64,000 nucleotides of DNA from Medakamo hakoo (lineage: Eukaryota; Chlorophyta; Trebouxiophyceae; Coccomyxaceae). Under the pieces are notes generated by a model. It had not been told where the DNA came from. It searched no databases and saw nothing but the letters and a program-made list of their open reading frames with translations. The translations under genes were made by a program, and so were the position numbers. Of the stretch, positions 1 through 64,000 are shown piece by piece. The DNA lies in the NCBI GenBank assembly GCA_026636295.1, contig CP089451.1:310001-374000 (forward strand), written 5' to 3'. Position 1 is the first letter of the stretch. Every line of letters begins with the position of its first letter.

Positions 1-1451
1 AGGTCAGCGCCGGTGCCACCGCCGCCACCACCACTCCCGCCACCGCCGCCGCCGCCGTCCGCGAACGCCCACCCCAAGCCCGCCCGGCTCAGGTCTCCGC
101 GGCGAAAGGGCGGCCGCGGCTGGTCCGACCCCAGCGCCGGCTGGAACCTGGCCCGGCGCTTGCGCCCGGGCGGCAGGGGGACGGGCGCTTCCGCTCCGCC
201 GCCCGGCGCCGGGGGCGGGGGCCCGCGCAGCCCCGCGCGCGCCGCCCACGCCACGATGGGGGCGGCGTAGTCCGGTGGGCGACTCCAGGCGCTGTCGTCG
301 GCCGGGGGCGGGGACGGCGCGCCCGCCCGCCCGGACGACGGCGCCGCCGACGCCCGGTCGTCGTCGTAGAGGACGCCCTCCACGTGGAGGACCGCGCCGC
401 GCACGCCGACGCCCAGCGCGCCCAGGGCCGCGTCGCAGGGGCACAGCGTCCCCAGGGCGTCGCGGACGGCCGTCAGGGGCGTGCCGGCCAGGAAGACGAG
501 CTCGGCCAGCAGGCGGCCGCCGCCGCCCGCCGCGCCCGCGGCCGACGCCGCGAGCGACACGGTGACGAGCACGTCACGCCCCGGGACGAGGGGCCGCCCA
601 CCACCGGGGCCGAGGGCCACCGCCCGCCCCGGCCCGCCGAATCGGACGGGTGGGGGGCGGGCGGACGCGTGCGCGCCCGGCTCGGGCCCGCCGCCGCCGC
701 GGGCGGCGGGCAGGGCGCCCGCCCACCCCCCAGGCAAAAAGTTCAGGGCGGGCGCGCCGAGCGGGACCTTGGGGCGCCGGCGCCGGCGCTTGCCGCCGCC
801 GCCGCCGCCGCCGGGCTGGTCGTCGTCGTCGTCACCCTCGTCTCCGTCTTCGGCCAGGGCAGCCGCGCAGCGCAGGGCGGGCGACGCGGGGTCCGGGCGT
901 GGTGCGGGCGGCGGCAGGCCCAGGCGGGCCCAGGCAGCAGGCGGCGGGACGGGGAAGGGGGCGCCCGCGCCGTCGCCGCCCTTCACGCCCACGGCGCTGG
1001 CCAGGCCGCGCACCGCGTCCCGGGCTGCTTCGACAAAGGTCGGCACCCAGAAGGGTGCTGTGGCGGCAAAGGCGTGCAGCGCCGGGGACGCGGGACCGAT
1101 GGACCGGGCGGCAGCGGGGTGGTCGTCGGCCTCGGCCGGTTCTGGCGACGCGCGGCCGTGCCCGTCCGCGGCGCCGCCGCCGGGCAGGACGTGCAGCGTG
1201 CGCAGGCGGCGGATCAACGTGGACGTGCCCGACGGAGGTGGCCGTCCCCGGCCCCTGCCCGCACCTTTGCGCGGGCGGCCCCGGCCCCGGCCGCGGGCTG
1301 CTGGGGCGGCGGGCGCGGCGGCGGGGGACTGGCCATGCGTCGGCACGTCGCCTCCAGCACCAGCGACGCCGCTCGTCGACGGGCCCGCGCCCGCGGGCGG
1401 GGCGGCCGTGACGGCACGATTGTCTACACGCCGTCGCAGTTCCACCACCAT
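1..1451 (-). CDS. SNAPC3/SNAP50-like subunit of the snRNA-activating complex (3' end cut by window)
   Basis: The minus strand is open from an ATG at 1451-1449 to the window edge, about 483 codons. SNAPC3 (SNAP50; SRD2 in Arabidopsis) is the DNA-contacting subunit of the nuclear complex that starts U-snRNA transcription. Seen: an N-terminal low-complexity region with an AT-hook-like [10 protein letters not shown] at about residues 54-63, then near residues 308-362 the run [20 protein letters not shown] and [11 protein letters not shown], followed by [14 protein letters not shown] at about 398. These match the family order of a 'LRD' helix, a Cys pair, the 'EGvfYnD.R' strand and 'DYs.PI..W'. 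The Cys/His-rich C-terminus would lie beyond position 1. The gene is head-to-head with ClpX, 165 bp apart. Other frames across this stretch are Arg-rich shadows. Family fairly sure; start codon moderately so. Confidence 0.72.
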
Positions 1452-1616
1452 CGGAGCGCGTCGGCTGGGCGCCGTATGCCGGTCGGAGAAAAGCGAGTCT
1501 GAAGAAAGGTCGGGGCGTGTGCGTTTTGTGTGGGGCCGGCTCATCAGACTCGCGTCGTCTGAGCTGGACAACACAGCTCGCGACACGGAAAGGCACCGTT
1601 GCAAAGCACGCCACCC

Positions 1617-4014
1617 ATGGTCCGCAGACACCTGGTCATGCGCCTGGCGGCCCTGGGCTCGCAGACGGTGCGGTGGTGGGCTGGGTTGGTGGGGTGGCCT
1701 GTGCGTGGCGGGCGTGTGGCGCACCCCCATGCTCCGCTGTTTTTTTTTTTCGTCGCATGCGCCTCGCGCCCCAGCGCTCGCGTGCACGGAAGGGTTCCAC
1801 CCCGTTGCCGGCCGTCCCCCTTCATCTGCAGAGGCGTCAGATCTCACACTTCCCCTGGGACGTGACGGAATGGGGAACAGAAAGCGGGCGCGCCGCCAAC
1901 TGCGGCGCGCCTCACTGCGCCCCGACCCCCCGCGCGTGCCTCAACCCCTCACACACACACACACACCCTGCGCCCACCCCTGCACACACACACAGGCCGC
2001 CCTGGCGCCGTCCGCGCCGGCCTTCCTCCTCGCCCGCCCCTCGTCTGCAAGCGCGCGCCCCTGGTGGACCGTCCGAACGTCGACGACCGTCGCCGCCGCG
2101 GATTCAGCGCCGCGCAAGGGCCACGCGTCCGGCGCGCCAGGCGCGACGTCCGGCTCCGCCCCAGGCGGCGGGGCGGGCGGCACGGGCGGCGGCGGCGGCC
2201 TGGGCGGCGAACCCCTGGGCGCCGCGCCGTCCTACGGCGGGTCCGGGCCGCCCCCGCCTCCCCCGGCCCCGCCCGGCCCGCCCGCGTTCGACCCGCGCTC
2301 CGTGCCGACGCCGCGTGAGCTGGTCGCCGCACTGGACGCGCACGTCGTGGGCCAGGCGGGCGCCAAGCGCGCCCTGGCCGTCGCCGTCTACAACCACTAC
2401 TCCCGCGTTGCGCACGAAGAAGCGCGCCGGGCGGCGGTCGCGGCCGCGAGCGGTGCGGCCGCGGGCGGGGAGGGCGGGGCCGAGGGTGGGGCGCCACCCC
2501 CACCCCCACCCGCCGCCCTCCCGCCCTCCGACCCTGCCGCTGGCGGGCCGGGCGACCCGGGCGCCACCTACCCGGCGTTGGGTGCTGCGCTCGCCCGCGA
2601 AGAAGCGGAGGCCGGGCGGGGCCGGCGGGCAAACGCTGCAGCCCAGGCGGCGGCCGAGGCGCCGCACCCACCGCCCACGCCGTCGCCCTGGTCGCCGCCG
2701 CCGCCGCCACCCTCTTCTTCCACCGCCGCCGCGACCACGCCGGCCGGCGTCGAACTGGAAAAGTCCAACATCTTGCTCCTCGGCCCGACCGGGACGGGCA
2801 AAACCCTCCTCGCCCGCACGCTCGCCCGCCTCGTCCGCGTCCCCTTCGTCGTCGCGGACGCGACGACGCTGACGCAGGCCGGCTACGTCGGCGACGACGT
2901 CGAGTCCGTCCTCTTCCGCCTCCTGCAGGCGGCGGGCCACGACCTAGGCGCCGCCCAGCGCGGCATCGTGTACATCGACGAGGTCGACAAGATCGTGAAA
3001 AAGTCGGAGAACCTGTCCATCACCCGCGACGTCAGCGGGGAGGGCGTGCAGCAGGCCCTGCTGAAAATGTTGGAGGGCACGGTTATGAACGTCCCCGAGA
3101 AGGGCGGCCGCAAGAACCCGCGCGGCGAGTTTGTGCAGGTGGACACGTCCCATATCCTGTTCATCTGCGGCGGCGCCTTTGTGGGGCTGGACGCCCAGGT
3201 GGCGGAACGGAGTGCGCGGGCGTCCATCGGGTTTGGTGCGCCCGTCCGGGCAAGGGGTGGTGGGGGCGGGGGCGGGCCGCTGCCGCCGCCGGCGGGTGCG
3301 CCCACCCCCCGCCCGTCGGCGTCTGCGCCGCCGCTCAAACGGACCTCGGCCGGCTCGCCGCCGACGCCACCGCCTTCCCCGGCCGTCGCCGCCGCCGCCG
3401 CCGCCGCCCGCGAAGCCGCGGCCGCCGCCAAGGAGGCGGCCGCGGCCGAGCGCGCGGCCGCGCTCGCGCGCGTCGAGCACGCCGACCTCGTCGCCTACGG
3501 CCTCATCCCCGAGTTCGTCGGCCGGTTCCCGGTGCTGTGCGCCCTGGGCGAGCTGTCGTCCGCCGACCTGGCCCGCGTCCTGACGGAGCCCAAGTCCGCG
3601 CTGGCCCGGCAGTACGAGGTGTTGCTGGGCACCGCGGGCGCACGGCTGGCCATTACGCCGGGCGCCGTCGCGGCCATCGCGGCCGCCGCCCGGGACAAGG
3701 GCACGGGCGCCCGCGGCCTGCGGTCCATCATGGAGCGCGCCCTGCAAGACGCCATGTTCCACGCGCCCGACGTCGCGCGCGGGCGCGGGCTGGACGGCAG
3801 CCGGGAGGGCGGGACGCCCGGCGCGTTTTGCGGCGTGCTGCTCGACGCGCAGGCGGTGACCGGCGGGAGCGGCGCGCGCGTGTTTGAGGATGAGGCCGCC
3901 TTCAACGCGGCCGTCGCCGCGGCGGACGGCGGGGCCGGGTCCGGGTCCGTGCGCGTCATGGGCGCTGGGCCGGAGGGGGAGGAGGAGGAGGCTGCCGCGG
4001 CGGGGGCGCCGTGA
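1617..4014 (+). CDS. CLPX: ClpX-type AAA+ unfoldase, probably mitochondrial
   Basis: Proposed exons 1617-1667 and 1996-4014 (689 aa). Exon 1 gives [17 protein letters not shown] and exon 2 continues with a Ser/Ala/Arg-rich stretch, together a good mitochondrial presequence; the donor GTGCGG and acceptor CAG keep phase 0. ClpX unfolds substrates for the ClpP peptidase. Seen: Walker A GPTGTGKT (about 280), pore loop GYVGDD, Walker [10 protein letters not shown] (about 341), the ClpP-docking loop IGFGAPV (about 427) and the C-terminal [12 protein letters not shown] region. The Cys4 zinc-binding domain of bacterial ClpX is absent. Disordered insertions separate the HVVGQ motif from Walker A, and the IGF loop from GLIPEFVGR. 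The ATPase assignment is firm; the first exon is inferred and translation could begin elsewhere upstream of 1996. Confidence 0.9.
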
Positions 4015-4176
4015 GGGAGTGAGAGGGTGGCGGGCGGTGGCGGGCGGCGAGGAGAGAAGAACATGGGGATGGATGGATGGACAGTTTTTTTTTTTGTGCG
4101 TTTTTCGTCAGGGTCAGGACTGTTGTTGAGATTGTCTCTTCTTTTTGGTTTTACTACGGAGTCTGCACACGTCTCT

Positions 4177-4981
4177 CTATCGCCTGCCCCCGGCGCGGGC
4201 GGCGGCGGCCCTTGCGGCTGCGACAGCTGCCGCCGCCGCCGAGGCCGCGGACGGGCCACCACCGCCTTCCCGCCCGGCCGAGTGGAAATCGATTCTCCCG
4301 CGCGCCTGCCCCGCCCGGGCGGACCTGGCAGCCGCCTCCTCCGCGTCCAGGGCGTCCGCTGTGTCCTCGGGCGGCAAGTCGGCCGCCCCGCGCCACCAGG
4401 GCAGGGGGACGGCGTGCGGGTCGGGCGGGCCCGCCGCCGCCACGAGCGTCTCCAAAAACGCGGGGTTGTTGTAAGCCCGAGACGCCCTCAGAGCGGCCGC
4501 CAGGGTGGGCGCGGCGCCGGCTTCAATCGCGCTCAGCATGCGGTCGACGCGCGCGACCAAAGACGGTGGCGGGTCACCGGGTGGAGGGGCGGACAGGGAT
4601 GGTGGGAGGGGCGGCGGCGGCGGGATGGTCGGCGCAGCGGTTGGCGGGCTGGGCGGGTGAGGCGCGGCGCCCGCGGGGCGTCCCCCTCCTCCGCCTTCGT
4701 CATCCTCTGATGGGATGGGTGTGGGCGAGTCCGGGTACGGGGCGGTGACGTCGGCGGCTGCGCGGTGGGTAGATGGACGGGCGGGCGTGAGATGATGTGA
4801 CGGAGCGTGGGTGGCGTGTGTGCACGAGTGGCGACGGGGGCAGGGAAAGACAAGACGCACCCCCACCACCATCCCAGACGGGCCCCGTCGCTGGGTCGCC
4901 GCCTGACGAGTCGTCTGAGGCCGTCGCATATGGCACAAGGCCGCCACCGAGCGCTGGGGGCTGGGGCGAGCCGTCGGACAT
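4177..4981 (-). CDS. SAP30BP/HCNGP-like nuclear protein
   Basis: Exons 4861-4981 and 4177-4757 (233 aa), donor GTGCGT, acceptor GCGCAG, phase 1. The family (human SAP30BP, plant HCNGP) is nuclear and linked to splicing and transcriptional repression. Exon 1 shows a short acidic lead, GLVPYATASDDSSG, as in family N-termini. After a Pro-rich linker comes the conserved core SRAYNNPAFLETLVAAAG followed by a Trp-containing acidic helix, then ARSARAGQARGRIDFHSAG. This parallels 'knPsi.e.lv...gi' and the terminal 'K.IEFV.g' of HCNGP. The 'P.d.fDPhgW' element is degenerate. The gene ends tail-to-tail with ClpX and is head-to-head with the WW gene (232 bp). The assignment rests on motif order, so moderately sure. 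Confidence 0.68.
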
Positions 4982-5213
4982 TGTGGCGACGGCGGCAAAG
5001 CGAATGGCCGGTGTGGGCTCACCCGGCCTCACTGCTGCGTTCTCGGTGGGAGGCAATCGGTTGGGAGGCCCCGTGCAACGAAGAAGGAAAACGCGCGCGA
5101 GCCTGCCCGGCGCCTCCGTGCCTGGCCCCCGCCATTCCTGCCCCTTCAATTAGGACGTAATCACTGATCGCGGGTGGCCGTCCGGCGGGGCGGCACCGCT
5201 CCTTGGCGTCACC

Positions 5214-5525
5214 ATGCTGGCGCCGAATGATGGCGGCGGCGCGGCGACTGTCGCTGCGCACCGGCCGAGCGGTGCGTCTCTTTGCTTCATTGTGGGGCCG
5301 GGCAACTCCGCTGATCAAGCCCTGCCAGGGGAGCGGCAGCGTCTGTAGCCTCTGCTGGCATGGGTGGCGTGGGTCCGATGGGCCAATGCCTGGCCGCAAC
5401 TCGCCATTTTTGGAGGCCTTTTTTTCCTTTCGTCGGACAAAAAACGCGACCCTCAGTCAGTGCCCGGCGCACCCCGGGCGCTGCCACCATTGCCCGCCCC
5501 TCCCCCCGCCCCTGCCCTCACACGA

Positions 5526-5561
<36 letters not shown>

Positions 5562-6854
5562 GAAAAAAAAGCAGACGCCGACCTGCGCGCCGCTGCCTTG
5601 GCCGCCGCCCGGGACGCGCCACCGGACATCACCACGCTCCTGGTAGAAGCGGGCGGGGCGGCAGGCTGCGGGCTGCCGGGGCTGGGCGGGGGCGGCCTGG
5701 CCGCTGGCCCGCCGGCGCTCCGCCCCGCCCGCACCTCCTCTTCCTCCGCCACGACCTCCACGGAAACCACCAACGACGAGGGCGAGGACGACGACGACGG
5801 CGAGGACAGCGAGGGCGAGGTGGGGACGGGGCTGCTGGCGTCGTCGTCGTCGCCGGCGCCCACCGCGGGCGCCGGCGCGGCGCGTGGCGGCGGCGGCGCC
5901 CCCCCACCCCACACGCCGACCGGCGGGTGGGCCACCGCGGAACAGCGCGTCCTCACGCCCGCCGCCCCGCCCGGCGCCGCCACCCCGCCGGGCGGCCCCC
6001 CGCCTGGCTGGGCGCACGTCCTGGACACGGCGTCGGGGCAAAAGTATTGGTGGAACCCTTCGACGGACGCGGTGGCGTGGCACCCGCCGCGGTGCGGCGG
6101 CGGCGGCGGCGGCACGCCGGCGGCGGCGGCGCCGCCGCCGAGTGGGGAGTGCTCCCCGTCCGGCCGTCCACCGCCGCCGCAGGCGTCGCCTGCCAACGGC
6201 GCGCCTGCGTCCGAAGGCGGTGGGTCTTTGGCCGACGTCCTGGCGGCCGTGCGCGGGTTGGAAGCGGCGGCGGCCGCAGCGCGGAGGGCGGCCGCGGACG
6301 CCCGCGCGGGCGGCGGCGCCACCCCGCGGGCCCCCGAACTGGCCGCGGCCGTGTCGGCGGCCGCGGAGGAAGCCGCGGTCGCGGCCGCCGACTGGCGGGC
6401 GGCGGCGTCGGCCGCGGCGTCGCCCGACCCGCCGTCCGCGCCGTCCTGGGCGGCGCTGGCCCGCCTGGTGAAACGGTCGGCGGCCCGCCTGGCGGCCGCG
6501 ACGGCGCAGGCCACAGCCGCGGCCGCGGCTGCCGCCGCGACCGCCGGTGGAGGCGCGTCGCCCGCCACCCCCGCCCCGCCCGCCCCTCCGCCCGCCGTCC
6601 AGCTGCCGCACGCCCCCGCGCTGGAGTTGGGTCCGGGGCCCGCGCTCCTCGACGTGTTTGTGGACGCCGCCGCGCCCGTGTGCAGCCCTGGCAAGGCCCT
6701 GCACACCCGGCCGCCGCTGCCCCTGCCTCCGTCGGCGGCCAAGGCGTCGCGCTTGGTGGAGAATGGTGGTGGTGGGCGGCGGCGGACGAGCGGCGGTGGA
6801 GGTGGCCGGGCGTCCCACCACGTCCCTAAGGCGGCGCTCGGTGAGGGAGGGTAG
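5214..6854 (+). CDS. WW-domain protein, Ala-rich, function unknown
   Basis: Exons 5214-5271 and 5575-6854 (445 aa), donor GTGCGT, acceptor GCAG right after a (CA)n tract and A8; phase 1 joins to HRPS-DADLRAAA. One WW domain lies at about residues 160-190 (PPGWAHVLDTASGQKYWWNP then AVAWHPP): both structural Trp positions and the ligand aromatics are present, so it should bind a Pro-rich peptide. An acidic Ser/Thr/Asp/Glu segment precedes it; the rest is Ala-rich helix-prone sequence with scattered Arg. The C-terminus (LHTRPPLPLPPSAAKASRLVENG) is itself Pro-rich. No signal peptide or membrane segment. Pro/WW proteins of this form in plants are often splicing or transcription partners, but I cannot name an orthologue. 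Confidence 0.7.
5527..5559 (+). repeat. (CA)n microsatellite in WW-gene intron
   Basis: About 16 CA units directly before an A8 run and the splice acceptor. Similar shorter (CA)n tracts precede acceptors in several introns here. Confidence 0.85.
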
Positions 6855-7029
6855 GGGGGGGGGGGGGCAGAGTTTTTTTTTCCGTCTGCGTCCTTTGCGC
6901 CGTGTGCCTTGTGTCCTGTGTGTCCTGTGTTAGAGTGTCCCGAGAGCGCGCGCCTCGATGCGCGCTGCGTGTGCTTTCCAATGCTCAGTTCGCTCACAAC
7001 AACCCACCCACCCACCCCATTTTTTTGTT

Positions 7030-7536
7030 CTATCGTCCCAGCCCCACCCACCGGGCCAGGCCGCGCAGCTTCGCCGCCACGTACAGCACGCACGCGACGC
7101 CCACACAAAACAGCATCAGCACCCACATGTGCTTGGACTTGCCGCGCTTGAAAGCCCGGTCGAGGCGCTTGGCCCCCGCTTTGCACGCCGCGCGCGCCTG
7201 GTCCAGCGCCGCGGCCAGCGATTCCGCCAGGTCGGCGTTCACCGCCGCTTCCTGCCCGATGGCGTTCGACATGGACTTGAGCTTTCCCACCGCCAGCCGC
7301 AGGTCTCCAACCTCGGCGTCCAAGTCAAAGGCGGGTGCGACGGAGATGGAGACGGCGTCCTGCGCGGCGGCGGGGCGGGCGGCCAGGCCGTCGCTGTGAT
7401 GTGATGGACGGGGGAGGGGTGGGCCGAGGTTGGGGCGCGTGCGTTTTTTCGGAATGGCTCTCAGAATGGGCGTCGTGCCCCATCCTCTTACACACACACA
7501 CACACACGCTCACCGACTAAAGCCGTAGCCCGACAT
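7030..7536 (-). CDS. Bet1/Sft1-type Qc-SNARE
   Basis: Exons 7514-7536 (only 23 nt) and 7030-7393, donor GTGAGC, acceptor ACAG (128 aa). Bet1 family SNAREs drive ER-Golgi and intra-Golgi vesicle fusion as the Qc helix. Seen: short N-terminus MSGYGFSR, then a SNARE motif of hydrophobic heptads (LDAEVGDLRLAVGKLKSMSN through LAESLAAALDQARAACKAG) with the zero-layer Gln in SNAIGQE, a basic linker (KRGKSKH) and a C-terminal anchor WVLMLFCVGVACVLYVAAKL. Size and layout fit Bet1 exactly. The gene is head-to-head with bTHX (350 bp). The 23-nt first exon is inferred from phase and a clean ATG. Confidence 0.85.
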
Positions 7537-7886
7537 GGCCGCACAGGCGGGCTGGAGAGATGGGAGGGCACAGGGGCTTGCGTGCGCAGACCGAAAGGAC
7601 AGCAGCGTCGCCTCAATGCGCGGCGTGGAAAAGGAACGCGCGCACGCGGGGAAAGGGCGGTCGGTCAGCGCCCGCGGCCCAGACCAGAGTAAGGCTCGAG
7701 GCTTGTGCGCTTACGTGCGCGCGCGCGCGCGCGCGCGTGAAACGTGGAGAAGCGTGCGAGTGGCGACTCGCCACTCAGGTCCGCCAACACAAGAAGGAGA
7801 GGGAGTGGGGGGAGGCCGGGCTCTCGCGCCCCCCCCGCGGCAGACGCGCGTTCGGCTCGGCCGCCGAATCTCTTTGTCCCCGTCCG
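7537..7886. promoter_or_regulatory. 350-bp divergent gap between Bet1 SNARE and bTHX
   Basis: Holds the leaders of both genes and the (GC)n tract. No further gene seen. The bTHX frame stays open far upstream without a better leader. Confidence 0.5.
7719..7739 (+). repeat. (GC)n dinucleotide tract
   Basis: Alternating GC/CG run in the divergent gap between the Bet1 SNARE and bTHX genes, a sequence type able to adopt Z-DNA. Confidence 0.7.
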
Positions 7887-8183
7887 ATGGCGGCGATCCC
7901 ACTGATCCCGTCCGCCCTGGACGCGCTCATGCACAGGCTAATGCACAGGTTAATGCACAGTCACAGCGGCCTCATTCTGATGGGCGCGCGCGACCCCCGC
8001 ACCCGGCGCGGCAAGGTGTTCCGCGGCAGCAACGGCCTGTCGCGGCCCGCGCCGTCCGGGCAGCCGGGCTGGTGGCACAGGCTCCGGTCCCTGTCAGACA
8101 TCCGCATTCCTGGGCTGGGCGCGGCACCGTCCGCACCGACCGCAGCCGGTCGCAGAGGGAGTGGGACGGCCAAGAAAGCGTGA
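7887..8183 (+). CDS. Ribosomal protein bTHX (S31/PSRP4 type), probably mitochondrial
   Basis: A 98-aa single-exon gene. The signature GARDPRTRRGKVFRGSNGLSRP matches bTHX, a tiny basic protein buried in the head of bacterial-type small ribosomal subunits; plants have one plastid (PSRP4) and one mitochondrial form. The N-terminus has no acidic residue before the core apart from one Asp and contains a threefold LMHR repeat coded by a 12-nt tandem repeat, giving an amphipathic, presequence-like helix. The C-terminal tail is basic (GRRGSGTAKKA). Mitochondrial rather than plastid targeting is an inference from the leader. The next ORF downstream is threonyl-tRNA synthetase on the other strand. Confidence 0.78.
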   Translation: MAAIPLIPSALDALMHRLMHRLMHSHSGLILMGARDPRTRRGKVFRGSNGLSRPAPSGQPGWWHRLRSLSDIRIPGLGAAPSAPTAAGRRGSGTAKKA

Positions 8184-8365
8184 AGCGTGTAGAGAGAGAG
8201 GCGTCCAGTTTTTTTTATGTTTTTTTTGGGAGCGCGGGGCCCGACCACCGCAGGTTTGGTGTGTTTCACGCGTGAAACAGCCTGGCGTGCACGCCCCCCC
8301 CCCCCTCCTCCCCAGCACACACGCACGCTCTAAACAGACACGCCAGCCCACGCGCACAAGCCACC

Positions 8366-11300
8366 TCACTCCGCGCCTGCGCCCGCTCCCGCCCCCTCCC
8401 CGCCGCCGCCCTGCTGCTCGTACTCGTCAAACAGGCTGCCCAGGCTTTTGCCGTCCACCTCCTTCCGCATGACGTCCATGACGGCGTCCAGCGTGTGCAT
8501 GCCGTGGACCGCGTTGTCCCGCGTGCGCACGTTGACGGTGCGGGCCTCCCGCTCCGCCTCCCCCACGACCAGGATGTAGTTGAACTGGGCCAGCTGGGCT
8601 TCCCGCACTTTCTTCTGCATCTTCTTGTCCGCCACGTCCACTTCGGCGTGGAAGCCCGCGGCGCGCAGGGCGGCCCGCACTTCTTGCGCGTACGGCACGG
8701 ACCCGGCGGAGATGGGGACGACCATGGCCTGGCGCGGGGACAGCCACAGCGGCCACTTGCCGGCGTAGTGTTCGGTCAGGATGGCAAACATGCGTTCGAC
8801 GGAGCCCAGGATGGCGCGGTGCACGATGACGGGGCGGGCAAAGCCGTCTTCCGTCGCGTACTTCAGCTCAAACCTGTGTTTGAGGGGGGCGGGGGGAGTG
8901 GGGCGGGGGAGGGGTGTGAGAAAAATAGTGGAAGGAAGAAGAAAAAACGCAACGCACCCGCCCCCACCCCATCCACCCGAAAAACAGGCGGGACAAAACT
9001 CACCGAATCGGCAGCTGGAAGTCGAGCTGGATCGTCGCGCACTGGAACTTACGGCGCAGCGCGTCGAAGACGCGGATGTCGATTTTGGGGCCGTAGAACG
9101 CGCCGTCGCCTTCATTCATTTCCCAGGGCCGGCCCGTCGCGTCGAGCGCGGCCCGCAGCGCGGCTTCCGCTTCGTCCCACTGCGCGACTTCGCCCATGAA
9201 TTTCTCGGGGCGCGTCGACAGCGCCATCTCATAGTCCAGCCCAAAGACGGCGTACACTTCATCCAGCATCGCCAAGCACATGCGCACCTCGGCCCCCACC
9301 TGGTCGGCCCGGCAGAAGATGTGGGCGTCGTCCTGCTGGAAGCGGCGCACGCGCGTCAGGCCAGACAGCGCGCCCGAATACTCGTTGCGGTGGAGGACGC
9401 CAAAGTCGGCCATGCGGACGGGCAGGTCGCGGTACGACCGCCCGCGCGCGTCAAACAGCAGGCAGTGCCCGGGGCAGTTCATGGGCTTGAGCCCAAACTC
9501 CTGCTTTTCGACGTCCAGGCAAAACATGTTGTCCTTGTAATGGTCGGCGTGGCCCGACTTGTTCCACAGGTCCATGTTGTACAGGTTGGGGGAGATGACC
9601 TCCTCGAACTCGTACCTCCAGTACAGCTCCCGGATGTAGTCCTGCAGCGCGTTGTAGATGCGGGCGCCGTTGGGCATGAAGAAGGCGCAGCCCGGGGACA
9701 GGGGGTGGAAGTGGACCAGGTCCTGGGCCGCGCCGACGACGCGGTGGTCGCGCTTCTTGGCTTCGGCGATGCGGTGCTCGTACGCCGCCAGGGCGGCCTT
9801 GTCCGGGAACGTGACGCCGTAGACGCGTTGCAGGGCCGGGTTTTTGGCGTCCCCACGCCAAAAGGCGGACGACGCGGCCGTGACCTTGCCCGCCTTCAGG
9901 TACCCCGTGTTGGGCAGGTGCGGGCCCGTGCACAGGTCGACCATGGGCCCGCACCGGTACACGGAGATCGTGGCGTCGGGCGCCAGGCCGCCGATGATCT
10001 CCTGCTTGAACGGGTTTTCGTCAAACATGGACAGGGCTTCGTCCCGGGAGACGACGACGCGCTGGAAGAGCTGTTTTTCTTTTGTGATGCGCTGGATGGC
10101 GGCGTCGAGCGCGGGGAAGTCCGGCTCGCCCAGGGGCCGGCCGTGCGCGTAGCAGTCGTAGTAGAACCCCTCTTCCACGGGCGGGCCGATGGTGAGTTGC
10201 ACGCCAAACGTGGATTCCAGCGCTTCACCCAGGACGTGGGCGGACGAGTGCCAGAAACACTGCGAGGGGTTGGAGGTGGAGGGGCGTGGGGGTGAGGTGG
10301 AGGGCGCGGTGCGCCCTTTTTTCGTCCGCCCGGGTGCGTCATGTCCGGCCCTGTGCGCGCGGGCGCGCCGTCTTCCGTGTCTGTGCCCGTGGCGGGAATG
10401 AAGAGCGCGCGCGTGCTTTTTCGGCGCCGCCACCCACCACCACCACCGCCACCACCACCACCACCCGCCCCCTCCTTCCATCCACATCTCGCCAACGCAC
10501 GTGCTCGCCCTCCTTGGAGTCGAACGCAAACAGTTCCAGGGAACAGTCGCCCTCCAACGGGCGCAGCAGGTCCCAGTCCTTGCCGTCGACCTGGCGAGGG
10601 AGGGAGGGGTCGGGAGGCGGGGTGGTGAATGAGTGCGCGCGTGAAGAAAGAGAGAGAAAGAGAGGGGAGCAGCACGCTGGAGAGAGGAGTGTTTTCGTTT
10701 CCTGCCCAGCCACGGCGCACCTTGGCCACGACCGCCGTCTTGGCCAGGGCCGGGTCGGCCGCTTTGGCGATGTCCATGGGGCTGGAGACGCCCGCGACGC
10801 CGGGGATGTCGGCCCCGTTGAGCTTGACGACCATGGGCTTGGCGGCCGCTTTGGCGGCGTCGAGCTGTTTTTGTTTTTGAGGGACGAGGTTGAGAGAAGA
10901 AGGGGGGGGGGGGGGGGGAGGGAGGCACGACCGGCCGAGAGATCTTGCTTGGCAGCGTGCACGGTGATGAAAATGCGCTGTCCTGCCGCCGCCGCATGCC
11001 CAGGCGCCTGACACGAGCGTGTGCGCTGTCAGCGGGATGCGCACGGCGGCGAGGGAGGAGCGGAGCCGGCCGCAGCGGCTCGTCAAAGCATGGCCGATTG
11101 ACGTCGGAGCGCGCGCTCGCGTGACGCAGCGCAAAACAAACTCCGCCCTCCCCAAATCCTCACCTTGGCCGCTTCCCGGGCCTGGTACTGCTCGAACAGG
11201 GCGATGCGCTTGGCCACATAGGCCTGCATGTCGGCCACGTAGTCGGCGTGCGGTTTAGGAGGGGCGGGTGCAGGTGTGGCCGCGTCGCCGCCGGCGGCGG

Positions 11301-11427
11301 ACTTGCCCTTGGCCGCGTCGTCCGCCAGCTTCAGGTTTTTGATGGCGGCCGTCGCCGCGGCGACGATGGGGTGAGGGGCGTGAGGGGCCTGGGATGGCGG
11401 GTCGCCGCCACAGCAGTCGCCGCCCAT
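8366..11427 (-). CDS. Threonyl-tRNA synthetase, cytosolic type
   Basis: Five exons: 11164-11427, 10721-10864, 10501-10590, 9004-10259, 8366-8873 (753 aa; donors GTGAGG, GTGCGC, GTGCGT, GTGAGT). It charges tRNA-Thr. Domain order: charged N-terminal extension; TGS domain over exons 2-3 (VVKLNGADIPGVAG, then WDLLRPLEGDCSLELFAFD); second additional (editing) domain opening with CFWHSSAHVLGEALE; class II catalytic core with zinc/motif residues MNCPGH, motif 2 VLHRNEYSGALSGLTRVRRF, GDGAFYGPKID and motif 3 around HRAILGSVERM; anticodon-binding domain to the end. No targeting leader is seen, so cytosolic is favoured. Intron 1 contains a 17-G run. Head-to-head with the GT32 gene (431 bp). Very sure. 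Confidence 0.95.
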
Positions 11428-11858
11428 GGTTGCCTTCGTGTGTCCTCTCTGTTTCTTTTCAGGCCTGGATGAACGAGAAGTGGAGATGGTGCGGGCACTC
11501 TGTTCGTCTTCTTCACCTTCCTCACTCCGCCGTCGCGCCTCTCCTCGTTTTCCGTTTTGGGCAGGTCTCGCTCCCGGGGAAGCACCGCCGGGTCACGCAC
11601 CCGGCCTCGCACCCGCCCGTGTGCACAGACCAGGCCGGTTGCTCATCACTGGGACGCGGAAGCAAGAGCGTGCCCAGCCTCGTACCTCCCGACAGAGAGG
11701 CATCCCTCTTTGCTGTGCGCGCGCCGCGAAAAAGAACCGTTCGTTCGTTCGCTCTCGCAACCATGGCTCGCGCCTGAAAGGAGGACCGCCCATCGCCAAA
11801 CCCTTGAGACCTGACAGGCCTGCACGGGCCTGCTGATCCAGAAAACAAGAAAAGAAAG
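11428..11858. promoter_or_regulatory. 431-bp divergent gap between threonyl-tRNA synthetase and GT32 genes
   Basis: Contains both 5' leaders, with TTCGTTCGTTCG repeats near 11738-11750. No gene or RNA recognised. Confidence 0.5.
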
Positions 11859-13630
11859 ATGGACGCCGACGCTCCAACCCTCCCGCTCCGCCGCGCGGCC
11901 GCGTCGGCCGCGTCGCTGCACAGCGCCGCCGCCGCGTCGGCCGCGCCTCCTCCAACCCCGCCCGACTCGTCCGGCACCGCTTCACCCGCCGGCTCGTCCG
12001 ACCAGGACTACTCGCCCGCGGGCAAGGGCGGTGGTGGTGGGCTGAAGCCCGCGCCGGAAGCCGCGCCGCTCCTGCCATTCGCGGGCAGCGGCGCCGCCCT
12101 GCTCCGCGCGCCGAGGCGCTCCCACCGGCCCACCCCACACGGCGCCGCCCGCCGCCGGGTCACCCGCCGCATCGCCCTCGCCTGTTCCTGCGTCTTGCTG
12201 GCTGCAGCCTGCATCACGCTGACCATCTCCCGGCCCTGGATGGCCGCGGCGTGGACGCTGAGGGAGGCCGGGCCCGTCTTGAGGGCCGGGCGAGAGTGGG
12301 GCAGCCCCGCTGTCCCTCCCGGCTCCACGGAGCGCGGCGCGCCGCTGCCGCCCTCGCCGCCGCCGCCCTCCCGCATCCCGCGCATCGTCCACCAGACGTG
12401 GCGTGGGCCTGCCGCCTCCCTGCCGCCCGCCTGGGCCCGCGCCCGCGACCGGTGCGCCGCCCTGCACCCGGGCTGGACCTTAAAGCTGTGGTCGGACGCG
12501 GACGCGCGCGCGCTCGTGGCCCGGGCCGCGCCGTCGCTGCTGCCGACGTACGACGCGTACCCGGACGCCATCCAGCGCGCCGACATGATGCGGTGCGTGT
12601 GTTTTTTGGGGTGGAGGGAGCGGCGGGCGGTGGGCACGGGACTGCCGCCTCCGTCCGCCGTACAGGAAGGAGGCGGGCAGCCAGGCAGCTGTCGTCGCGC
12701 TCTCTCCAGGCGCACGCGGGCTCCATCCACTCTCACCGGCATTCCATTCCGCCCTCCCCCCCTCCTCTCCGGCATCCACTCCACAGCTACGTCGCCCTGT
12801 GGGCTGAAGGCGGCGTCTACCTGGACCTGGACGTGGAGTGCCGGGCGCCCATGGACGGCCTGCTGACGCCGCCGGGGCGCCTGGACGTCGACGCGGCGGC
12901 GGCCAAAAACGGCTCTTCCGGTCCGCCCGCCTCCATCCCGCCGCCGTCGGCCATCCTGCCCATCACCTGGCCCGTGTCCCTGTCCAACGACGTCATGGCC
13001 GCGGAGCCGGGGTCCCCGCTCATGGCGGCTTTGATCGCGGCCGCCCCGGCCGCCGCCGCCAGGACGCAGCGGTGGCCGCGCTACGCGCGCGTCATGTTTT
13101 CGACGGGCCCGATGTTTGTGACGGGTGTGGCGACACGCCTGGCCTCCCAGTACCGGACGGGCCACCCGCGGGCGGGCGCCCTGTTTGGCGTGCTGCCCGC
13201 CGAACTGTACGGCAAGTACGGACCGCACGGCGTGCGCCTGGGCGGCGAAGAAGAAGTCGGCGGACCGGGCCGCCCCGCGTCCACCCCCCCGCTCTTTGCC
13301 CACCTGCACGGGTCGTCCTGGCACGGGTCGGACGCGGCCGCCGCCATTTGGGCGGCCCACCACGGCTGGGCGCTCGGCGGGTACGGCTTCGCGCTGGGCG
13401 TGGCCGTCCTCAGCGGTGCCGCCGGCGCGTACTACGCGCGGTCGGTGCGGCGGGCCCGGGCGGCGGCGGCCGCGGCGGGCGCGTCGTCCGGCCGGCGGCG
13501 CCTGGGCGGCGGACACCGGCGGCGCCCGTCCTCCGCGCGAGAAGCGAGCGCCGGCCTGGTCCTGCCGGGCAGCGGTGCGTCGGACGGCGGTGCGACGGCC
13601 GCCGCCCCAGCCGTCGCCAAGATGTGTTGA
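11859..13630 (+). CDS. GT32 (OCH1/IPC mannosyltransferase-like) glycosyltransferase, type II membrane protein
   Basis: Exons 11859-12592 and 12787-13630 (525 aa), donor GTGCGT, phase 2. Domains: a cytosolic Ser/Ala-rich tail with basic residues, a signal anchor at about 103-126 (RIALACSCVLLAAACITLTI), then the GT32 catalytic domain beginning IPRIVHQTWRG. The intron falls inside the sugar-binding motif; after splicing it reads RADMMRYVALWAEGGVYLDL then DVECRAPM, holding the DxD metal-binding pair. A second hydrophobic segment (YGFALGVAVLSGAAGAYYA) near the C-terminus resembles that of yeast SUR1/CSH1-type inositolphosphoceramide mannosyltransferases. Golgi location and mannosyl or galactosyl transfer to a lipid or glycan are inferred; the acceptor cannot be read from sequence. 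Confidence 0.88.
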
Positions 13631-13788
13631 GACCCCTTTTTTTTTGCATGAACCTGATTTTTTTTCGTAGCCTTTTTGCCCGCGGCCCGCGCCCTTCCCC
13701 TCCCCTGGGGTGCAGTGCGTGCGTGCGTGCGTGTGATGTGTGTAGAGTGCAGTGTGCTTGTGTGTTTTCTTTTCGCAGTGTTGCTCAG

Positions 13789-15627
13789 TCAGTGCTCGCC
13801 CCAGTCTCGCTCTCCCCCGCCCGCCCGCCGCGAGATCGACAGGCGCGAGGTCGAGCCCGTCCGCCCGCCGCCGCTCCACCCGCTCGGCGGCACGTCCCCC
13901 AACCCTTCATCCCCGCCCAACGACCGCCGTGCCCGGGCGGCCAGGGCGGCGGGCCAGGTGGGGCCGCCGCCATTCGCGGCCGCGACGCCCACGCTGCAGC
14001 AGCCTCCCACCAGCAGCAGCAAGGCGACCCGGCCCGCGCGGGACAGGTGGTGGCGGCCGGTGCCGTGCGCGCCCACCGGCTGCAACACGCCGCTCGCAAA
14101 GGGGTGGCCGCCCGTGCCGGAGGACCCGCCGGCAGCCGCAACGAGCGCCGCGCCCGCCGCCCACTCGGGCGAGATGGGTTGGGACGACGACGCGGCGGCC
14201 GGTTTGACCGACCCGCTGAAATCGATGGTCCGTGCGTTCATCCCCACGCCAAAGGCGTCGTGCAGGAGGGAGACGGCGTACGCCGCGCCGAAGCAGTGGC
14301 GGGCAGCCTCGGACGCCGGAGCGGCGGGCCGGCCGTGGGCGCACAGGGCCTTGCCCGCGTCCGCCACGTCGTGCAGCGTCGCAGCCTCGCCGACGCCCAA
14401 GAACCGGGCCGTGTGCGCCAGGTTTTCCAGCCCCACCAGGCGCACGCCGTCCAAGCGCGGCGGCGGGCGGGCCTTGGCGACGGCCGGGAGGGGGCAGTGC
14501 AGGGCTTCGGGGGAGGAGGGCGAGTGGCCGCACGCGGCGGCGAGCGCGGCCGCGGCCGCGGCCTGGCACCTGGCAAACGGGTCGGGCGGCGGAGGCGGCC
14601 CCTGGCCGGGCGCGGGCGGGTGGCAGGGCGGCCGGTCCGCCGGCGACGCGGTCGTCGCCGTCGCGCCGCCGCCGCCGCCACCCCCGCCCCCATCCACGCC
14701 CGCCGCGGCCGCGGCCGCCTCGTGGCCCAGGCCCTCGAACGAGCGCGCGTACAGCGTCCGCGGGCGGACGGCCCCGGCAGCCCGGCCACCGCCCAGGCGC
14801 AGCGTGCCCAGCGACGCGGCGTCGTGCACAGCAGCAGACGCGCGGCCGCCCTCCACCTCAAACGCGACTTGCAGGGACGCGCCCCCCAACTCGACGATGC
14901 CAGTGGTCGGAGCCCGCCCGCCTTCCAACGACCCGGCGGCGGCATTGGCTGCCGCCCAGGCTAAAGCAGCCTCATCCGCGCCGGCCAGCACGGCCGCGCC
15001 TCCCGGCCGCAGCACGAAGCGGCCGCCGCGGGCCCGGATGGCGCCCGCGGCAGCGGAGACGAGCGCGTCCGCGGCGGGCCGGGGCAGCGCCCTCAGCCCC
15101 GCCGTCGCAAGGAACACGGCTTCGGTCGGGGTGCCGGGCGGGATGGCCGCGCCCGCCCAGTCGAGGAGGGGCGCGAGGAGGGCTGGGACGTCGCCCGGCT
15201 GAGCTGCAGACAGCGGGCCCGCCCTCGGCGCCGGGTGCGCGGCCCCGCCCTCCTCCAGGCGGGTGAGGCGGGGCAGGGCCGACCGGCCGGGGCGGTCGTA
15301 CCGGTACACGTGAACGCGGGTGCCCGTGGAGCCGGCGTCAAAGACGGCGACGTAGGCGGAGGGCGAGGGCGGGATGGTACGGGCTGTTTGTTGGGTGGTG
15401 TGGAGGCGGCGGGGCGGGGAAGGCGTGAGGGGAGGGATGGCGGCGCTGCTGCTGGGTGCGCGTGGGGGATGGAGCGCGCCCGCGACCGAAAGCCGGCCGA
15501 AAAGGACGACGAAAACGACCCGCTCTCACGCACCCGCACGGCTGACACGCACGGCGGCGAGGACGGTCAGTAGCAGCGTGGAAAAGAGGTGGGCGCCCCA
15601 GCCTCGCCTCCTGGTGGGCGCGGCCAT
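13789..15627 (-). CDS. GDA1/CD39-family nucleoside phosphatase (apyrase)
   Basis: Exons 15534-15627 and 13789-15383 (562 aa), donor GTGCGT, acceptor AACAG, phase 1. The family hydrolyses NTPs and NDPs in the Golgi lumen or outside the cell. Seen: N-terminal signal anchor HLFSTLLLTVLAAV; apyrase-conserved region 1 VFDAGSTGTRVHVY (about 44-57); ACR2 FLATAGLRALP; ACR3 AALAWAAANAAAG, weaker than usual because the expected Glu-Gly before it is replaced; ACR4 GIVELGGASLQVAF; and a C-terminal hydrophobic segment RVALLLLVGGCCSVGVAAA. Two membrane anchors fit an ecto- or Golgi apyrase. A Gly-rich insert (about residues 300-330) is low complexity. Head-to-head with ATG1 (237 bp). Confidence 0.88.
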
Positions 15628-15864
15628 GTGTGTGTGTGTGTGTTTCCTCGTGCGCTGCGCGTCTCGACTGTGCGGCCCGACGTCCTGTGCACACACACGC
15701 AAATTTGCCCTCGCACCGTCCGGCGCTTGGCCGGCCTGCGACTCGCACCACCCACGCTCCGACTCTCACTCCCTAGTCGCCTGGCGTTCGCCAACCTCAG
15801 CCAGCCCGTGCGCGTGGGCCGCCGCGGCCTGTCTTTGAGCGGGGACGCGTCAGGAAAACGAGCC

Positions 15865-17889
15865 ATGGCTTCGACCTCCGACCACCACCCGCCCCCGTCC
15901 CCAGGCCGCGCCGTCGGCCGGTGGCGCCTCACCGGCCCCGGACCCATCGGTCGCGGCTCCTTTGCCGACGTCTGGAAAGCGATCGACCCGGCCAACGGCG
16001 CCGTCGTCGCCGTGAAAGCCATCGACCTGGGGCGCCTGTCGAAAAAACTCCGCGCGTCCCTCCAGTCGGAAGTCGCGGTGCTGAGGGCGTTGACGACCGG
16101 CGACCCGTCGACCGCCTCCACCCACGAACAGGGGGTGGAGGAGGATGGCAGGAGGAGCTCCTCCCCACACGTCATCTCCCTGATTGATGTGGTGGCGGAG
16201 GGCGAGTCGTACCTGTTTTTAATCATGGAATTCGCGGGCGGTGGCGACGTGGCTGCCCTCCTGCGCCGCCTGCCGCGCGGCCGGTTGAGTGAGGGCGACG
16301 CCCGGCACTTGGGCACGCACCTGGCGCGCGGGCTGCGCCACCTGTGGCAGGCCGGGTGCGTGCACCGGGACCTGAAGCCGCACAACCTGCTGCTGGTCGT
16401 GGACGACGACGGCGGGGGTGGAGGCGGTGGCGGCGGCGGCGGCGGGGCGGGCGCCATCCCCTCCATTCCGTCGACGACCCTCAAACTCGCCGACTTTGGC
16501 TTTGCCCGCGCCCTGGGCCCGGCCGCCCTGGCCGACACCCTGTGCGGCTCGCCCCTGTACATGGCGCCCGAAGTGCTGCGCCACGGCCGGTACGGCCCGG
16601 GCGCGGACCTGTGGAGCGTGGGCGCCATCCTCTTTGAGCTGGTCGCGGGCGCGCCGCCCCACTCCGGCCCGACCCAGGCCGCGCTGCTTGCCGCGATCGA
16701 GGGCGGCCAGGGTGGCAGGCTGCCGCCGGACGTGGCGGCGGCGGTGTCGCCCGAGCTGGTCAGCCTGCTGGGCGGCCTGCTCGTCCCCGACCCGGCGCAC
16801 CGGATGGGGTTTGAAGCCTTTTTTGCGCACCCCTGGTTCCGCGGCGGCGTCTGTGCCGCCGGGGGCGAGGGCGGCGGCGCCGGTCGGCCGCCCGCCCCCA
16901 GCCTACCCGCGTCTGCTGCCCTGTCACCCGACCGGGTGCCACCGCCCGCCTTGCCGTCGTTGCTGGACGCGGGCCGGCCGGGGCTGAGCGTGCGGCGAGC
17001 GCCCGCGCCCGCGCCCGCGCCTGCCAGCAGCGCGGCCGCGTCCACCGCGACAGAGTTTGACGACGACGGCTTCATCGTGGTGCGGGGTGGGCCGGGCGCG
17101 CCGGCAGCGGCGAGTGTGCACGCGGCTGGATCCGCGGCCGCGGCCGCACGAGCCCTGGTTGGCGCGCCCCTGCGGACGGCTGTACGGCTGGCCGGGCGGA
17201 AGCCAGCGGGCGCGTCACCACCACCGTCCGGGGGAGAGGCGCTGCCGCCGCCGCCTGTCCCACCACCCCAGCCGCCGTCCTGGCTGCCTGGCACGCCGCC
17301 CGCCGATGCATTGACACGGGCCGCGGCCGCCCTGGACGCGGCCGCGGCCGCCGGCGGCCTGCCCCCTCCAGCCTGCCTGTCCCTGCGCCTCGCCGCCCTC
17401 GCCTGCCTGACCACCGTCGCCGCTGGCGCCTGCCCCGGCGGCGGGTTGAGCACAGTGCGACGGCGGGCGGGCGCGAGCGCGGAGGGCGTGGCGGCCCGGG
17501 CGGCGGCAGACGCCGCGGGCGTGGGTGGTGGCGAGGCAAAAGCCTCGCTCCCGCCTGTCGCGCCGCTGGCGTACGGTGCAGCACTCTCAGCCGCCCGGGC
17601 TGGCGCGGCCGCCGAAGCAGGTGGTGACACGGCCGCTGCGGCTGCGGCGTACGGGAGTGCGCGCGCGTTGGTCGGCCTGTGTGCGTGGCCGGCGGCCGTC
17701 GCGGAAAGCCTGCTGCTGGTAGCGGGCGGCGCGGCCGGTGTGACCGATGCGCCGCTCTTGCCGCCCGCCCACGCCGAAGCGCTGGGAGCGTTGGACACGC
17801 TGCTCGCTGCCCGCTTGGCGGAGGTGTCGCTTGGGCAGGGACCATGCGCCTTTGGCGGGTGCGGCGGCGCGGCCGCGCTCGAAGTCTGA
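15865..17889 (+). CDS. ATG1: ATG1/ULK-type autophagy-initiating Ser/Thr kinase
   Basis: Single-exon gene, 674 aa. The kinase domain starts near residue 18: glycine loop GPIGRGSFADVWKA, VAVK lysine, HRDLKPHN at about 168, DFGFARALGP at about 210 and CGSPLYMAPEVLRHGRYG in the activation segment, then DLWSVGAILFELVAG. The sequence around SKKLRASLQSEVAVLRAL and the APE-flanking run closely follow plant ATG1. A Gly-rich insert splits catalytic loop and DFG. The C-terminal half has an acidic EFDDDGFIVV motif, compatible with an ATG8-interacting motif (F-x-x-V), then Ala-rich helices where other ATG1s carry the ATG13-binding tandem MIT; I cannot show MIT by eye. It should act at the pre-autophagosomal site downstream of TOR/SnRK signals. 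An upstream in-frame extension exists but is 5' leader-like. Confidence 0.9.
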   Translation: MASTSDHHPPPSPGRAVGRWRLTGPGPIGRGSFADVWKAIDPANGAVVAVKAIDLGRLSKKLRASLQSEVAVLRALTTGDPSTASTHEQGVEEDGRRSSSPHVISLIDVVAEGESYLFLIMEFAGGGDVAALLRRLPRGRLSEGDARHLGTHLARGLRHLWQAGCVHRDLKPHNLLLVVDDDGGGGGGGGGGGGAGAIPSIPSTTLKLADFGFARALGPAALADTLCGSPLYMAPEVLRHGRYGPGADLWSVGAILFELVAGAPPHSGPTQAALLAAIEGGQGGRLPPDVAAAVSPELVSLLGGLLVPDPAHRMGFEAFFAHPWFRGGVCAAGGEGGGAGRPPAPSLPASAALSPDRVPPPALPSLLDAGRPGLSVRRAPAPAPAPASSAAASTATEFDDDGFIVVRGGPGAPAAASVHAAGSAAAAARALVGAPLRTAVRLAGRKPAGASPPPSGGEALPPPPVPPPQPPSWLPGTPPADALTRAAAALDAAAAAGGLPPPACLSLRLAALACLTTVAAGACPGGGLSTVRRRAGASAEGVAARAAADAAGVGGGEAKASLPPVAPLAYGAALSAARAGAAAEAGGDTAAAAAAYGSARALVGLCAWPAAVAESLLLVAGGAAGVTDAPLLPPAHAEALGALDTLLAARLAEVSLGQGPCAFGGCGGAAALEV

Positions 17890-18467
17890 CCGCAACCAAG
17901 AAAGAGCCAACTTGGGGGGGGCATGAAGGTGGTGGAAAAAAAATTGGGCCTATTTTTGCAAACGACGACAGGGCTGTTCACCGCGCGCTGAGCTCACACC
18001 GTCCACGGCGAGTGCGAGGGCGGGGAGAATGCTGGACCATCGTTCATCGCCTGAGAGGGTCAGGGCGCCATGTCTGGGGGGGGACAGGTGCGAAAAAACC
18101 TGGGCGTTTTTGCCCGGAAGCCGATGCCTGCTGCCGGCGCCGGTTGGCGACGCCTCGGCCTTCGTTCGCACGGCGGGCGAAGGGAAGCAGGCGGAATTGG
18201 CTCTTAATTCATCGCGCGCGCACCACTTCTTCATTCCTACATTCTCGTCGTCCTCAGTTGGGTCCAAAGAAGCCGCCTAAGGCGCCTGCCTAACCGCTGC
18301 GCGCGTTTGTGGGTCGTTCACGGACCCAGAGAAGACCAGCCTGTGAGTTGAGGGAGAAAAATAGCGAGCGAAGAGGAGTGGCGTGCGCTCACCTTGACGG
18401 AGGGAGGGGACAGCAGCAGGAGAGGTTCTCACAGCTCTCCCGCCCCCCCTTCCCTTCCAGAGAACCC
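17890..18467 (+). other. 578-bp intergenic stretch, no gene seen
   Basis: Holds the 3' side of ATG1 and the 5' leader of the bZIP gene. It is less GC-rich than its surroundings and contains only short unsupported ORFs (for example 17950-18267 minus). A CCTTCCAG just before the bZIP ATG could be the acceptor of a 5'-UTR intron. No RNA gene recognised. Confidence 0.5.
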
Positions 18468-19607
18468 ATGGCCTGCCTCGACCCCGCCTTCTCCGTCTTG
18501 TCCCCCTCCAACAAAAAAACAAAAACCGCCGCCTCCCTGTCTCCGCCGCCCTCCACGGAATCGTGCGGCGGCGGCGACGCGGGCGCCGTCTCTACCGTCA
18601 CCGCCTGGATGGCCGCAAACCATGCTACCCCCGCCCCGCCACCCGCCGCCGTCCCCCAGCCCTCCACCACGGAGGAAGACCTGGCATTCCTCGGCGACTG
18701 GCTGCACCCGCTCGTCAGAGACCTGGCCGGCAGTGGCGACGTCGGCGACGCCGTCGTGGACGCGCACCCGTTCTTGCCGCCCGTCGTGTCGCGCCCGCCC
18801 CCTGTGACGACGGGTTCCGAGGATGCGGAGCCGTCGCCCCGGCCGCTGTCGGCTGGTGGAGCGACGTCCGCGCCGGTGAACGCGGCCATCCCGCCCGGTG
18901 CGGCGTGCGTCATTTCCGTGCCGGGCATGGACGGGCCGATTCCCGCAACTCGTGCGGCCGCAGAAGCCGTGGCTGGCAGCGCGGGCGTGGTTGCTGCCGC
19001 GGCCGCCACGCCGGCCCGCCTGCCCCGCGCCGGCAAAGCTCCGGCTGTGGTGGTGGAGCCCGCGCCCGCGCCATGCGGCAAACCCCCACGCCGGCCGGCC
19101 GTGCCCATCCTGGGCGTCGTCCCCCGCGCGTCGGCCCGCCTGGTCGGCCAGCAACACACGCACCACCCGCCGCCGCTGCCGCAGCAGCAGACGTCGGGTT
19201 CCGCGCCCGCGGGTTCCTCCGCGCCCGCCACGTCGTCCACGCCCGCCGCGGGTGGCGACGACGGCGCGGACACCCAGCAACTGCGCCGCCGCGGGCGGAA
19301 ACGCCGGCTCGACCCCGTGCTGGTCGCCGCCCCCGACGGCTCGGGCGGCGTCATGGCCGTCTCGCCGGCTGAATACCGGCGCTTGCGGCGCCGGGTGACC
19401 AACCGCCTGTCGGCTCGGCGCATGCGGGCGAAGCGTGCTGAAGAGCGTGCGGCGGCCGGTGAAGTGGTGGCGGCGGCGGTGAGTGAAGCCGATGGGTTGA
19501 GGGCGACGGTCGCCGCGCTGGAAGCCCGGGTCGCGGCGGCTGAGGCTGCGGCGGCGGCGTGGCGGGCGCGGTGTGAGGCGTTGGAGGCGGCGGGTGGGCG
19601 GGTGTGA
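18468..19607 (+). CDS. bZIP transcription factor
   Basis: Single coding exon, 379 aa. The C-terminus has a basic region SPAEYRRLRRRVTNRLSARR then MRAKRAEER (about 303-331), with the invariant Asn and Arg correctly placed (N-x2-S-A-x3-R), followed by a helix with heptad hydrophobics (DGLRATVAALEARVAAAEAA). Plants normally have Ser before the invariant Arg (NxxSAxxSR); here it is Met, an unusual DNA-contact neighbour. A second basic stretch RRRGRKRRLDP upstream looks like a nuclear signal. The N-terminal 280 residues are low complexity with an acidic/hydrophobic patch (EEDLAFLGDWLHPLVRDLAG) that could be an activation domain. Target genes cannot be inferred. The preceding CTTCCAG may be a 5'-UTR splice acceptor. 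Confidence 0.82.
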   Translation: MACLDPAFSVLSPSNKKTKTAASLSPPPSTESCGGGDAGAVSTVTAWMAANHATPAPPPAAVPQPSTTEEDLAFLGDWLHPLVRDLAGSGDVGDAVVDAHPFLPPVVSRPPPVTTGSEDAEPSPRPLSAGGATSAPVNAAIPPGAACVISVPGMDGPIPATRAAAEAVAGSAGVVAAAAATPARLPRAGKAPAVVVEPAPAPCGKPPRRPAVPILGVVPRASARLVGQQHTHHPPPLPQQQTSGSAPAGSSAPATSSTPAAGGDDGADTQQLRRRGRKRRLDPVLVAAPDGSGGVMAVSPAEYRRLRRRVTNRLSARRMRAKRAEERAAAGEVVAAAVSEADGLRATVAALEARVAAAEAAAAAWRARCEALEAAGGRV

Positions 19608-19827
19608 GTTGAGGGTCGAATAGAGATTCATTGTGTGCGGGTGTGCGGGTGTTGGGTAAACGAAACGGCATGGATGAAGGACTAAGAATGGTTTGATGAC
19701 GGGGGAGAGAGAGCCAGGTTTTGCCTTGGAGAGAGGAGCGGAGTCCCTCAGTCTAGCCATCGTCTCTCCTCCCGGCTTCGGCCAGCCGCCGCCCGCCGTC
19801 ATTGCGCGCCGCACCCCACACCGAACC

Positions 19828-21753
19828 ATGCACCTGATCCGCCCCACTCCAGCCATTCGTCTCGGCCGGGTCATTCCACCCTCCCTCCGCCACGCGCCCG
19901 CCCCAATGCGCGGCCGCCGCCGCGCACGCCAGCGACTCGTGCATGCCTCTGCTTCGCCACCGCCATTCTCCTCTCCCGTCATTGACATCGCCGGCATCGC
20001 GCTTGAAGACGATGAGGACGACGACTCAGAAGAAGATGACGGCTGGGGCGCCGACGAGGACGGGTGGGGCGACGCGACGGGCGAGGAGGAAGGAGACGGC
20101 CCGCGGCGTGCCTTTGCGCCGCCATCCGCGACCAACCCGCCCGCGTGGGGGCCGCGGGCGGTGTGTTTGGCCGGCTTCCCCGCGCCCGAAGCTGCCCTGC
20201 TCCGGTCGTTGTTAGACCGCCTTGGCTTGGACGACGCCAAGGTCTTGCCGCTGAGCACAGCCGACCTCGACCGCCCGGCCGCCGCGGCGCTGGCCGCGCC
20301 GGAGCGGGACTGGTCCGCGCCCGCCCCGCCGGACGCGTCCGGCCTGGGGTCCGGCTGGGGCGTCGGCGCGCCGCGCGTCGCGGTCTTCGGCGGCCTGACA
20401 CCCGACGAACAAGCGGGCGTGCTGGCCGCCCTGGACGCGGCGGGCTTGCCCATGGTCGGCGGCGTGGCGGTGGAGCCAGGCACCGCGACGACGGAACCGC
20501 TGGGCGTGGCGGTGGCTGCGGCGGCTGCCGCGGCCCGCGCCGACCGGCTGGCGGGGCGTGGACCCGCGCCCACGCCCTCCTCCTACACGCCCGACTTTAC
20601 CCGCGGCGCGGCAGACGCGGCGTCCCTGCCGGACGCGGCGGAGCTGGTGGAGAGAGCGGGCGCGGGCGGTGTGGAGGTCGTCGAAGCAGGTGGAGGCACG
20701 CCCCCTCCTCCTCCACCGCCACCCGGCCCGTCCGCCGCCCAAGCCGCCGGCTTGCCCGCCGACTGGCAGGCCGTCGCCGCCGCGGCAGGCCCGGCGTTCA
20801 TGGCCGACCTCGCCGCCAACACAGTGGGGGTTGGGGCGGGCCACGTGGATTTTGCGGATGGAGGGCGTGCAGACGACGACGGCGGCGTGCCGCCGCCCTC
20901 CCCGTCCGGCGCACTCCCGCCCTCCCTCCTGGACGTCGTCGTTGCGACCAGCCTGGCGGGCGAGGCCATGCAGGAAGTGACACCTCCGGCGGCCGCACCA
21001 GCGCCAGCCCCCCGCCGCGGCTTTGGCGGTCGGCCAAAGGCAAGCGCACCAACCTCGGCCAAGGCCCGCCCCGCCCCTCCACCTGCCCCAACGCCCGACG
21101 ACGACGCCGACGCCGCATCCGCCTACTTTGCCGCCGCCGCACCCAAGTCCGGCAAGGACGCCCTGGCTGCCGCCGCCGCCAAGAAGAAAAGGGAGCGGAC
21201 AAAGGCGAACGCGGCGGCGGTGGAAGCTCCGCACACGCCTCCGCCTCCGCCTCCGCCCCCACCCCCACAGGCCGCCGTCATCGCGGAACCCGTTGGACTG
21301 GAGGGCGAGGAAGCGGCCGCCCACGCCCGCATCGTCGCCGACCTGGACGCGAAATTCCGGAAACCTGCTGAGGGCGAGGGTGCTCGCGGCAGCACCGCGC
21401 CCGCCACCACCCCGCCCGACCAGGCCGCCCTCGCCGAGCGCATGCGGGCCGAAGCCCAGGCGCCGACCCGTGACGCCATCGAAGCCGCCATTTCGTGCGG
21501 GCTGACGGTGGATGAGATCGTGGCCATGGCCAAGGCGGCGGCGGCGCTGAAGGAAGAGGGGGCAAAGGGCTTGGCCGTCCCCTGGTCGAAAATGCCGCGC
21601 CTCCTGGACCCCACTCCCACGGAGGTTGGGGAGCGTGGGGCGCCCGGGAGGGGGGGCGGTGGTCAGGACACACCGGCCAGTGAGCTGAGCGAGGAAGAGT
21701 TGGAGGCAATGGCCCGGGCGCGCGGGTTGGCGCTGCCGCCGCGGGATGGGTGA
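19828..21753 (+). CDS. Probable plastid protein with two DUF3783-like modules
   Basis: 641 aa from ATG 19828, chosen because the next 30 residues (MHLIRPTPAIRLGRVIPP... rich in Arg, Pro, Ala, no acid) read as a plastid transit peptide ending near VHASAS; an in-frame ATG farther upstream gives a poorer leader. A strongly acidic segment follows (EDDEDDDSEEDDGWGADEDG). Then two related modules: about 111-150 (VCLAGFPAPEAALLRSLLDR) and about 181-225 (PRVAVFGGLTPDEQAGVLAA), each with a strand, 'GfsxxE' and a long helix, as in DUF3783 of plant plastid proteins. The remainder is Ala/Pro-rich with Lys-rich patches and a C-terminal conserved-looking block (EAAISCGLTVDEIVAMAKAA). Function unknown; family call is by pattern only. 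Confidence 0.6.
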   Translation: MHLIRPTPAIRLGRVIPPSLRHAPAPMRGRRRARQRLVHASASPPPFSSPVIDIAGIALEDDEDDDSEEDDGWGADEDGWGDATGEEEGDGPRRAFAPPSATNPPAWGPRAVCLAGFPAPEAALLRSLLDRLGLDDAKVLPLSTADLDRPAAAALAAPERDWSAPAPPDASGLGSGWGVGAPRVAVFGGLTPDEQAGVLAALDAAGLPMVGGVAVEPGTATTEPLGVAVAAAAAAARADRLAGRGPAPTPSSYTPDFTRGAADAASLPDAAELVERAGAGGVEVVEAGGGTPPPPPPPPGPSAAQAAGLPADWQAVAAAAGPAFMADLAANTVGVGAGHVDFADGGRADDDGGVPPPSPSGALPPSLLDVVVATSLAGEAMQEVTPPAAAPAPAPRRGFGGRPKASAPTSAKARPAPPPAPTPDDDADAASAYFAAAAPKSGKDALAAAAAKKKRERTKANAAAVEAPHTPPPPPPPPPPQAAVIAEPVGLEGEEAAAHARIVADLDAKFRKPAEGEGARGSTAPATTPPDQAALAERMRAEAQAPTRDAIEAAISCGLTVDEIVAMAKAAAALKEEGAKGLAVPWSKMPRLLDPTPTEVGERGAPGRGGGGQDTPASELSEEELEAMARARGLALPPRDG

Positions 21754-21926
21754 GGGGGGTGGGGGCACGGGATGGAACAGGTTGAAAAAAGAAGAAGAAG
21801 AAAAAATGTTACAAAAGCCTCAGGTGCCACCACCTCCGCCCCCGACGATCGCTGCCACTAAAAGCCCTGCATTGTACAGGCCGTGCGCCAGCGTGGGCGC
21901 CGCCACATCGGCTTGCTTGCAACCCC

Positions 21927-22532
21927 TCACCCGCCCTCCTCTTCCTCGTCGTCTTCCGGCCGCATCAACTTCCACCCGCTGTTCTCCAGCAGCCCGTGCA
22001 ACTTCACCGCCGCGTCCCGGAAGGCTCCCGTCAACGCGTCGGCCTGCGGACTCGGCCACCGCCCGGCCGCGACCTCCAGCAACAGGAATGACAGCAGCGC
22101 GCCCTGGAACCAGGGGCTGGACGACGGGTCGTCACCGCCACCCGCCCGCGCTTTGCGCGTGCAGAAGTCGCCGAGGCTGGAGACTTCCGCATGCCAGGCC
22201 GAGCCCGGGACCAGGTCGGACCCGCCGGCTCCGGCCAGGATGGACCGGGCGGCCCTGGTGGCGAGCCCGTTCACGGCGGCGGCGAAATCGGCATCGATGG
22301 CGTCGTCGTCGTCACCGCTCAGCGCCAGCGCAGTCCAGTCCGTGGACGGAGTGGCGGGGGAGGTGGACGGCCCGGCGTCGGCCGTGCCGCTGGTGGCCCG
22401 GCCGTCGAGAGGGGCCAGGTTGGGTCGGACGCGCTTGGCGTGCGTTTGCACGAGCGTGCGTGGCCGTCCAGCCCGCCGCACCGCAACGGGCGTGTGTGCA
22501 GTACCTGGGCTGTCCAGGCGCAGGCGAGACAT
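21927..22532 (-). CDS. Conserved-looking hypothetical protein, 201 aa
   Basis: Single exon. I do not recognise the family. The N-terminus is Arg-rich without acids (possible leader or disordered tail); after residue 75 comes an acidic DDDDAIDADFAAAV and a folded-looking domain: LATRAARSILAGAGG, WHAEVSSLGDFC, and a dense hydrophobic C-terminal block WFQGALLSFLLLEVAAGRWP, QADALTGAFRDAAVKLHG, SGWKLMRP with an acidic tail. The aromatic/hydrophobic C-terminal block, clean codon use and a start only 102 bp from the divergent ketoacyl synthase argue that it is real. No membrane span is clear. Confidence 0.55.
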   Translation of the reverse strand: MSRLRLDSPGTAHTPVAVRRAGRPRTLVQTHAKRVRPNLAPLDGRATSGTADAGPSTSPATPSTDWTALALSGDDDDAIDADFAAAVNGLATRAARSILAGAGGSDLVPGSAWHAEVSSLGDFCTRKARAGGGDDPSSSPWFQGALLSFLLLEVAAGRWPSPQADALTGAFRDAAVKLHGLLENSGWKLMRPEDDEEEEGG

Positions 22533-22634
22533 GGACGCGATGAGGGGGGCGCGTGCCTATCTCGCGAGACGGAAAACACAAAGTGAGGGAGAGCAAAATT
22601 TCTAGCCAATGCTCGCTCTCCCACGACACCGACG

Positions 22635-24066
22635 ATGCGAAGAAGAGTCGTCGTCACCGGCCTGGGCGCCGTCACCCCACTCGCCGCCGGCTCGCGCGAG
22701 ACGTGGACCCGTCTCCTTGCTGCGGAGAGTGCTGTGCGAAGCCTGAACCCAGCCGACTTTGAGGACGTGCGTTGGTTTTGTTTCGCCGCTCCCCTCGCTG
22801 CGCACGCGTTCCGCCCGCCCGCCCGCCCCTGATGACACCCCATCCCCCCACCCCACCCCAAAACAGCCGTCCGCCCACGCCACGCTGCCCGTCCGCGTCG
22901 CCGCACCCGTGGATGACGTCGCTTTAGCGGCGTCTCCCTGGGCTCCCTTAGCCAACCCGGCCTGCTACCGCGGCCCCGGCCTCCCGCCCGCCCACACGCG
23001 CGCGTCGCTCTTTGCCCTGGCCGCGGCCGGTGAGGCCGCGGCGCAAGCGGGCTGGGTCGGTGGCGGCGCGCCGCTGCCCTACGCCCGCACCCGCGTCCTG
23101 GTATCTGTGGGCGTGGGCATGCCGTCCGTGCGTGAAGCCGTGGCGGCTGGGCGCGGCCTTGCCGCCCCTTCCTTCCTCTCACCCCGCTGCCTGGGCTCGA
23201 CCCCAGCCACCGCCGTCGCGGCCTGGCTGGGCACCACCCACGGCCCGCTCATGGCGCCGTCGACGGCGTGTGCCGCAGGCGCCTCCGCCATTGCAGACGC
23301 GGCAGCGGCTGTCGCGGCGGGCGCCGTGGACGCCGCGCTCGCGGGCGGGGCGGAGGCGGCGGTGGAACCGGTGACGATTGCCGGCTTTGCGAGGATGCGG
23401 GCCCTGGCCGGGAGCGACGGCGGCGGCGGCGCCGACCCGGCGTCGCTGTCCAGGCCGTTTGACGCGGGGCGGGCGGGCTTTGTCCTGGGGGAGGGCGCGG
23501 CCGTCCTGGTGCTGGAGGACGAGGCGCACGCCCTGTCACGTGGCGCGACCCCGCTCGCGTACCTGGCCGGGTCGGGGGCCTCGTGCGACGCCCACCACCC
23601 GGCCCAGCCCCCGCCCGATGGAGCGGGCGCGGCGTCGGCCATGCGCGCCGCGCTTGCCTCAGCAGGCCTGGACCCGTCCGCCATCGCCCACGTCTCCGCG
23701 CACGCGACCTCAACGCCTGCGGGCGACGCGGCCGAAGCCGCCGCACTGCGGGCCGTGTTTGGTGGGGGTGGGCGGCGCGCACACCCTCCCGCCGTCTCCT
23801 CCATTAAAGGCGCGGTCGGTCATTTACTGGGTGCGGCGGGCGCGCTGGAAGCGGCCATGGCGGTGGAAGCGCTGGTGGCGGGGGCCGCGCCGCCCACGCT
23901 TAACCTGCGCCGCCCCGACGTGGGGCCGACAGAGCCCGCGTTTGCGTTGGTGGGTCCAGCGGCTGGAGGGGTGCGGCTGGTGGGGACCGACCGCCCCCTG
24001 TCCGCCCTGTCCAACTCATTTGGGTTTGGTGGGGTCAACGTTTCGATCGCGTTTAGTTCCGTGTAG
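22635..24066 (+). CDS. FabF/KAS II-type 3-oxoacyl-ACP synthase, mitochondrial-type family
   Basis: Exons 22635-22766 and 22867-24066 (443 aa), donor GTGCGT, phase 0. It condenses malonyl-ACP with acyl-ACP. The catalytic set is complete: nucleophile Cys in APSTACAAGAS (about 177), His in HVSAHATSTPAGD (about 323), Lys and His in SSIKGAVGHLLGAAGALEA (about 358 and 363), plus the terminal NSFGFGGVNVSIAF. In plants a single FabF-like enzyme (mtKAS) feeds lipoate synthesis for mitochondrial glycine decarboxylase, which would suit the photorespiratory neighbours. The predicted protein starts MRRRVVVTGLGAV, with no room for a presequence, so either an upstream exon is missed or it is not imported in the usual way. 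It ends tail-to-tail with HPR. Confidence 0.88.
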
Positions 24067-24163
24067 AAGCATGAAAGCCAAAAAACAAGAATCCCATCAA
24101 CACACACACAAAAAAAAAAAGCGAAGAAAAAATCGCTCTCTCCCACACGCCTCACACACCCGT

Positions 24164-25663
24164 TCACGCATCCTTAACCACGGGAATGCCCAGCTCCCCA
24201 GCATTCACGATGGACGGCGACGCTTTGGGGACGCCTTCGATCGGGCCGTCGACGAAGCGCAGGACGTCGGGCGACCCCCACGCCGGCGCGCCCTGGAGCC
24301 GGGCCGCCACATTCGCGGCCGCCAGCGTGGCCATGCCGGCGCGCGTCCACAGCGACGCGGACGCAATGTGCGGGACGATGACCGCGTTCGGGCAGTCGGC
24401 CAGCCCGGGCGCCATGGCCGGCTCGTCCTCAAAGACGTCCAGGCCGCACCGGAAGTCGGGGTGCGCCTTGAGGTGCGCCACGAGCGCTTTCTCGTCGACG
24501 ACGGGCCCGCGGGCAGCGTTCACCAGCACGGCCGTCGGCTTCATGGCTTGCAGGCGGGCCGCATTGATCAGGTGGCGGGTGTCGGCGTCCAGGTTGCAGT
24601 GGAGCGAGAGCACGTCCGCCCGCGGCAGCAGCGCGTCGACCGTCGGCACCCGCTCGATGGTGATGCGGCGCTCGCCGTGCTTCTCCAGCAAGTCGCCGTA
24701 GTCTTTGATGTACGCCTCCAGCTTGGTGTTGGGGTACGGGTCGTAGTACAGCACGTCCATCTTGTGTCCCTCCGCCATCATGCGCGCGTACGCCGCGCCG
24801 ATCCGGCCCGCGCCGACGATGCCCACGGTCTTGCCCTGGAGCAGCGACCCCACAAACAGCGTGGGCAGCCAGCCCTTGTAGCGGCCCGCCCGCATGAACA
24901 CGTCGGCTTCGGGCACGCGGCGCGCGGCGGCCAGCGTCAGGGCCGCCGCCAGCTCGGCCGTCGTCTCGGTCAGCACGCCGGGCGTGTTGCCGACGGGGAT
25001 GCCGGCGGCCGTCGCGGCGGGCACGTCCACGTTGTTGTAGCCCACCGCGTAATTCGAAAACGCGGTCCCGCCCGCCTTTTTCAGGCTCTGAAACAGTTCG
25101 GTGCCCCAGTCTTCCGTCAGCTGGCCGATGACGCCGTCGCACCGGTCGCCGATCAGGGCCCGGATCTGGGGGACGGACAGGATCGTGTCGGGCGCCGTGC
25201 ACACCTCGACGCGCGCGCCCGCGCCCGTCAGCAGGGCCAGCCACCGGTCGCCGGGGAGGGGCTTGGTGACGAGGACGCGCTTGGAGCCCGACGGGTTGTG
25301 GACCTGAGGAGGGGTGGGAGAGGGGCTTGGGTGAGAGCGTGTCCCAGGCAGCAGGGGAGGGGGAGGGAGGGTGCAGGAACAAACCACCCACGACCCTCTC
25401 TCGCGCGCGCGCGCCGCTCGGCCGCTCGTGTGCATGCGCCCCGCGCCGCAGCCGATCTCACACCCGCGTCCACCCCCATTCCCGTCCTCCAGCCTTGCCA
25501 GCACCCTCTCCCACCGTCTCACCTCGACGGGCAGGCCACCCGCAGTGGCGGTCGTCGCCATCGCGCGCGTGTTGTTGTGCGTCGTGCGGCCGATGGGCGT
25601 GGTCGGCCGGGCCGCGGCAGCCAGCAGGGCGCGGGACAGGGCGCGGGCCGGGGAGGCGAGCAT
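24164..25663 (-). CDS. HPR1: NAD(P)H-dependent hydroxypyruvate reductase (HPR1 type), probably mitochondrial
   Basis: Exons 25523-25663 and 24164-25303 (426 aa), donor GTGAGA, acceptor CTCAG. It reduces hydroxypyruvate to glycerate in photorespiration. Exon 1 encodes MLASPARALSRALLAAAARP and more Arg/Thr-rich residues, a typical mitochondrial leader; exon 2 opens at VHNPSGSKRVLVTKPLPGDR as in plant HPR1. Seen: DGVIGQLTEDWG, FSNYAVGYNNVDVPAA, NTPGVLTETTAELAAALTLA, Rossmann GIVGAGRIG (about 204-212), catalytic Arg in NAARGPVVDE, Glu in FEDEPAM and His in VPHIASASLWTR. The C-terminus is VVKDA, not the SKL-type peroxisomal signal of land-plant HPR1. It lies 388 bp downstream of the serine:glyoxylate aminotransferase on the same strand. 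Very sure of family; location inferred. Confidence 0.95.
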   Translation of the reverse strand: MLASPARALSRALLAAAARPTTPIGRTTHNNTRAMATTATAGGLPVEVRRWERVLARLEDGNGGGRGCEIGCGAGRMHTSGRAARARERGSWVVCSCTLPPPPLLPGTRSHPSPSPTPPQVHNPSGSKRVLVTKPLPGDRWLALLTGAGARVEVCTAPDTILSVPQIRALIGDRCDGVIGQLTEDWGTELFQSLKKAGGTAFSNYAVGYNNVDVPAATAAGIPVGNTPGVLTETTAELAAALTLAAARRVPEADVFMRAGRYKGWLPTLFVGSLLQGKTVGIVGAGRIGAAYARMMAEGHKMDVLYYDPYPNTKLEAYIKDYGDLLEKHGERRITIERVPTVDALLPRADVLSLHCNLDADTRHLINAARLQAMKPTAVLVNAARGPVVDEKALVAHLKAHPDFRCGLDVFEDEPAMAPGLADCPNAVIVPHIASASLWTRAGMATLAAANVAARLQGAPAWGSPDVLRFVDGPIEGVPKASPSIVNAGELGIPVVKDA

Positions 25664-26051
25664 TGGTTATAAACGAGGGGACACGAGCGCACGCCCTGGG
25701 AGTGGGAGGCGTGGGCTGGTGTGCGTGCGGGAGGGCGGGGCGGAGGGCGCACGGTTGGTGGTAGTGTTCGCCGAGCGGCCGGCTGCAACCCAGCGTTTTT
25801 TTTCTTCCGTCCATCATCCATCCGTTGCTACACACCCCTCCCGCGCCACAGGGACGGCTCTCGCTCTCTCTCTCTCTCTCTCACCTCTCACGCACACACA
25901 CAAACACACACATGCTTCGCTTTTTTGTCTCTCTCTCACACGCACCCTCAAAGAAATCGCACACAAAAAATCACTCCGACCCGGCCCGTCGAGGAAACAC
26001 ACACCCAAAACCCATCTCTCTTTCCATGCCCATCCCATCACCAACCTCCGC
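25664..26051 (-). other. 388-bp spacer between SGAT and HPR, microsatellite-rich
   Basis: Holds the 3' end of the aminotransferase gene and the promoter of HPR. It contains T/A runs, a (CT)n tract near 25861-25881 and a (CA)n tract around 25891-25913. TTATAA occurs at 25668-25673, a few bases upstream of the HPR ATG, too close for a usual TATA box. No gene seen. Confidence 0.5.
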
Positions 26052-27923
26052 TCACTCGCGCGTCGGAATCACCTTCGACGTCTCCGCCCAGTACTTGACG
26101 GCCGCGCCCACACCGGACCCCGGCTCGATCTTGGCGCCCGCGCTCAGCAACGCCATCTCCGTGCCCGCCAGCGCCGACGCCTGCATCACCTCGTCGCAGT
26201 TGCCCAGGTGGCCGATGCGGAAGACCTTGCCGTTGACTTTGGACAGGCCGACGCCGATGGACAGGTTGTACCGGCGGTACGCCTCCTTGACGATGAGGTT
26301 GGAGTCGATGCCCTTCGGCGTCTCGATGACCGTCAGCGAGTCCGACCGCCAGCGCGGGTGCTTGCAGAGCAGGGGCAGGCCCCAGGCCGCGGCCGCGCGG
26401 CGCGTGCCTTCGGCCAGGCGCGCGTGGCGGGCCACGACGTTTTCAAAGCCTTCCGCTTTCAGGAGGTTGAGCGATTCCTGGAGGCCGTACAGCAGCGGGA
26501 TGGACGGCGTGTACGGCACCGACCCGGCCGGGTTGGTGGCCAGCTGGTCGGCCCAGTCAAAGTAGCAGCGCTTGGAGCCGGCGGCCGAGCGGGCAGCCAG
26601 GGCCTTTTCCGAGACCGCGAGCACGGCCAACCCCGTCGGCAGGGACAGCGCCTTTTGCGAGCCGGTCACCGCCACGTCCACGCCCCACTTGTCAAACTGG
26701 AAGTCCAGGGCGCCGATGGACGACACGCCGTCGACGAGCAGGAGCGCGGGGTGGTTGTTCGCGTCCATGGCGGCCCGGACCTTGGCAATGTCGGACGTCA
26801 CGCCCGTCGTCGTCTCGTTGTGCACGACCGCGACGGCCTTGATCTTTTTCCCGGCGTCCTTGGCCAGGGCGGCGGCCAGCCGCTCCTCGTCCGCGCCCTC
26901 ACCCCACTCGCACTCGATCACCTCCACGTCCAGCCCCATGCGCTGCATCATGTCGATCCACAGGTGGGAGAACTGGCCGTAGCGGAAGGTCAGCACCTTG
27001 TCGCCGGGGGACAGCGTGTTGGTCAGGGCCGACTCCCAGCCGCCCGTGCCCGTGCCGGGGAAGATGAAGGACGTGCCCTTCTTAGTGCCGAAGATCATCT
27101 GGTGAGTCGTGTTTTTTTTTAGGTGTTGAGGGGGTGGGGGGTGCGTTGGGAGTGAGAGCACGAGGAAAACAATGGGAGGCGCGCGTTCTGTGCCCTCTCC
27201 CCCCACGCAACGTCCCAGAGGCGCACCTTGACGTCTTCCAGGACCTGCTTGAAAAAGGGAGCAAACCAGGGGTCCCGGTGGTTCTGGGAGGGGCGGTCCA
27301 TGGCGCGCAGCACGTTTTCGTGGATGTTGACGGGGCCTGGGGAGGAGGGCCGGGATGGGAGGCGGGGGGGAGAGTGGGTGGGTGAATGGTGGGAGACGCG
27401 CGGCCGCGGGCGAAAAAGACGTTGTAGTATAGGTCCGGCCTTTCACGCCCACAAACGGGCGGTCGGCGTGGGCTGGGCCCCGCCCTCTTCTCGTCAGTGT
27501 AAAGCTGACCGTCCAGGCCAGCCTCCTGGCTGGAATGTGGGGCGAAAACAGAGGGCGAGGCGCCCGTGGAGCGGCCGGCAATGCAGGCGGTCGAGGAGAG
27601 GGCGCGCAAAAAACGCATGCGTTCTTTTTTTCTCCACGCCCGTCGGACTCACCAGGCACAAACAGGTGGTTCCGCCCCGGCGGAGAGAAGGAGTAGGGCA
27701 CACCCGATGCGTGGCGCCGGGTCAGAGGGCCGGACAGGGCCTGTGAAGGGAAGGGCGGGAGGCGTGAGGACGGCGTGTTGGAGAGACGACAGCCCGGCCC
27801 GGCCTGGAGAGAACCAGCCCGCGCTCCCAAACGCACCTGCCCCTCGGCGGCCGCGCCGCCCGCCCGGCCGGCGCCCGTGGCGGCAGACGCCAGGAGGCGG
27901 GCCAGCTGGCGGTTGGAGCGCAT
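26052..27923 (-). CDS. Serine:glyoxylate aminotransferase (plant AGT1 type), probably mitochondrial
   Basis: Exons 27837-27923, 27653-27740, 27227-27336, 26052-27098 (443 aa; donors GTGCGT, GTGAGT, GTGCGC). A PLP enzyme that moves the amino group of serine (also alanine or asparagine) to glyoxylate, giving glycine and hydroxypyruvate, the HPR substrate. Seen: GRNHLFVPG, PVNIHENVLRAMDR and NHRDPWFAPFFKQVLEDVK, GTGTGGWESALTNTLSPGD, HNETTTGVTSDI, VDGVSSIGALDF and the PLP lysine in VTGSQKALSLPTG (about 243), then YNLSIGVGLSKVNGKVFRIG. Collinear with Arabidopsis AGT1 throughout. Exon 1 adds MRSNRQLARLLASAATGAGR, a mitochondrial-type leader absent from the peroxisomal land-plant enzyme, and the end is PTRE rather than a PTS1. 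Shares a 196-bp gap with glycolate dehydrogenase. Confidence 0.95.
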   Translation of the reverse strand: MRSNRQLARLLASAATGAGRAGGAAAEGQVRLGARAGSLQAGPGCRLSNTPSSRLPPFPSQALSGPLTRRHASGVPYSFSPPGRNHLFVPGESDGRGEKKNACVFCAPSPRPPALPAAPRAPRPLFSPHIPARRLAWTVSFTLTRRGRGPAHADRPFVGVKGRTYTTTSFSPAAARLPPFTHPLSPPPPIPALLPRPRQHPRKRAARHGPPLPEPPGPLVCSLFQAGPGRRQGAPLGRCVGGEGTERAPPIVFLVLSLPTHPPPPQHLKKNTTHQMIFGTKKGTSFIFPGTGTGGWESALTNTLSPGDKVLTFRYGQFSHLWIDMMQRMGLDVEVIECEWGEGADEERLAAALAKDAGKKIKAVAVVHNETTTGVTSDIAKVRAAMDANNHPALLLVDGVSSIGALDFQFDKWGVDVAVTGSQKALSLPTGLAVLAVSEKALAARSAAGSKRCYFDWADQLATNPAGSVPYTPSIPLLYGLQESLNLLKAEGFENVVARHARLAEGTRRAAAAWGLPLLCKHPRWRSDSLTVIETPKGIDSNLIVKEAYRRYNLSIGVGLSKVNGKVFRIGHLGNCDEVMQASALAGTEMALLSAGAKIEPGSGVGAAVKYWAETSKVIPTRE

Positions 27924-28119
27924 GGCTGGGTTGTGGGGATGTGTGTGTGCGCGCTGTGTGAAGGGGGGCCGCCCTGTGTTGCTGCGTTGAGGGGAGTGAA
28001 GGTTGCGTGCCCGACGCTCGCCGCGCCCCACCCTCTTCACTCGGCTTTCGTCGGTGGTTTCTACCCGTCGCGCGCGAAACAAAGCTCCCCCCGCCGCGCC
28101 ACAAAAAAACCGCCCACTC
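27924..28119. promoter_or_regulatory. Shared promoter of SGAT and glycolate dehydrogenase
   Basis: A 196-bp gap separates the two opposed start codons. It has G-rich (GGGGGGCC) and CCACCC stretches and a short A-rich segment just before the glycolate dehydrogenase ATG. No clear TATA box. Both leaders must lie inside it, so one nucleosome-free region probably serves both genes. Confidence 0.6.
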
Positions 28120-31100
28120 ATGGCCGGCCGCCGCGTCCTGGCCGGCGCCCTGGCAGCGGCGTCCCGCTTGCAAGCCGCTTCCAGCGGTGCGGGTGGGGTC
28201 GCGGCCCGCGACGGGTCGCAGGCCCGCGCCATTCGCGTGGCACGCTCGCTCTCGCGGCGGACTGCCACGACGACCACGCCAGCCGCCCGCTCGGCCGCGG
28301 CCTTGCCCGCCACCGCGCCCGCCGTCGAGGACTCCGTCACCCCGCCCCGCCCGCTCATCACGGCCATCAAGACCGACGCCGTCGGCGCCGTCTCCCCCGC
28401 CGACGACGCGCCCGCGGCGTCCCTGTTCCGCAACGAGGACGGCGCGCGCGTGGACGACGGCCGGTATGGCCGTTTCCTGGAAGCCGTGACCGCGTCCGCG
28501 GGCGTGTCCCCGGACCGCATCTTCCAGGACCCGCTGCGCACGTTTGCGTACGCGACAGACGCGTCGTTCTACCGCCTGGTGCCGAAAGCGGTCATCAAGG
28601 TGCGTGGTGGTGGTTGGGAAAGCGGGGAGCGGTGGGGGTGGGTGGTGGTCGGTCGGGGAGGCGCGCCCGCGTGCGGAGAAAGGGCCGGCGCACGGGCTCG
28701 GAGCGAGCCACAGCCGGCCTCGCCACCTGCCGCTGCCTTGTCCGGACGGTTCCGCACCGAGACCGAGTGGCGGCTGGGCGGGCAGAGCCGCGGGTCCCGC
28801 CCGCGCCCGCCACATTCCCCGCTTGACCTCCAACGCCCAACGCCCGTGTCTCTCACGCTCGTCTTCTTCTTTTTTGCTCGACCACCTCTCAGATCACGTC
28901 CGAGGAGGAAGTCGCCAAGATCCTGCCCCTGGCCAAGGCACACGGTGTGCCTGTGACCTTCCGGGCGGCAGGGACGTCGCTGTCGGGACAGGTGCGTTTT
29001 TTTTCGTTGCGGCGGGGGTAGGGGCTGGCGCCGATGCTTGTTTTTTTTGTGTGGCGCGCGTGCTTGCGTGCACCCGGCCGTGCCAGCACGGCCACGCACC
29101 CTGCCGCGACTGCGCCAGGCCTGTGGTCCGAGGGCCGTACCATGTTCTGGTGGCGGGTGGGAGGCGGTGCACGCCCGCACGGTGTGCCACAAGCCGTCCG
29201 AGGACGGCTCCGGGATATAGTAGGAGGGGAGGGGAGGGGAGGGGCGCGGAGGGCCGCGCGCAGCGACCTGGCCCTGCCCGGCGCCATCCAAGAAGACTCC
29301 GCCTGGGGGAGAGCGCGACCCGTCGACGCGCCCACCCCACACTCACCCTCCCTGCCTCCCCCCACTGCCCTCCCCACCCCACCCCACCCCCACCCCCACA
29401 GGCCATCACCGACTCCGTCCTCTTGAAGCTGTCGCACACGGGCAAGGCCTTCCGCCGGTACACCGTCCACGGCGACGGCTCCCGCATCACCGTCGAGCCC
29501 GGCCTCATCGGCGGCGAGGTCAACGCCATCCTCGCCCGCCACAAGGTCGCGGGCGGCCACCCGGTCCAGTACAAGATCGGGCCGGACCCGTCGTCCATCG
29601 ATTCCTGCATGATCGGCGGCATCGTCTCCAACAACTCGTCCGGCATGTGCTGCGGCGTCTCGCAAAACACGTACCACACGCTGGCCGACATGCGCATCGT
29701 CCTGTCCGACGGCACGGTGCTGGACACGGCCGACCCGGCGAGCGTGGCGGCGTTTGAGAAGTCGCACGCCCGGCTCCTGACGGGCGTGTCGTCGCTCGCG
29801 GCGCGCGTCCAGGCGGACGCCCAGCTGTCGGCCCTCATCCGCCGCAAGTTCGCCATCAAGTGCACGACCGGCTACTCCCTCAACGCGCTCGTCGACTTCC
29901 CGGCCGACCGCCCCGTGGAGATCGTCAAGCGCCTCATGATCGGGTCGGAAGGCACGTTCGGCTTCGTCTCGCAGGCCACGTACAACACCGTCCCGGAATG
30001 GCCGCACAAGGCGTCCGCCTTCGTCATGTTCCCGGACGTCCACGCCGCCTGCTCCGCCGCGTCGGTGTTGCGCGACCAGACGGCGGTCGACGCGGTGGAG
30101 ATGTTTGACCGCGCCTCCCTGAAGCAGTGCGAGAAGGACGAGGCCATGCTGTCGCTCGTGCCCGACATGGTCGGCGCGGACGAGCGCGCGGCCGCGCTGC
30201 TCATCGAATGCCGGGGCGAGACGCCCGGCGCGCTGGAGGAACGCATCGCCGAAGTGCGGCGCGCGCTCCTGGGCGCGGGCCTGCCGTTCGGCGCGACGGC
30301 GGCGGCCCCGAAAGCCCTGGACGCGTACGAGTTCAAGCACGAGGCGCGCGACTACAAGGTGTACTGGGACGTGCGCAAGGGCCTCATCCCCATCGTCGGC
30401 GGCGCCCGCGAGCCGGGGACGTCCATGCTCATCGAGGACGTGGCCTGCCCGGTCGACCGCCTGGCCGACATGACCGTGGACCTGGCCGACATGTTTGCCC
30501 GGTACGGCTACCCGGACGCGTCCTGCTTCGGCCACGCGCTGGAGGGCAACCTCCACCTCGTCTTCGCCCAGGGCTTCCGCACGCCGGAGGAGGTGCAGCG
30601 CTTCGCGGACATGATGGAGGAGATGTGCTACATCGTCGCGACCAAGCACCGGGGGTCGCTCAAGGGCGAGCACGGCACGGGCCGCAACGTCGCGCCCTTC
30701 GTCGAGATGGAGTGGGGGACCAAGGTGCGTTGTGTGGGTGGTGGGGCCGGGGGGGCGTGCGGGTGGTGGGCGGGCCGCCCGCCTGGCCCGCCCCAGCCCG
30801 CCTGGCAGGCGTGGGTGGTCTGTGCGCGAGGCTGGGCGGTGGGCGGGGCGCCCTGTCCCGCGCCCGACCGTCGCTTTTTTTGAACCCGCACTTCTCTGAC
30901 GGCTCCATCCCAACCCGCCCCTCCCCCCCCCCCCCAAAAAAAAAACTCCCGCACTCCAGGCCTACGAACTGATGTGGGAGTTGAAAGCTCTGTTCGACCC
31001 GGACAACGTCCTCAACCCGGGCGTCGTCCTGAACCGGGACCCGGACTTGCACGTCAAAAACCTCAAGCCCTCGCCCGTGGCGTCCCCGCTGGTCGACCGG

Positions 31101-32411
31101 TGCATCGAGTGCGGGTTCTGCGAGTCCAACTGCCCGTCCCGGGACGGCGCGCTCACGCCGCGCCAGCGCATCACCTCCTTCCGCGAGATCAGCCGCCTCA
31201 AGGGCCTCGTCGCCGACGGGTCCGCGTCCGCCGCCGACGCGGCGCGCCTGTCCGAACTGGAGGGCGCGTACGAGTACGCGGGCAAGGAAATGTGCGCGGC
31301 CGACGGCATGTGCCAGGAGAAGTGCCCCGTCAAGATCAACACGGGCGACCTGATCAAGGAGCTGCGGGCCGCGGACGTGGCGGCGGCGCCCCGGGCGGCT
31401 GCCTTCGCCGGCAAGCTGGCCGACAACATGGGCGCGGTGACGGCGGCCGTCCCGCCCTTCCTCAACGCGGTCGACCTCGCGCGCCGGGTGTTGGGCGCGG
31501 GCACGCTCGAATCCATTTCGGGCGCGCTCAACCGGTGGAGCGGGCGCATGATCCCGACGTACAACGCGTACATGCCCACCGGCGCGCCCCGCTTGCCGTC
31601 CGAACTCAAGTCCGCGTCGGAGGCCGGGCCGGCGCCCGCGCCGCCGAAAGGCTCCGTCACGCCGCGCCGGGCGGTCTACCTGCCGTCGTGCGTGACGCGC
31701 ATGATGGGCCCCGCCGGCTCCGACCCGGAGGGCAAGGCCGCCGCGCCCGCCGACCGGCTCGTGTCCCTGGCGGCCAAGGCCGGGTGGGAGGTCGTCACGC
31801 CGGACGGGCTGAACGGGCTGTGCTGCGGCATGATGTTTGGGTCCAAAGGCTTTGCCGACGCGGCGGCCAAGGCGGCGGCCCGCACCATCGCGGCCCTGGA
31901 AGCCGCGTCCGAGGGCGGGCGCCTGCCCATCGTGTGCGACACGTCGCCCTGCACGGCGACGCTGAAAGCGGCCCTGCCGGCGGGCTCCCCCCTGCGCTTC
32001 GCCATGCACGAGCCCGTCGGCTTCGTGTCCACGCACCTGGCCCCGTCCCTGGACTTTGAAAAGGTCGCGGGCCGCGTCGCCGTCCACGTCCCCTGCTCGT
32101 CCAAAAAGATGGGCGCGACCGCCGCGTTCGAGGCGTTGGTCGGCAAGTGCGCGGACGCTGTCGTGCCGTCGGGCGTGCCCTGCTGCGGCATGGCGGGCGA
32201 CCGCGGCATGCGGTACCCGGAGCTGACGGGCGGGTCGCTGCAGCACCTGAACACGGCCGGCTGCGAGGCGGGCGTGTCGACGTCGCGCACGTGCGAGATG
32301 TCGCTGTCCAACCATTCGGGCCTGCACTGGCGGGGCGTGCTGGACTTGGTGGACCGGGCGGCCCGGCCCAAGGGGAGTGTCAGCGAGAGCGACGCGGAAG
32401 CGGCGGCTTGA
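28120..32411 (+). CDS. GYD1: Glycolate dehydrogenase, FAD plus Fe-S fusion, mitochondrial (GYD1 type)
   Basis: Exons 28120-28599, 28893-28991, 29402-30724, 30960-32411 (1117 aa; three GTGCGT donors). It oxidises glycolate (and possibly D-lactate) to glyoxylate and passes electrons to the respiratory chain. The length and order match the Chlamydomonas enzyme: a 60-residue Arg/Ala/Ser leader; FAD-binding PCMH domain (TFRAAGTSLSGQAITDSVLL, GGIVSNNSSGMCCG, MIGSEGTFGFVSQ); FAD-oxidase C domain ending GHALEGNLHLVF and GSLKGEHGTGRNV; then a GlcF-like half with CIECGFCESNCP (about 682) and CAADGMCQEKCP (about 746), the second cluster having Asp in place of a Cys as is usual here; finally two CCG domains (NGLCCGMMFGSKG; VPCCGMAGDRG). 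Ends EAAA, no PTS1. Centre of the photorespiratory block. Confidence 0.97.
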
Positions 32412-32775
32412 CGCGTCGAGGGGTGAGGGGGTGAGAGACAGGCGCGCGGTGGGGTGGGATGGGATGGAGAGAGAGCGACCGGGTCTCTCAACAAACGACG
32501 ACGACGGCACCAGCAGGACGGGGTTAGACTTTTCCACATTTTTTGTTTGGGCGCGGTGGGGCCGGGCACGGGGCCGGGGCCGCTGCGTGGACGCGTGAGG
32601 GACGTGGGGACGGAGTGAGACCGGAGAGGCGGTGGTTGGTGTTGTGAGAAACAAAGAGAGAGAGAAGCGAAAAAAGACCCCGCAGGGCCACACAGCTGGC
32701 TGGCTTCAGCCGCGCACACTCTCTCTCTTCTCCTCGCCGCGCGGCCGCCTGCGCACACCTCCGTTTTCTCCACAC
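32412..32775 (+). other. 364-bp spacer after glycolate dehydrogenase
   Basis: The 3' end of glycolate dehydrogenase and 5' region of the first Cys-rich gene. It contains GGGGTGGGATGGGATGGA-type G-rich repeats, a GAGA tract and a T6 run. No gene or RNA recognised. Confidence 0.5.
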
Positions 32776-33488
32776 ATGCGCCTGGCTCTTGCTTTGCTGG
32801 TGTCGCTGGCGTGTCTGGCCGCCAGGGCAGCAGGTGCGAGAGCAGGCGCCGGCGCTTGACTTTGATGAAAGCTCGCTTTGCCGCTCTTTTGGGCTGCGCC
32901 GCCCCGCCCCGCCCCGCTCGACCCCGGCCCCCGCACGACCCCCACACCACCCACACACCCCGTCCCCTCACGCGCGCGCACGCCCGCTCCCTCCCCTCCC
33001 CCCACACACACGGCCGTCACCGCCCCACCCACCCACCACCCACCACAGCCGACTGCGCCGACTCGGTCGGCCGCATCGCCGCCGGCCCCTGCGCGGCCAT
33101 GGTGCCCGTCTTCCAGGCGCACGCGCCGGAGCTGGCGTCGTACGGGGCGGGCGCCGCCACCTGCGCCCGGCTGAAGGCCCAGGTGGAAGCCTGGCTGCCG
33201 CCGGACCTGGGCACGCAGGTCTGCTGTGAAGCCATCCGCGTCTTTGCCGCGGACGGCTGCGTGTGCGACCCGGTCGTCGCCGACATGTTGCTCGGGCTGC
33301 GCCTCCTGCCGCCGGGCGCGGCGGCGGAGCCCACGATCGCGGGCGCGGTCGCCCTCGTCCAGGCCGGGCCCTGTTCCACCGCGGCCAACGGCGGCCCGCT
33401 CCTGGAGGCGTGCACCGGCTCGGTCGGGTGCGGGCCCGACCTGGCGGCAGCGTGGGAAGCTGAGGCCGCCCGGCCCGCGGGCGCATGA
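32776..33488 (+). CDS. Small secreted protein with ten cysteines, copy 1
   Basis: Exons 32776-32833 and 33049-33488 (165 aa), donor GTGCGA, acceptor CACAG, phase 1. Exon 1 codes a signal peptide (MRLALALLVSLACLAARAAG). The mature part has ten Cys in the order C, C, C, CC, CxC, C, C, C (DCADSV; GPCAAM; ATCARL; VCCEAI; DGCVCDP; GPCSTA; EACTG; VGCGPD) with mostly helical, Ala/Leu-rich spacing. The C..CC..CxC..C..C core recalls the eight-cysteine motif of plant lipid-transfer proteins, but spacings are longer and two Cys are extra, so relationship is only a suggestion. Function unknown. It and copy 2 sit inside the photorespiratory block. Confidence 0.75.
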
Positions 33489-33726
33489 GAGGCGGCGGGC
33501 GGGGTGTGGCGTTGTAGGCACAGGCGTGGGACGTGTGCACCATTCTTGAGGGCGAGGTCAGACAACAGGCGGTGGCGGCGGTGGTGGTGCTGAGTGGAGA
33601 CCCCCCCCCGCCTGAGGGGTGTGACGACGACTCATAGATTGAAACGCGGGCTGACGGCATCGGCGTCGCACGAACCCGCTCGCCCCGCCCAATCAACCCA
33701 CCAGCTTTCAGCCAAAACACGCCCAT

Positions 33727-34327
33727 ATGCTTCTCCTTTTGTTGGCCTGTCTAACTAGCATAACGTGGGGAGTCAAAGGTGCGTGCCGCCGCGGTGAATC
33801 GTGCCGGAAAAATTAGCGGCGGTCGAGCCATGTGCACGCTCAACCTGGCCCGACCCCACCTCACCCCCACCCCCTCACGCTCGCCAGCGGATTGCGCCGA
33901 CGCCGCCGGCCGCTTGGCGTCCGGCCCCTGCGCGGCCCTGGTGCCCGTCTTCCAGGCGCACGCCCGCGAACTCGCGTCGTTCGGCGGTGGCGGCACGCCC
34001 TGCGCCCGCCTGAAGGCGCAGGTCGACGCCTGGCTCCCGTCCGACCTGTCCACCGCCGCCTGCTGCGAGTCCGTGCGCGCCTTTGCGGCCGACGGGTGCG
34101 TGTGCGACCCCGTCGTGGCGGACATGCTGCTGGGGCTGAAAGTGCTGCCGGCCGGCGCGCCGGCGGAGCCCACGATTGCGGGCGCGGTCGCCCTCGTCCA
34201 GGCCGGGCCGTGCTCCGCCGCGGCCAACGGCGGCCCTCTCCTCGAAATGTGCTCGGGGAGCCTGGGGTGTGGGCCGGAGCTGGTGGCGGTGTGGGATGCC
34301 GCGGCGGCCGGCCCCGCGGGCGCGTGA
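33727..34327 (+). CDS. Small secreted protein with ten cysteines, copy 2
   Basis: Exons 33727-33778 and 33888-34327 (163 aa), donor GTGCGT, acceptor GCCAG. Its second exon is exactly as long as that of copy 1 (440 nt), the intron is in the same place and phase, and all ten Cys align; most other positions in the mature domain are also identical (for example GCVCDPVVADMLLGL and AEPTIAGAVALVQAGPC). The signal peptides differ (MLLLLLACLTSITWGVKG here) and the two introns are unrelated in sequence. This is a tandem duplication with conserved mature protein and divergent leader. Function unknown. Confidence 0.75.
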
Positions 34328-34556
34328 CCCGAGAGAGAGGAGAGAGCGGGGACTGCGGACGTGCCCTGTGTGGGCGCCTGGCAGAGCGGCCTGACGGAGT
34401 CGGCCAGGCCGACGGCGCCTGGCAGAGGTGGAACAGGTGCGGGCCGAGCGGCCTGACAGTCGGCCAGGCCGACGCTGGCCAGACGCTGCTTTCCCTTCAC
34501 GCGCGCGCAGGCTCCGCGCGCACAAACCCCTGTAAAAACACACCACACTTACCTCC
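34328..34556 (+). promoter_or_regulatory. Upstream region of the AGXT-type gene with twin palindromes
   Basis: GTCGGCCAGGCCGAC, a perfect 15-bp palindrome, occurs at 34399-34413 and again at 34459-34473, exactly 60 bp apart. Each is preceded by the repeated AGCGGCCTGAC. It lies 84-158 bp before the ATG of the AGXT-type aminotransferase. Could be operator sites for a dimeric regulator or just a decayed 60-bp duplication. Confidence 0.45.
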
Positions 34557-36295
34557 ATGGCCCGCGGATCATCCGCAGCTCGCCGCCTGGCGGGCGCGCT
34601 GTTCGCCCGCGCGGCGGCCGGCGTGGAGACCACGACCGCTGGCGCCGGCTCGACCGCGCGCGGCTTTGCTTCCAAGACCGGCGGCGGCGGCGTGCGCCCG
34701 GGCGAGCCTTCCCCTGCGGTCAAGGCGGCTGCCGGGCCGAAGGGTGTCATTGATGTGAGTGGGTGGGATAGGGCAGGGAGTTGTGTGTCCTGTGCGTCGG
34801 CCCGTGTGTTTTTCGCCCGAGACGAGCGCGCGCGCACTCGGAGGGTCGATTGGGGGAGGCAGCAGCTCGGGACGACGGTCCGAAACGCCGCTGCGGCGGG
34901 TTGAAGCCTGGCGACCTGGTGCACCCCATTGGGTGGCACAGATGCCGCGCTTGAGCCTGGACGAGGCGGAATGGCCGGCACGTGCCAGCCCACGCCGGCG
35001 CGCGCCACGCAATGCGGGCGCCCGTAGTAGACGCGGCCGAGGAGGGTCGCGCGCTGGGGCCCGACCACCACCACGCCCCTGTCCCCCGTCCCTGCACCCC
35101 CGTCCCTCGCACGCCCCCCGCCCTCCCACTCCCACACACACACGCATGCACCCAAACCCAAACACAGGTCCCGTCCCGCCTGCTCATGGGCCCGGGCCCG
35201 GCCAACGCCCACCCCCGCGTCCTGGCCGCCCAGACCCTGCCCCTGCTGGGCCACCTCCACCCGCCCTTCACCAAGATCATGGACGAGATCCAGGACGGCC
35301 TGCGCTACGTCTTCCAGACGGGCTCGCCCAACGTCCTGATGGTGTCGGGCACCGGCCACGCGGGCATGGAAGCCTGCATCACCAACCTGGTCGAACCGGG
35401 CGAGACCATCGTCGTGGGGAACAAGGGCATCTGGGGCGCGCGCGTGTGCGACATGGCCGGCCGGTACGGGGCCAACGTCGTGGAGCTGACCACGCCGGCG
35501 GGGAGCACCTTTGACATCGACACGCTGGCGTCTGCGCTGCGCAAGCACAAGCCTGCCGTGCTCTTCCTGTGCCAGGGCGAGTCCAGCACGGGCGTCCACC
35601 AGTCGTTGGCCGGCCTGGGCGACCTGTGCCGTGAGACGGGCACGCTGCTGCTGGTCGACACCGTCTGCTCCCTGGGCGGCGTGCCCATGTTTGCGGACGC
35701 GTGGGGCGTGGACGCCATTTACTCGGGGTCCCAGAAAGTCCTGTCGGGCCCGCCCGGCGGCGCCCCGCTCTTCTTCGGCCCCCGCGCCATGGAAAAGTTG
35801 GCCCGCCGCACCTCCAAGCCGACGTCCTACCAGCTGGACATGAACCTGGTCGGCGCGTACTGGAACTGGCCGGAAGCGGGCGGCCAGCGCATCTACCACC
35901 ACACGGGGTGCGTGTCCACCTGGTACGCCATGCGCGAAGCCCTGGCCCTGGTGGGCGAGGAGGGGCTGGAGGCCATGTGGGCCAACCACGGCCGCCTGCA
36001 CGACAAGCTGTGGGAGGGCCTGGGCCGCCTGGGCCTGGAACCCTTCGTCCCCAAGCCCGAAGACCGCCTGGCGACCGTCAACACCATCAAAGTGCCCGAC
36101 GGCGTGGACTGGGCCGCGCTCATCAAGCACGCCATGGACAAGTACGCCGTCGAGATTGCGGGCGGCCTGGGCCCGAGCGCGGGCAAGGTGTGGCGCGTCG
36201 GCATCATGGGCTACAACGCCACGGACGCCAACGTCCAGCTGGTCCTGGACGTCATCGAAGACGGCCTCAAGGCGCAGGGCAAGCTGCGCAAGTGA
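34557..36295 (+). CDS. Alanine:glyoxylate aminotransferase, AGXT type, probably mitochondrial
   Basis: Exons 34557-34754 and 35168-36295 (441 aa), donor GTGAGT, acceptor AACACAG. PLP enzyme converting glyoxylate to glycine with alanine (or serine) as donor. Exon 1 is a leader (MARGSSAARRLAGALFARAA... GFASKTG). The core follows animal AGXT rather than plant AGT1: RLLMGPGPANAHPRVLAAQT, MDEIQDGLRYVFQTG, VSGTGHAGMEACITNLVEPG, GESSTGVHQSL, VDTVCSLGG, PLP lysine in YSGSQKVLSGPPGGAPL (about 256), YHHTGCVSTWYAMREALAL and GGLGPSAGKVWRVGIMGYNA. The last residues are KLRK, no peroxisomal signal. It is the second glyoxylate aminotransferase of the block, from a different branch of the fold. A 27-G run starts five bases after its stop codon. 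Confidence 0.95.
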
Positions 36296-36774
36296 GGGCG
36301 GGGGGGGGGGGGGGGGGGGGGGGGGGAGGAGGAGGGGCGGGCTGGGCGGCGCCGCTGGCGAAGCCGGCCGCCCAGTGAGCGGGCGGGGTGGGGGGGTGGA
36401 GTGTTGCAGGGAGGAGGCTGTGCGTGAAGAGGAGAGGAGTGGGAGAGTTTCTTCTTTTTCGTGTGAGTGCGCTCTGATTCTTGTTTCGTTGTGTGGAGGG
36501 GAGTCGCGCATAGAGGGGGGCGCGGGCGGGGCGCGGGCGCGGCACACTCACCGTGTTCTCTCAGATGTCACCAGGCGGCGGCGATGATGCAAAGGTCAAA
36601 AAAAGTCGACGAAAAAACAATGCTACAAACTCAAAGGGCCGCGCAACGCAACGCGGCACCCCCTTCTCTCTCACTCTCTCACTCTCACACTGTCTGTCCA
36701 CGCAAAAAGAAAAAAAAAATCAATGGACGCTCTCGAACCCTCTCAAAAGACTCTCTCCAAAAAAAAAAACACGC
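36296..36774. other. 479-bp convergent intergenic stretch with a long G run
   Basis: 3' regions of the AGXT-type gene and the carrier. Contains a 27-G run, GGAGGA repeats, (CT)n/(CA)n near 36661-36690, and several A runs (36707-36719, 36761-36769). No gene seen. Confidence 0.5.
36300..36326 (+). repeat. G27 homopolymer
   Basis: Twenty-seven consecutive G between converging genes, five bases after a stop codon. Able in principle to form G-quadruplexes in the transcript of the AGXT-type gene. Its true length may be mis-called in assembly. Confidence 0.8.
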
Positions 36775-38242
36775 TCACCGCTCGAGCGGGCTGGCCGCCT
36801 CCAGCGGGCTGCCGACGGCGCCCCCACCCCCACCAGCGGGCGCGGCCGTCACAGCCACAGGCGCCCCCGCTCCCGCCCCCGCCCCCGCCCCCTGCTGCTG
36901 CTGCTTGTTCAGCATGGCGGTCACCTTGTCGACGGTCAGCAGCATGACGCCGTTGGCCGGGACCGCGCGCAGCAGGCACGGCGCGAAGCCGCGGTAGAAG
37001 CGGGCGGCGCCGCCCTCGGCCCACAGCGCCCGGGCGGCGTCCAGCGGGCCGGAGAACCGGCGCTGGGACGGGGTGATGGCGTCCGACTGGATGGCGGACT
37101 TGATGACGTCGACGGGGAAGATGGCGAGCCAGTAGAGGAGGCCGCCGACGCCCGCCGCGCCGACGACCGTCAGGGCGGGGAGGTCGGCCTTGGCGCAGCC
37201 CGCCCGCGCGGCCGCCCGGTCTTTCAGGGCTTCGAAGGAACCCAGGTAAATGGCGTTGGCGGGCGTGTTGCGGGCGAGGGTGACGCCCAAGCCCTGGAAG
37301 GGCCCGCGCAGCCCGCTCGCGGCCAGCGTCGCTTTCACGCACCCGGAGACGGTCGTGTAGGGCGGGACGTACGACGGGTCGGCCCGCGCCCGGACGGCTT
37401 GGACCTGGATCTGGGACTTGTAAAAGTCGATGGGCCCCTCCGCGAACGCGGCGACAAAGCCCGTCATGGCGCCGGCCTTGAAGTAGTCGGCGTCGGTCAG
37501 CGGCCGCGCGCCGTCACCAGACAGCCAGCGCTTGGCCGCACCAAATGCGCCAAAGAGCGTCGCGCGGAAAACCATTTGGCCGGCCAGGGGGGAGGCGACG
37601 CCCTTGTACAGGCCGGCCACGCCCTCGGACGCGAGCGTTTTGCGGACGCAGTCCAGGGCGCCGGCTGTTCCGGTGGGGTGTGGCGGGAGGGAGGCAGGGG
37701 GTGGGAGGAGCCGTGAGGGCGGGGGGGGGCGCGGTGGTTAGGGTCGGGCGGGCGCGGGTCTCAACAGGGAGGGAGGAGGCGCCGCGGCCCGCGCGTGCAA
37801 GAAAACTCACAGTACACCGGGTTGGCAGTCGGCTGGGTTTGCAGGCGGACTTTCACGGTGTCGAACGGGTGGCCGACCATGGTGACGGCGATGCCGCCTG
37901 TGTGTTTTGTTTTTGATGGACGGGGCGTGAGTGGAGTGGGTGGGTGGGTGGTTCGGCGTGAGAGCAGCGCGAGAGCAGCGGCGCGCGCGTGCTCGTTTTC
38001 CGCCAATGCGCGGGCGTTGCAGGGCCGGGACACCCCGTCTCACGCTTCGTGAGCCACATCCAAGCACGTCTGCACCCAGGACGAGGGACGGAAGAGGGTA
38101 CAACCCCCCTCAAAGCCTTTGGCACGCGCCCCCACGCCCAAAGCCTCGCACGAACGAAACTCCTACGCCTCAACTCACCGCACGTCCCCGCAATCACGTC
38201 CTTGACGGCCTTGAACGGGTCCGCCTGAGGAGCGGGCGCCAT
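36775..38242 (-). CDS. Mitochondrial carrier (SLC25), carnitine/ornithine/BOU-like branch
   Basis: Exons 38179-38242, 37811-37897, 36775-37664 (346 aa; both donors GTGAGT). Three repeats each carry the Px[D/E]xx[K/R] signature: GHPFDTVKVRLQTQ, EGPIDFYKSQIQVQ and IFPVDVIKSAIQSD, with second-half motifs EGVAGLYKG, GPFQGLG and GGAARFYRGF, giving six membrane helices. The middle signature starts with Gly instead of Pro, an odd substitution. The first repeat resembles the acylcarnitine/BOU group; in Arabidopsis BOU is a mitochondrial carrier required for photorespiration, which fits the neighbours, but YMC- or ornithine-type transport is equally open. A QQQQ plus Gly/Ala tail extends the C-terminus. 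Head-to-head with the RraA-like gene (217 bp). Confidence 0.88.
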
Positions 38243-38459
38243 GGTTGAGAGACGCGGAGGTATATGATAGGCTCCTGGGTGGTTGGGAGTGGGCGGAAGC
38301 CGCGGAGTTGGGTACAAGCCGTGTTCCTTCCGTTCCTTGTGGAGCGCGAGCAAAAAAAAGTTTTCCGCTCTGGCCAGACCGCCCCCATTCGCTCGTTTCC
38401 TCTCTTCATCTCCCGCCGGCCGCCCCACAGTGTCCCGCCGAGCCACAGTGGCTTCCCTC
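38243..38459. promoter_or_regulatory. Shared promoter of carrier and RraA-like gene
   Basis: A 217-bp gap between opposed ATGs. TATATGATA at 38261-38269 lies 19 bp upstream of the carrier start codon. An A7 run sits at 38352-38358 and a CCCCACAG before the RraA start could be a splice acceptor in its leader. Confidence 0.5.
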
Positions 38460-39239
38460 ATGCTTGCCCGTGCAGCACGCAGCCTCCTGCGCCCATCCAC
38501 CGTGGGCGGGTCAGGCGCCGCCTTTGGCCTGGGCCTGGGCGCCGGATCGCAGTGGGACGGCGCACGCTGCGCCGCCGCTGCGGCCGGCCCATCAAACCCT
38601 TACCCGCCGCCCGACGCGAGCCGCGGCGCAACAGCGGACTTGACCGACGTCCATTGTCCCTCGCCTGTCGACACTGTGTCAAACGGGCCTGTGCAAATCA
38701 TGGAGGCCGGACTGTTCAGGTGCGATGTGTTGGGGACAAGGGGGAGGGGGGAGGGGGTGGGGGTGGATGGAGGGTGGATGGAAAAAAAAAAAAAACTCAC
38801 AAAACCCGCGCCGCCTCCAAACAACAGGGATTACGGCGGCCGCCTGGCCTTCTCCGGCCGGGCCACCACCGTCCGGTGCTTCGAAGCCAACCCGCTCGTC
38901 CGCACCTGCCTGGAAGAGCCGGGCCATGGCCGGGTGCTGGTCGTCGACGGTGGCGGGTCCAAACGGTGCGCCCTCCTCGGCGACAACATCGCCGCCATGG
39001 CGGTGTCCAACGGCTGGTCGGGGATCATCATCCACGGCTGCATCCGCGACTCCGCGGACATCGGGACCATGGACTTGGGCGTGAAAGCGCTGGCGACCCA
39101 CCCCCTGAAAAGCGCGAAACGCGACAAAGGCCTCCGAGACGTCCCGGTTTCCTTTGCGGGCGTGCGCGTCCAGCCGGGCGACTGGGTGTACGCGGATGGG
39201 GATGGCGTGCTGGTCTCGCCGACGGAGCTGAAGCTGTGA
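38460..39239 (+). CDS. RraA-fold protein (HMG aldolase/oxaloacetate decarboxylase-like), probably mitochondrial
   Basis: Exons 38460-38719 and 38828-39239 (223 aa), donor GTGCGA after TTCAG, phase 2. Start chosen for the leader [15 protein letters not shown], a mitochondrial-type presequence. The core has the RraA-fold markers: [35 protein letters not shown], and [20 protein letters not shown], with the G-D and R-D residues that hold metal and pyruvoyl substrate in HMG/CHA aldolases; ends [20 protein letters not shown]. The fold covers RNase E inhibitors in bacteria and class II pyruvate aldolases with oxaloacetate decarboxylase side activity; plant members are enzymes of uncertain physiological substrate. 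Its place beside the photorespiratory genes is suggestive only. Confidence 0.88.
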
Positions 39240-39358
39240 GAGGCGGCGGTGGATGGGGCGGGTGGATGGCGAGAAACAAAGAATTGGGGGGGTTGTCGTT
39301 GGCACGTGCCCCCCTCTCCATCCACTCTCCACTCTCCCTCCCTCCCCTCTCCGTCTTT

Positions 39359-40654
39359 TCACTTCCGCGACGCCAGCAGCGCGTGGCCGTGCCGCTCCAG
39401 GCGACGCGCGATCTTGGCCGCGATGGCGGCCGGGTCCGCCGGTTCGGTGGGCAAGGGGAAGAACGCTGATGGTGGTGGGGCGGGTGGGGAGGATGCGGCG
39501 GCGGCGGCGCCACCCGCGCCCGGCACGACGGTGACGGGCACGGCCTGGAGCAGGGCGGACGTTGGCGGGGAGGGAGGTGGCGGGGAGGGCTGAGGCGGCG
39601 GCGGTGCAGACGGCGCGGCCTTGGCTTGCTTGGGCTGTGCACGCCCGCGCAGCCGCTTGGCTGGCGGCGGCGCCACGACCGCCGCTGCCGCCGCTTTCTT
39701 TTTAATCGTCGACGCGGGCGCACGGGTTCGCTTGGACGAGGGAGGCGGAGGCTGGGTGGTGGTCGACGACGGCTCTCCCTGTTCCGCCAGGCGGGAGGGC
39801 GGGCGGCGGGCACGCGTGGCGCGTGGCGGCAGGGGTGGAGGCGCCGGAGCGGCGGCAGCACCGCCACCCCCACCCCCACCGCCCCGCCCCATGACCGCAG
39901 CCTCTAAAGCAGCCAGTTGGGCCCGGCGTGCCGCGTCCGAGGCTTCCACCCGGGCGGCTAAAGCCGCCACGGCCGCGGTGAGCTCCGCCAAACCGGCCGC
40001 GACGGCCGCGCCCGCGGCCGCCGACCCGCGCGCCGCCTCGTCCGCGGCGGAGGAACGGGCGATGTCGTCCAACAGGCGCGCCGCCACACGCCGAGGCGGT
40101 GGTGGGCCGAGGGACGTGGTGGCGGTGGTGGCGGTCGGGCGCAGTGGTGGAGCGCCCAACGCCGCCAGCAGCGAGCGCCCTAGGCGGCCGCCCGCGGGCG
40201 GCGGCGGCGGCCCACGCGCGCCCGGCAGGGCTTCCGGTGGCGTGGGGTCCGACCCGACCGACGCGCCGCCCGCCGAGGGTGGGGCTGGCGGGCGGGCGTG
40301 GCCGCCGAGGTGGCCGGGCAGGCGCGCGGGTGGTGGGAGGAGGGAGGCAGTGGCCCCTCCGCCACCGCCGCCGCCACCACCACCCCAAGTCGCCTGAGAC
40401 GACGGCTCGTCCTCGTACGTGTGTTGATACTGGTGCGGCACCACCGGCGGCTGGGAAAAGGCAGTGGGCGGGGGCAGGGCGGGCGGTGGAGGAGGGAAGG
40501 CTTGCGGGCGGCGGCGCGGGCCAGCTGCACCGGGCAAGGGCGGGCGGGTGCGGGCACCAGGGACTAAAGGTGGCGGCTGGGAAGCGGTGGGCAGGGCTGG
40601 GGCGCCATCCCGGGCCCTCCAGCCCGTCGTGGTGATGTGAGGCGGTGGGTGCAT
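39359..40654 (-). CDS. Hypothetical Pro/Ala-rich protein with a coiled coil
   Basis: 431 aa from ATG 40654. I do not recognise it. The N-terminal half is Pro/Gly-rich and disordered, with a polar patch HTYEDEPSSQATWGG. A helical segment GLAELTAAVAALAARVEASD then ARRAQLAALEAAV reads as a coiled coil, preceded by VAARLLDDIARSS. Lys/Arg clusters (SSKRTRAPAS, TIKKKA, KRLRGRAQPKQAK) resemble nuclear signals or DNA contacts. The C-terminus IAAKIARRLERHGHALLASR is a basic amphipathic helix that looks conserved. A nuclear role is plausible, not shown. Only 119 bp separate it from the divergent secreted protein gene. Confidence 0.55.
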   Translation of the reverse strand: MHPPPHITTTGWRARDGAPALPTASQPPPLVPGARTRPPLPGAAGPRRRPQAFPPPPPALPPPTAFSQPPVVPHQYQHTYEDEPSSQATWGGGGGGGGGGATASLLPPPARLPGHLGGHARPPAPPSAGGASVGSDPTPPEALPGARGPPPPPAGGRLGRSLLAALGAPPLRPTATTATTSLGPPPPRRVAARLLDDIARSSAADEAARGSAAAGAAVAAGLAELTAAVAALAARVEASDAARRAQLAALEAAVMGRGGGGGGGGAAAAPAPPPLPPRATRARRPPSRLAEQGEPSSTTTQPPPPSSKRTRAPASTIKKKAAAAAVVAPPPAKRLRGRAQPKQAKAAPSAPPPPQPSPPPPSPPTSALLQAVPVTVVPGAGGAAAAASSPPAPPPSAFFPLPTEPADPAAIAAKIARRLERHGHALLASRK

Positions 40655-40773
40655 TCGGACGAGAGGTGTGCTGGACGGGCGAAAGACGGAGTGAGGCGCG
40701 GGGCCGACAAGGTTCGGCGCTTTATTCGCGCGAATTCGTATTTCTGTGCGGCGCTCGCCGCACGGAATAAACG
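40655..40773. promoter_or_regulatory. Compact divergent promoter with nested inverted repeats
   Basis: Within 119 bp there is a perfect 7-bp stem with 4-nt loop (GTGCGGC 40746-40752, GCCGCAC 40757-40763) flanked by a wider inverted pair TTTATTC (40721-40727) and GAATAAA (40765-40771), and a small palindrome TTCGCGCGAA at 40725-40734. The AT-rich arms are rare in this genome and may serve as core elements for the two directions. Confidence 0.5.
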
Positions 40774-42125
40774 ATGCGCGGCACCGTTGCCGCCGCTTTG
40801 GCCCTGGGTTGTGGTGCTGTCTGGGCGCAGGTGGGTGCGCTCCACCCGCCCGGCTGGGCTGTGATGCCGGTAGAAAGCCCGGGCGCGCGTGCGGCGAGGC
40901 CGGCGCGGACAGCGGCCGGCTGACGAACTCCCCCCACCCCCAACCTCGACAGGCCGCGGCTTTCACACCGGCCGACTCCGCCTCCCTCGCCCGTGCGACC
41001 GCCTTGGCCGCCGGCGTGGCCAACAGCAAGGCCTCCATAGCCGCACCAGCCCGCGCAGCAGCGTTTGGCGCGGCCCTCGCAGAACCCCTGCCGTCCCTGC
41101 CGCGCAAGCCTCCGTACCCGCCCGGGCTCTGCACGTCACCCTGCCCGCTCCCGCCGCGCGCGCCCTGCCGCGCCTGCACGCCCGGCGCCGCCTGCCCGTC
41201 CAAAGTCTACCCGGGCTCGCGTGCGTCCCGCAACTATACCTACTGCGTCAACGACTTCCGGCGCACGTGCGCGGACCCGCTGAATGAAGGGTGCGCGGCC
41301 TGTAATTTGTTCCGCGACGTCTCGGCCCGGTGCACGCCCGGCGCCCCATCCCCCAGCGGCTGTGTGGACCGCGGCGACTACGCCTGGCTGCCGGCGCGCG
41401 AAGAGCTGGACGTCGACACCAACGGCACCCGCCCGCTGTTGTGCGCGTGCGAGACGCAGTGGCTGCTCGTCCCGACGACGCCCTGCACAGGCGTCGAGGC
41501 GGAGGACCCGGCCTGCACAGGGTCGGCTGCCGAACGGTGGTGGGCCTTTGCGTTCAGAGAAGCGGCCGGCACGGGCCTCTTTGAGACCAAAGTCGACGGG
41601 TCTGCGCCAGAACGGTGGGCCGTAGTCGTCAACGCAGCCAACCGCCGGTCCCAGCACCAGACGCACTTGCGGGTCGGCCGCCTCAACCCCAGCCTGCCGC
41701 CCGCCTTTGGCGACCTCATGGACAGGTGGAGGGCGACGCGGGCGTTCAGCCCGGACCCGCTGCGGCCCACCATCACGACGCCGAGCCCGGCGTCCATTGG
41801 CCCGGACCCGAAGGGTGAGGTGCAAGCGCCCTTGGTCGCGACCGTCTTTGTGCCTGGCGGCGTGGCGGTCGCGAAACCGTGGCAGACAGGCGCGGTGGTG
41901 GCCGCTGCTGCGCCTGGTGGAGCGTCCCGGCCGTACGGCATCCTCGCCTCGCCCTGGGCCCAAGCCGGCCTGCCTGGAGTCACTGTCTCGGCCATCTTCG
42001 ACGTCGGGTCGACCCAGCTGCTGATAGAAGACGCGCGGGCGGGCGACTGCGTTGCGCCGTGCTATGTGTGGGAAGGGGAGGATGCGGGGAGTGGGCTGGC
42101 GCCGCTGGGGAAAGGCACAGATTAG
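40774..42125 (+). CDS. Secreted Cys-rich protein with Cdh/HIT-like domain
   Basis: Exons 40774-40830 and 40953-42125 (409 aa), donor GTGGGT, acceptor GACAG. Exon 1 is a signal peptide MRGTVAAALALGCGAVWAQ. A helical spacer is followed by a Cys-dense segment (CTSPCPLPPRAPCRAC, CPSK, YCVNDFRRTCADPLNEGCAA, ARCTPG) and then a domain with RWWAFAFREAAGTGLFE and WAVVVNAANRRSQHQTHLRVG, which resembles bacterial CDP-diacylglycerol diphosphatase (its 'aiNS..GRSQDQLHIHI'). The histidine triad is only partly kept (H-x2-H instead of HxHxH). Function outside the cell or in the secretory path is inferred from the signal peptide; family membership is tentative. Confidence 0.65.
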
Positions 42126-42508
42126 AGTTTTTAGAGGGGTCCGTTGTGGTGGTGTGGTGGGCTGGAGGGGAGGTCGCGAGGACGCGACTCCGTCCAGTGC
42201 AAGAAAGAAAGAAGCGCGAGCGCCCGCGGCGGCCGCTCTTCCCGGCCGCGCCTGCTCCTCGGAACCGCGTTTCAGGGCTCACTGCCCCCCAGGCTGGCTT
42301 GTGCGAGTGCACCTCCGTCGACTGAGTGCAGTTGCGAAGGCTGTTGGTGCGTTGGGAGCGCAGGCGGGCGCGGCTGTTCCCCCAAATCCGGCGCTCGACG
42401 CCACTGCCACCGCCATCCCCTCTCTCCCTGTCGCCTGGGAGAGAGGGGGGAGAAGCGACACACGCCGCCTCCCCTCACAACGCCACCCCGCCACCTCCCA
42501 AACAGAGG
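42126..42508 (+). other. 383-bp spacer before the histone deacetylase
   Basis: 3' end of the secreted-protein gene and 5' leader of the deacetylase. A CCAAACAG just before the deacetylase ATG may be a 5'-UTR intron acceptor. GAAAGAAAGAAG repeat near 42202-42213. No gene seen. Confidence 0.5.
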
Positions 42509-45178
42509 ATGGAATCTGCCGGCCCCGACACGCCCGGGTCCGCCTTGAAAGGCGGCAGCGGCGGCGGCGCCTTACACAACAATGGCGATTGCCCACCCTT
42601 CCCGCGCGGCGTCGGCGGCGGCGACGGCGGCGGCGGCGGCGCAGCTGCCGTCGGACCGGACGACGACATGGCCTGGCGCCCGGCCAGTGCGGGCGACGGC
42701 GGCAGCGGTGAACCCGCCCGCCCCAGCGGCGCCGCCGCCGAGCGCCGCTCGGCCGGCCTGTCCGCTCCCTCCTCACCAGGCGGCGGCGGCGGTGGGTGTG
42801 GTGGGGAAGGCGACGCCGCCGCCGACGCGTCCATGGAAGACGACGACGACGACGGGCCGTACGAGGACGCGGAAGACGAGGAAGATGATGACGAGGACGG
42901 CATGGCCGACGGCGACTCCGAACCCGACGACGCCTCCCCGCAACGCCGCTTCGACTTTTCCGGCCTCCCGCCCGGCCTCGCTGCCATGCTGGGGCTGGGC
43001 CCGCCCCCGCCCGTCCCCGTCGGCCACTGCACCAACTGCACCGCCCCCCTCTTCGACGAGGACGGGGCCGAACCCTGCCCGGACTGCGGGCGGGCGCCTG
43101 ACCGGGATGGCGACCTGTTCGCGGGCGGGAGCGAGGCCGAGCTGCCCGCGCCGGCACCGGGCCCGCTGCCCGCCCCGCCCGCCGCTCCGCTGCCCGCCGC
43201 TCCGCCGCCCGCCTCCCTGCCGACCGTCATCGCCTGGGACGAGCGCATGCTGGCGCACGAGGAAGTCAACGGCCGTCCCTCCGCCTCCAGCCCGCACCCG
43301 GAACGGCCGGACCGCCTGCGCGCTTGCCTGGCCGCGCTGGGGCGGAGCGGCCTGGCCGCGCGCTGCGTGCGGCTGGCCCCCCGCCACGCGACCGACGCGG
43401 AGCTGCTGGCCGTCCACAGCGCGGAACTGGTGGAGACCGTCGGCCGCGCCTCCCGCGCGGCGGCGGAACAGGCGGCGCGGGATGCGGCCGCCGCGGCGGA
43501 GCAGCACGCGGCGGCCGTCGCGGCGGCCGACGCCGCGGGCGGCCCGCGCCCGCCGCGCCCGCCCGCCGCCGCCAAGCCGCGCTCCATCCCCTTCTCCGCC
43601 GACACGTACGTCTCCCCCGCCACCGACGACGCCGCCCGCCTGTCTGCCGGCGCGGCGGTGGACGTCGCCGTCGCCGTCGCCACGGGCCGCGCCGCGTCCG
43701 GCTTCGCCCTCGTCCGCCCGCCCGGCCACCACTGCGAGTCAGGCACGGCGATGGGCTTCTGCCTGCTGAACCACGCGGCCGTCGCCGCCGCCGCCGCCCG
43801 GGCCGCGGGCGCGTCCCGCGTCCTGGTCTTCGACTGGGACGTGCACTACGGCAACGGCACCGCCCAAATCTTCGAGGACGACCCGGACGTCCTGTACGCG
43901 TCCATCCACCGGTGGGACGGCGGCGGCTTCTACCCGGGCAGTGGGTCGCCGCGCGTGGTGGGGACCGGCCGCGGCGCGGGCGCGACCGTCAACGTGGGCT
44001 GGCTGGGCCCCGGCGCGGGCGACGCCGACTACGCGGCCGCCATGGCGCACGTCATCCTGCCGATCGCGGCCGAGTTTGCGCCCGACCTGGTGCTGCTGTC
44101 GGCCGGCTTTGACGCGGCGGAGGGCGACCCCATCGGCGGGTGCGCTGTGACGCCGGCCTGCTTTGCGGCCATGGCGCACGCGTTGACCGGCATCGCGCCC
44201 GTCGCGGCCGTGCTGGAAGGCGGCTACAACCTGGAGGCGACGGCGGCCGGGGTGGCGGCCACGGCGCACGTCCTGCTCGGCGGCCGGCCCTGGCCGCGCC
44301 CGGACGCGGACACCATGCGGGCGGGCGCGTCGCCGGCCGCCACGGCGGCCATCCGCGCCACGGGCGCCGCGCACGCGCCGTACTGGGCGTGCATGGCTTG
44401 CTTCGCGCCGCCGCCGCCGCCGCCCACACACGCGGCGGCGGCGCCCCCGTTTGAGGGCGGCGGCGGCTGGGCCGACGCCGGCGCCGGCGTCTGCCGCCGG
44501 CTCGAGGACGGAGAGGACGACGGCCCGCACCCGCACCACTCGCCCACCGCGGACGATGAGCGCATGGCCGGCTGGCCCGGCGCGCACCATGAGGGCGGCG
44601 GGCGCGGCGCCATCACGGTGGGCGTGCCGCCGTTCCTCGGCGGCGACCCGGCCACCGGCCGCGCCCCCGCCGGGTTTGGGCGGGGCGGGGCGCCGCCCGC
44701 CTCCCCACCGCCACTCCTGGCCTCGCCCCCACCTCTGGGCGTCGTGGAAGTGGCGTCTCCACCCGGCCGCGCCGTCGCCGCCGCCCTGGGCGGCGGCGGC
44801 CCGGCGCCGGTGGTGGTGGCGCCGTCGCCGCGCGTGCGGCTGCCGCCGTCGCCGCGCCAGCCGCCCATCACAGCTGCCGCGCTCGACCGGGCCCTGGCCC
44901 GGGCGCTGTTAGTCGCGGCCGGCGGCGCTGGCGGGGCCGGCGGGCGGTCCGCGCGCCGGCTGAAAGCGATGCAGGCGCAGCACCTGCTCGCGGCGCGGGC
45001 GCGCGTGCGCGCGCGCGCGGCTGCCACGGCGCGCGCTGCGGCCGTGGCCGCCGCGGGCGGGAGCGAGGTTGGCGTGGAGGCGAGCCCGTCGCCCGCCATG
45101 TCTGAGGGTGAACAGGAAGAGGAGGAGGAGGTGGAGGAGGAGGAGGAGGATGGCGAGGAGGCGCCGGCGGGCGAGTGA
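42509..45178 (+). CDS. Class II histone deacetylase with N-terminal zinc-ribbon-like motif
   Basis: 889 aa, single coding exon. The catalytic domain spans about 241-630: HPERPDRLRACLAAL, FALVRPPGHHCESGTAMGFC and LLNHAAVAAAAA, VFDWDVHYGNGTAQIF, YASIHRWDGGGFYPG, LLSAGFDAAEGDPIGG and VLEGGYNLEA, holding the His-His dyad, zinc ligands (D-x-H and D) and the catalytic Tyr. The order is that of plant class II enzymes (HDA5/15/18). At about 174-195 a CTNC...CPDC pair forms a zinc ribbon, reminiscent of the RanBP2-type finger before plant HDA15. Long acidic (DDDDDGPYEDAEDEEDDDE) and Ala/Pro-rich tails flank the domain. Nuclear chromatin deacetylation is expected. Tail sequence EEEEEVEEEEE could bind histones. 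Confidence 0.93.
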   Translation: MESAGPDTPGSALKGGSGGGALHNNGDCPPFPRGVGGGDGGGGGAAAVGPDDDMAWRPASAGDGGSGEPARPSGAAAERRSAGLSAPSSPGGGGGGCGGEGDAAADASMEDDDDDGPYEDAEDEEDDDEDGMADGDSEPDDASPQRRFDFSGLPPGLAAMLGLGPPPPVPVGHCTNCTAPLFDEDGAEPCPDCGRAPDRDGDLFAGGSEAELPAPAPGPLPAPPAAPLPAAPPPASLPTVIAWDERMLAHEEVNGRPSASSPHPERPDRLRACLAALGRSGLAARCVRLAPRHATDAELLAVHSAELVETVGRASRAAAEQAARDAAAAAEQHAAAVAAADAAGGPRPPRPPAAAKPRSIPFSADTYVSPATDDAARLSAGAAVDVAVAVATGRAASGFALVRPPGHHCESGTAMGFCLLNHAAVAAAAARAAGASRVLVFDWDVHYGNGTAQIFEDDPDVLYASIHRWDGGGFYPGSGSPRVVGTGRGAGATVNVGWLGPGAGDADYAAAMAHVILPIAAEFAPDLVLLSAGFDAAEGDPIGGCAVTPACFAAMAHALTGIAPVAAVLEGGYNLEATAAGVAATAHVLLGGRPWPRPDADTMRAGASPAATAAIRATGAAHAPYWACMACFAPPPPPPTHAAAAPPFEGGGGWADAGAGVCRRLEDGEDDGPHPHHSPTADDERMAGWPGAHHEGGGRGAITVGVPPFLGGDPATGRAPAGFGRGGAPPASPPPLLASPPPLGVVEVASPPGRAVAAALGGGGPAPVVVAPSPRVRLPPSPRQPPITAAALDRALARALLVAAGGAGGAGGRSARRLKAMQAQHLLAARARVRARAAATARAAAVAAAGGSEVGVEASPSPAMSEGEQEEEEEVEEEEEDGEEAPAGE

Positions 45179-45310
45179 GCAGTGTGTGTAGAGAGGGGGG
45201 GCTCGGCCCCTTTTTTTTTCCACTCGCACCCCGCGCTCCACTGTCCCTTTTTCCTTGCGGGGCGAGCTGTGTGTGGCCCCCCTCCGGTCGACCACCGCCC
45301 ACACCAAACC

Positions 45311-47844
45311 ATGCCCTCTCGCAAGCGCCAGGAGCCGGGCGCGTCCGCCAACCGGGACCCGTGGACGCCGGAGGAGGACGCGCGCCTGTGCCGGTGAGGA
45401 CCCGGGGGCGCGTTTGGGATGGATGGAAGGGCCGAGCGAGGGGGGAGGGGCGTCGGCGCGAGCGCGCGCTTTTTTTTTTCTGCCGAGCCCCGCCACGGGC
45501 TTGTTGCTTCGGCGCGCCGTCGCCCGCCCACGCATGCGGGGTGTGACCTCCAGACACAGCCCATGACTTAGCCGGCTGGACAGCTGAAGCGGAGGGCGTG
45601 GGCACGTTTTGGCGCGGTCCATTCTCTTTCAATGCCCGCCTCCCCCCCCATCAAAAAAAAAAAAACTATCCAACCACCAGCCTCGTCGCGGAGCGGGGTG
45701 ACGCCCGCTGGTCCGACCTGGCCGTCCACTTCCCGGGCCGCATTGGCAAGCAGTGCCGGGAGCGGTGGCACAACCAGCTGCGGCCCAACATCAACCGGGT
45801 GCGTGCGCCGGACCGGGGGGGGAAAGATTTTTGAGATTTTTTTTTTCGCGGCTGGCCAGGCGGCGCGAGTCGGGAGCGAGAGCAAAGCGCAGACGCACCA
45901 GGGCTCGCCCCCACACGGACGCACCCCTCCCACCACCACCATCAGACGCCCTGGACGGAAGCCGAGGAACGCATCATCGTGGAAGAGCACAAGCGGACGG
46001 GTGCGGGACAGGAGGTGGGGGAGGAGAGAGGTGCGAGCGTGCGCGCGCGGCGCGCGCGGCCGCGCCGAGACCAGCCCCCCCCCCCCCCCCCCCTCCCCTC
46101 GTAACCGACTCCCCCCTCCGTTCACCCCCACACACTCGCACACACCCCGCCGCCGCCAGGCAACAAGTGGGTGGACATCGCCCGCCGCATCCCCGGCCGC
46201 ACCGAAAACGCGGTGAAAAACCACTGGAACGCGACGCTGCGGTGCAAGGACGCGGCGGGGGCGCGGCCGCCGACGCCGCTGCGGGTTTACATCCAGTCGC
46301 TGCGGGACGCGGGCGCGCTGCCGCCCCGCCCCCTGCCCGCGGCGGTGCTGGCGGCGGCGGCCAAGGCGGGCGTGGACCCGTTGACCATCCACACCCCGCC
46401 CCGCCCACCGCCCGGGCGGTGGGGCGCGCCCGGCGGCGGCGGCCACGCGCGCCCGCGCCCGCCGCCGCCGCTCCCGTCGCACCTCGCCGCCCGGGCGGCC
46501 GCCCTGGCCGCGGCCGCCGCCGCGGCGTCTGCAGACGGCCAGGCGCCCATCTTCGTGCCGACGGGCGAGCCGGTGCGCCCGCCCAAGAAACCGCGCTGGG
46601 CGGCGGCGTTGGGCGGGGGGCGCGGCGGCGGCGGCGGCGGTGGCGGCGGCCCGCCCCCCGCCCCGACTGCCGCCGCGGGTCTGCCGGCCTCCCTGCTGGC
46701 GCCCACCGTGCCCAGCCCGCCGCAGCTGTGCCTGGGCCTGCCCGCCCGGCCGGATGGGGGCGGGGCCACCGTGTCGCGCTGGCGCCTGGTCCAGTGCGAC
46801 GGCGACGGGCGGGGCGGCGGCCGCGGCGGCGGGCACGGCGGCGGGACCGGCGGCGGCGGCGGCCTGCGCAGTCCGCCGGCCGCGCGCCGCCCGGCGACCG
46901 CGCCGGCGGGCCTGCGGGGCGGCGCGTCCACCCCGCCGCCCGCCACGTTCCTGTCCTTCGACGGCGGCTGTCACGGCCCAATGGACGGCGTGGGCGGCAG
47001 CGGCAGGGGCGGCGGGCCCGACGCCTCGCCCAGCGGCGGCGGCGGCGCCGGGGCGGGCGGCGCGCGCGCGGCCGCCCCCCCGCCCGCGCCCTCGCCCTCC
47101 CTGGACGACGACGCGGACGCGGTCGCCCACGCCAACCAGGTTGTCGCCCGCCTGATGCTGTCGTCGTTGCCAGGGTGTGGCGGCGACGGCGCCAGCGTGG
47201 ACGTGTGCACGCCCCGGGCGGGCGGCGGCGGCGGTGGCGGCGCGGCCGCGGCGACCGGCGCCGGCGCCGTCCCGGCCTCGCCCGCCCTCCTCGTCCTTGG
47301 CGGCGGGCCGGCGGGCGGGGGCGGCGCCGGCGGCGGCCTGCGCACGCCCGGGCCGGCGCCGCCCTTTGGCCTGGGCCTGTCGCCCTCCCCGCGCGCGGCT
47401 GGGCGGAGCGCCGCCCGCCCAGCCCCCCTGGGCGAGGGGGGGCGGGGCCGCGGCCTGGCCACGCCGTCCGCGCCGCCGCCCGCGAGCCGCGGCGGCTGCG
47501 GCGGCGGCGACGCCGCGGGCGCGGCCGCGCTGCTCATCCTGCTGTCCCCACCCGCCGTGTCGGCCTGGGATGTGGCGGCCAGCCCGGGGGTGGGTGGCGG
47601 CCCCGGTTTCGCGACGCCCGCGGACGGGGCGGGGCCGCTGTCCCTGGCCTGGCCGACGCCGGGGTGCGAGGCGGCGCTGCCGCCCGCCGCCGCGGTGCTG
47701 GCGCCGCCCACCGCCCACCCGCCGTCGTCGCACGCCGGACCCCGGGCGGGCGCGGGCGGTGGCAAGGCGGCGGTGGCGGGCGGCGGGGCGGCCCGCGCGC
47801 CGCGGCGCAGTGCGCGCAAGGGGCACACGCCCGTGCGCGGGTGA
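45311..47844 (+). CDS. Two-repeat MYB transcription factor (3R-MYB/MYB98-like repeats)
   Basis: Four exons: 45311-45393, 45681-45798, 45946-46000, 46160-47844 (646 aa; donors GTGAGG, GTGCGT, GTGCGG). The repeats are [43 protein letters not shown] and [42 protein letters not shown]. Trp positions and recognition helices ([25 protein letters not shown]) are those of R2 and R3 in cell-cycle 3R-MYBs and the plant MYB98 group, which bind AACG-type sites. After residue 130 the protein is Gly/Pro/Ala-rich with no recognised domain. All three introns lie inside the DNA-binding region; intron 3 has a C19 run. Likely a nuclear activator or repressor; targets unknown. Confidence 0.92.
46075..46093 (+). 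repeat. C19 homopolymer in MYB intron 3
   Basis: Nineteen C residues within the pyrimidine-rich half of the intron, followed by TCCCCTC and a (CA)n stretch before the acceptor. Confidence 0.75.
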
Positions 47845-47987
47845 AGCAAAGAGAGAGGGAGAGGGAGGGAGAGAGAAATGTCTTTCGTGTGGTGGGGGAT
47901 GGAGCGCGCGCGCGTGTGTGATGTGTGTGATTTTTTTGGTCTCCTTGGTTGCAAAATCCTAAGGGCTGCCTGCGTGTGTTTTTCTTT

Positions 47988-49171
47988 TTACAAGAGGAGG
48001 TGGGTCGCGACGGGCCGCGCGGACGCGGCGCCGCCGCTCCCGCCGCCGCGCTCCCACCCCGCCCCTCCTCCCCACACCCACACCTCGTTGTGCCGGCCCG
48101 TCCACCGCGTGGGCGGGTCGTACAGCGCCAGCCCAAACGGGCCGCCCGCCCCAAAGTCGGCGCCCGCCCGCGTCAGCGACAGGGCCAGGCGCGCCGCGTT
48201 GGCCAGGGCCACCCCGCCGCGCGCGAAGCCGCCAAAGGGCAGGACGTACGTCGTCGCGGCCGGGCGGGCCGCCAGGAAGACGCCGTCGTCTGTCGGCGCC
48301 GGGTGGACCAGGGGCGGCGGCGGCGTCAGGGTGGTGGTGGTGGGGTGGGCCGCCGCCGCGGCCGCGCCGGCCGTGGCGGCAGCGGAGGGCTGCTGGCCCG
48401 GCGCCGGCGGCCCCGGCGGGGCTGCCCGCCGCGCCGCCGCCGCGCTCCGTGTCGCCGCCTGCGCCGGCCCAGGCGGCGGCAAGTAGGCCGCCACCGTGAA
48501 GAGCGGCGCCAGGCCCGCGTACTCGTCGGACGTGGGGCGCAGGATGACGAGGGTGGGCGCGCCGCGCGGCACGGTCGCATTGGCCGCGTTCGCGCCGCGG
48601 GCGTACCGCTCGATGAGCAGGAGGCCTTCCGCCAGGGCGACTTCGGCGTTGATGGCCGTGACGTTGACGGCGACGTACGTGGCTGGGCGTGGAGAGTGGG
48701 TGTGTGTGTGCGAGGAGTGGGGTGAGGGTGGGGAGTGGGCGGGGGGAGGGGCAGGTAGGGAGCGCCCGCCCGCGTCGGCGCGGCCGCACGGAATCAAACC
48801 GCCCCGCCGCCCACCCTCTTGCCCGCTGCCCCGTCCACCCAACGTCCGCCGCCACAGGGCACATGACCCCGACCAAGCCATCCACGCGATGACCTACCTG
48901 GTTCATACGCCCGCGCCTCGAAGCCGGGGCCTCCCTTTTGGGGCCCAAAGGGTGCGCACGGCCCGCCGTGGCAGAACCACGGCGCGTCGAACACGCGCAC
49001 TTTACGGCCGCCAGACGTGAGATACACAGGTGCCGTCCGGTGTGATGTCGACGTGTCCCGCAACGCGGCAAACACGAACAGGCTGAGCGCGAAGAACGAC
49101 AGGATGCGAGACGCGGCCACGCTCGCTCCATTCGCGCGGGCGCCGTGCTCGCGCGGCGAGGCCGGCGTCAT
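47988..49171 (-). CDS. SOUL/HEBP-type haem-binding protein with signal anchor
   Basis: Exons 48898-49171 and 47988-48682 (322 aa), donor GTAGGT, acceptor GCCCAG, phase 1. SOUL proteins bind haem or other tetrapyrroles. Seen: N-terminal hydrophobic anchor SRILSFFALSLFVFAALR, then GFEARAYEP-ATYVAVNV, GLLLIERYARGANAANATVP, PLFTVAAYLPPPG, DDGVFLAARPAATTYVLPFGGFA, and the hallmark end GLALYDPPTRWTGRHNEVWV (family 'aGYdpP..l..R.NEVw'). A Cys-containing CHGGPC stretch precedes the domain and a Pro/Ala insert splits it. An upstream in-frame ATG at 49222 would add 17 residues. The anchor suggests secretion or an endomembrane location rather than plastid. It lies directly downstream, same strand, of the TspO fusion gene. 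Confidence 0.85.
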
Positions 49172-49483
49172 CGCGGCAATGTGCCGCCCTCCAAGGGCGC
49201 ACAGGGCCTGCCCGAGCCGCACTAGATGAGCGGCGGACGCGGAGGGGAGGGCCGGACAGGCGGCCAGCCCGCAGAGGGGGAAGAGAGGGCACTGCGGGTG
49301 CGGCGCAGCAGTTCAGGTCTGTGTGGAGCAGACACTGACTGGAGCGCCCCGTCCACCCGCCCTGCCCGCCCACACCACTTCATGTTTTTCCTTCCCGCAA
49401 AATCCCCGTTCTACAATACACAGCAAGTTCTTCGGTTGTGCGTCACCTATTCCCCCCGCTCCTCCCTCTCTCACCGGGCTCAC
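49172..49483 (-). other. 312-bp spacer between TspO fusion and SOUL gene
   Basis: Holds the 3' end of the TspO fusion and the promoter of the SOUL gene, both on the minus strand. Relatively AT-rich around 49379-49440. No gene seen. Confidence 0.5.
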
Positions 49484-51734
49484 TCACCCGCCCTCCTCCT
49501 CCTCCTCACCCGGCGCCCAGCGCGGCGTGCCCGCCAAGTCCACGCGGTCCAGGCGGACGACGCCCACCAGCGCCTCCGGCAGTTCGGGCTCTTCGTTGCC
49601 CTGCACCAGCAGCGCGATGTCGATGACCAGGCCGCGCACCGCGCCCTGGACCAGGCCGACCACGTGGGCGGCGGTGCGCGAGGACCCGACGTCGACGTCC
49701 ACCTCAAAGTGGCGCGGGCCCGCGTGGTAGGTCGCATCGATTTTGGTGGCGAGCAGGCAGGGCGTGTTCTGCCCGACCGCGCGCTGCAACACCCAGCCGG
49801 CGCCGTCCGTCAGGCGCGGAATGATTTTAAAAGCACCCGCGCGGGCGGTGGACGCGTCGGCGGACGGGTTGGCCGCAGAGACGCCCGCCACGAAGCGGGC
49901 GAGGGCGAGGTCGAACGGGGCCAGGCCGGCCACCGACGGCGACGCGGCGTGCAGGTGATCCGCCCACCAGGGCCGGGCGGGCGGGGACGGGGGCGAGGAG
50001 GGGGCCGGTCCCGCGCGTGGTGGCGGTGGGTGGTGGGTGGCGGCAGCAGCCGCGGCCGCCAGCGCGTCGCCGTTCACCGCCGTCGCGGCGCGGCGGTGGC
50101 CCGCGCCAGCCGCCGCGCCGGGCGGGCGGGCGGCGTCGGTCGCTGACACCGCCGACCGTTCCACGGCCACGGCCGCAGCCGACGCGGCCGCCGCGCCCGC
50201 AGCCGCGGCCGCCCGGGCGTCGTCGGCGTCGGCGTCGCCGGCAGGGTCTGGTCGGCCGCCGCCGCCGCCGCCCGGCGCCCGGCCCGGCCGCCACCAAGGC
50301 CCGCCGCCGTCCTCAGTCGTGGTGGGTGGCGGCGGCGGCGGCGCCGCCGCCGCCGCCGCACCTCCGACCGGCGGCACTGGGCTCAGCCCGGGAGGCGGGC
50401 GCACCGCCACCCGCGGCCCGGGGACGGGCCGCCCCGTCAGCGCACCGCACACCGCGGCTTCCGCGCGGGCCAGCGGGCAGTAGTCCAGCGACCAGGCCGC
50501 CGTCAGGGACAGCGCGCCGCCCCGCCCGGGCACGGACACCTGCCACACGAGCGTGAAGGGGGCCGGCGAGCGCGACACGGCCGGCAAGTACCGGGCAATG
50601 TGCTGGACGGGCGCGTCCAGCCGCACCAGCTCGACGGCGGCCAGGCGCGCGGCCGTGGCCGGCGGCGCAACTTTTGACCCGTCGGCCAGGTAGGTCGCGC
50701 TGCGCACGCGGAACCCGGCCGCGCCCGGGTCGCAGAAGCATGCGGCCGGCAGGGAGGAGGATGTCGGTGCGGTCGGTGCGGGCGGGCGGCGGGGCCCCGC
50801 CCCCACGCTTGGGCGGACGGCGGGGGCGGCGCCGTTGGCGCGCGGCGCCGCCTTGGTGGTGGTGGGGGGTGGGGGTGCAGGTCCGCCGGCCGTCGGCGGT
50901 GGGGCAGGGCCCGGCCCGCCGCCGCCACCACCCCCGCCGCCGTGGCCTCGCCGCCTCCTCCGCCGGCGTCTCAAAGCGGCTTCCGCTTCGGCGGCAAGGG
51001 CAGCACTGCCGGGGCGCAGCCCGCCCAAGCGGTGGGCGCGGGCGACGAGCGCCTCAGCCGCGGCGGTTGCGGCCGCGTCGTCGTCGCCTGCCGCGGGGAC
51101 GGCGGCCGCGGCGGCCGCGCCGTTGGCCAGCACGCCCGCAAAAGCCAGGCCGGCCAACAGCGGCAGCAGCAGCACGGCCGCCCGCCCGCCCGGGTCCGCC
51201 GCCTGGAACGCGAGCAGCGCGGTGCCTGCGGTCGCGGCGAGGGCAGCCACGTCCGCGGCCGCGGCCAGCGCCGCCGCCCGCCTGGACACGCGGTGGTGCG
51301 TGAAAAAAAACAGGGGCGGCCAGGCCGCGGTGGCTGCAGCGGCTAAGGCAGCATACGACAGCGCCGCCGCCGCGCGTGTGTGCGGTTGGGCCCCCGGCGC
51401 CGTGACGGCCCGGTGCGCGCCCGCGCCGGCCGCGACAAAGGCGGCCGCCCACCAGCGCAGGCGCTTGTGCGGCTTTGCCGGGCGCGGGCCGGTCGGGTGG
51501 GCCACCCCATCCTCCACGCCGTGTGCTCGCCTCCAGACCAGGGTCAGGGCGAAGGGCAGGGCGATGGCGGCGGCCTGGTGGTGTGTGTTTTGTGTGGAGT
51601 GGAGGTAGAGAGTGTGGGGCAGGTTGCGCGGAACGGACCGTGCTGCATTGCCTTTCCCATCGCCGGCGTGGGCGGCCCACGCCCCGATCGCCACACGCCC
51701 CACGCACCAGCGTCGCCAATGACGAGTCGATCAT
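49484..51734 (-). CDS. TspO/MBR - EDR2_C (DUF1336) fusion membrane protein
   Basis: Exons 51708-51734 (27 nt) and 49484-51574 (705 aa), donor GTGCGT, acceptor CACCAG. Residues about 9-170 look like TspO: first helix AAIALPFALTLVWRR, WWAAAFVAAGAGAHRAV, ALSYAALAAAATAAWPPLFF, a helix with ADVAALAATAGTALLAFQAAD, and LLLPLLAGLAFAGVLANGAA. TspO binds porphyrins and sterols. The C-terminal half has EDR2_C features: FRVRSATYLADGSK, VQHIARYLPAV, FTLVWQVSVPG, then after a long disordered insert FKIIPRLTDGAGWVLQRAVG, CLLATKIDATYH, HFEVDVDVGSSRTAAHVVGL, LVQGNEEPELPEALVGVVRL. One continuous frame joins them, so the fusion is genuine unless a splice is missed. Role inferred: lipid or tetrapyrrole handling at a membrane. 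Confidence 0.82.
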
Positions 51735-51981
51735 CCCGCGGCGAGAGAGAGAGGGGGAGGTCACCACCGGTGGCCTCCGCCTCGCTCCTCTCTGTTTTTT
51801 TTTTTGCCTTCGCCGCCAAAACGAGTGTGCCTGCCCTTGGCAGCTCAGACTAGAGACCTGAAAAAAACTCGTACGAGTTTTTTTTTTTCAGGTCACGCGC
51901 GCATTGGCTTGTGTCGTCGTACAGCTCACAGCCCGCCCGGCCGGACACACCGCTCTCACCTCGTGCAGACAGATCCTGGCA
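51735..51981. promoter_or_regulatory. Divergent promoter with a 40-nt palindrome
   Basis: The 247-bp gap between the TspO fusion and the duplicated-domain gene contains an inverted repeat at 51855-51894: GACCTG + A7 + CTCGTACGAG + T11 + CAGGTC. Each strand reads T-tract-CAG-GTC, so both look like splice acceptors. Confidence 0.55.
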
Positions 51982-53538
51982 ATGCACCACGTCCCAGGAA
52001 GCGGCGTGGTGGCGCAAGGCGAGCGCGCCCGGCCCGGCGCCCACACATCATCGGCCGCGTGCGCCCTGGCCCCACGCCACGAACCCTCCCACCACCCCCG
52101 CTGCCACCCGCGCGCCCGCCCTGCTGCCGCGCCCGCCCGGCCTGCCCGAGCCCGCCCTGCGCCGGCCCGGGCGGACGTCGCCCTGTCCACGACAGCGACG
52201 ACGAGCAGCACGGGCGCCGGCGCGGACCCGCCGCCCCCCCTCGACGACGCGCGCCCGCCCCCGCCGACGTGCGCGTGGCCCCTCCCGCCCGCGGCGCGCG
52301 CGCGCGCGCTCCTGTCCGGCGGGCGGGCGGGGCCGTACCCGGACCTGACCAACCCGGCCCGCGAGTACGAGTTTTCGGCGCGGCAGGAAGGCCCGTTCAC
52401 GCGCCTGGAGGGGGCCATGGTCGCGTGCGCGCGCGCGTACGGCGCGCTGGCGGTCACCGCCGCCGCGCACGGCGCGCTCCTCTTGGCGCACGGCGCCGGC
52501 CACGCCGCCGCGCCGCCGCCGCCGCCCGGGGCGCTGGCGGTCGCCGCCGCCGAGGCCGGCCAGGCCGCGGCCGTGGCGTTCGTCCTGTGGGTGGCGTCGG
52601 CCGCCTTTGGCCAGGTCGCCGCCTCGCGCGGGTCGGACATCGCCTGGTGCCTGTCCGGCGTGCGCGACCTGGGCGCCGCCCTGGCCGAGGTCGCCATCAT
52701 GGGCACGGGCCTGGCCCTGCTGCACGTCGGCGTCGCGGCGGCCGCCTGGCCGGGCGGGGCGCTGCCCCTGGTCGCGGGCCTGACGGCCGCCGCCACGGCG
52801 GGGCGGGCCCTGACGCACGGCCGGCCGGACAGGGTGGGCCGCGCGCTGCGCGCGCCCTCCACCGCCGTCAGGCTCCTGACAGCGCCGCTGCGGGCGGTGC
52901 GCGGCCGGCGCGGCGGCGGTCGCGCCGCGCGGGCCGGCCGCCCCACGCCCGTCGCGGCCTTCAAGTCCGCGCAGGCGCGGCTGCCGCCCCGCCCGCCGGC
53001 GGGCCTGGCGTCCGTCGACTGTGCCCACACCGACGGCGGCGGCGGCGGTGGCGGCGCGGGGGGCGATGGGGGCGTTGAGGCTGAGTACGAGTTTGACGAC
53101 GCCCAGGAACAGCCGCTGGCGGGCGCGATCGGCGCCCTCCACCTGGCCTGCCTGGCCCGCCTGCTCCAAGCGTCCAGCGAGGCCGTGCTGTGCGCCGCGT
53201 GCGTGGCGACGGGCCGCCCGGGCGAGGCGGCCGTCGCCGCGGTCGGCGCCCTGGAAACGGCCGCGTCGGCCGCCCTGTTTTTCTTCGCGACCGACTCGTT
53301 CCGGGCCGTCATCACGACGGCCGGGTCCGACCTCGCCCACCTGTTGGCGGGCCTGTCCGGGCTGGCCCGCATGTTTTCGCGGCTGGAGCACGTGATCCAG
53401 TTTGCGATTGTGTTGCGCGTCGTCCCCGAGGTCGCGTCCATGGGGTGGGGGGCCCTGAGCGCGGCCGTCGGGCGCGGCGGTGGGTGGGGCGCCGCGTGGA
53501 CGCGGTGCGTGGCGGCCGTGCTGGGTGGTGGGGCGTAG
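51982..53538 (+). CDS. Polytopic membrane protein with an internal duplication, family unknown
   Basis: 518 aa from ATG 51982; the N-terminal 125 residues are Pro/Ala/Arg-rich and the true start is uncertain, since a splice acceptor-like site lies upstream. Two copies of one module follow. Copy 1 (about 128-245) begins EYEFSARQEGPF and ends VASAAFGQVAASRGSDIAWC, LSGVRDLG. Copy 2 (about 367-490) begins EYEFDDAQEQPL and ends FFATDSFRAVITTAGSDLAH, LLAGLSGLA. Each has an amphipathic start, two or three hydrophobic helices, and the shared GSD[IL]xxxLxG motif. Further hydrophobic segments (AEVAIMGTGLALLHVGVAAA) sit between them. I cannot name the family; plastid or endomembrane location is open. 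Confidence 0.65.
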   Translation: MHHVPGSGVVAQGERARPGAHTSSAACALAPRHEPSHHPRCHPRARPAAAPARPARARPAPARADVALSTTATTSSTGAGADPPPPLDDARPPPPTCAWPLPPAARARALLSGGRAGPYPDLTNPAREYEFSARQEGPFTRLEGAMVACARAYGALAVTAAAHGALLLAHGAGHAAAPPPPPGALAVAAAEAGQAAAVAFVLWVASAAFGQVAASRGSDIAWCLSGVRDLGAALAEVAIMGTGLALLHVGVAAAAWPGGALPLVAGLTAAATAGRALTHGRPDRVGRALRAPSTAVRLLTAPLRAVRGRRGGGRAARAGRPTPVAAFKSAQARLPPRPPAGLASVDCAHTDGGGGGGGAGGDGGVEAEYEFDDAQEQPLAGAIGALHLACLARLLQASSEAVLCAACVATGRPGEAAVAAVGALETAASAALFFFATDSFRAVITTAGSDLAHLLAGLSGLARMFSRLEHVIQFAIVLRVVPEVASMGWGALSAAVGRGGGWGAAWTRCVAAVLGGGA

Positions 53539-53688
53539 GGGGACCGTTGACGTGTTGTGTGCTGACAGACGGGCCGAAGTGTTGAGAGAAAAAAAAACAG
53601 GATGGAGGGAGGGAAGGTGTGGTGGAGTGGGAACGCACACTCTCGACGGAACGAGAGGGAGGGGAGCGGGCGCGAGCCAAGCACACGA

Positions 53689-56272
53689 ATGCGCACCCGC
53701 TCCACCAAACCCGCGGCCGAGGCGGAGGCCACCCCCGCCCTGCCCTCACCGGAAGTCGTGTCCTCCGACAAGCCGTCCTCGTGCCAGGGCGATGACGACG
53801 GCGCCTGGTCCGACGGCGACGACGGCCCGGCCTTTCTGTCCGACGACGAAGACGCGGGCGCCGGCGGCGTGCTCGCGGCGCCGGCCGCGCCCGCGGCCGG
53901 CGCGGGCCCGCGCCTGGACACCTTGCTGGGCGGGTCCGGCCGCCACGGCGGCGGCGGCGGCGGGCCGGCATGGCGCGTCATCGGGTCGGACGAGCTGGCG
54001 GCGGCCCAGGTGCGTGGAGAGAGGCGGGGAGATTTGTTTTTTTTTCCTGGGGGTCGCCCGTCCCAACACCCGCCCGCCCCCGCGCTCCCCCTGTCGCTGT
54101 CCGTCCCCGCGCCGCACGCCGCACCGCACCGCCGGGCTCACCGCCGGCCCCTCTCCCCATGCCCTCGGGGAGGCCAGCACAAACCCCCACACCCCGTCCG
54201 AGGGACGACCTCACGCACCGAGCACGCCCCTCCCCCCCACATACAAAAACCACGCGCCCCCACAGACCTCCGCCCTCGACACGGTGACCTCCCTCCTGGG
54301 CTGCCCCACCCCCGCCGCCCGGGCACTGCTCATCCACTTCCGCTGGTCCCTGGACGCCCTGACGGGCGTCCTGGCGGAGCGTGGGGAAGCCGCCCTGTTC
54401 CGGGCGGCGGGCGTGGCGCGCTCGGCGGACGGCGGCGGCCCTGGCGCGGCGACCGCCGCCGCCCGGCCGCCGGGCGCCGGACCCGACGGCGGCTTTGAGT
54501 GCGGCGTCTGCATGACGACCGTCCCCGCGGCGTCCGCCACGTCCATGCCGTGCGGCCACGCCTTTTGCGACGACTGCTGGCGCGGCCACTTGGTGGCCCG
54601 CATTTCCGGCGGGGGCGTGGGCGCGCGCGTCCCGTGCGCCGCGCACAGGTGCGGCGCGCTCTGCGACGAGGCGGCCGTCCGCGCGCTGCTGGCCGCCGGC
54701 GCGGCCGACGCGTCGTCGCCCGCCGGCGCGGCCGGCGCCGAGGCGTGCGGCGCCGCCCTGGCGTCCTTTGAACGCGCCCTGGCCCAGTCTTACGTCGACG
54801 ACAACGCGCGCGTGCGGTGGTGCCCGTCCGTCCCGCACTGCGGCGCGGCCGTCGAGGTCGGCGCCGGCGACGACGCGGCGTGCGAGCCCGTGTGCGCGTG
54901 CGGCACGGCCTTTTGCTTCGGGTGCGGGTCCGGCCCGCACGCGCCCGCGACGTGCGCGATGGCGGCCGCCTGGGCGCGCAAGTGCCGGGACGACTCGGAG
55001 ACGGCGACCTGGCTGACGGCCAACACGAAGCCGTGCCCAAAGTGCCACAAGCCGGTGGAAAAGGTGGGGGCGGCGCTGGGGTGGGTGGGTGGGCGGATGG
55101 ATGGATGGAGGGGGGGACGCTACACGCACCTGCACGCACCCACACACACACGCGGCCGCCCCCTCCCCCCTCCAATCCCCCCCACGCAACAACAGAACGG
55201 CGGGTGCAACCTGGTCCTGTGCACGTGCGGCCAGCCCTTTTGCTGGCTGTGCGGCGGGCCGACCGGGCTGGCCCACACGTGGACGGCCATCCGCGACCAC
55301 TCGTGCGGCCGGTTCCGCGACGCCGCGGACGAGCGGGCGGGCGGCGCGCGGCGGGCCATCGAGCGTTACATGCACTACTTCACCCGGTGGGACGCGCACT
55401 GCCGGAGTGGGGCGGTCGCGGCCGCGGCGCGCGCAGGCTTCGCGGCCCGGGCGGAAGCGATCGGGGCGGGCCGGCCCGACGGGGGCGGCCCCGCCCTCAC
55501 GGCCGCGCCGCCGGCGCCGGGCGGTGGCGCGGGCGGGCGCGGCGGCCCGCCCGCCGGCCCGCCGCGCGCCGCCCTGCCGCTCCTGCATCCGGCATCTGGG
55601 CGTGGCCCGCTCGCCTCCGCCCGTGCGGCCGGCGCGCCCGGCCCCGGCACCCCACCGCCGGGCGGCGACGGCGGCGGCGCCCACGCACCCGGCGGCGGCG
55701 GGTGCGGCCCGCGCGACGCGGCCTGGCTGCCCCGCGCGCTGGAACAGCTCATCCTCGCCCGCCGGTGCCTGGCGGCCTCCTACGTCTTCGCCTTCTACAT
55801 GTTTGGCGGCGAATTCTTCGGCGAGGGCGACTGGGTGGCGGCGCCCGGCGCGCCCGCCTTCGCCGCCGCCCAAGCCCTGTTCGAGGGCCAGCAAGCCGCG
55901 CTGGAGGCCGAGGTCGAGCGCCTGAGCGGGTTGACGGAGCGGGGCCCGTCCGACTTCCCGGGCGGGGAGGCGGAGTGGCGCCTCAAAGTCATCGACTCGG
56001 CCGTCAACGTCGACCGCCGCCTGGCCCACATGTTCGACGCGGCCCGGGACGACCTGCTGGGGCGGCTGGCCTGCGGCGGGACGGACGTCGCGCCGTACAC
56101 GGGCCTGGCGGGCCAGGTGCCGGGCGGTGGGGCGTCGTCCGCCCCCGCCGCCGCCGCCTTGCCGCCCTCCACGCTGACCGGCGGTGGGGGTGGCCTGGCG
56201 GGCGGCGCGCCCGCGCCGGCCCCACCCCAGCCGGGCGCGGCGGGCGGCGGGCGGAAGAAAGCGAGGGTGTGA
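53689..56272 (+). CDS. Ariadne-type RBR E3 ubiquitin ligase
   Basis: Exons 53689-54009, 54266-55063, 55196-56272 (731 aa; donors GTGCGT and GTGGGG). Order: acidic N-terminus (DDDGAWSDGDDG), UBA-like helices (ALDTVTSLLGCPTPAARALL), RING1 CGVCMTTVP..MPCGHAFCDDCW (about 185-215), IBR CPSVPHCGAAVEV..CACGTAFCFGCG (about 291-338), RING2 CPKCHKPVEKNGGCNLVLC then CGQPFCWLCGG (about 363-395), and the Ariadne domain (ERYMHYFTRWDAHCRSG, LEQLILARRCLAASYVFAFY). The active-site Cys of the NGGCN motif is present, but the His two residues later, part of the catalytic dyad in HHARI and parkin, is Leu. The intron inside RING2 is in phase. A Gly/Pro insert splits the Ariadne domain. Confidence 0.92.
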
Positions 56273-56311
56273 GTGACACAGGGGGTGGGTGGGGGGTGGG
56301 GGGGATAGGAG

Positions 56312-56335
56312 CGCGCGCGCGCGCGCACGCGCGCG
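56312..56335 (+). repeat. (GC)n dinucleotide tract
   Basis: Alternating GCGCGC tract with one CA interruption in the convergent gap between the RBR ligase and SAC9-like genes. Confidence 0.7.
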
Positions 56336-56502
56336 GGGTGAGCACGGCTAGTCTCTTTTTTTTGCCTTCATGTCCTTCCCTTGCTTTGCTGAATGAGAGT
56401 GCGCTTGCCTTGTCTGTGTGTATGTGTGTGCGGCCTGTGTAAAATCAAGACAGGCGGAGGCGCACGGGCGCCAAAAAAACATGATTGTTCTTGTTTCTAC
56501 TC

Positions 56503-59500
56503 TCATTCTAGGCCCACCCCGAGCGGGTCGCCCGCCTCTTCGCCCGGCGGTGGGGACGGGTCGCCGCCACTGCTGCTGCCGCCTCCCTCCGACAGGGCCA
56601 GGCCCACGAGGGAGGGTGGAGCCGGCGCGCCCGCCGTCACGGCGGCCAGCGCGGCGACGGTGGGGGGTGGGGCACCACCCGGGTGCTGCGGGGCGGCCCC
56701 CTCCACGTCCTCGCCCTCGCTCTCGCTCCATTCCGGCGGCACGTCCGCCGGGCCAGCGCCGCCCGTCAGAAACAGGTCCACGGCCGCCTGGCGCCCACCA
56801 TCCCGGGCCACGTTGAAAAACCGGCGCTGGACGGAGAGGCCGACGTTGCGCAACTTGGCGGCGCCGCCGCGCACGGCCGCGCCCGCCGCGTCGGCCACGT
56901 CCGCGACGGCCGCCGCGACGGCGTCCGCCCCGCCCTCACGGTCGCTGCCCGCCCCGCTCAGCCCACCACCGCCCGCACCCGGACCCGGGTCGGCGTCACA
57001 GAGCAGCAGGGACAGGACGTCGGCGTGCATGGCGGGCGACGCGGTGTACAGGTGCGAAATGACGTCGCCGGTCGCCCCGAACGCGGCGGCCTGGGCGGAC
57101 ACCAGGGCGGGGAGCAAGTGCGACCGCGCCGCCGAGACGGACTTGGCGGCTATGACAGACCAGGGTGGGGGTGGGGGTGGAGACGGGGCGGGCGCGGCGG
57201 CCGTCGCAGCAGCAGCGCCAGCAGCAGCAGCGGCAGCGGCAGGCCCGGGCGCGCCGGGTTGCTCCGCCGCCCCGCCTCCTCCCTCACCGCCACCCGGCCG
57301 CACCCAGGTCGTGGACCGGGACGTGTGGTCGATGTAAAACACGCGGCCGCTGGTCGGGTGGACCCGGGCTTCCCAGCCGGGCGGGAGTGGGGGCGGGAAG
57401 GGCGGCGGGCGTGGAGGCTGGGGCGGAGGGGCGGGCGGCCGGCCACCGCCGCCGCCGCCCAGGCCGGCCTCCCACACGCGCAGGCCCAGGCACCGTGCCT
57501 GTTCGACGACCAGCGCCGTGGCGACAAAGTACGACGCGGCATTCGTCCGGTCCAGGGAGTCGGCGCAATTGAAGCGGAGCAGGCCGGTCTGTGCGGCGGT
57601 GAGGGTGAGGCAGGCCGGGGCGGGCGGGCGCGCGCCGGCGCCTCCACCACCATTCCCGCCGCCGCCACCCCCGCGCAGCACGCCGACCGTCGCGCCGACG
57701 TCGGCCAGCAACGCCCCCAACTTCATCCACAGGCCTTCGACCGCGCCCGCGGGCGTGAAGTCCTTGCAGGAGGCGTGCCAGTCGAAGTTGACGACGGACA
57801 GGGCGAGCGGCGGGGCGGGAGGGGGGAGGGGCGGCGGTGGGTGCGCGGCCGGGGCGGCCGCGGCGGCCGACGTCGCCGTCGCCCCATTTTCCCGCTCCCG
57901 CCCGACGGCCAGGCGCACGCCCGTCGACAAGTTCTCCGACAGGATGAGCTCGTCTCGCCGGTGCTGGGAGCAGCGCAGCAGGTTGATGCAGATGACGGGC
58001 GTGCCGTGGCATGGCGGGCGGGTGGTGGTGGTGGTGGTGGCCGCGGGTGCGGCGCCGCCATTCCCACCGCCATCGCGCGCGGCCGCCGCCGCCCACCGGC
58101 CGTACCGTTTTTGCAGGCGGCGGAAGTAGCGGCGCGTGCCGATGAAGGTGCCGGGAGGCGGGCGGACGACGACGGACGCTTCGCCCACACCGCCGCCGCG
58201 CAGTTCCACGCCCCACCACACGGGGACGGTCCCGCGGCGCCAGACGGCGGAGGAGACGGTCGTCGAGCCGGCGGGCAACGGCTCGGGAGGAGACTCGGGC
58301 GCGGCCTGGCCGGGCGCGAGTGGGGTGGGCGGGGGGACCGGGGCGGGACCGGCGGGCGGAGACCCCCCGCCCCCACCGCCGCCGCCGCGTCCGCCGCTGC
58401 CCCGCCACACGAGCTGCTCGACCTCCACTTCATTCCCCGGCCCGGCCGCCGCGTTCAGGCCGCGGGCGCGGTACCGCGTCCCCGCGTGCAGGCGGGAGAC
58501 GCGGGTGAGGAGCGCGTACCCAAACCGCACGCCAGCCGCGTCGGCCAGGCCGCCCCGGCCGTCGGCGGAGCCTTGGACGAGCGGCGGTGGGCCCGCCCCG
58601 CGCGGCAGCGGCGGACACAGGCCGTCCGTCAGCGCGCTCGCCAGCCACCGGTTCCACACAAACTCCGCCGCCGGACGAGTCGGCGCGCCGGCCACCGCCC
58701 CGTGCACCCAGGGCCGGGTCACGTCCGCCGTCTCACAGTAGTAGTGCGAGCCCGGCACGCGGAAGCGGGACAGGGCGTCGGCCGCGTCGGCCGCGCGGCC
58801 CCGGGCGGCGACGGCCGCGGGCGCTGCGCCACCGTCGTCGCCGCTGCCGTCCTCGCCCAAGACGGGCACAGGCACCCAGGCCACGTCCGTGACGGTCCGG
58901 ACGACGTGGCCGCCGGGCAGCACGGCGGCAGGCCGGGCGGCCGTGGCGAGGAGGAGGACGCCGGCCGGGCCCGGCGGCGGCGGGGCGGGCGGCGCGGCCG
59001 GCGGCGCGGGCGGGGCGGACGGCGGCGCCGGCGACGCCGTGACCGCGCCCTCTCCGTCACTGAACAGCGCGTAACCCAACAGGGCGCACCCGCGGGCGAC
59101 GACCTCGTAGGCCGGGCGCGGGCGCGGGGGCGGCGGCGCGGGCTCCCCGCCGCCGTCCCCTCCACCCGCCGCGCCGAGTGGCTGGGGTGGGGGCGGGGGT
59201 GGGGGGCCCGCCCGCCACGCCGCGTCCAGGGCCGCCAGGGCGTCGCCTTCCGTGGCGAAGGAGCCGACGCCGGGGGATGGGTCGTAGGCGGGCGCGCCTG
59301 ACCGGGCGGGGAGGGTGACGACCTGGGTGTCGGAGCTGCGTGCGGTGGGGAGGGAGGTGGGACGGAGGTCAGGGAGGTCGCGAACGGGCATGGGTCGTGA
59401 AAAAATCAGGAAAACGGACGCCGCCGTTCCTCCCGCGCCCCGCCCAGCTCACCGTGCCGCGGACGAGATGACGAGGGCATGGTCGCCCGTCACCCCATGC

Positions 59501-59628
59501 CGCAGGACGACGACGGACGAGGACCGGCCCGCGGCGAGGGTGGTGGGGAGCGTGGATGGACCCGCCGGCGCCGGTTGCGGCACTGCTGCCGGCCGCCCGC
59601 CCGGCGCCAGGTCGCGGAGAGGGGGCAT
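56503..59628 (-). CDS. SAC9-like phosphoinositide phosphatase with WW domain
   Basis: Exons 59453-59628 and 56503-59335 (1002 aa), donor GTGAGC, phase 2. SAC9 dephosphorylates PI(4,5)P2 and related lipids. The N-terminus matches plant SAC9 (SSVVVLRHGVTGDHALVISS, ARSDTQVVTLPARSGAPAYD). SAC core: FVWNRWLAS, GTRYRARGLN, NEVEVEQLVWRG, VPVWWGVEL, FRRLQKRYG, VICINLLRCSQHRRDELILS, VNFDWHASCKD, and the catalytic CX5R in RFNCADSLDRTNAASYF (about 650). A WW domain (LPPGWEARVHPTSGRVFYID then TWVRP) follows at about 705-735, as only in SAC9. After it come Ala-rich helices; the long C-terminal region of land-plant SAC9 (about 1600 residues in total) is missing. Head-to-head with the SMP gene. Confidence 0.92.
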
Positions 59629-59838
59629 GAGCACAAGATGCGCTGCCACAACCCGCGCGGATGTGCGCGCGCGCGCGCGTGTCGGACTGACCGCCCGCGC
59701 CCCCCCTGTTTCTCCCGGACCGTCGGAAGGAAAGCGGGTGTTGGGCGCGCCGCAGCTGTGCCTGTGCGACACACATCAAAAAAAAAAGTCGTCGTCCCCA
59801 ACCCCGGGCGACGTCTTTGCCCGGGGGGCGACGCCACC
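59629..59838. promoter_or_regulatory. Shared promoter of SAC9-like and SMP genes
   Basis: 210-bp gap between opposed ATGs. Contains a (CG)n/(GC)n tract at about 59663-59679 and an A10 run at 59779-59788. No TATA box recognised. Confidence 0.5.
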
Positions 59839-62800
59839 ATGCGTCGGGCCGCCATCCTCTGGCCCAGCCTGCTTGTGCTGGGCGCGGCCTACATTGCCGC
59901 CTCCCGTGGCGCGGGCCCGCGCGATGCCGGCACTTTCGTGTGGGCGGTCGCAGACTCGGCCGCAGCGGCCTGGCTCGTCGGGTCGGGCTTCCTGGCGGGG
60001 TTGGGCGTCGCACTGCTGGGCCTGGTGCGTTGTGTCGCTGTGGGAGGGGCGTAGAGCGGGCGAGGGCGTTCCGTGTGCTGTCGTGGTCTTTGCTCGGGTT
60101 TTCCATGCCTTGAACGAAAAAACCTTCCCTCCCACACCTGCCCACCCTTCAACCACAGCTCGCCCTGCTCTACTTGGCCACAGAGCCCGCGTCCGCGTCC
60201 GTCGCCCGCCGGGAAGCCGCCCGCGACGCGGCCGCCGCCGCGCATTTGGCGTCCTGCCTGGACGCGGCGGCGGTGGAGGCGGGCGCGGCCGCGCCCGCGG
60301 CCGGACACGGCGGCGGCGGCGGCGCGGGCGAAGACGGCGGACCGACCGCCGCGGCGGACGAGGCCGCCATGTGCGCGGCCCTGGCCGCCGAAGTCCGGGC
60401 GGGCGCCGCCGAGCCCGGGCCCGGCGCCCCGCCCGCCCCGCCCGCCCCGCCGCCGCCCCCCCGGCCCGGCCGGGCGTCCAAGCCCCCGCACCCGCACGCG
60501 CGCGGCGGCCAGTACGCGGGGTGGGTGTGGACCGTCCCCGCGTCCGCCCACCCCGACCGGTCGGTCCCCGCCCGGTCCTGGCCGCCGCCGACGGAGGGGC
60601 CGGGCGCCGTGGCCACGCGGTGGTGGGCGTCCGTGCGGCCCGGCGAACTGTTGCTGGCCCGGGCGGGCGGCGGCGGGGCGGGCGGCGCTGCCCCGCCGCC
60701 GCCCGGCGGCCGGGGCCGCCGCCGCGGCGGGCCGCCCGCCCCGCCCCAGCCCGCCACCGTCGCCCGCGTGCCGCTGGCCGGCGCGGCCGTGGGCGTCGTC
60801 ACCGAGTGCCTCATGTCCAAGTCGGCCTGGTGGAGGAAGGGGCCCATCGAAGTGGGCGCGCCCCTGGGCGGGGAGGGCGCCTTTTTCCTGTGGGCGCCCA
60901 CCAACGCGGCGAAGCAGCAGTGGGCTGTCGCCCTGGCCGCCGCGGCCGGGTCGCCGCCCGCCCTGGCCGTCGCCGCCGTCGCCCAGCCGGCCTATGAAGC
61001 CTTCGTGGCCTGGCTGCGCCGCGGGGAGGGGGCGCGGCACGCCTACACGGACGCGGCGGACGCGGCGGCGGCGGCCGCGGCGCACGCGGCGGCGCTGGCG
61101 GCGGCCGCGGCGGCCGACCGCGGCGCGCCCGGCTCGCCGCTGCGCGGCGGCGGGCCGGCGCCCTCCCACGCCGGCAGTGGGCACCACGGCGGCGCCAGCG
61201 CCAAGCCGGCGGCGGACGCGGTGCGCCGGCGCCTGGCGGCGGCAGCTGCCGCGGCCGGCTCGAGGCTCTTCCGCTTCCGCCGCGGCGGCGGCGGCGGCGG
61301 GGGCAAGCCCCCCCTCCCGCCCGGCGCGCCCGCCCGGCCGGCCGACGGTGTGGCCACACCCGGTGGTGGTGGCACCCCTCGCGCCGGGTCTGGGGCGGCC
61401 CCGGGCGGCGGCGGCCTGTCCCCCGCCGCCCTGGAAGAGGCGTGGACGGGCGGGCGGGGGCGGGGGGGCGCCGGGCGCCCCGCCCAGGCCAACGGCGCGC
61501 CGCCGCCGCCGCCGCCCGCCCGCGCCGCGGCCGCCGACGACGACGACGACGATGAGGCCGCGGAATCCGTGGCGGCCGCCGTGGCCTGTGCCGTCCCGCC
61601 GTCGGCCCTGGGCTTCAACCACAACGGCGGCGGCGGCGGCTCGGACGACGGCGTCCGCCGCGGCCGCGACCCGCGCCCGCGCCCGGCCGGCCCGCCGCCG
61701 CCCGACCGTGGCGCCTCGCGCACGCCGTCCCGGCCGCCCGCCCGGGCGGGGCGGTCCGGGTCCAGGGGCGGCTCGCCGGCGGGCGACCGCGTGTATGCGA
61801 CGCCGGCGCCCTGGCCGCCGCCGCGCCCGGGCTCGCACCAGGCGGCGGCGGCGGCGGCGGCCGCGGCGGCCGCGGCGACCGCCCCACCCCCGCCGCCGCC
61901 GCCGCCGCCGCCCTCCTCCTCCCGCGGCGCGTCGCCCTTTGGCCGCGCGGGGGCCGGCGGGCCCCGGTCGGATGCGGGCGGCCCGGCTCCCGCCCACCCC
62001 ACCCTGCCGCCCATCGCGACGGGCGTCGGGCCGACCCCGCCCGCGCCCGGCTCATCCGCTGGCGGCGGGCCGGGCGCCGGGCCGCCCCACCCCCACGCCC
62101 CGCCGCCCGGCCGGCGCTCGGGGTCCTGGGTCCACCCCCTGGAACGCGGCGCGGCGGGCGCGCCCGGCGCCCTGCCCCTGGGCGCCCTGGGCCCCGAAGC
62201 CCCGCCGGACGTCGCGTTCAACGCCTTTTTCGCGCGCGTGGCCTTCGACCTCCTGCGCTCGCCGGCCTTCGCGGCGGGCGTGGAGGCGCGCGTCCGCACC
62301 AAGCTGGCTGAACTGCACACGCCCGCCTTCATGCACGGCCTGGCGCTGGTCGGCTTTGAGCTGGGGACGGGCGTCCCGCGCATCAGGCGCGCGCGCGCGC
62401 TGCCCGCCCCGCCCGGCGAGGTCTGGCCCCAGCTGCTCGTCGACTTCGAGTACCCCGGCGGCGTCGCCCTGACCATAGAGACCAAGGTGGACCCGCGGGA
62501 CGGGGCGGCGTGGGAGGGGTTGGGCCGGGCGATCGACCGGGTGGGTGGAGGCGGCGGCCCGTCTTCGCCCGCGGCGGCGGGGGGTGGGCCGGCGCCGCGC
62601 TCGCCGCGCCCGCCCGGCGTCCCGCCCCCTGACGGCGACGAGTCGGACGCGCCCTCGCCCCGGTCGTCCCGGCCGCCTGCCGGCCCTCCCCCGCCGGGAC
62701 GCCGCCTGCCCGGCCCGCTGGGCTTCCTGGGCGCGGCCGGCCCCCTGCGCGCCCGCGCCGCGCACGGTCTGCGGGCCCTGGCGGACGCGGCCGCGGACCG

Positions 62801-63632
62801 GCTGGCCCGCCTCCCGCTCCGCGTCCGGCTGGAGGTGCAGTGGCTGTCCGGCCCCGTCCTGCTGTGGGTGCCGCCCCCGCCCGGCGACCGCCTGTTTTAC
62901 GCGTTTGTGGAGCCGCCCCTGCTGCGGTGCGACGCCCGGCCGGACGTGGGCGGCCGCATCCTGCGCGCGGCGCACCAGGCGGTGTCCGCGCGCGTGTCCG
63001 CCTGGGCGGCCGGCAAGCTGCGGCGGGCCGTCGCCGCCAACCTGGTCTACCCGGCCTGCTCGGACGTCGGCCTGCCCCGCCTGCTGGCGGCCCTGGAAAG
63101 CGCGCCGCACGCGGGCGCGGGGTTGCGGCTGCCGCCGCGGCCGCCGGGCGGGCCGCCGCCCGGCGCGGCGCGCGCGCGGCGCGAGGCGCGGCGGGCGGCG
63201 GCGGCGGCCGCGGCGGCCGCCCAGGGCCGCCGCCCGTCCACGGAGGTTCCGCCGCCGCCTCCACGCCCGCCAGCCTTCAGCGCCCCACCCAAAACGTCGA
63301 CCGCAGCCATGGCGGCGGCGGCGGCGGCCGCGGCGGCTGCGCCACCCCTGCCGCCGGGCGGCACGGCTGCTGCCACGCCGGCGGCGCCCTCCCCGCCGCC
63401 GTCGCCGCCGCAGCACGCGGACGGTGAGGTGGGCGGGCCGACCGCACCGAGCCCGCCTGCGTTGGCGGCAGCCGAAGCGGCGGCTGCTTTCGGGTCGGTC
63501 GTGCCGGCGGCCGGGCAGCAGGCGCGGGCGGCACGGAGCGGGAGTGGTGGCGGAGGGGCGCACGCAGAGGAGGGGGGCGGCGGCGACGACGGTCGGCCAG
63601 AGGAGGAGGACGAGGCGCCCTGTGCAGCGTGA
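59839..63632 (+). CDS. SMP-domain lipid-transfer protein, TEX2/NVJ2-like, with membrane hairpin
   Basis: Exons 59839-60024 and 60159-63632 (1219 aa), donor GTGCGT. Two N-terminal hydrophobic spans (AAILWPSLLVLGAAYIA; WLVGSGFLAGLGVALLGL-LALLYLA, the second interrupted by the intron) form an ER hairpin anchor. About 269-320 looks like a PH-type domain (GVVTECLMSKSAWWRKGPIE, GAFFLWAPTNAAKQQWAVAL). A long disordered, Gly/Pro-rich stretch leads to the SMP domain in two parts, about 742-840 (FNAFFARVAFDLLRSPAF, GFELGTGVPRIRRARAL, LLVDFEYPGGVALTIETKV) and about 953-1045 (RLEVQWLSGPVLLWVPPPPG, LFYAFVEPPLL). This order is that of TEX2/NVJ2, which move lipids at ER contact sites. Lipid cargo unknown. 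Confidence 0.88.
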
Positions 63633-63794
63633 GATGACACAACCGACACACACACGCGAGCGCACATGGTGCAGCCCTTCACACAGTTACACACGCACAC
63701 TTCGTCACACGCCCTAAATGGGTCTTTCCTGCACACGCGCAAGGGGATGGGGGGGAGGAGGGGGGGGGAGCCAACTGCAACACTGGAACACCTC

Positions 63795-64000
63795 TCACCC
63801 GCCGCCGCCGGGCGTGCCGTCCTCTCCGCCCGCTCCTGCCCGCCCAGGCGCCAACAACCCAGGCGCGGCTTCACCCAGGGCTTCCCGCTCCACCAACGCC
63901 GCGGCGACGGGCCGGGGCATGGCGGCGCCCAGCAGGCCCGTGGTCGCGTCGACGCCCGCGCGCGCGGCGGCGAGGGCGGCGTGCGGCGCGACCGCGTGCG
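63795..64000 (-). CDS. C-terminal end of an unidentified protein (cut by window)
   Basis: An open minus-strand frame runs from the window edge to a TGA at 63797-63795, about 68 codons. Readable residues include AALAAARAGVDATTGLLGAA, MPRPVAAALVEREALGEAAP and a Gly/Pro-rich end. Codon use is like neighbouring genes and the other frames are Arg-rich. It is tail-to-tail with the SMP gene. No family can be named from this piece. Confidence 0.5.
   Translation of the reverse strand, partial: HAVAPHAALAAARAGVDATTGLLGAAMPRPVAAALVEREALGEAAPGLLAPGRAGAGGEDGTPGGGG

Follow-up and report, generated by a model that had tools for sequence, protein, structure and literature searches.

A compact nuclear gene cluster in a GC-rich alga, probably serving the glycolate/glyoxylate arm of photorespiration

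Grouping of photorespiratory genes in green-algal nuclear genomes is already on record. The sections of Foflonker and Blaby-Haas (2020; PMC7826186) on which we draw name photorespiration as one of five functional clusters previously reported in green algae, credit it to Foflonker et al. (2016) in Picochlorum (SENEW3), and recover a photorespiration neighbourhood in at least two classes by conserved-neighbourhood analysis; they also describe four known neighbourhoods as co-expressed in Chlamydomonas, the four not being named in that text. The Picochlorum cluster is restated in PMC12198440. In Chlamydomonas, chromosome-6 identifiers (Cre06) are given to GYD1, SHMT2, AGT1, HPR1 and GDC-H, with about 16 identifier steps from AGT1 to HPR1, SGAT is placed on chromosome 1 (PMC8320531, Table 2), and the photorespiratory genes have the low-CO2 regulator CIA5 in common (PMC8320531). 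The Chlamydomonas GYD1 and HPR1 proteins are mitochondrial (PMC11548211, PMC8264790). The locus described here resembles the Picochlorum and other green-algal clusters, as far as the cited sections portray them, in grouping photorespiratory genes in a nuclear genome, and by annotation it matches the enzyme set of the Chlamydomonas glycolate pathway (GYD1, AGT1, SGAT and HPR1). It differs from Chlamydomonas in holding all four enzymes within about 12 kb; there, chromosome 1 has SGAT and the rest are strung along chromosome 6. Because green-algal photorespiration clusters have been published, the clustering itself is not new, and the view of an earlier, sequence-only reading of this DNA that it was unexpected does not stand. 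Its remark that these genes are not tightly grouped in Chlamydomonas passes over the several homologues that share chromosome 6.

The block (24164-39239) lies in a 64-kb window, which is the whole stretch of DNA analysed, and is a compact nuclear region with introns in which Pfam searches of open reading frames and spliced models place eight genes in 15 kb (Table 1). Spliced models are complete, with GT-AG introns, for HPR, SGAT, GDH, AGT, the carrier and RraA. These are the six genes named in the sequence-only reading, whose enzyme names, positions (exact at both ends of the interval) and eukaryotic assignment are all borne out; two tandem secreted-looking proteins between GDH and AGT had been overlooked. 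The four C2 enzymes fall inside seven consecutive genes, HPR, SGAT and GDH being direct neighbours, and the gene models and Pfam matches thus put at least two photorespiratory genes inside about six genes, as in a gene neighbourhood of this kind. A ketoacyl synthase gene on the left and genes for a secreted CDH-like protein and a histone deacetylase on the right (Pfam) make the edges of the C2 block clear. Codon usage of the cluster matches that of the flanking genes (r = 0.99) and the 64-kb window contains no N runs; nothing here hints at a chimaera or a foreign insert. Intergenic gaps inside the block measure 97-479 bp, as befits a compact genome. The 64-kb window yielded no gene for glycine decarboxylase, SHMT, glycerate kinase or phosphoglycolate phosphatase, an Rfam search gave no match, and a search for relatives in viral contigs returned one weak fragment and no useful relative.

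Table 1. Features of the photorespiratory block, with positions in the 64-kb window.
Feature	Size	Position	Strand	Evidence and exons
Hydroxypyruvate reductase, HPR1-like (HPR)	426 aa	24164..25663	-	PF02826, 8e-49; 2 exons (25523-25663, 24164-25303)
Serine:glyoxylate aminotransferase, plant type (SGAT)	443 aa	26052..27923	-	4 exons; spliced model
Divergent, possibly bidirectional promoter, SGAT/GDH	196 bp	27924..28119	.	Gene models, start-codon spacing
Glycolate dehydrogenase, single chain (GDH)	1117 aa	28120..32411	+	PF01565, PF02913, Fer4_8, CCG; 4 exons
Small cysteine-rich protein, signal-peptide-like N-terminus	165 aa	32776..33488	+	Spliced model
Tandem paralogue of the preceding protein	163 aa	33727..34327	+	Spliced model
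AGXT-type alanine:glyoxylate aminotransferase (AGT)	441 aa	34557..36295	+	2 exons; spliced model
Mitochondrial carrier (SLC25) family protein	346 aa	36775..38242	-	PF00153, 3e-42; 3 exons (38179-38242, 37811-37897, 36775-37664)
Divergent promoter region, carrier/RraA	217 bp	38243..38459	.	Gene models, start-codon spacing
RraA / class II pyruvate-aldolase family protein	223 aa	38460..39239	+	PF03737, 2e-45; 2 exons

Several other features of the window may be recorded here. The secreted-looking protein adjoining the block (40746-42125, +) has a weak CDP-diacylglycerol pyrophosphatase (CDH) match. A single open reading frame at 49487-51703 (-) matches both TspO/MBR and the EDR2 C-terminal domain and may represent a gene fusion or read-through from one gene into another, and the gene at 56506-59391 (-) encodes a SacI-homology domain and, after it, a WW domain, as in plant SAC9. 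There is also a weak ribosomal Thx match, which, with the SAC9-like protein, the EDR2 C-terminal match and the plant-type SGAT, would be in keeping with a green alga. A tRNA-Ala(CGC) call at 61625-61699 (-), in a stretch of 80% GC, is possibly spurious.

GDH carries an N-terminal extension of about 125 aa and joins an FAD-oxidase, two 4Fe-4S motifs and CCG domains, so that FAD-oxidase and Fe-S/CCG parts lie in a single chain as in GYD1-type enzymes. Its best prokaryotic relatives are fused bacterial proteins of about 950 aa, 34-46% identical to it along their entire length; it scores below the cut-offs of the NCBIfam equivalogs GlcD and YdiJ, and a scan of genome contigs turned up homologues of the dehydrogenase from bacteria only. 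The dehydrogenase is the only member of the block with a clearly bacterial-like architecture, and acquisition of the whole as a bacterial operon by horizontal transfer is ruled out by the introns, the native codon usage and the plant-type SGAT. The best PDB matches of HPR are glyoxylate reductases (4e-53), plant HPR1 being absent among the matches listed, and the catalytic R/E/H motifs of 2-hydroxyacid dehydrogenase domains are present; it probably resembles Arabidopsis HPR1. SGAT has its best, full-length match in Arabidopsis SGAT (6pk1; 3e-139, 467 bits), far ahead of the next family (1.5e-48, 169 bits), and retains the PLP lysine (GSQK). AGT, which also has its PLP lysine, matches the AGT structures 2huf (4e-119, 401 bits) and 1vjo (6e-119) and human AGXT (about 1e-105) well above Arabidopsis SGAT 6pk1 (merely 9e-33, 117 bits). 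The two aminotransferases are only 30% identical and have different closest families, and therefore represent separate subfamilies; a recent tandem duplication is ruled out on the same grounds. The sequence-only reading had called the clustered families unrelated, but SGAT and AGT both belong to the class-V aminotransferases, one superfamily.

In land plants, these four enzyme activities sit in peroxisomes, and glycine decarboxylase and SHMT are mitochondrial in land plants and Chlamydomonas alike. The N-termini of HPR, SGAT, GDH, AGT and RraA are basic, with many Arg, Ala and Ser and hardly any acidic residues, and none of these five proteins ends in a canonical peroxisomal signal (PTS1). The basic extensions and the lack of a peroxisomal tail are best read as marking a mitochondrial glycolate/glyoxylate module, and we consider it probable that the block is a nuclear cluster for this arm of photorespiration in a GC-rich, probably green alga, with mitochondrial enzymes as in Chlamydomonas; the two unrelated-looking secreted proteins inside the block count against this reading, as do the four photorespiratory genes missing from the 64-kb window. 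Glycolate made in the plastid would enter the mitochondrion, where the fused FAD/Fe-S dehydrogenase would oxidize it to glyoxylate and pass electrons to the respiratory quinone pool, and AGT would convert glyoxylate and alanine to glycine. After conversion of glycine to serine by glycine decarboxylase/SHMT, predicted to be encoded outside the block, SGAT would use a second glyoxylate to turn serine into hydroxypyruvate, which HPR would reduce to glycerate for export. Since glycine decarboxylase/SHMT act between AGT and SGAT, the four steps are not the single consecutive run suggested by the sequence-only reading but two pairs (glycolate to glycine, and serine to glycerate).

The carrier could move a C2-cycle acid or an amino-group partner through the inner membrane. 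Its membership of the SLC25 family is evident from three PX[DE]XXK repeats, and in an alignment with UCP2 (7e-22) it shows R-N at the helix-4 contact pair and apparently G at the helix-2 contact point. Under a contact-point rule ascribed to Robinson and Kunji, R-[QHNT] reportedly suggests transport of oxo-acids and R-[DE] that of amino acids, and R-N would then be a weak hint of an oxo-acid carrier. The pair distinguishes this protein from BOU and the carnitine carrier, in which it is R-[DE]. The family also includes BOU, linked to photorespiration, and Chlamydomonas CCP1/CCP2, which are mitochondrial, induced at low CO2 and of uncertain role (PMC5102585, PMC11548211, PMC10096703). RraA scores 207 bits against NCBIfam PRK09372 (cut-off 136) and has an intact D-X20-R-D-X2-D motif. 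This motif is typical of class II pyruvate aldolases, and the protein thus resembles the 4-hydroxy-4-methyl-2-oxoglutarate aldolase family, from which it differs by its basic N-terminal extension, suggestive of mitochondrial import. It may act on 2-oxoacids derived from pyruvate or glyoxylate, for instance by cleaving 4-hydroxy-2-oxoglutarate or decarboxylating oxaloacetate; the former reaction, yielding pyruvate and glyoxylate, would connect it to the C2 pathway, and a literature search for RraA tied to photorespiration found no such link. More speculatively, and with rather low probability, SLC25 would be the inner-membrane carrier for glycolate, glycerate or hydroxypyruvate in algae with the mitochondrial pathway and mitochondrial RraA a repair aldolase that splits a pyruvate-glyoxylate adduct, the cluster then combining transport, core and repair. 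The two small cysteine-rich proteins between GDH and AGT are 73% identical and match no known family, the first of them having neither a Pfam nor an NCBIfam match.

If linkage has been maintained by selection, which seems the most likely course, this would reflect joint induction at low CO2 and co-inheritance of the steps around toxic glyoxylate, with the two divergent promoters of about 200 bp as the likely regulatory units. Spacing of this order is weak evidence by itself because the genome is compact. No 7-mer is common to all four promoter regions of the block; one 10-mer, CCGCCCACTC, occurs in both divergent promoters (0.18 expected) and is not convincing. None of these promoters contains GANTTNC, the low-CO2 enhancer motif of Chlamydomonas, and a shared promoter code was rejected, no motif being held in common beyond chance. 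Selection for co-regulation of the block nonetheless remains plausible.

Other accounts of the linkage must be set against this one. An accident of gene order or an assembly artefact is most improbable. The block is known from a single contig, yet its codon usage is uniform, there are no N runs, genes are intact at every junction and precedents have been published in other green algae. Under random gene order, the chance of finding any four of about 12 C2 genes inside eight adjacent genes among about 10,000 is about 1e-6, a rough estimate with assumed gene numbers; even when hundreds of pathways are allowed for, the grouping is not a matter of chance, as the earlier claim of real, non-random clustering had it. 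An appreciably better candidate, although still an unlikely one, is that the block descends from an old green-algal linkage group, also visible as loose linkage on Chlamydomonas chromosome 6, and has persisted because a compact genome rearranges slowly, not through selection for co-regulation. Locus identifiers in Chlamydomonas advance in steps of 50. The presence of GYD1, SHMT2, AGT1 and HPR1 on Cre06, with AGT1 and HPR1 about 16 such steps apart (PMC8320531), would favour a relic, the probability that one chromosome carries five of the 17-18 C2 genes being about 0.01 when calculated post hoc, as would the unrelated genes inside the block and the failure to find a common promoter element. The four-enzyme grouping is, however, far tighter than background, and the cited sections of PMC7826186 count the green-algal photorespiration neighbourhood among the known ones, four of which are described as co-expressed; both points speak against a relic.

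A different question is whether the module is dedicated to photorespiration. Work cited in PMC4722173 found that the glycolate dehydrogenase of Chlamydomonas handles D-lactate about as efficiently as glycolate, so that the substrate of GDH cannot be fixed from its sequence. Among the bacterial homologues, four of 37 loci (L003, L006, L007 and L010) have the fused FAD/Fe-S dehydrogenase gene just downstream of TRAP-type transporter genes, which suggests use of an imported hydroxy acid and would fit lactate or glycolate. It is conceivable on these grounds, though rather unlikely, that GDH is mainly a D-lactate dehydrogenase and the cluster a general 2-hydroxyacid/glyoxylate module; its linkage to SGAT, AGT and HPR, however, points specifically to glycolate.

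On the preferred reading of a mitochondrial photorespiratory module, what is distinctive about this locus is its size: the association of four enzymes with a carrier and an RraA protein points to it as a source of candidates for missing mitochondrial steps. Even for plants, the routes that take photorespiratory intermediates over the inner mitochondrial membrane are for the most part unassigned (PMC8146403), and guilt by linkage makes the carrier and RraA two concrete candidates for unassigned steps. The compact cluster may also offer a template for transferring the algal mitochondrial glycolate pathway as a single unit.
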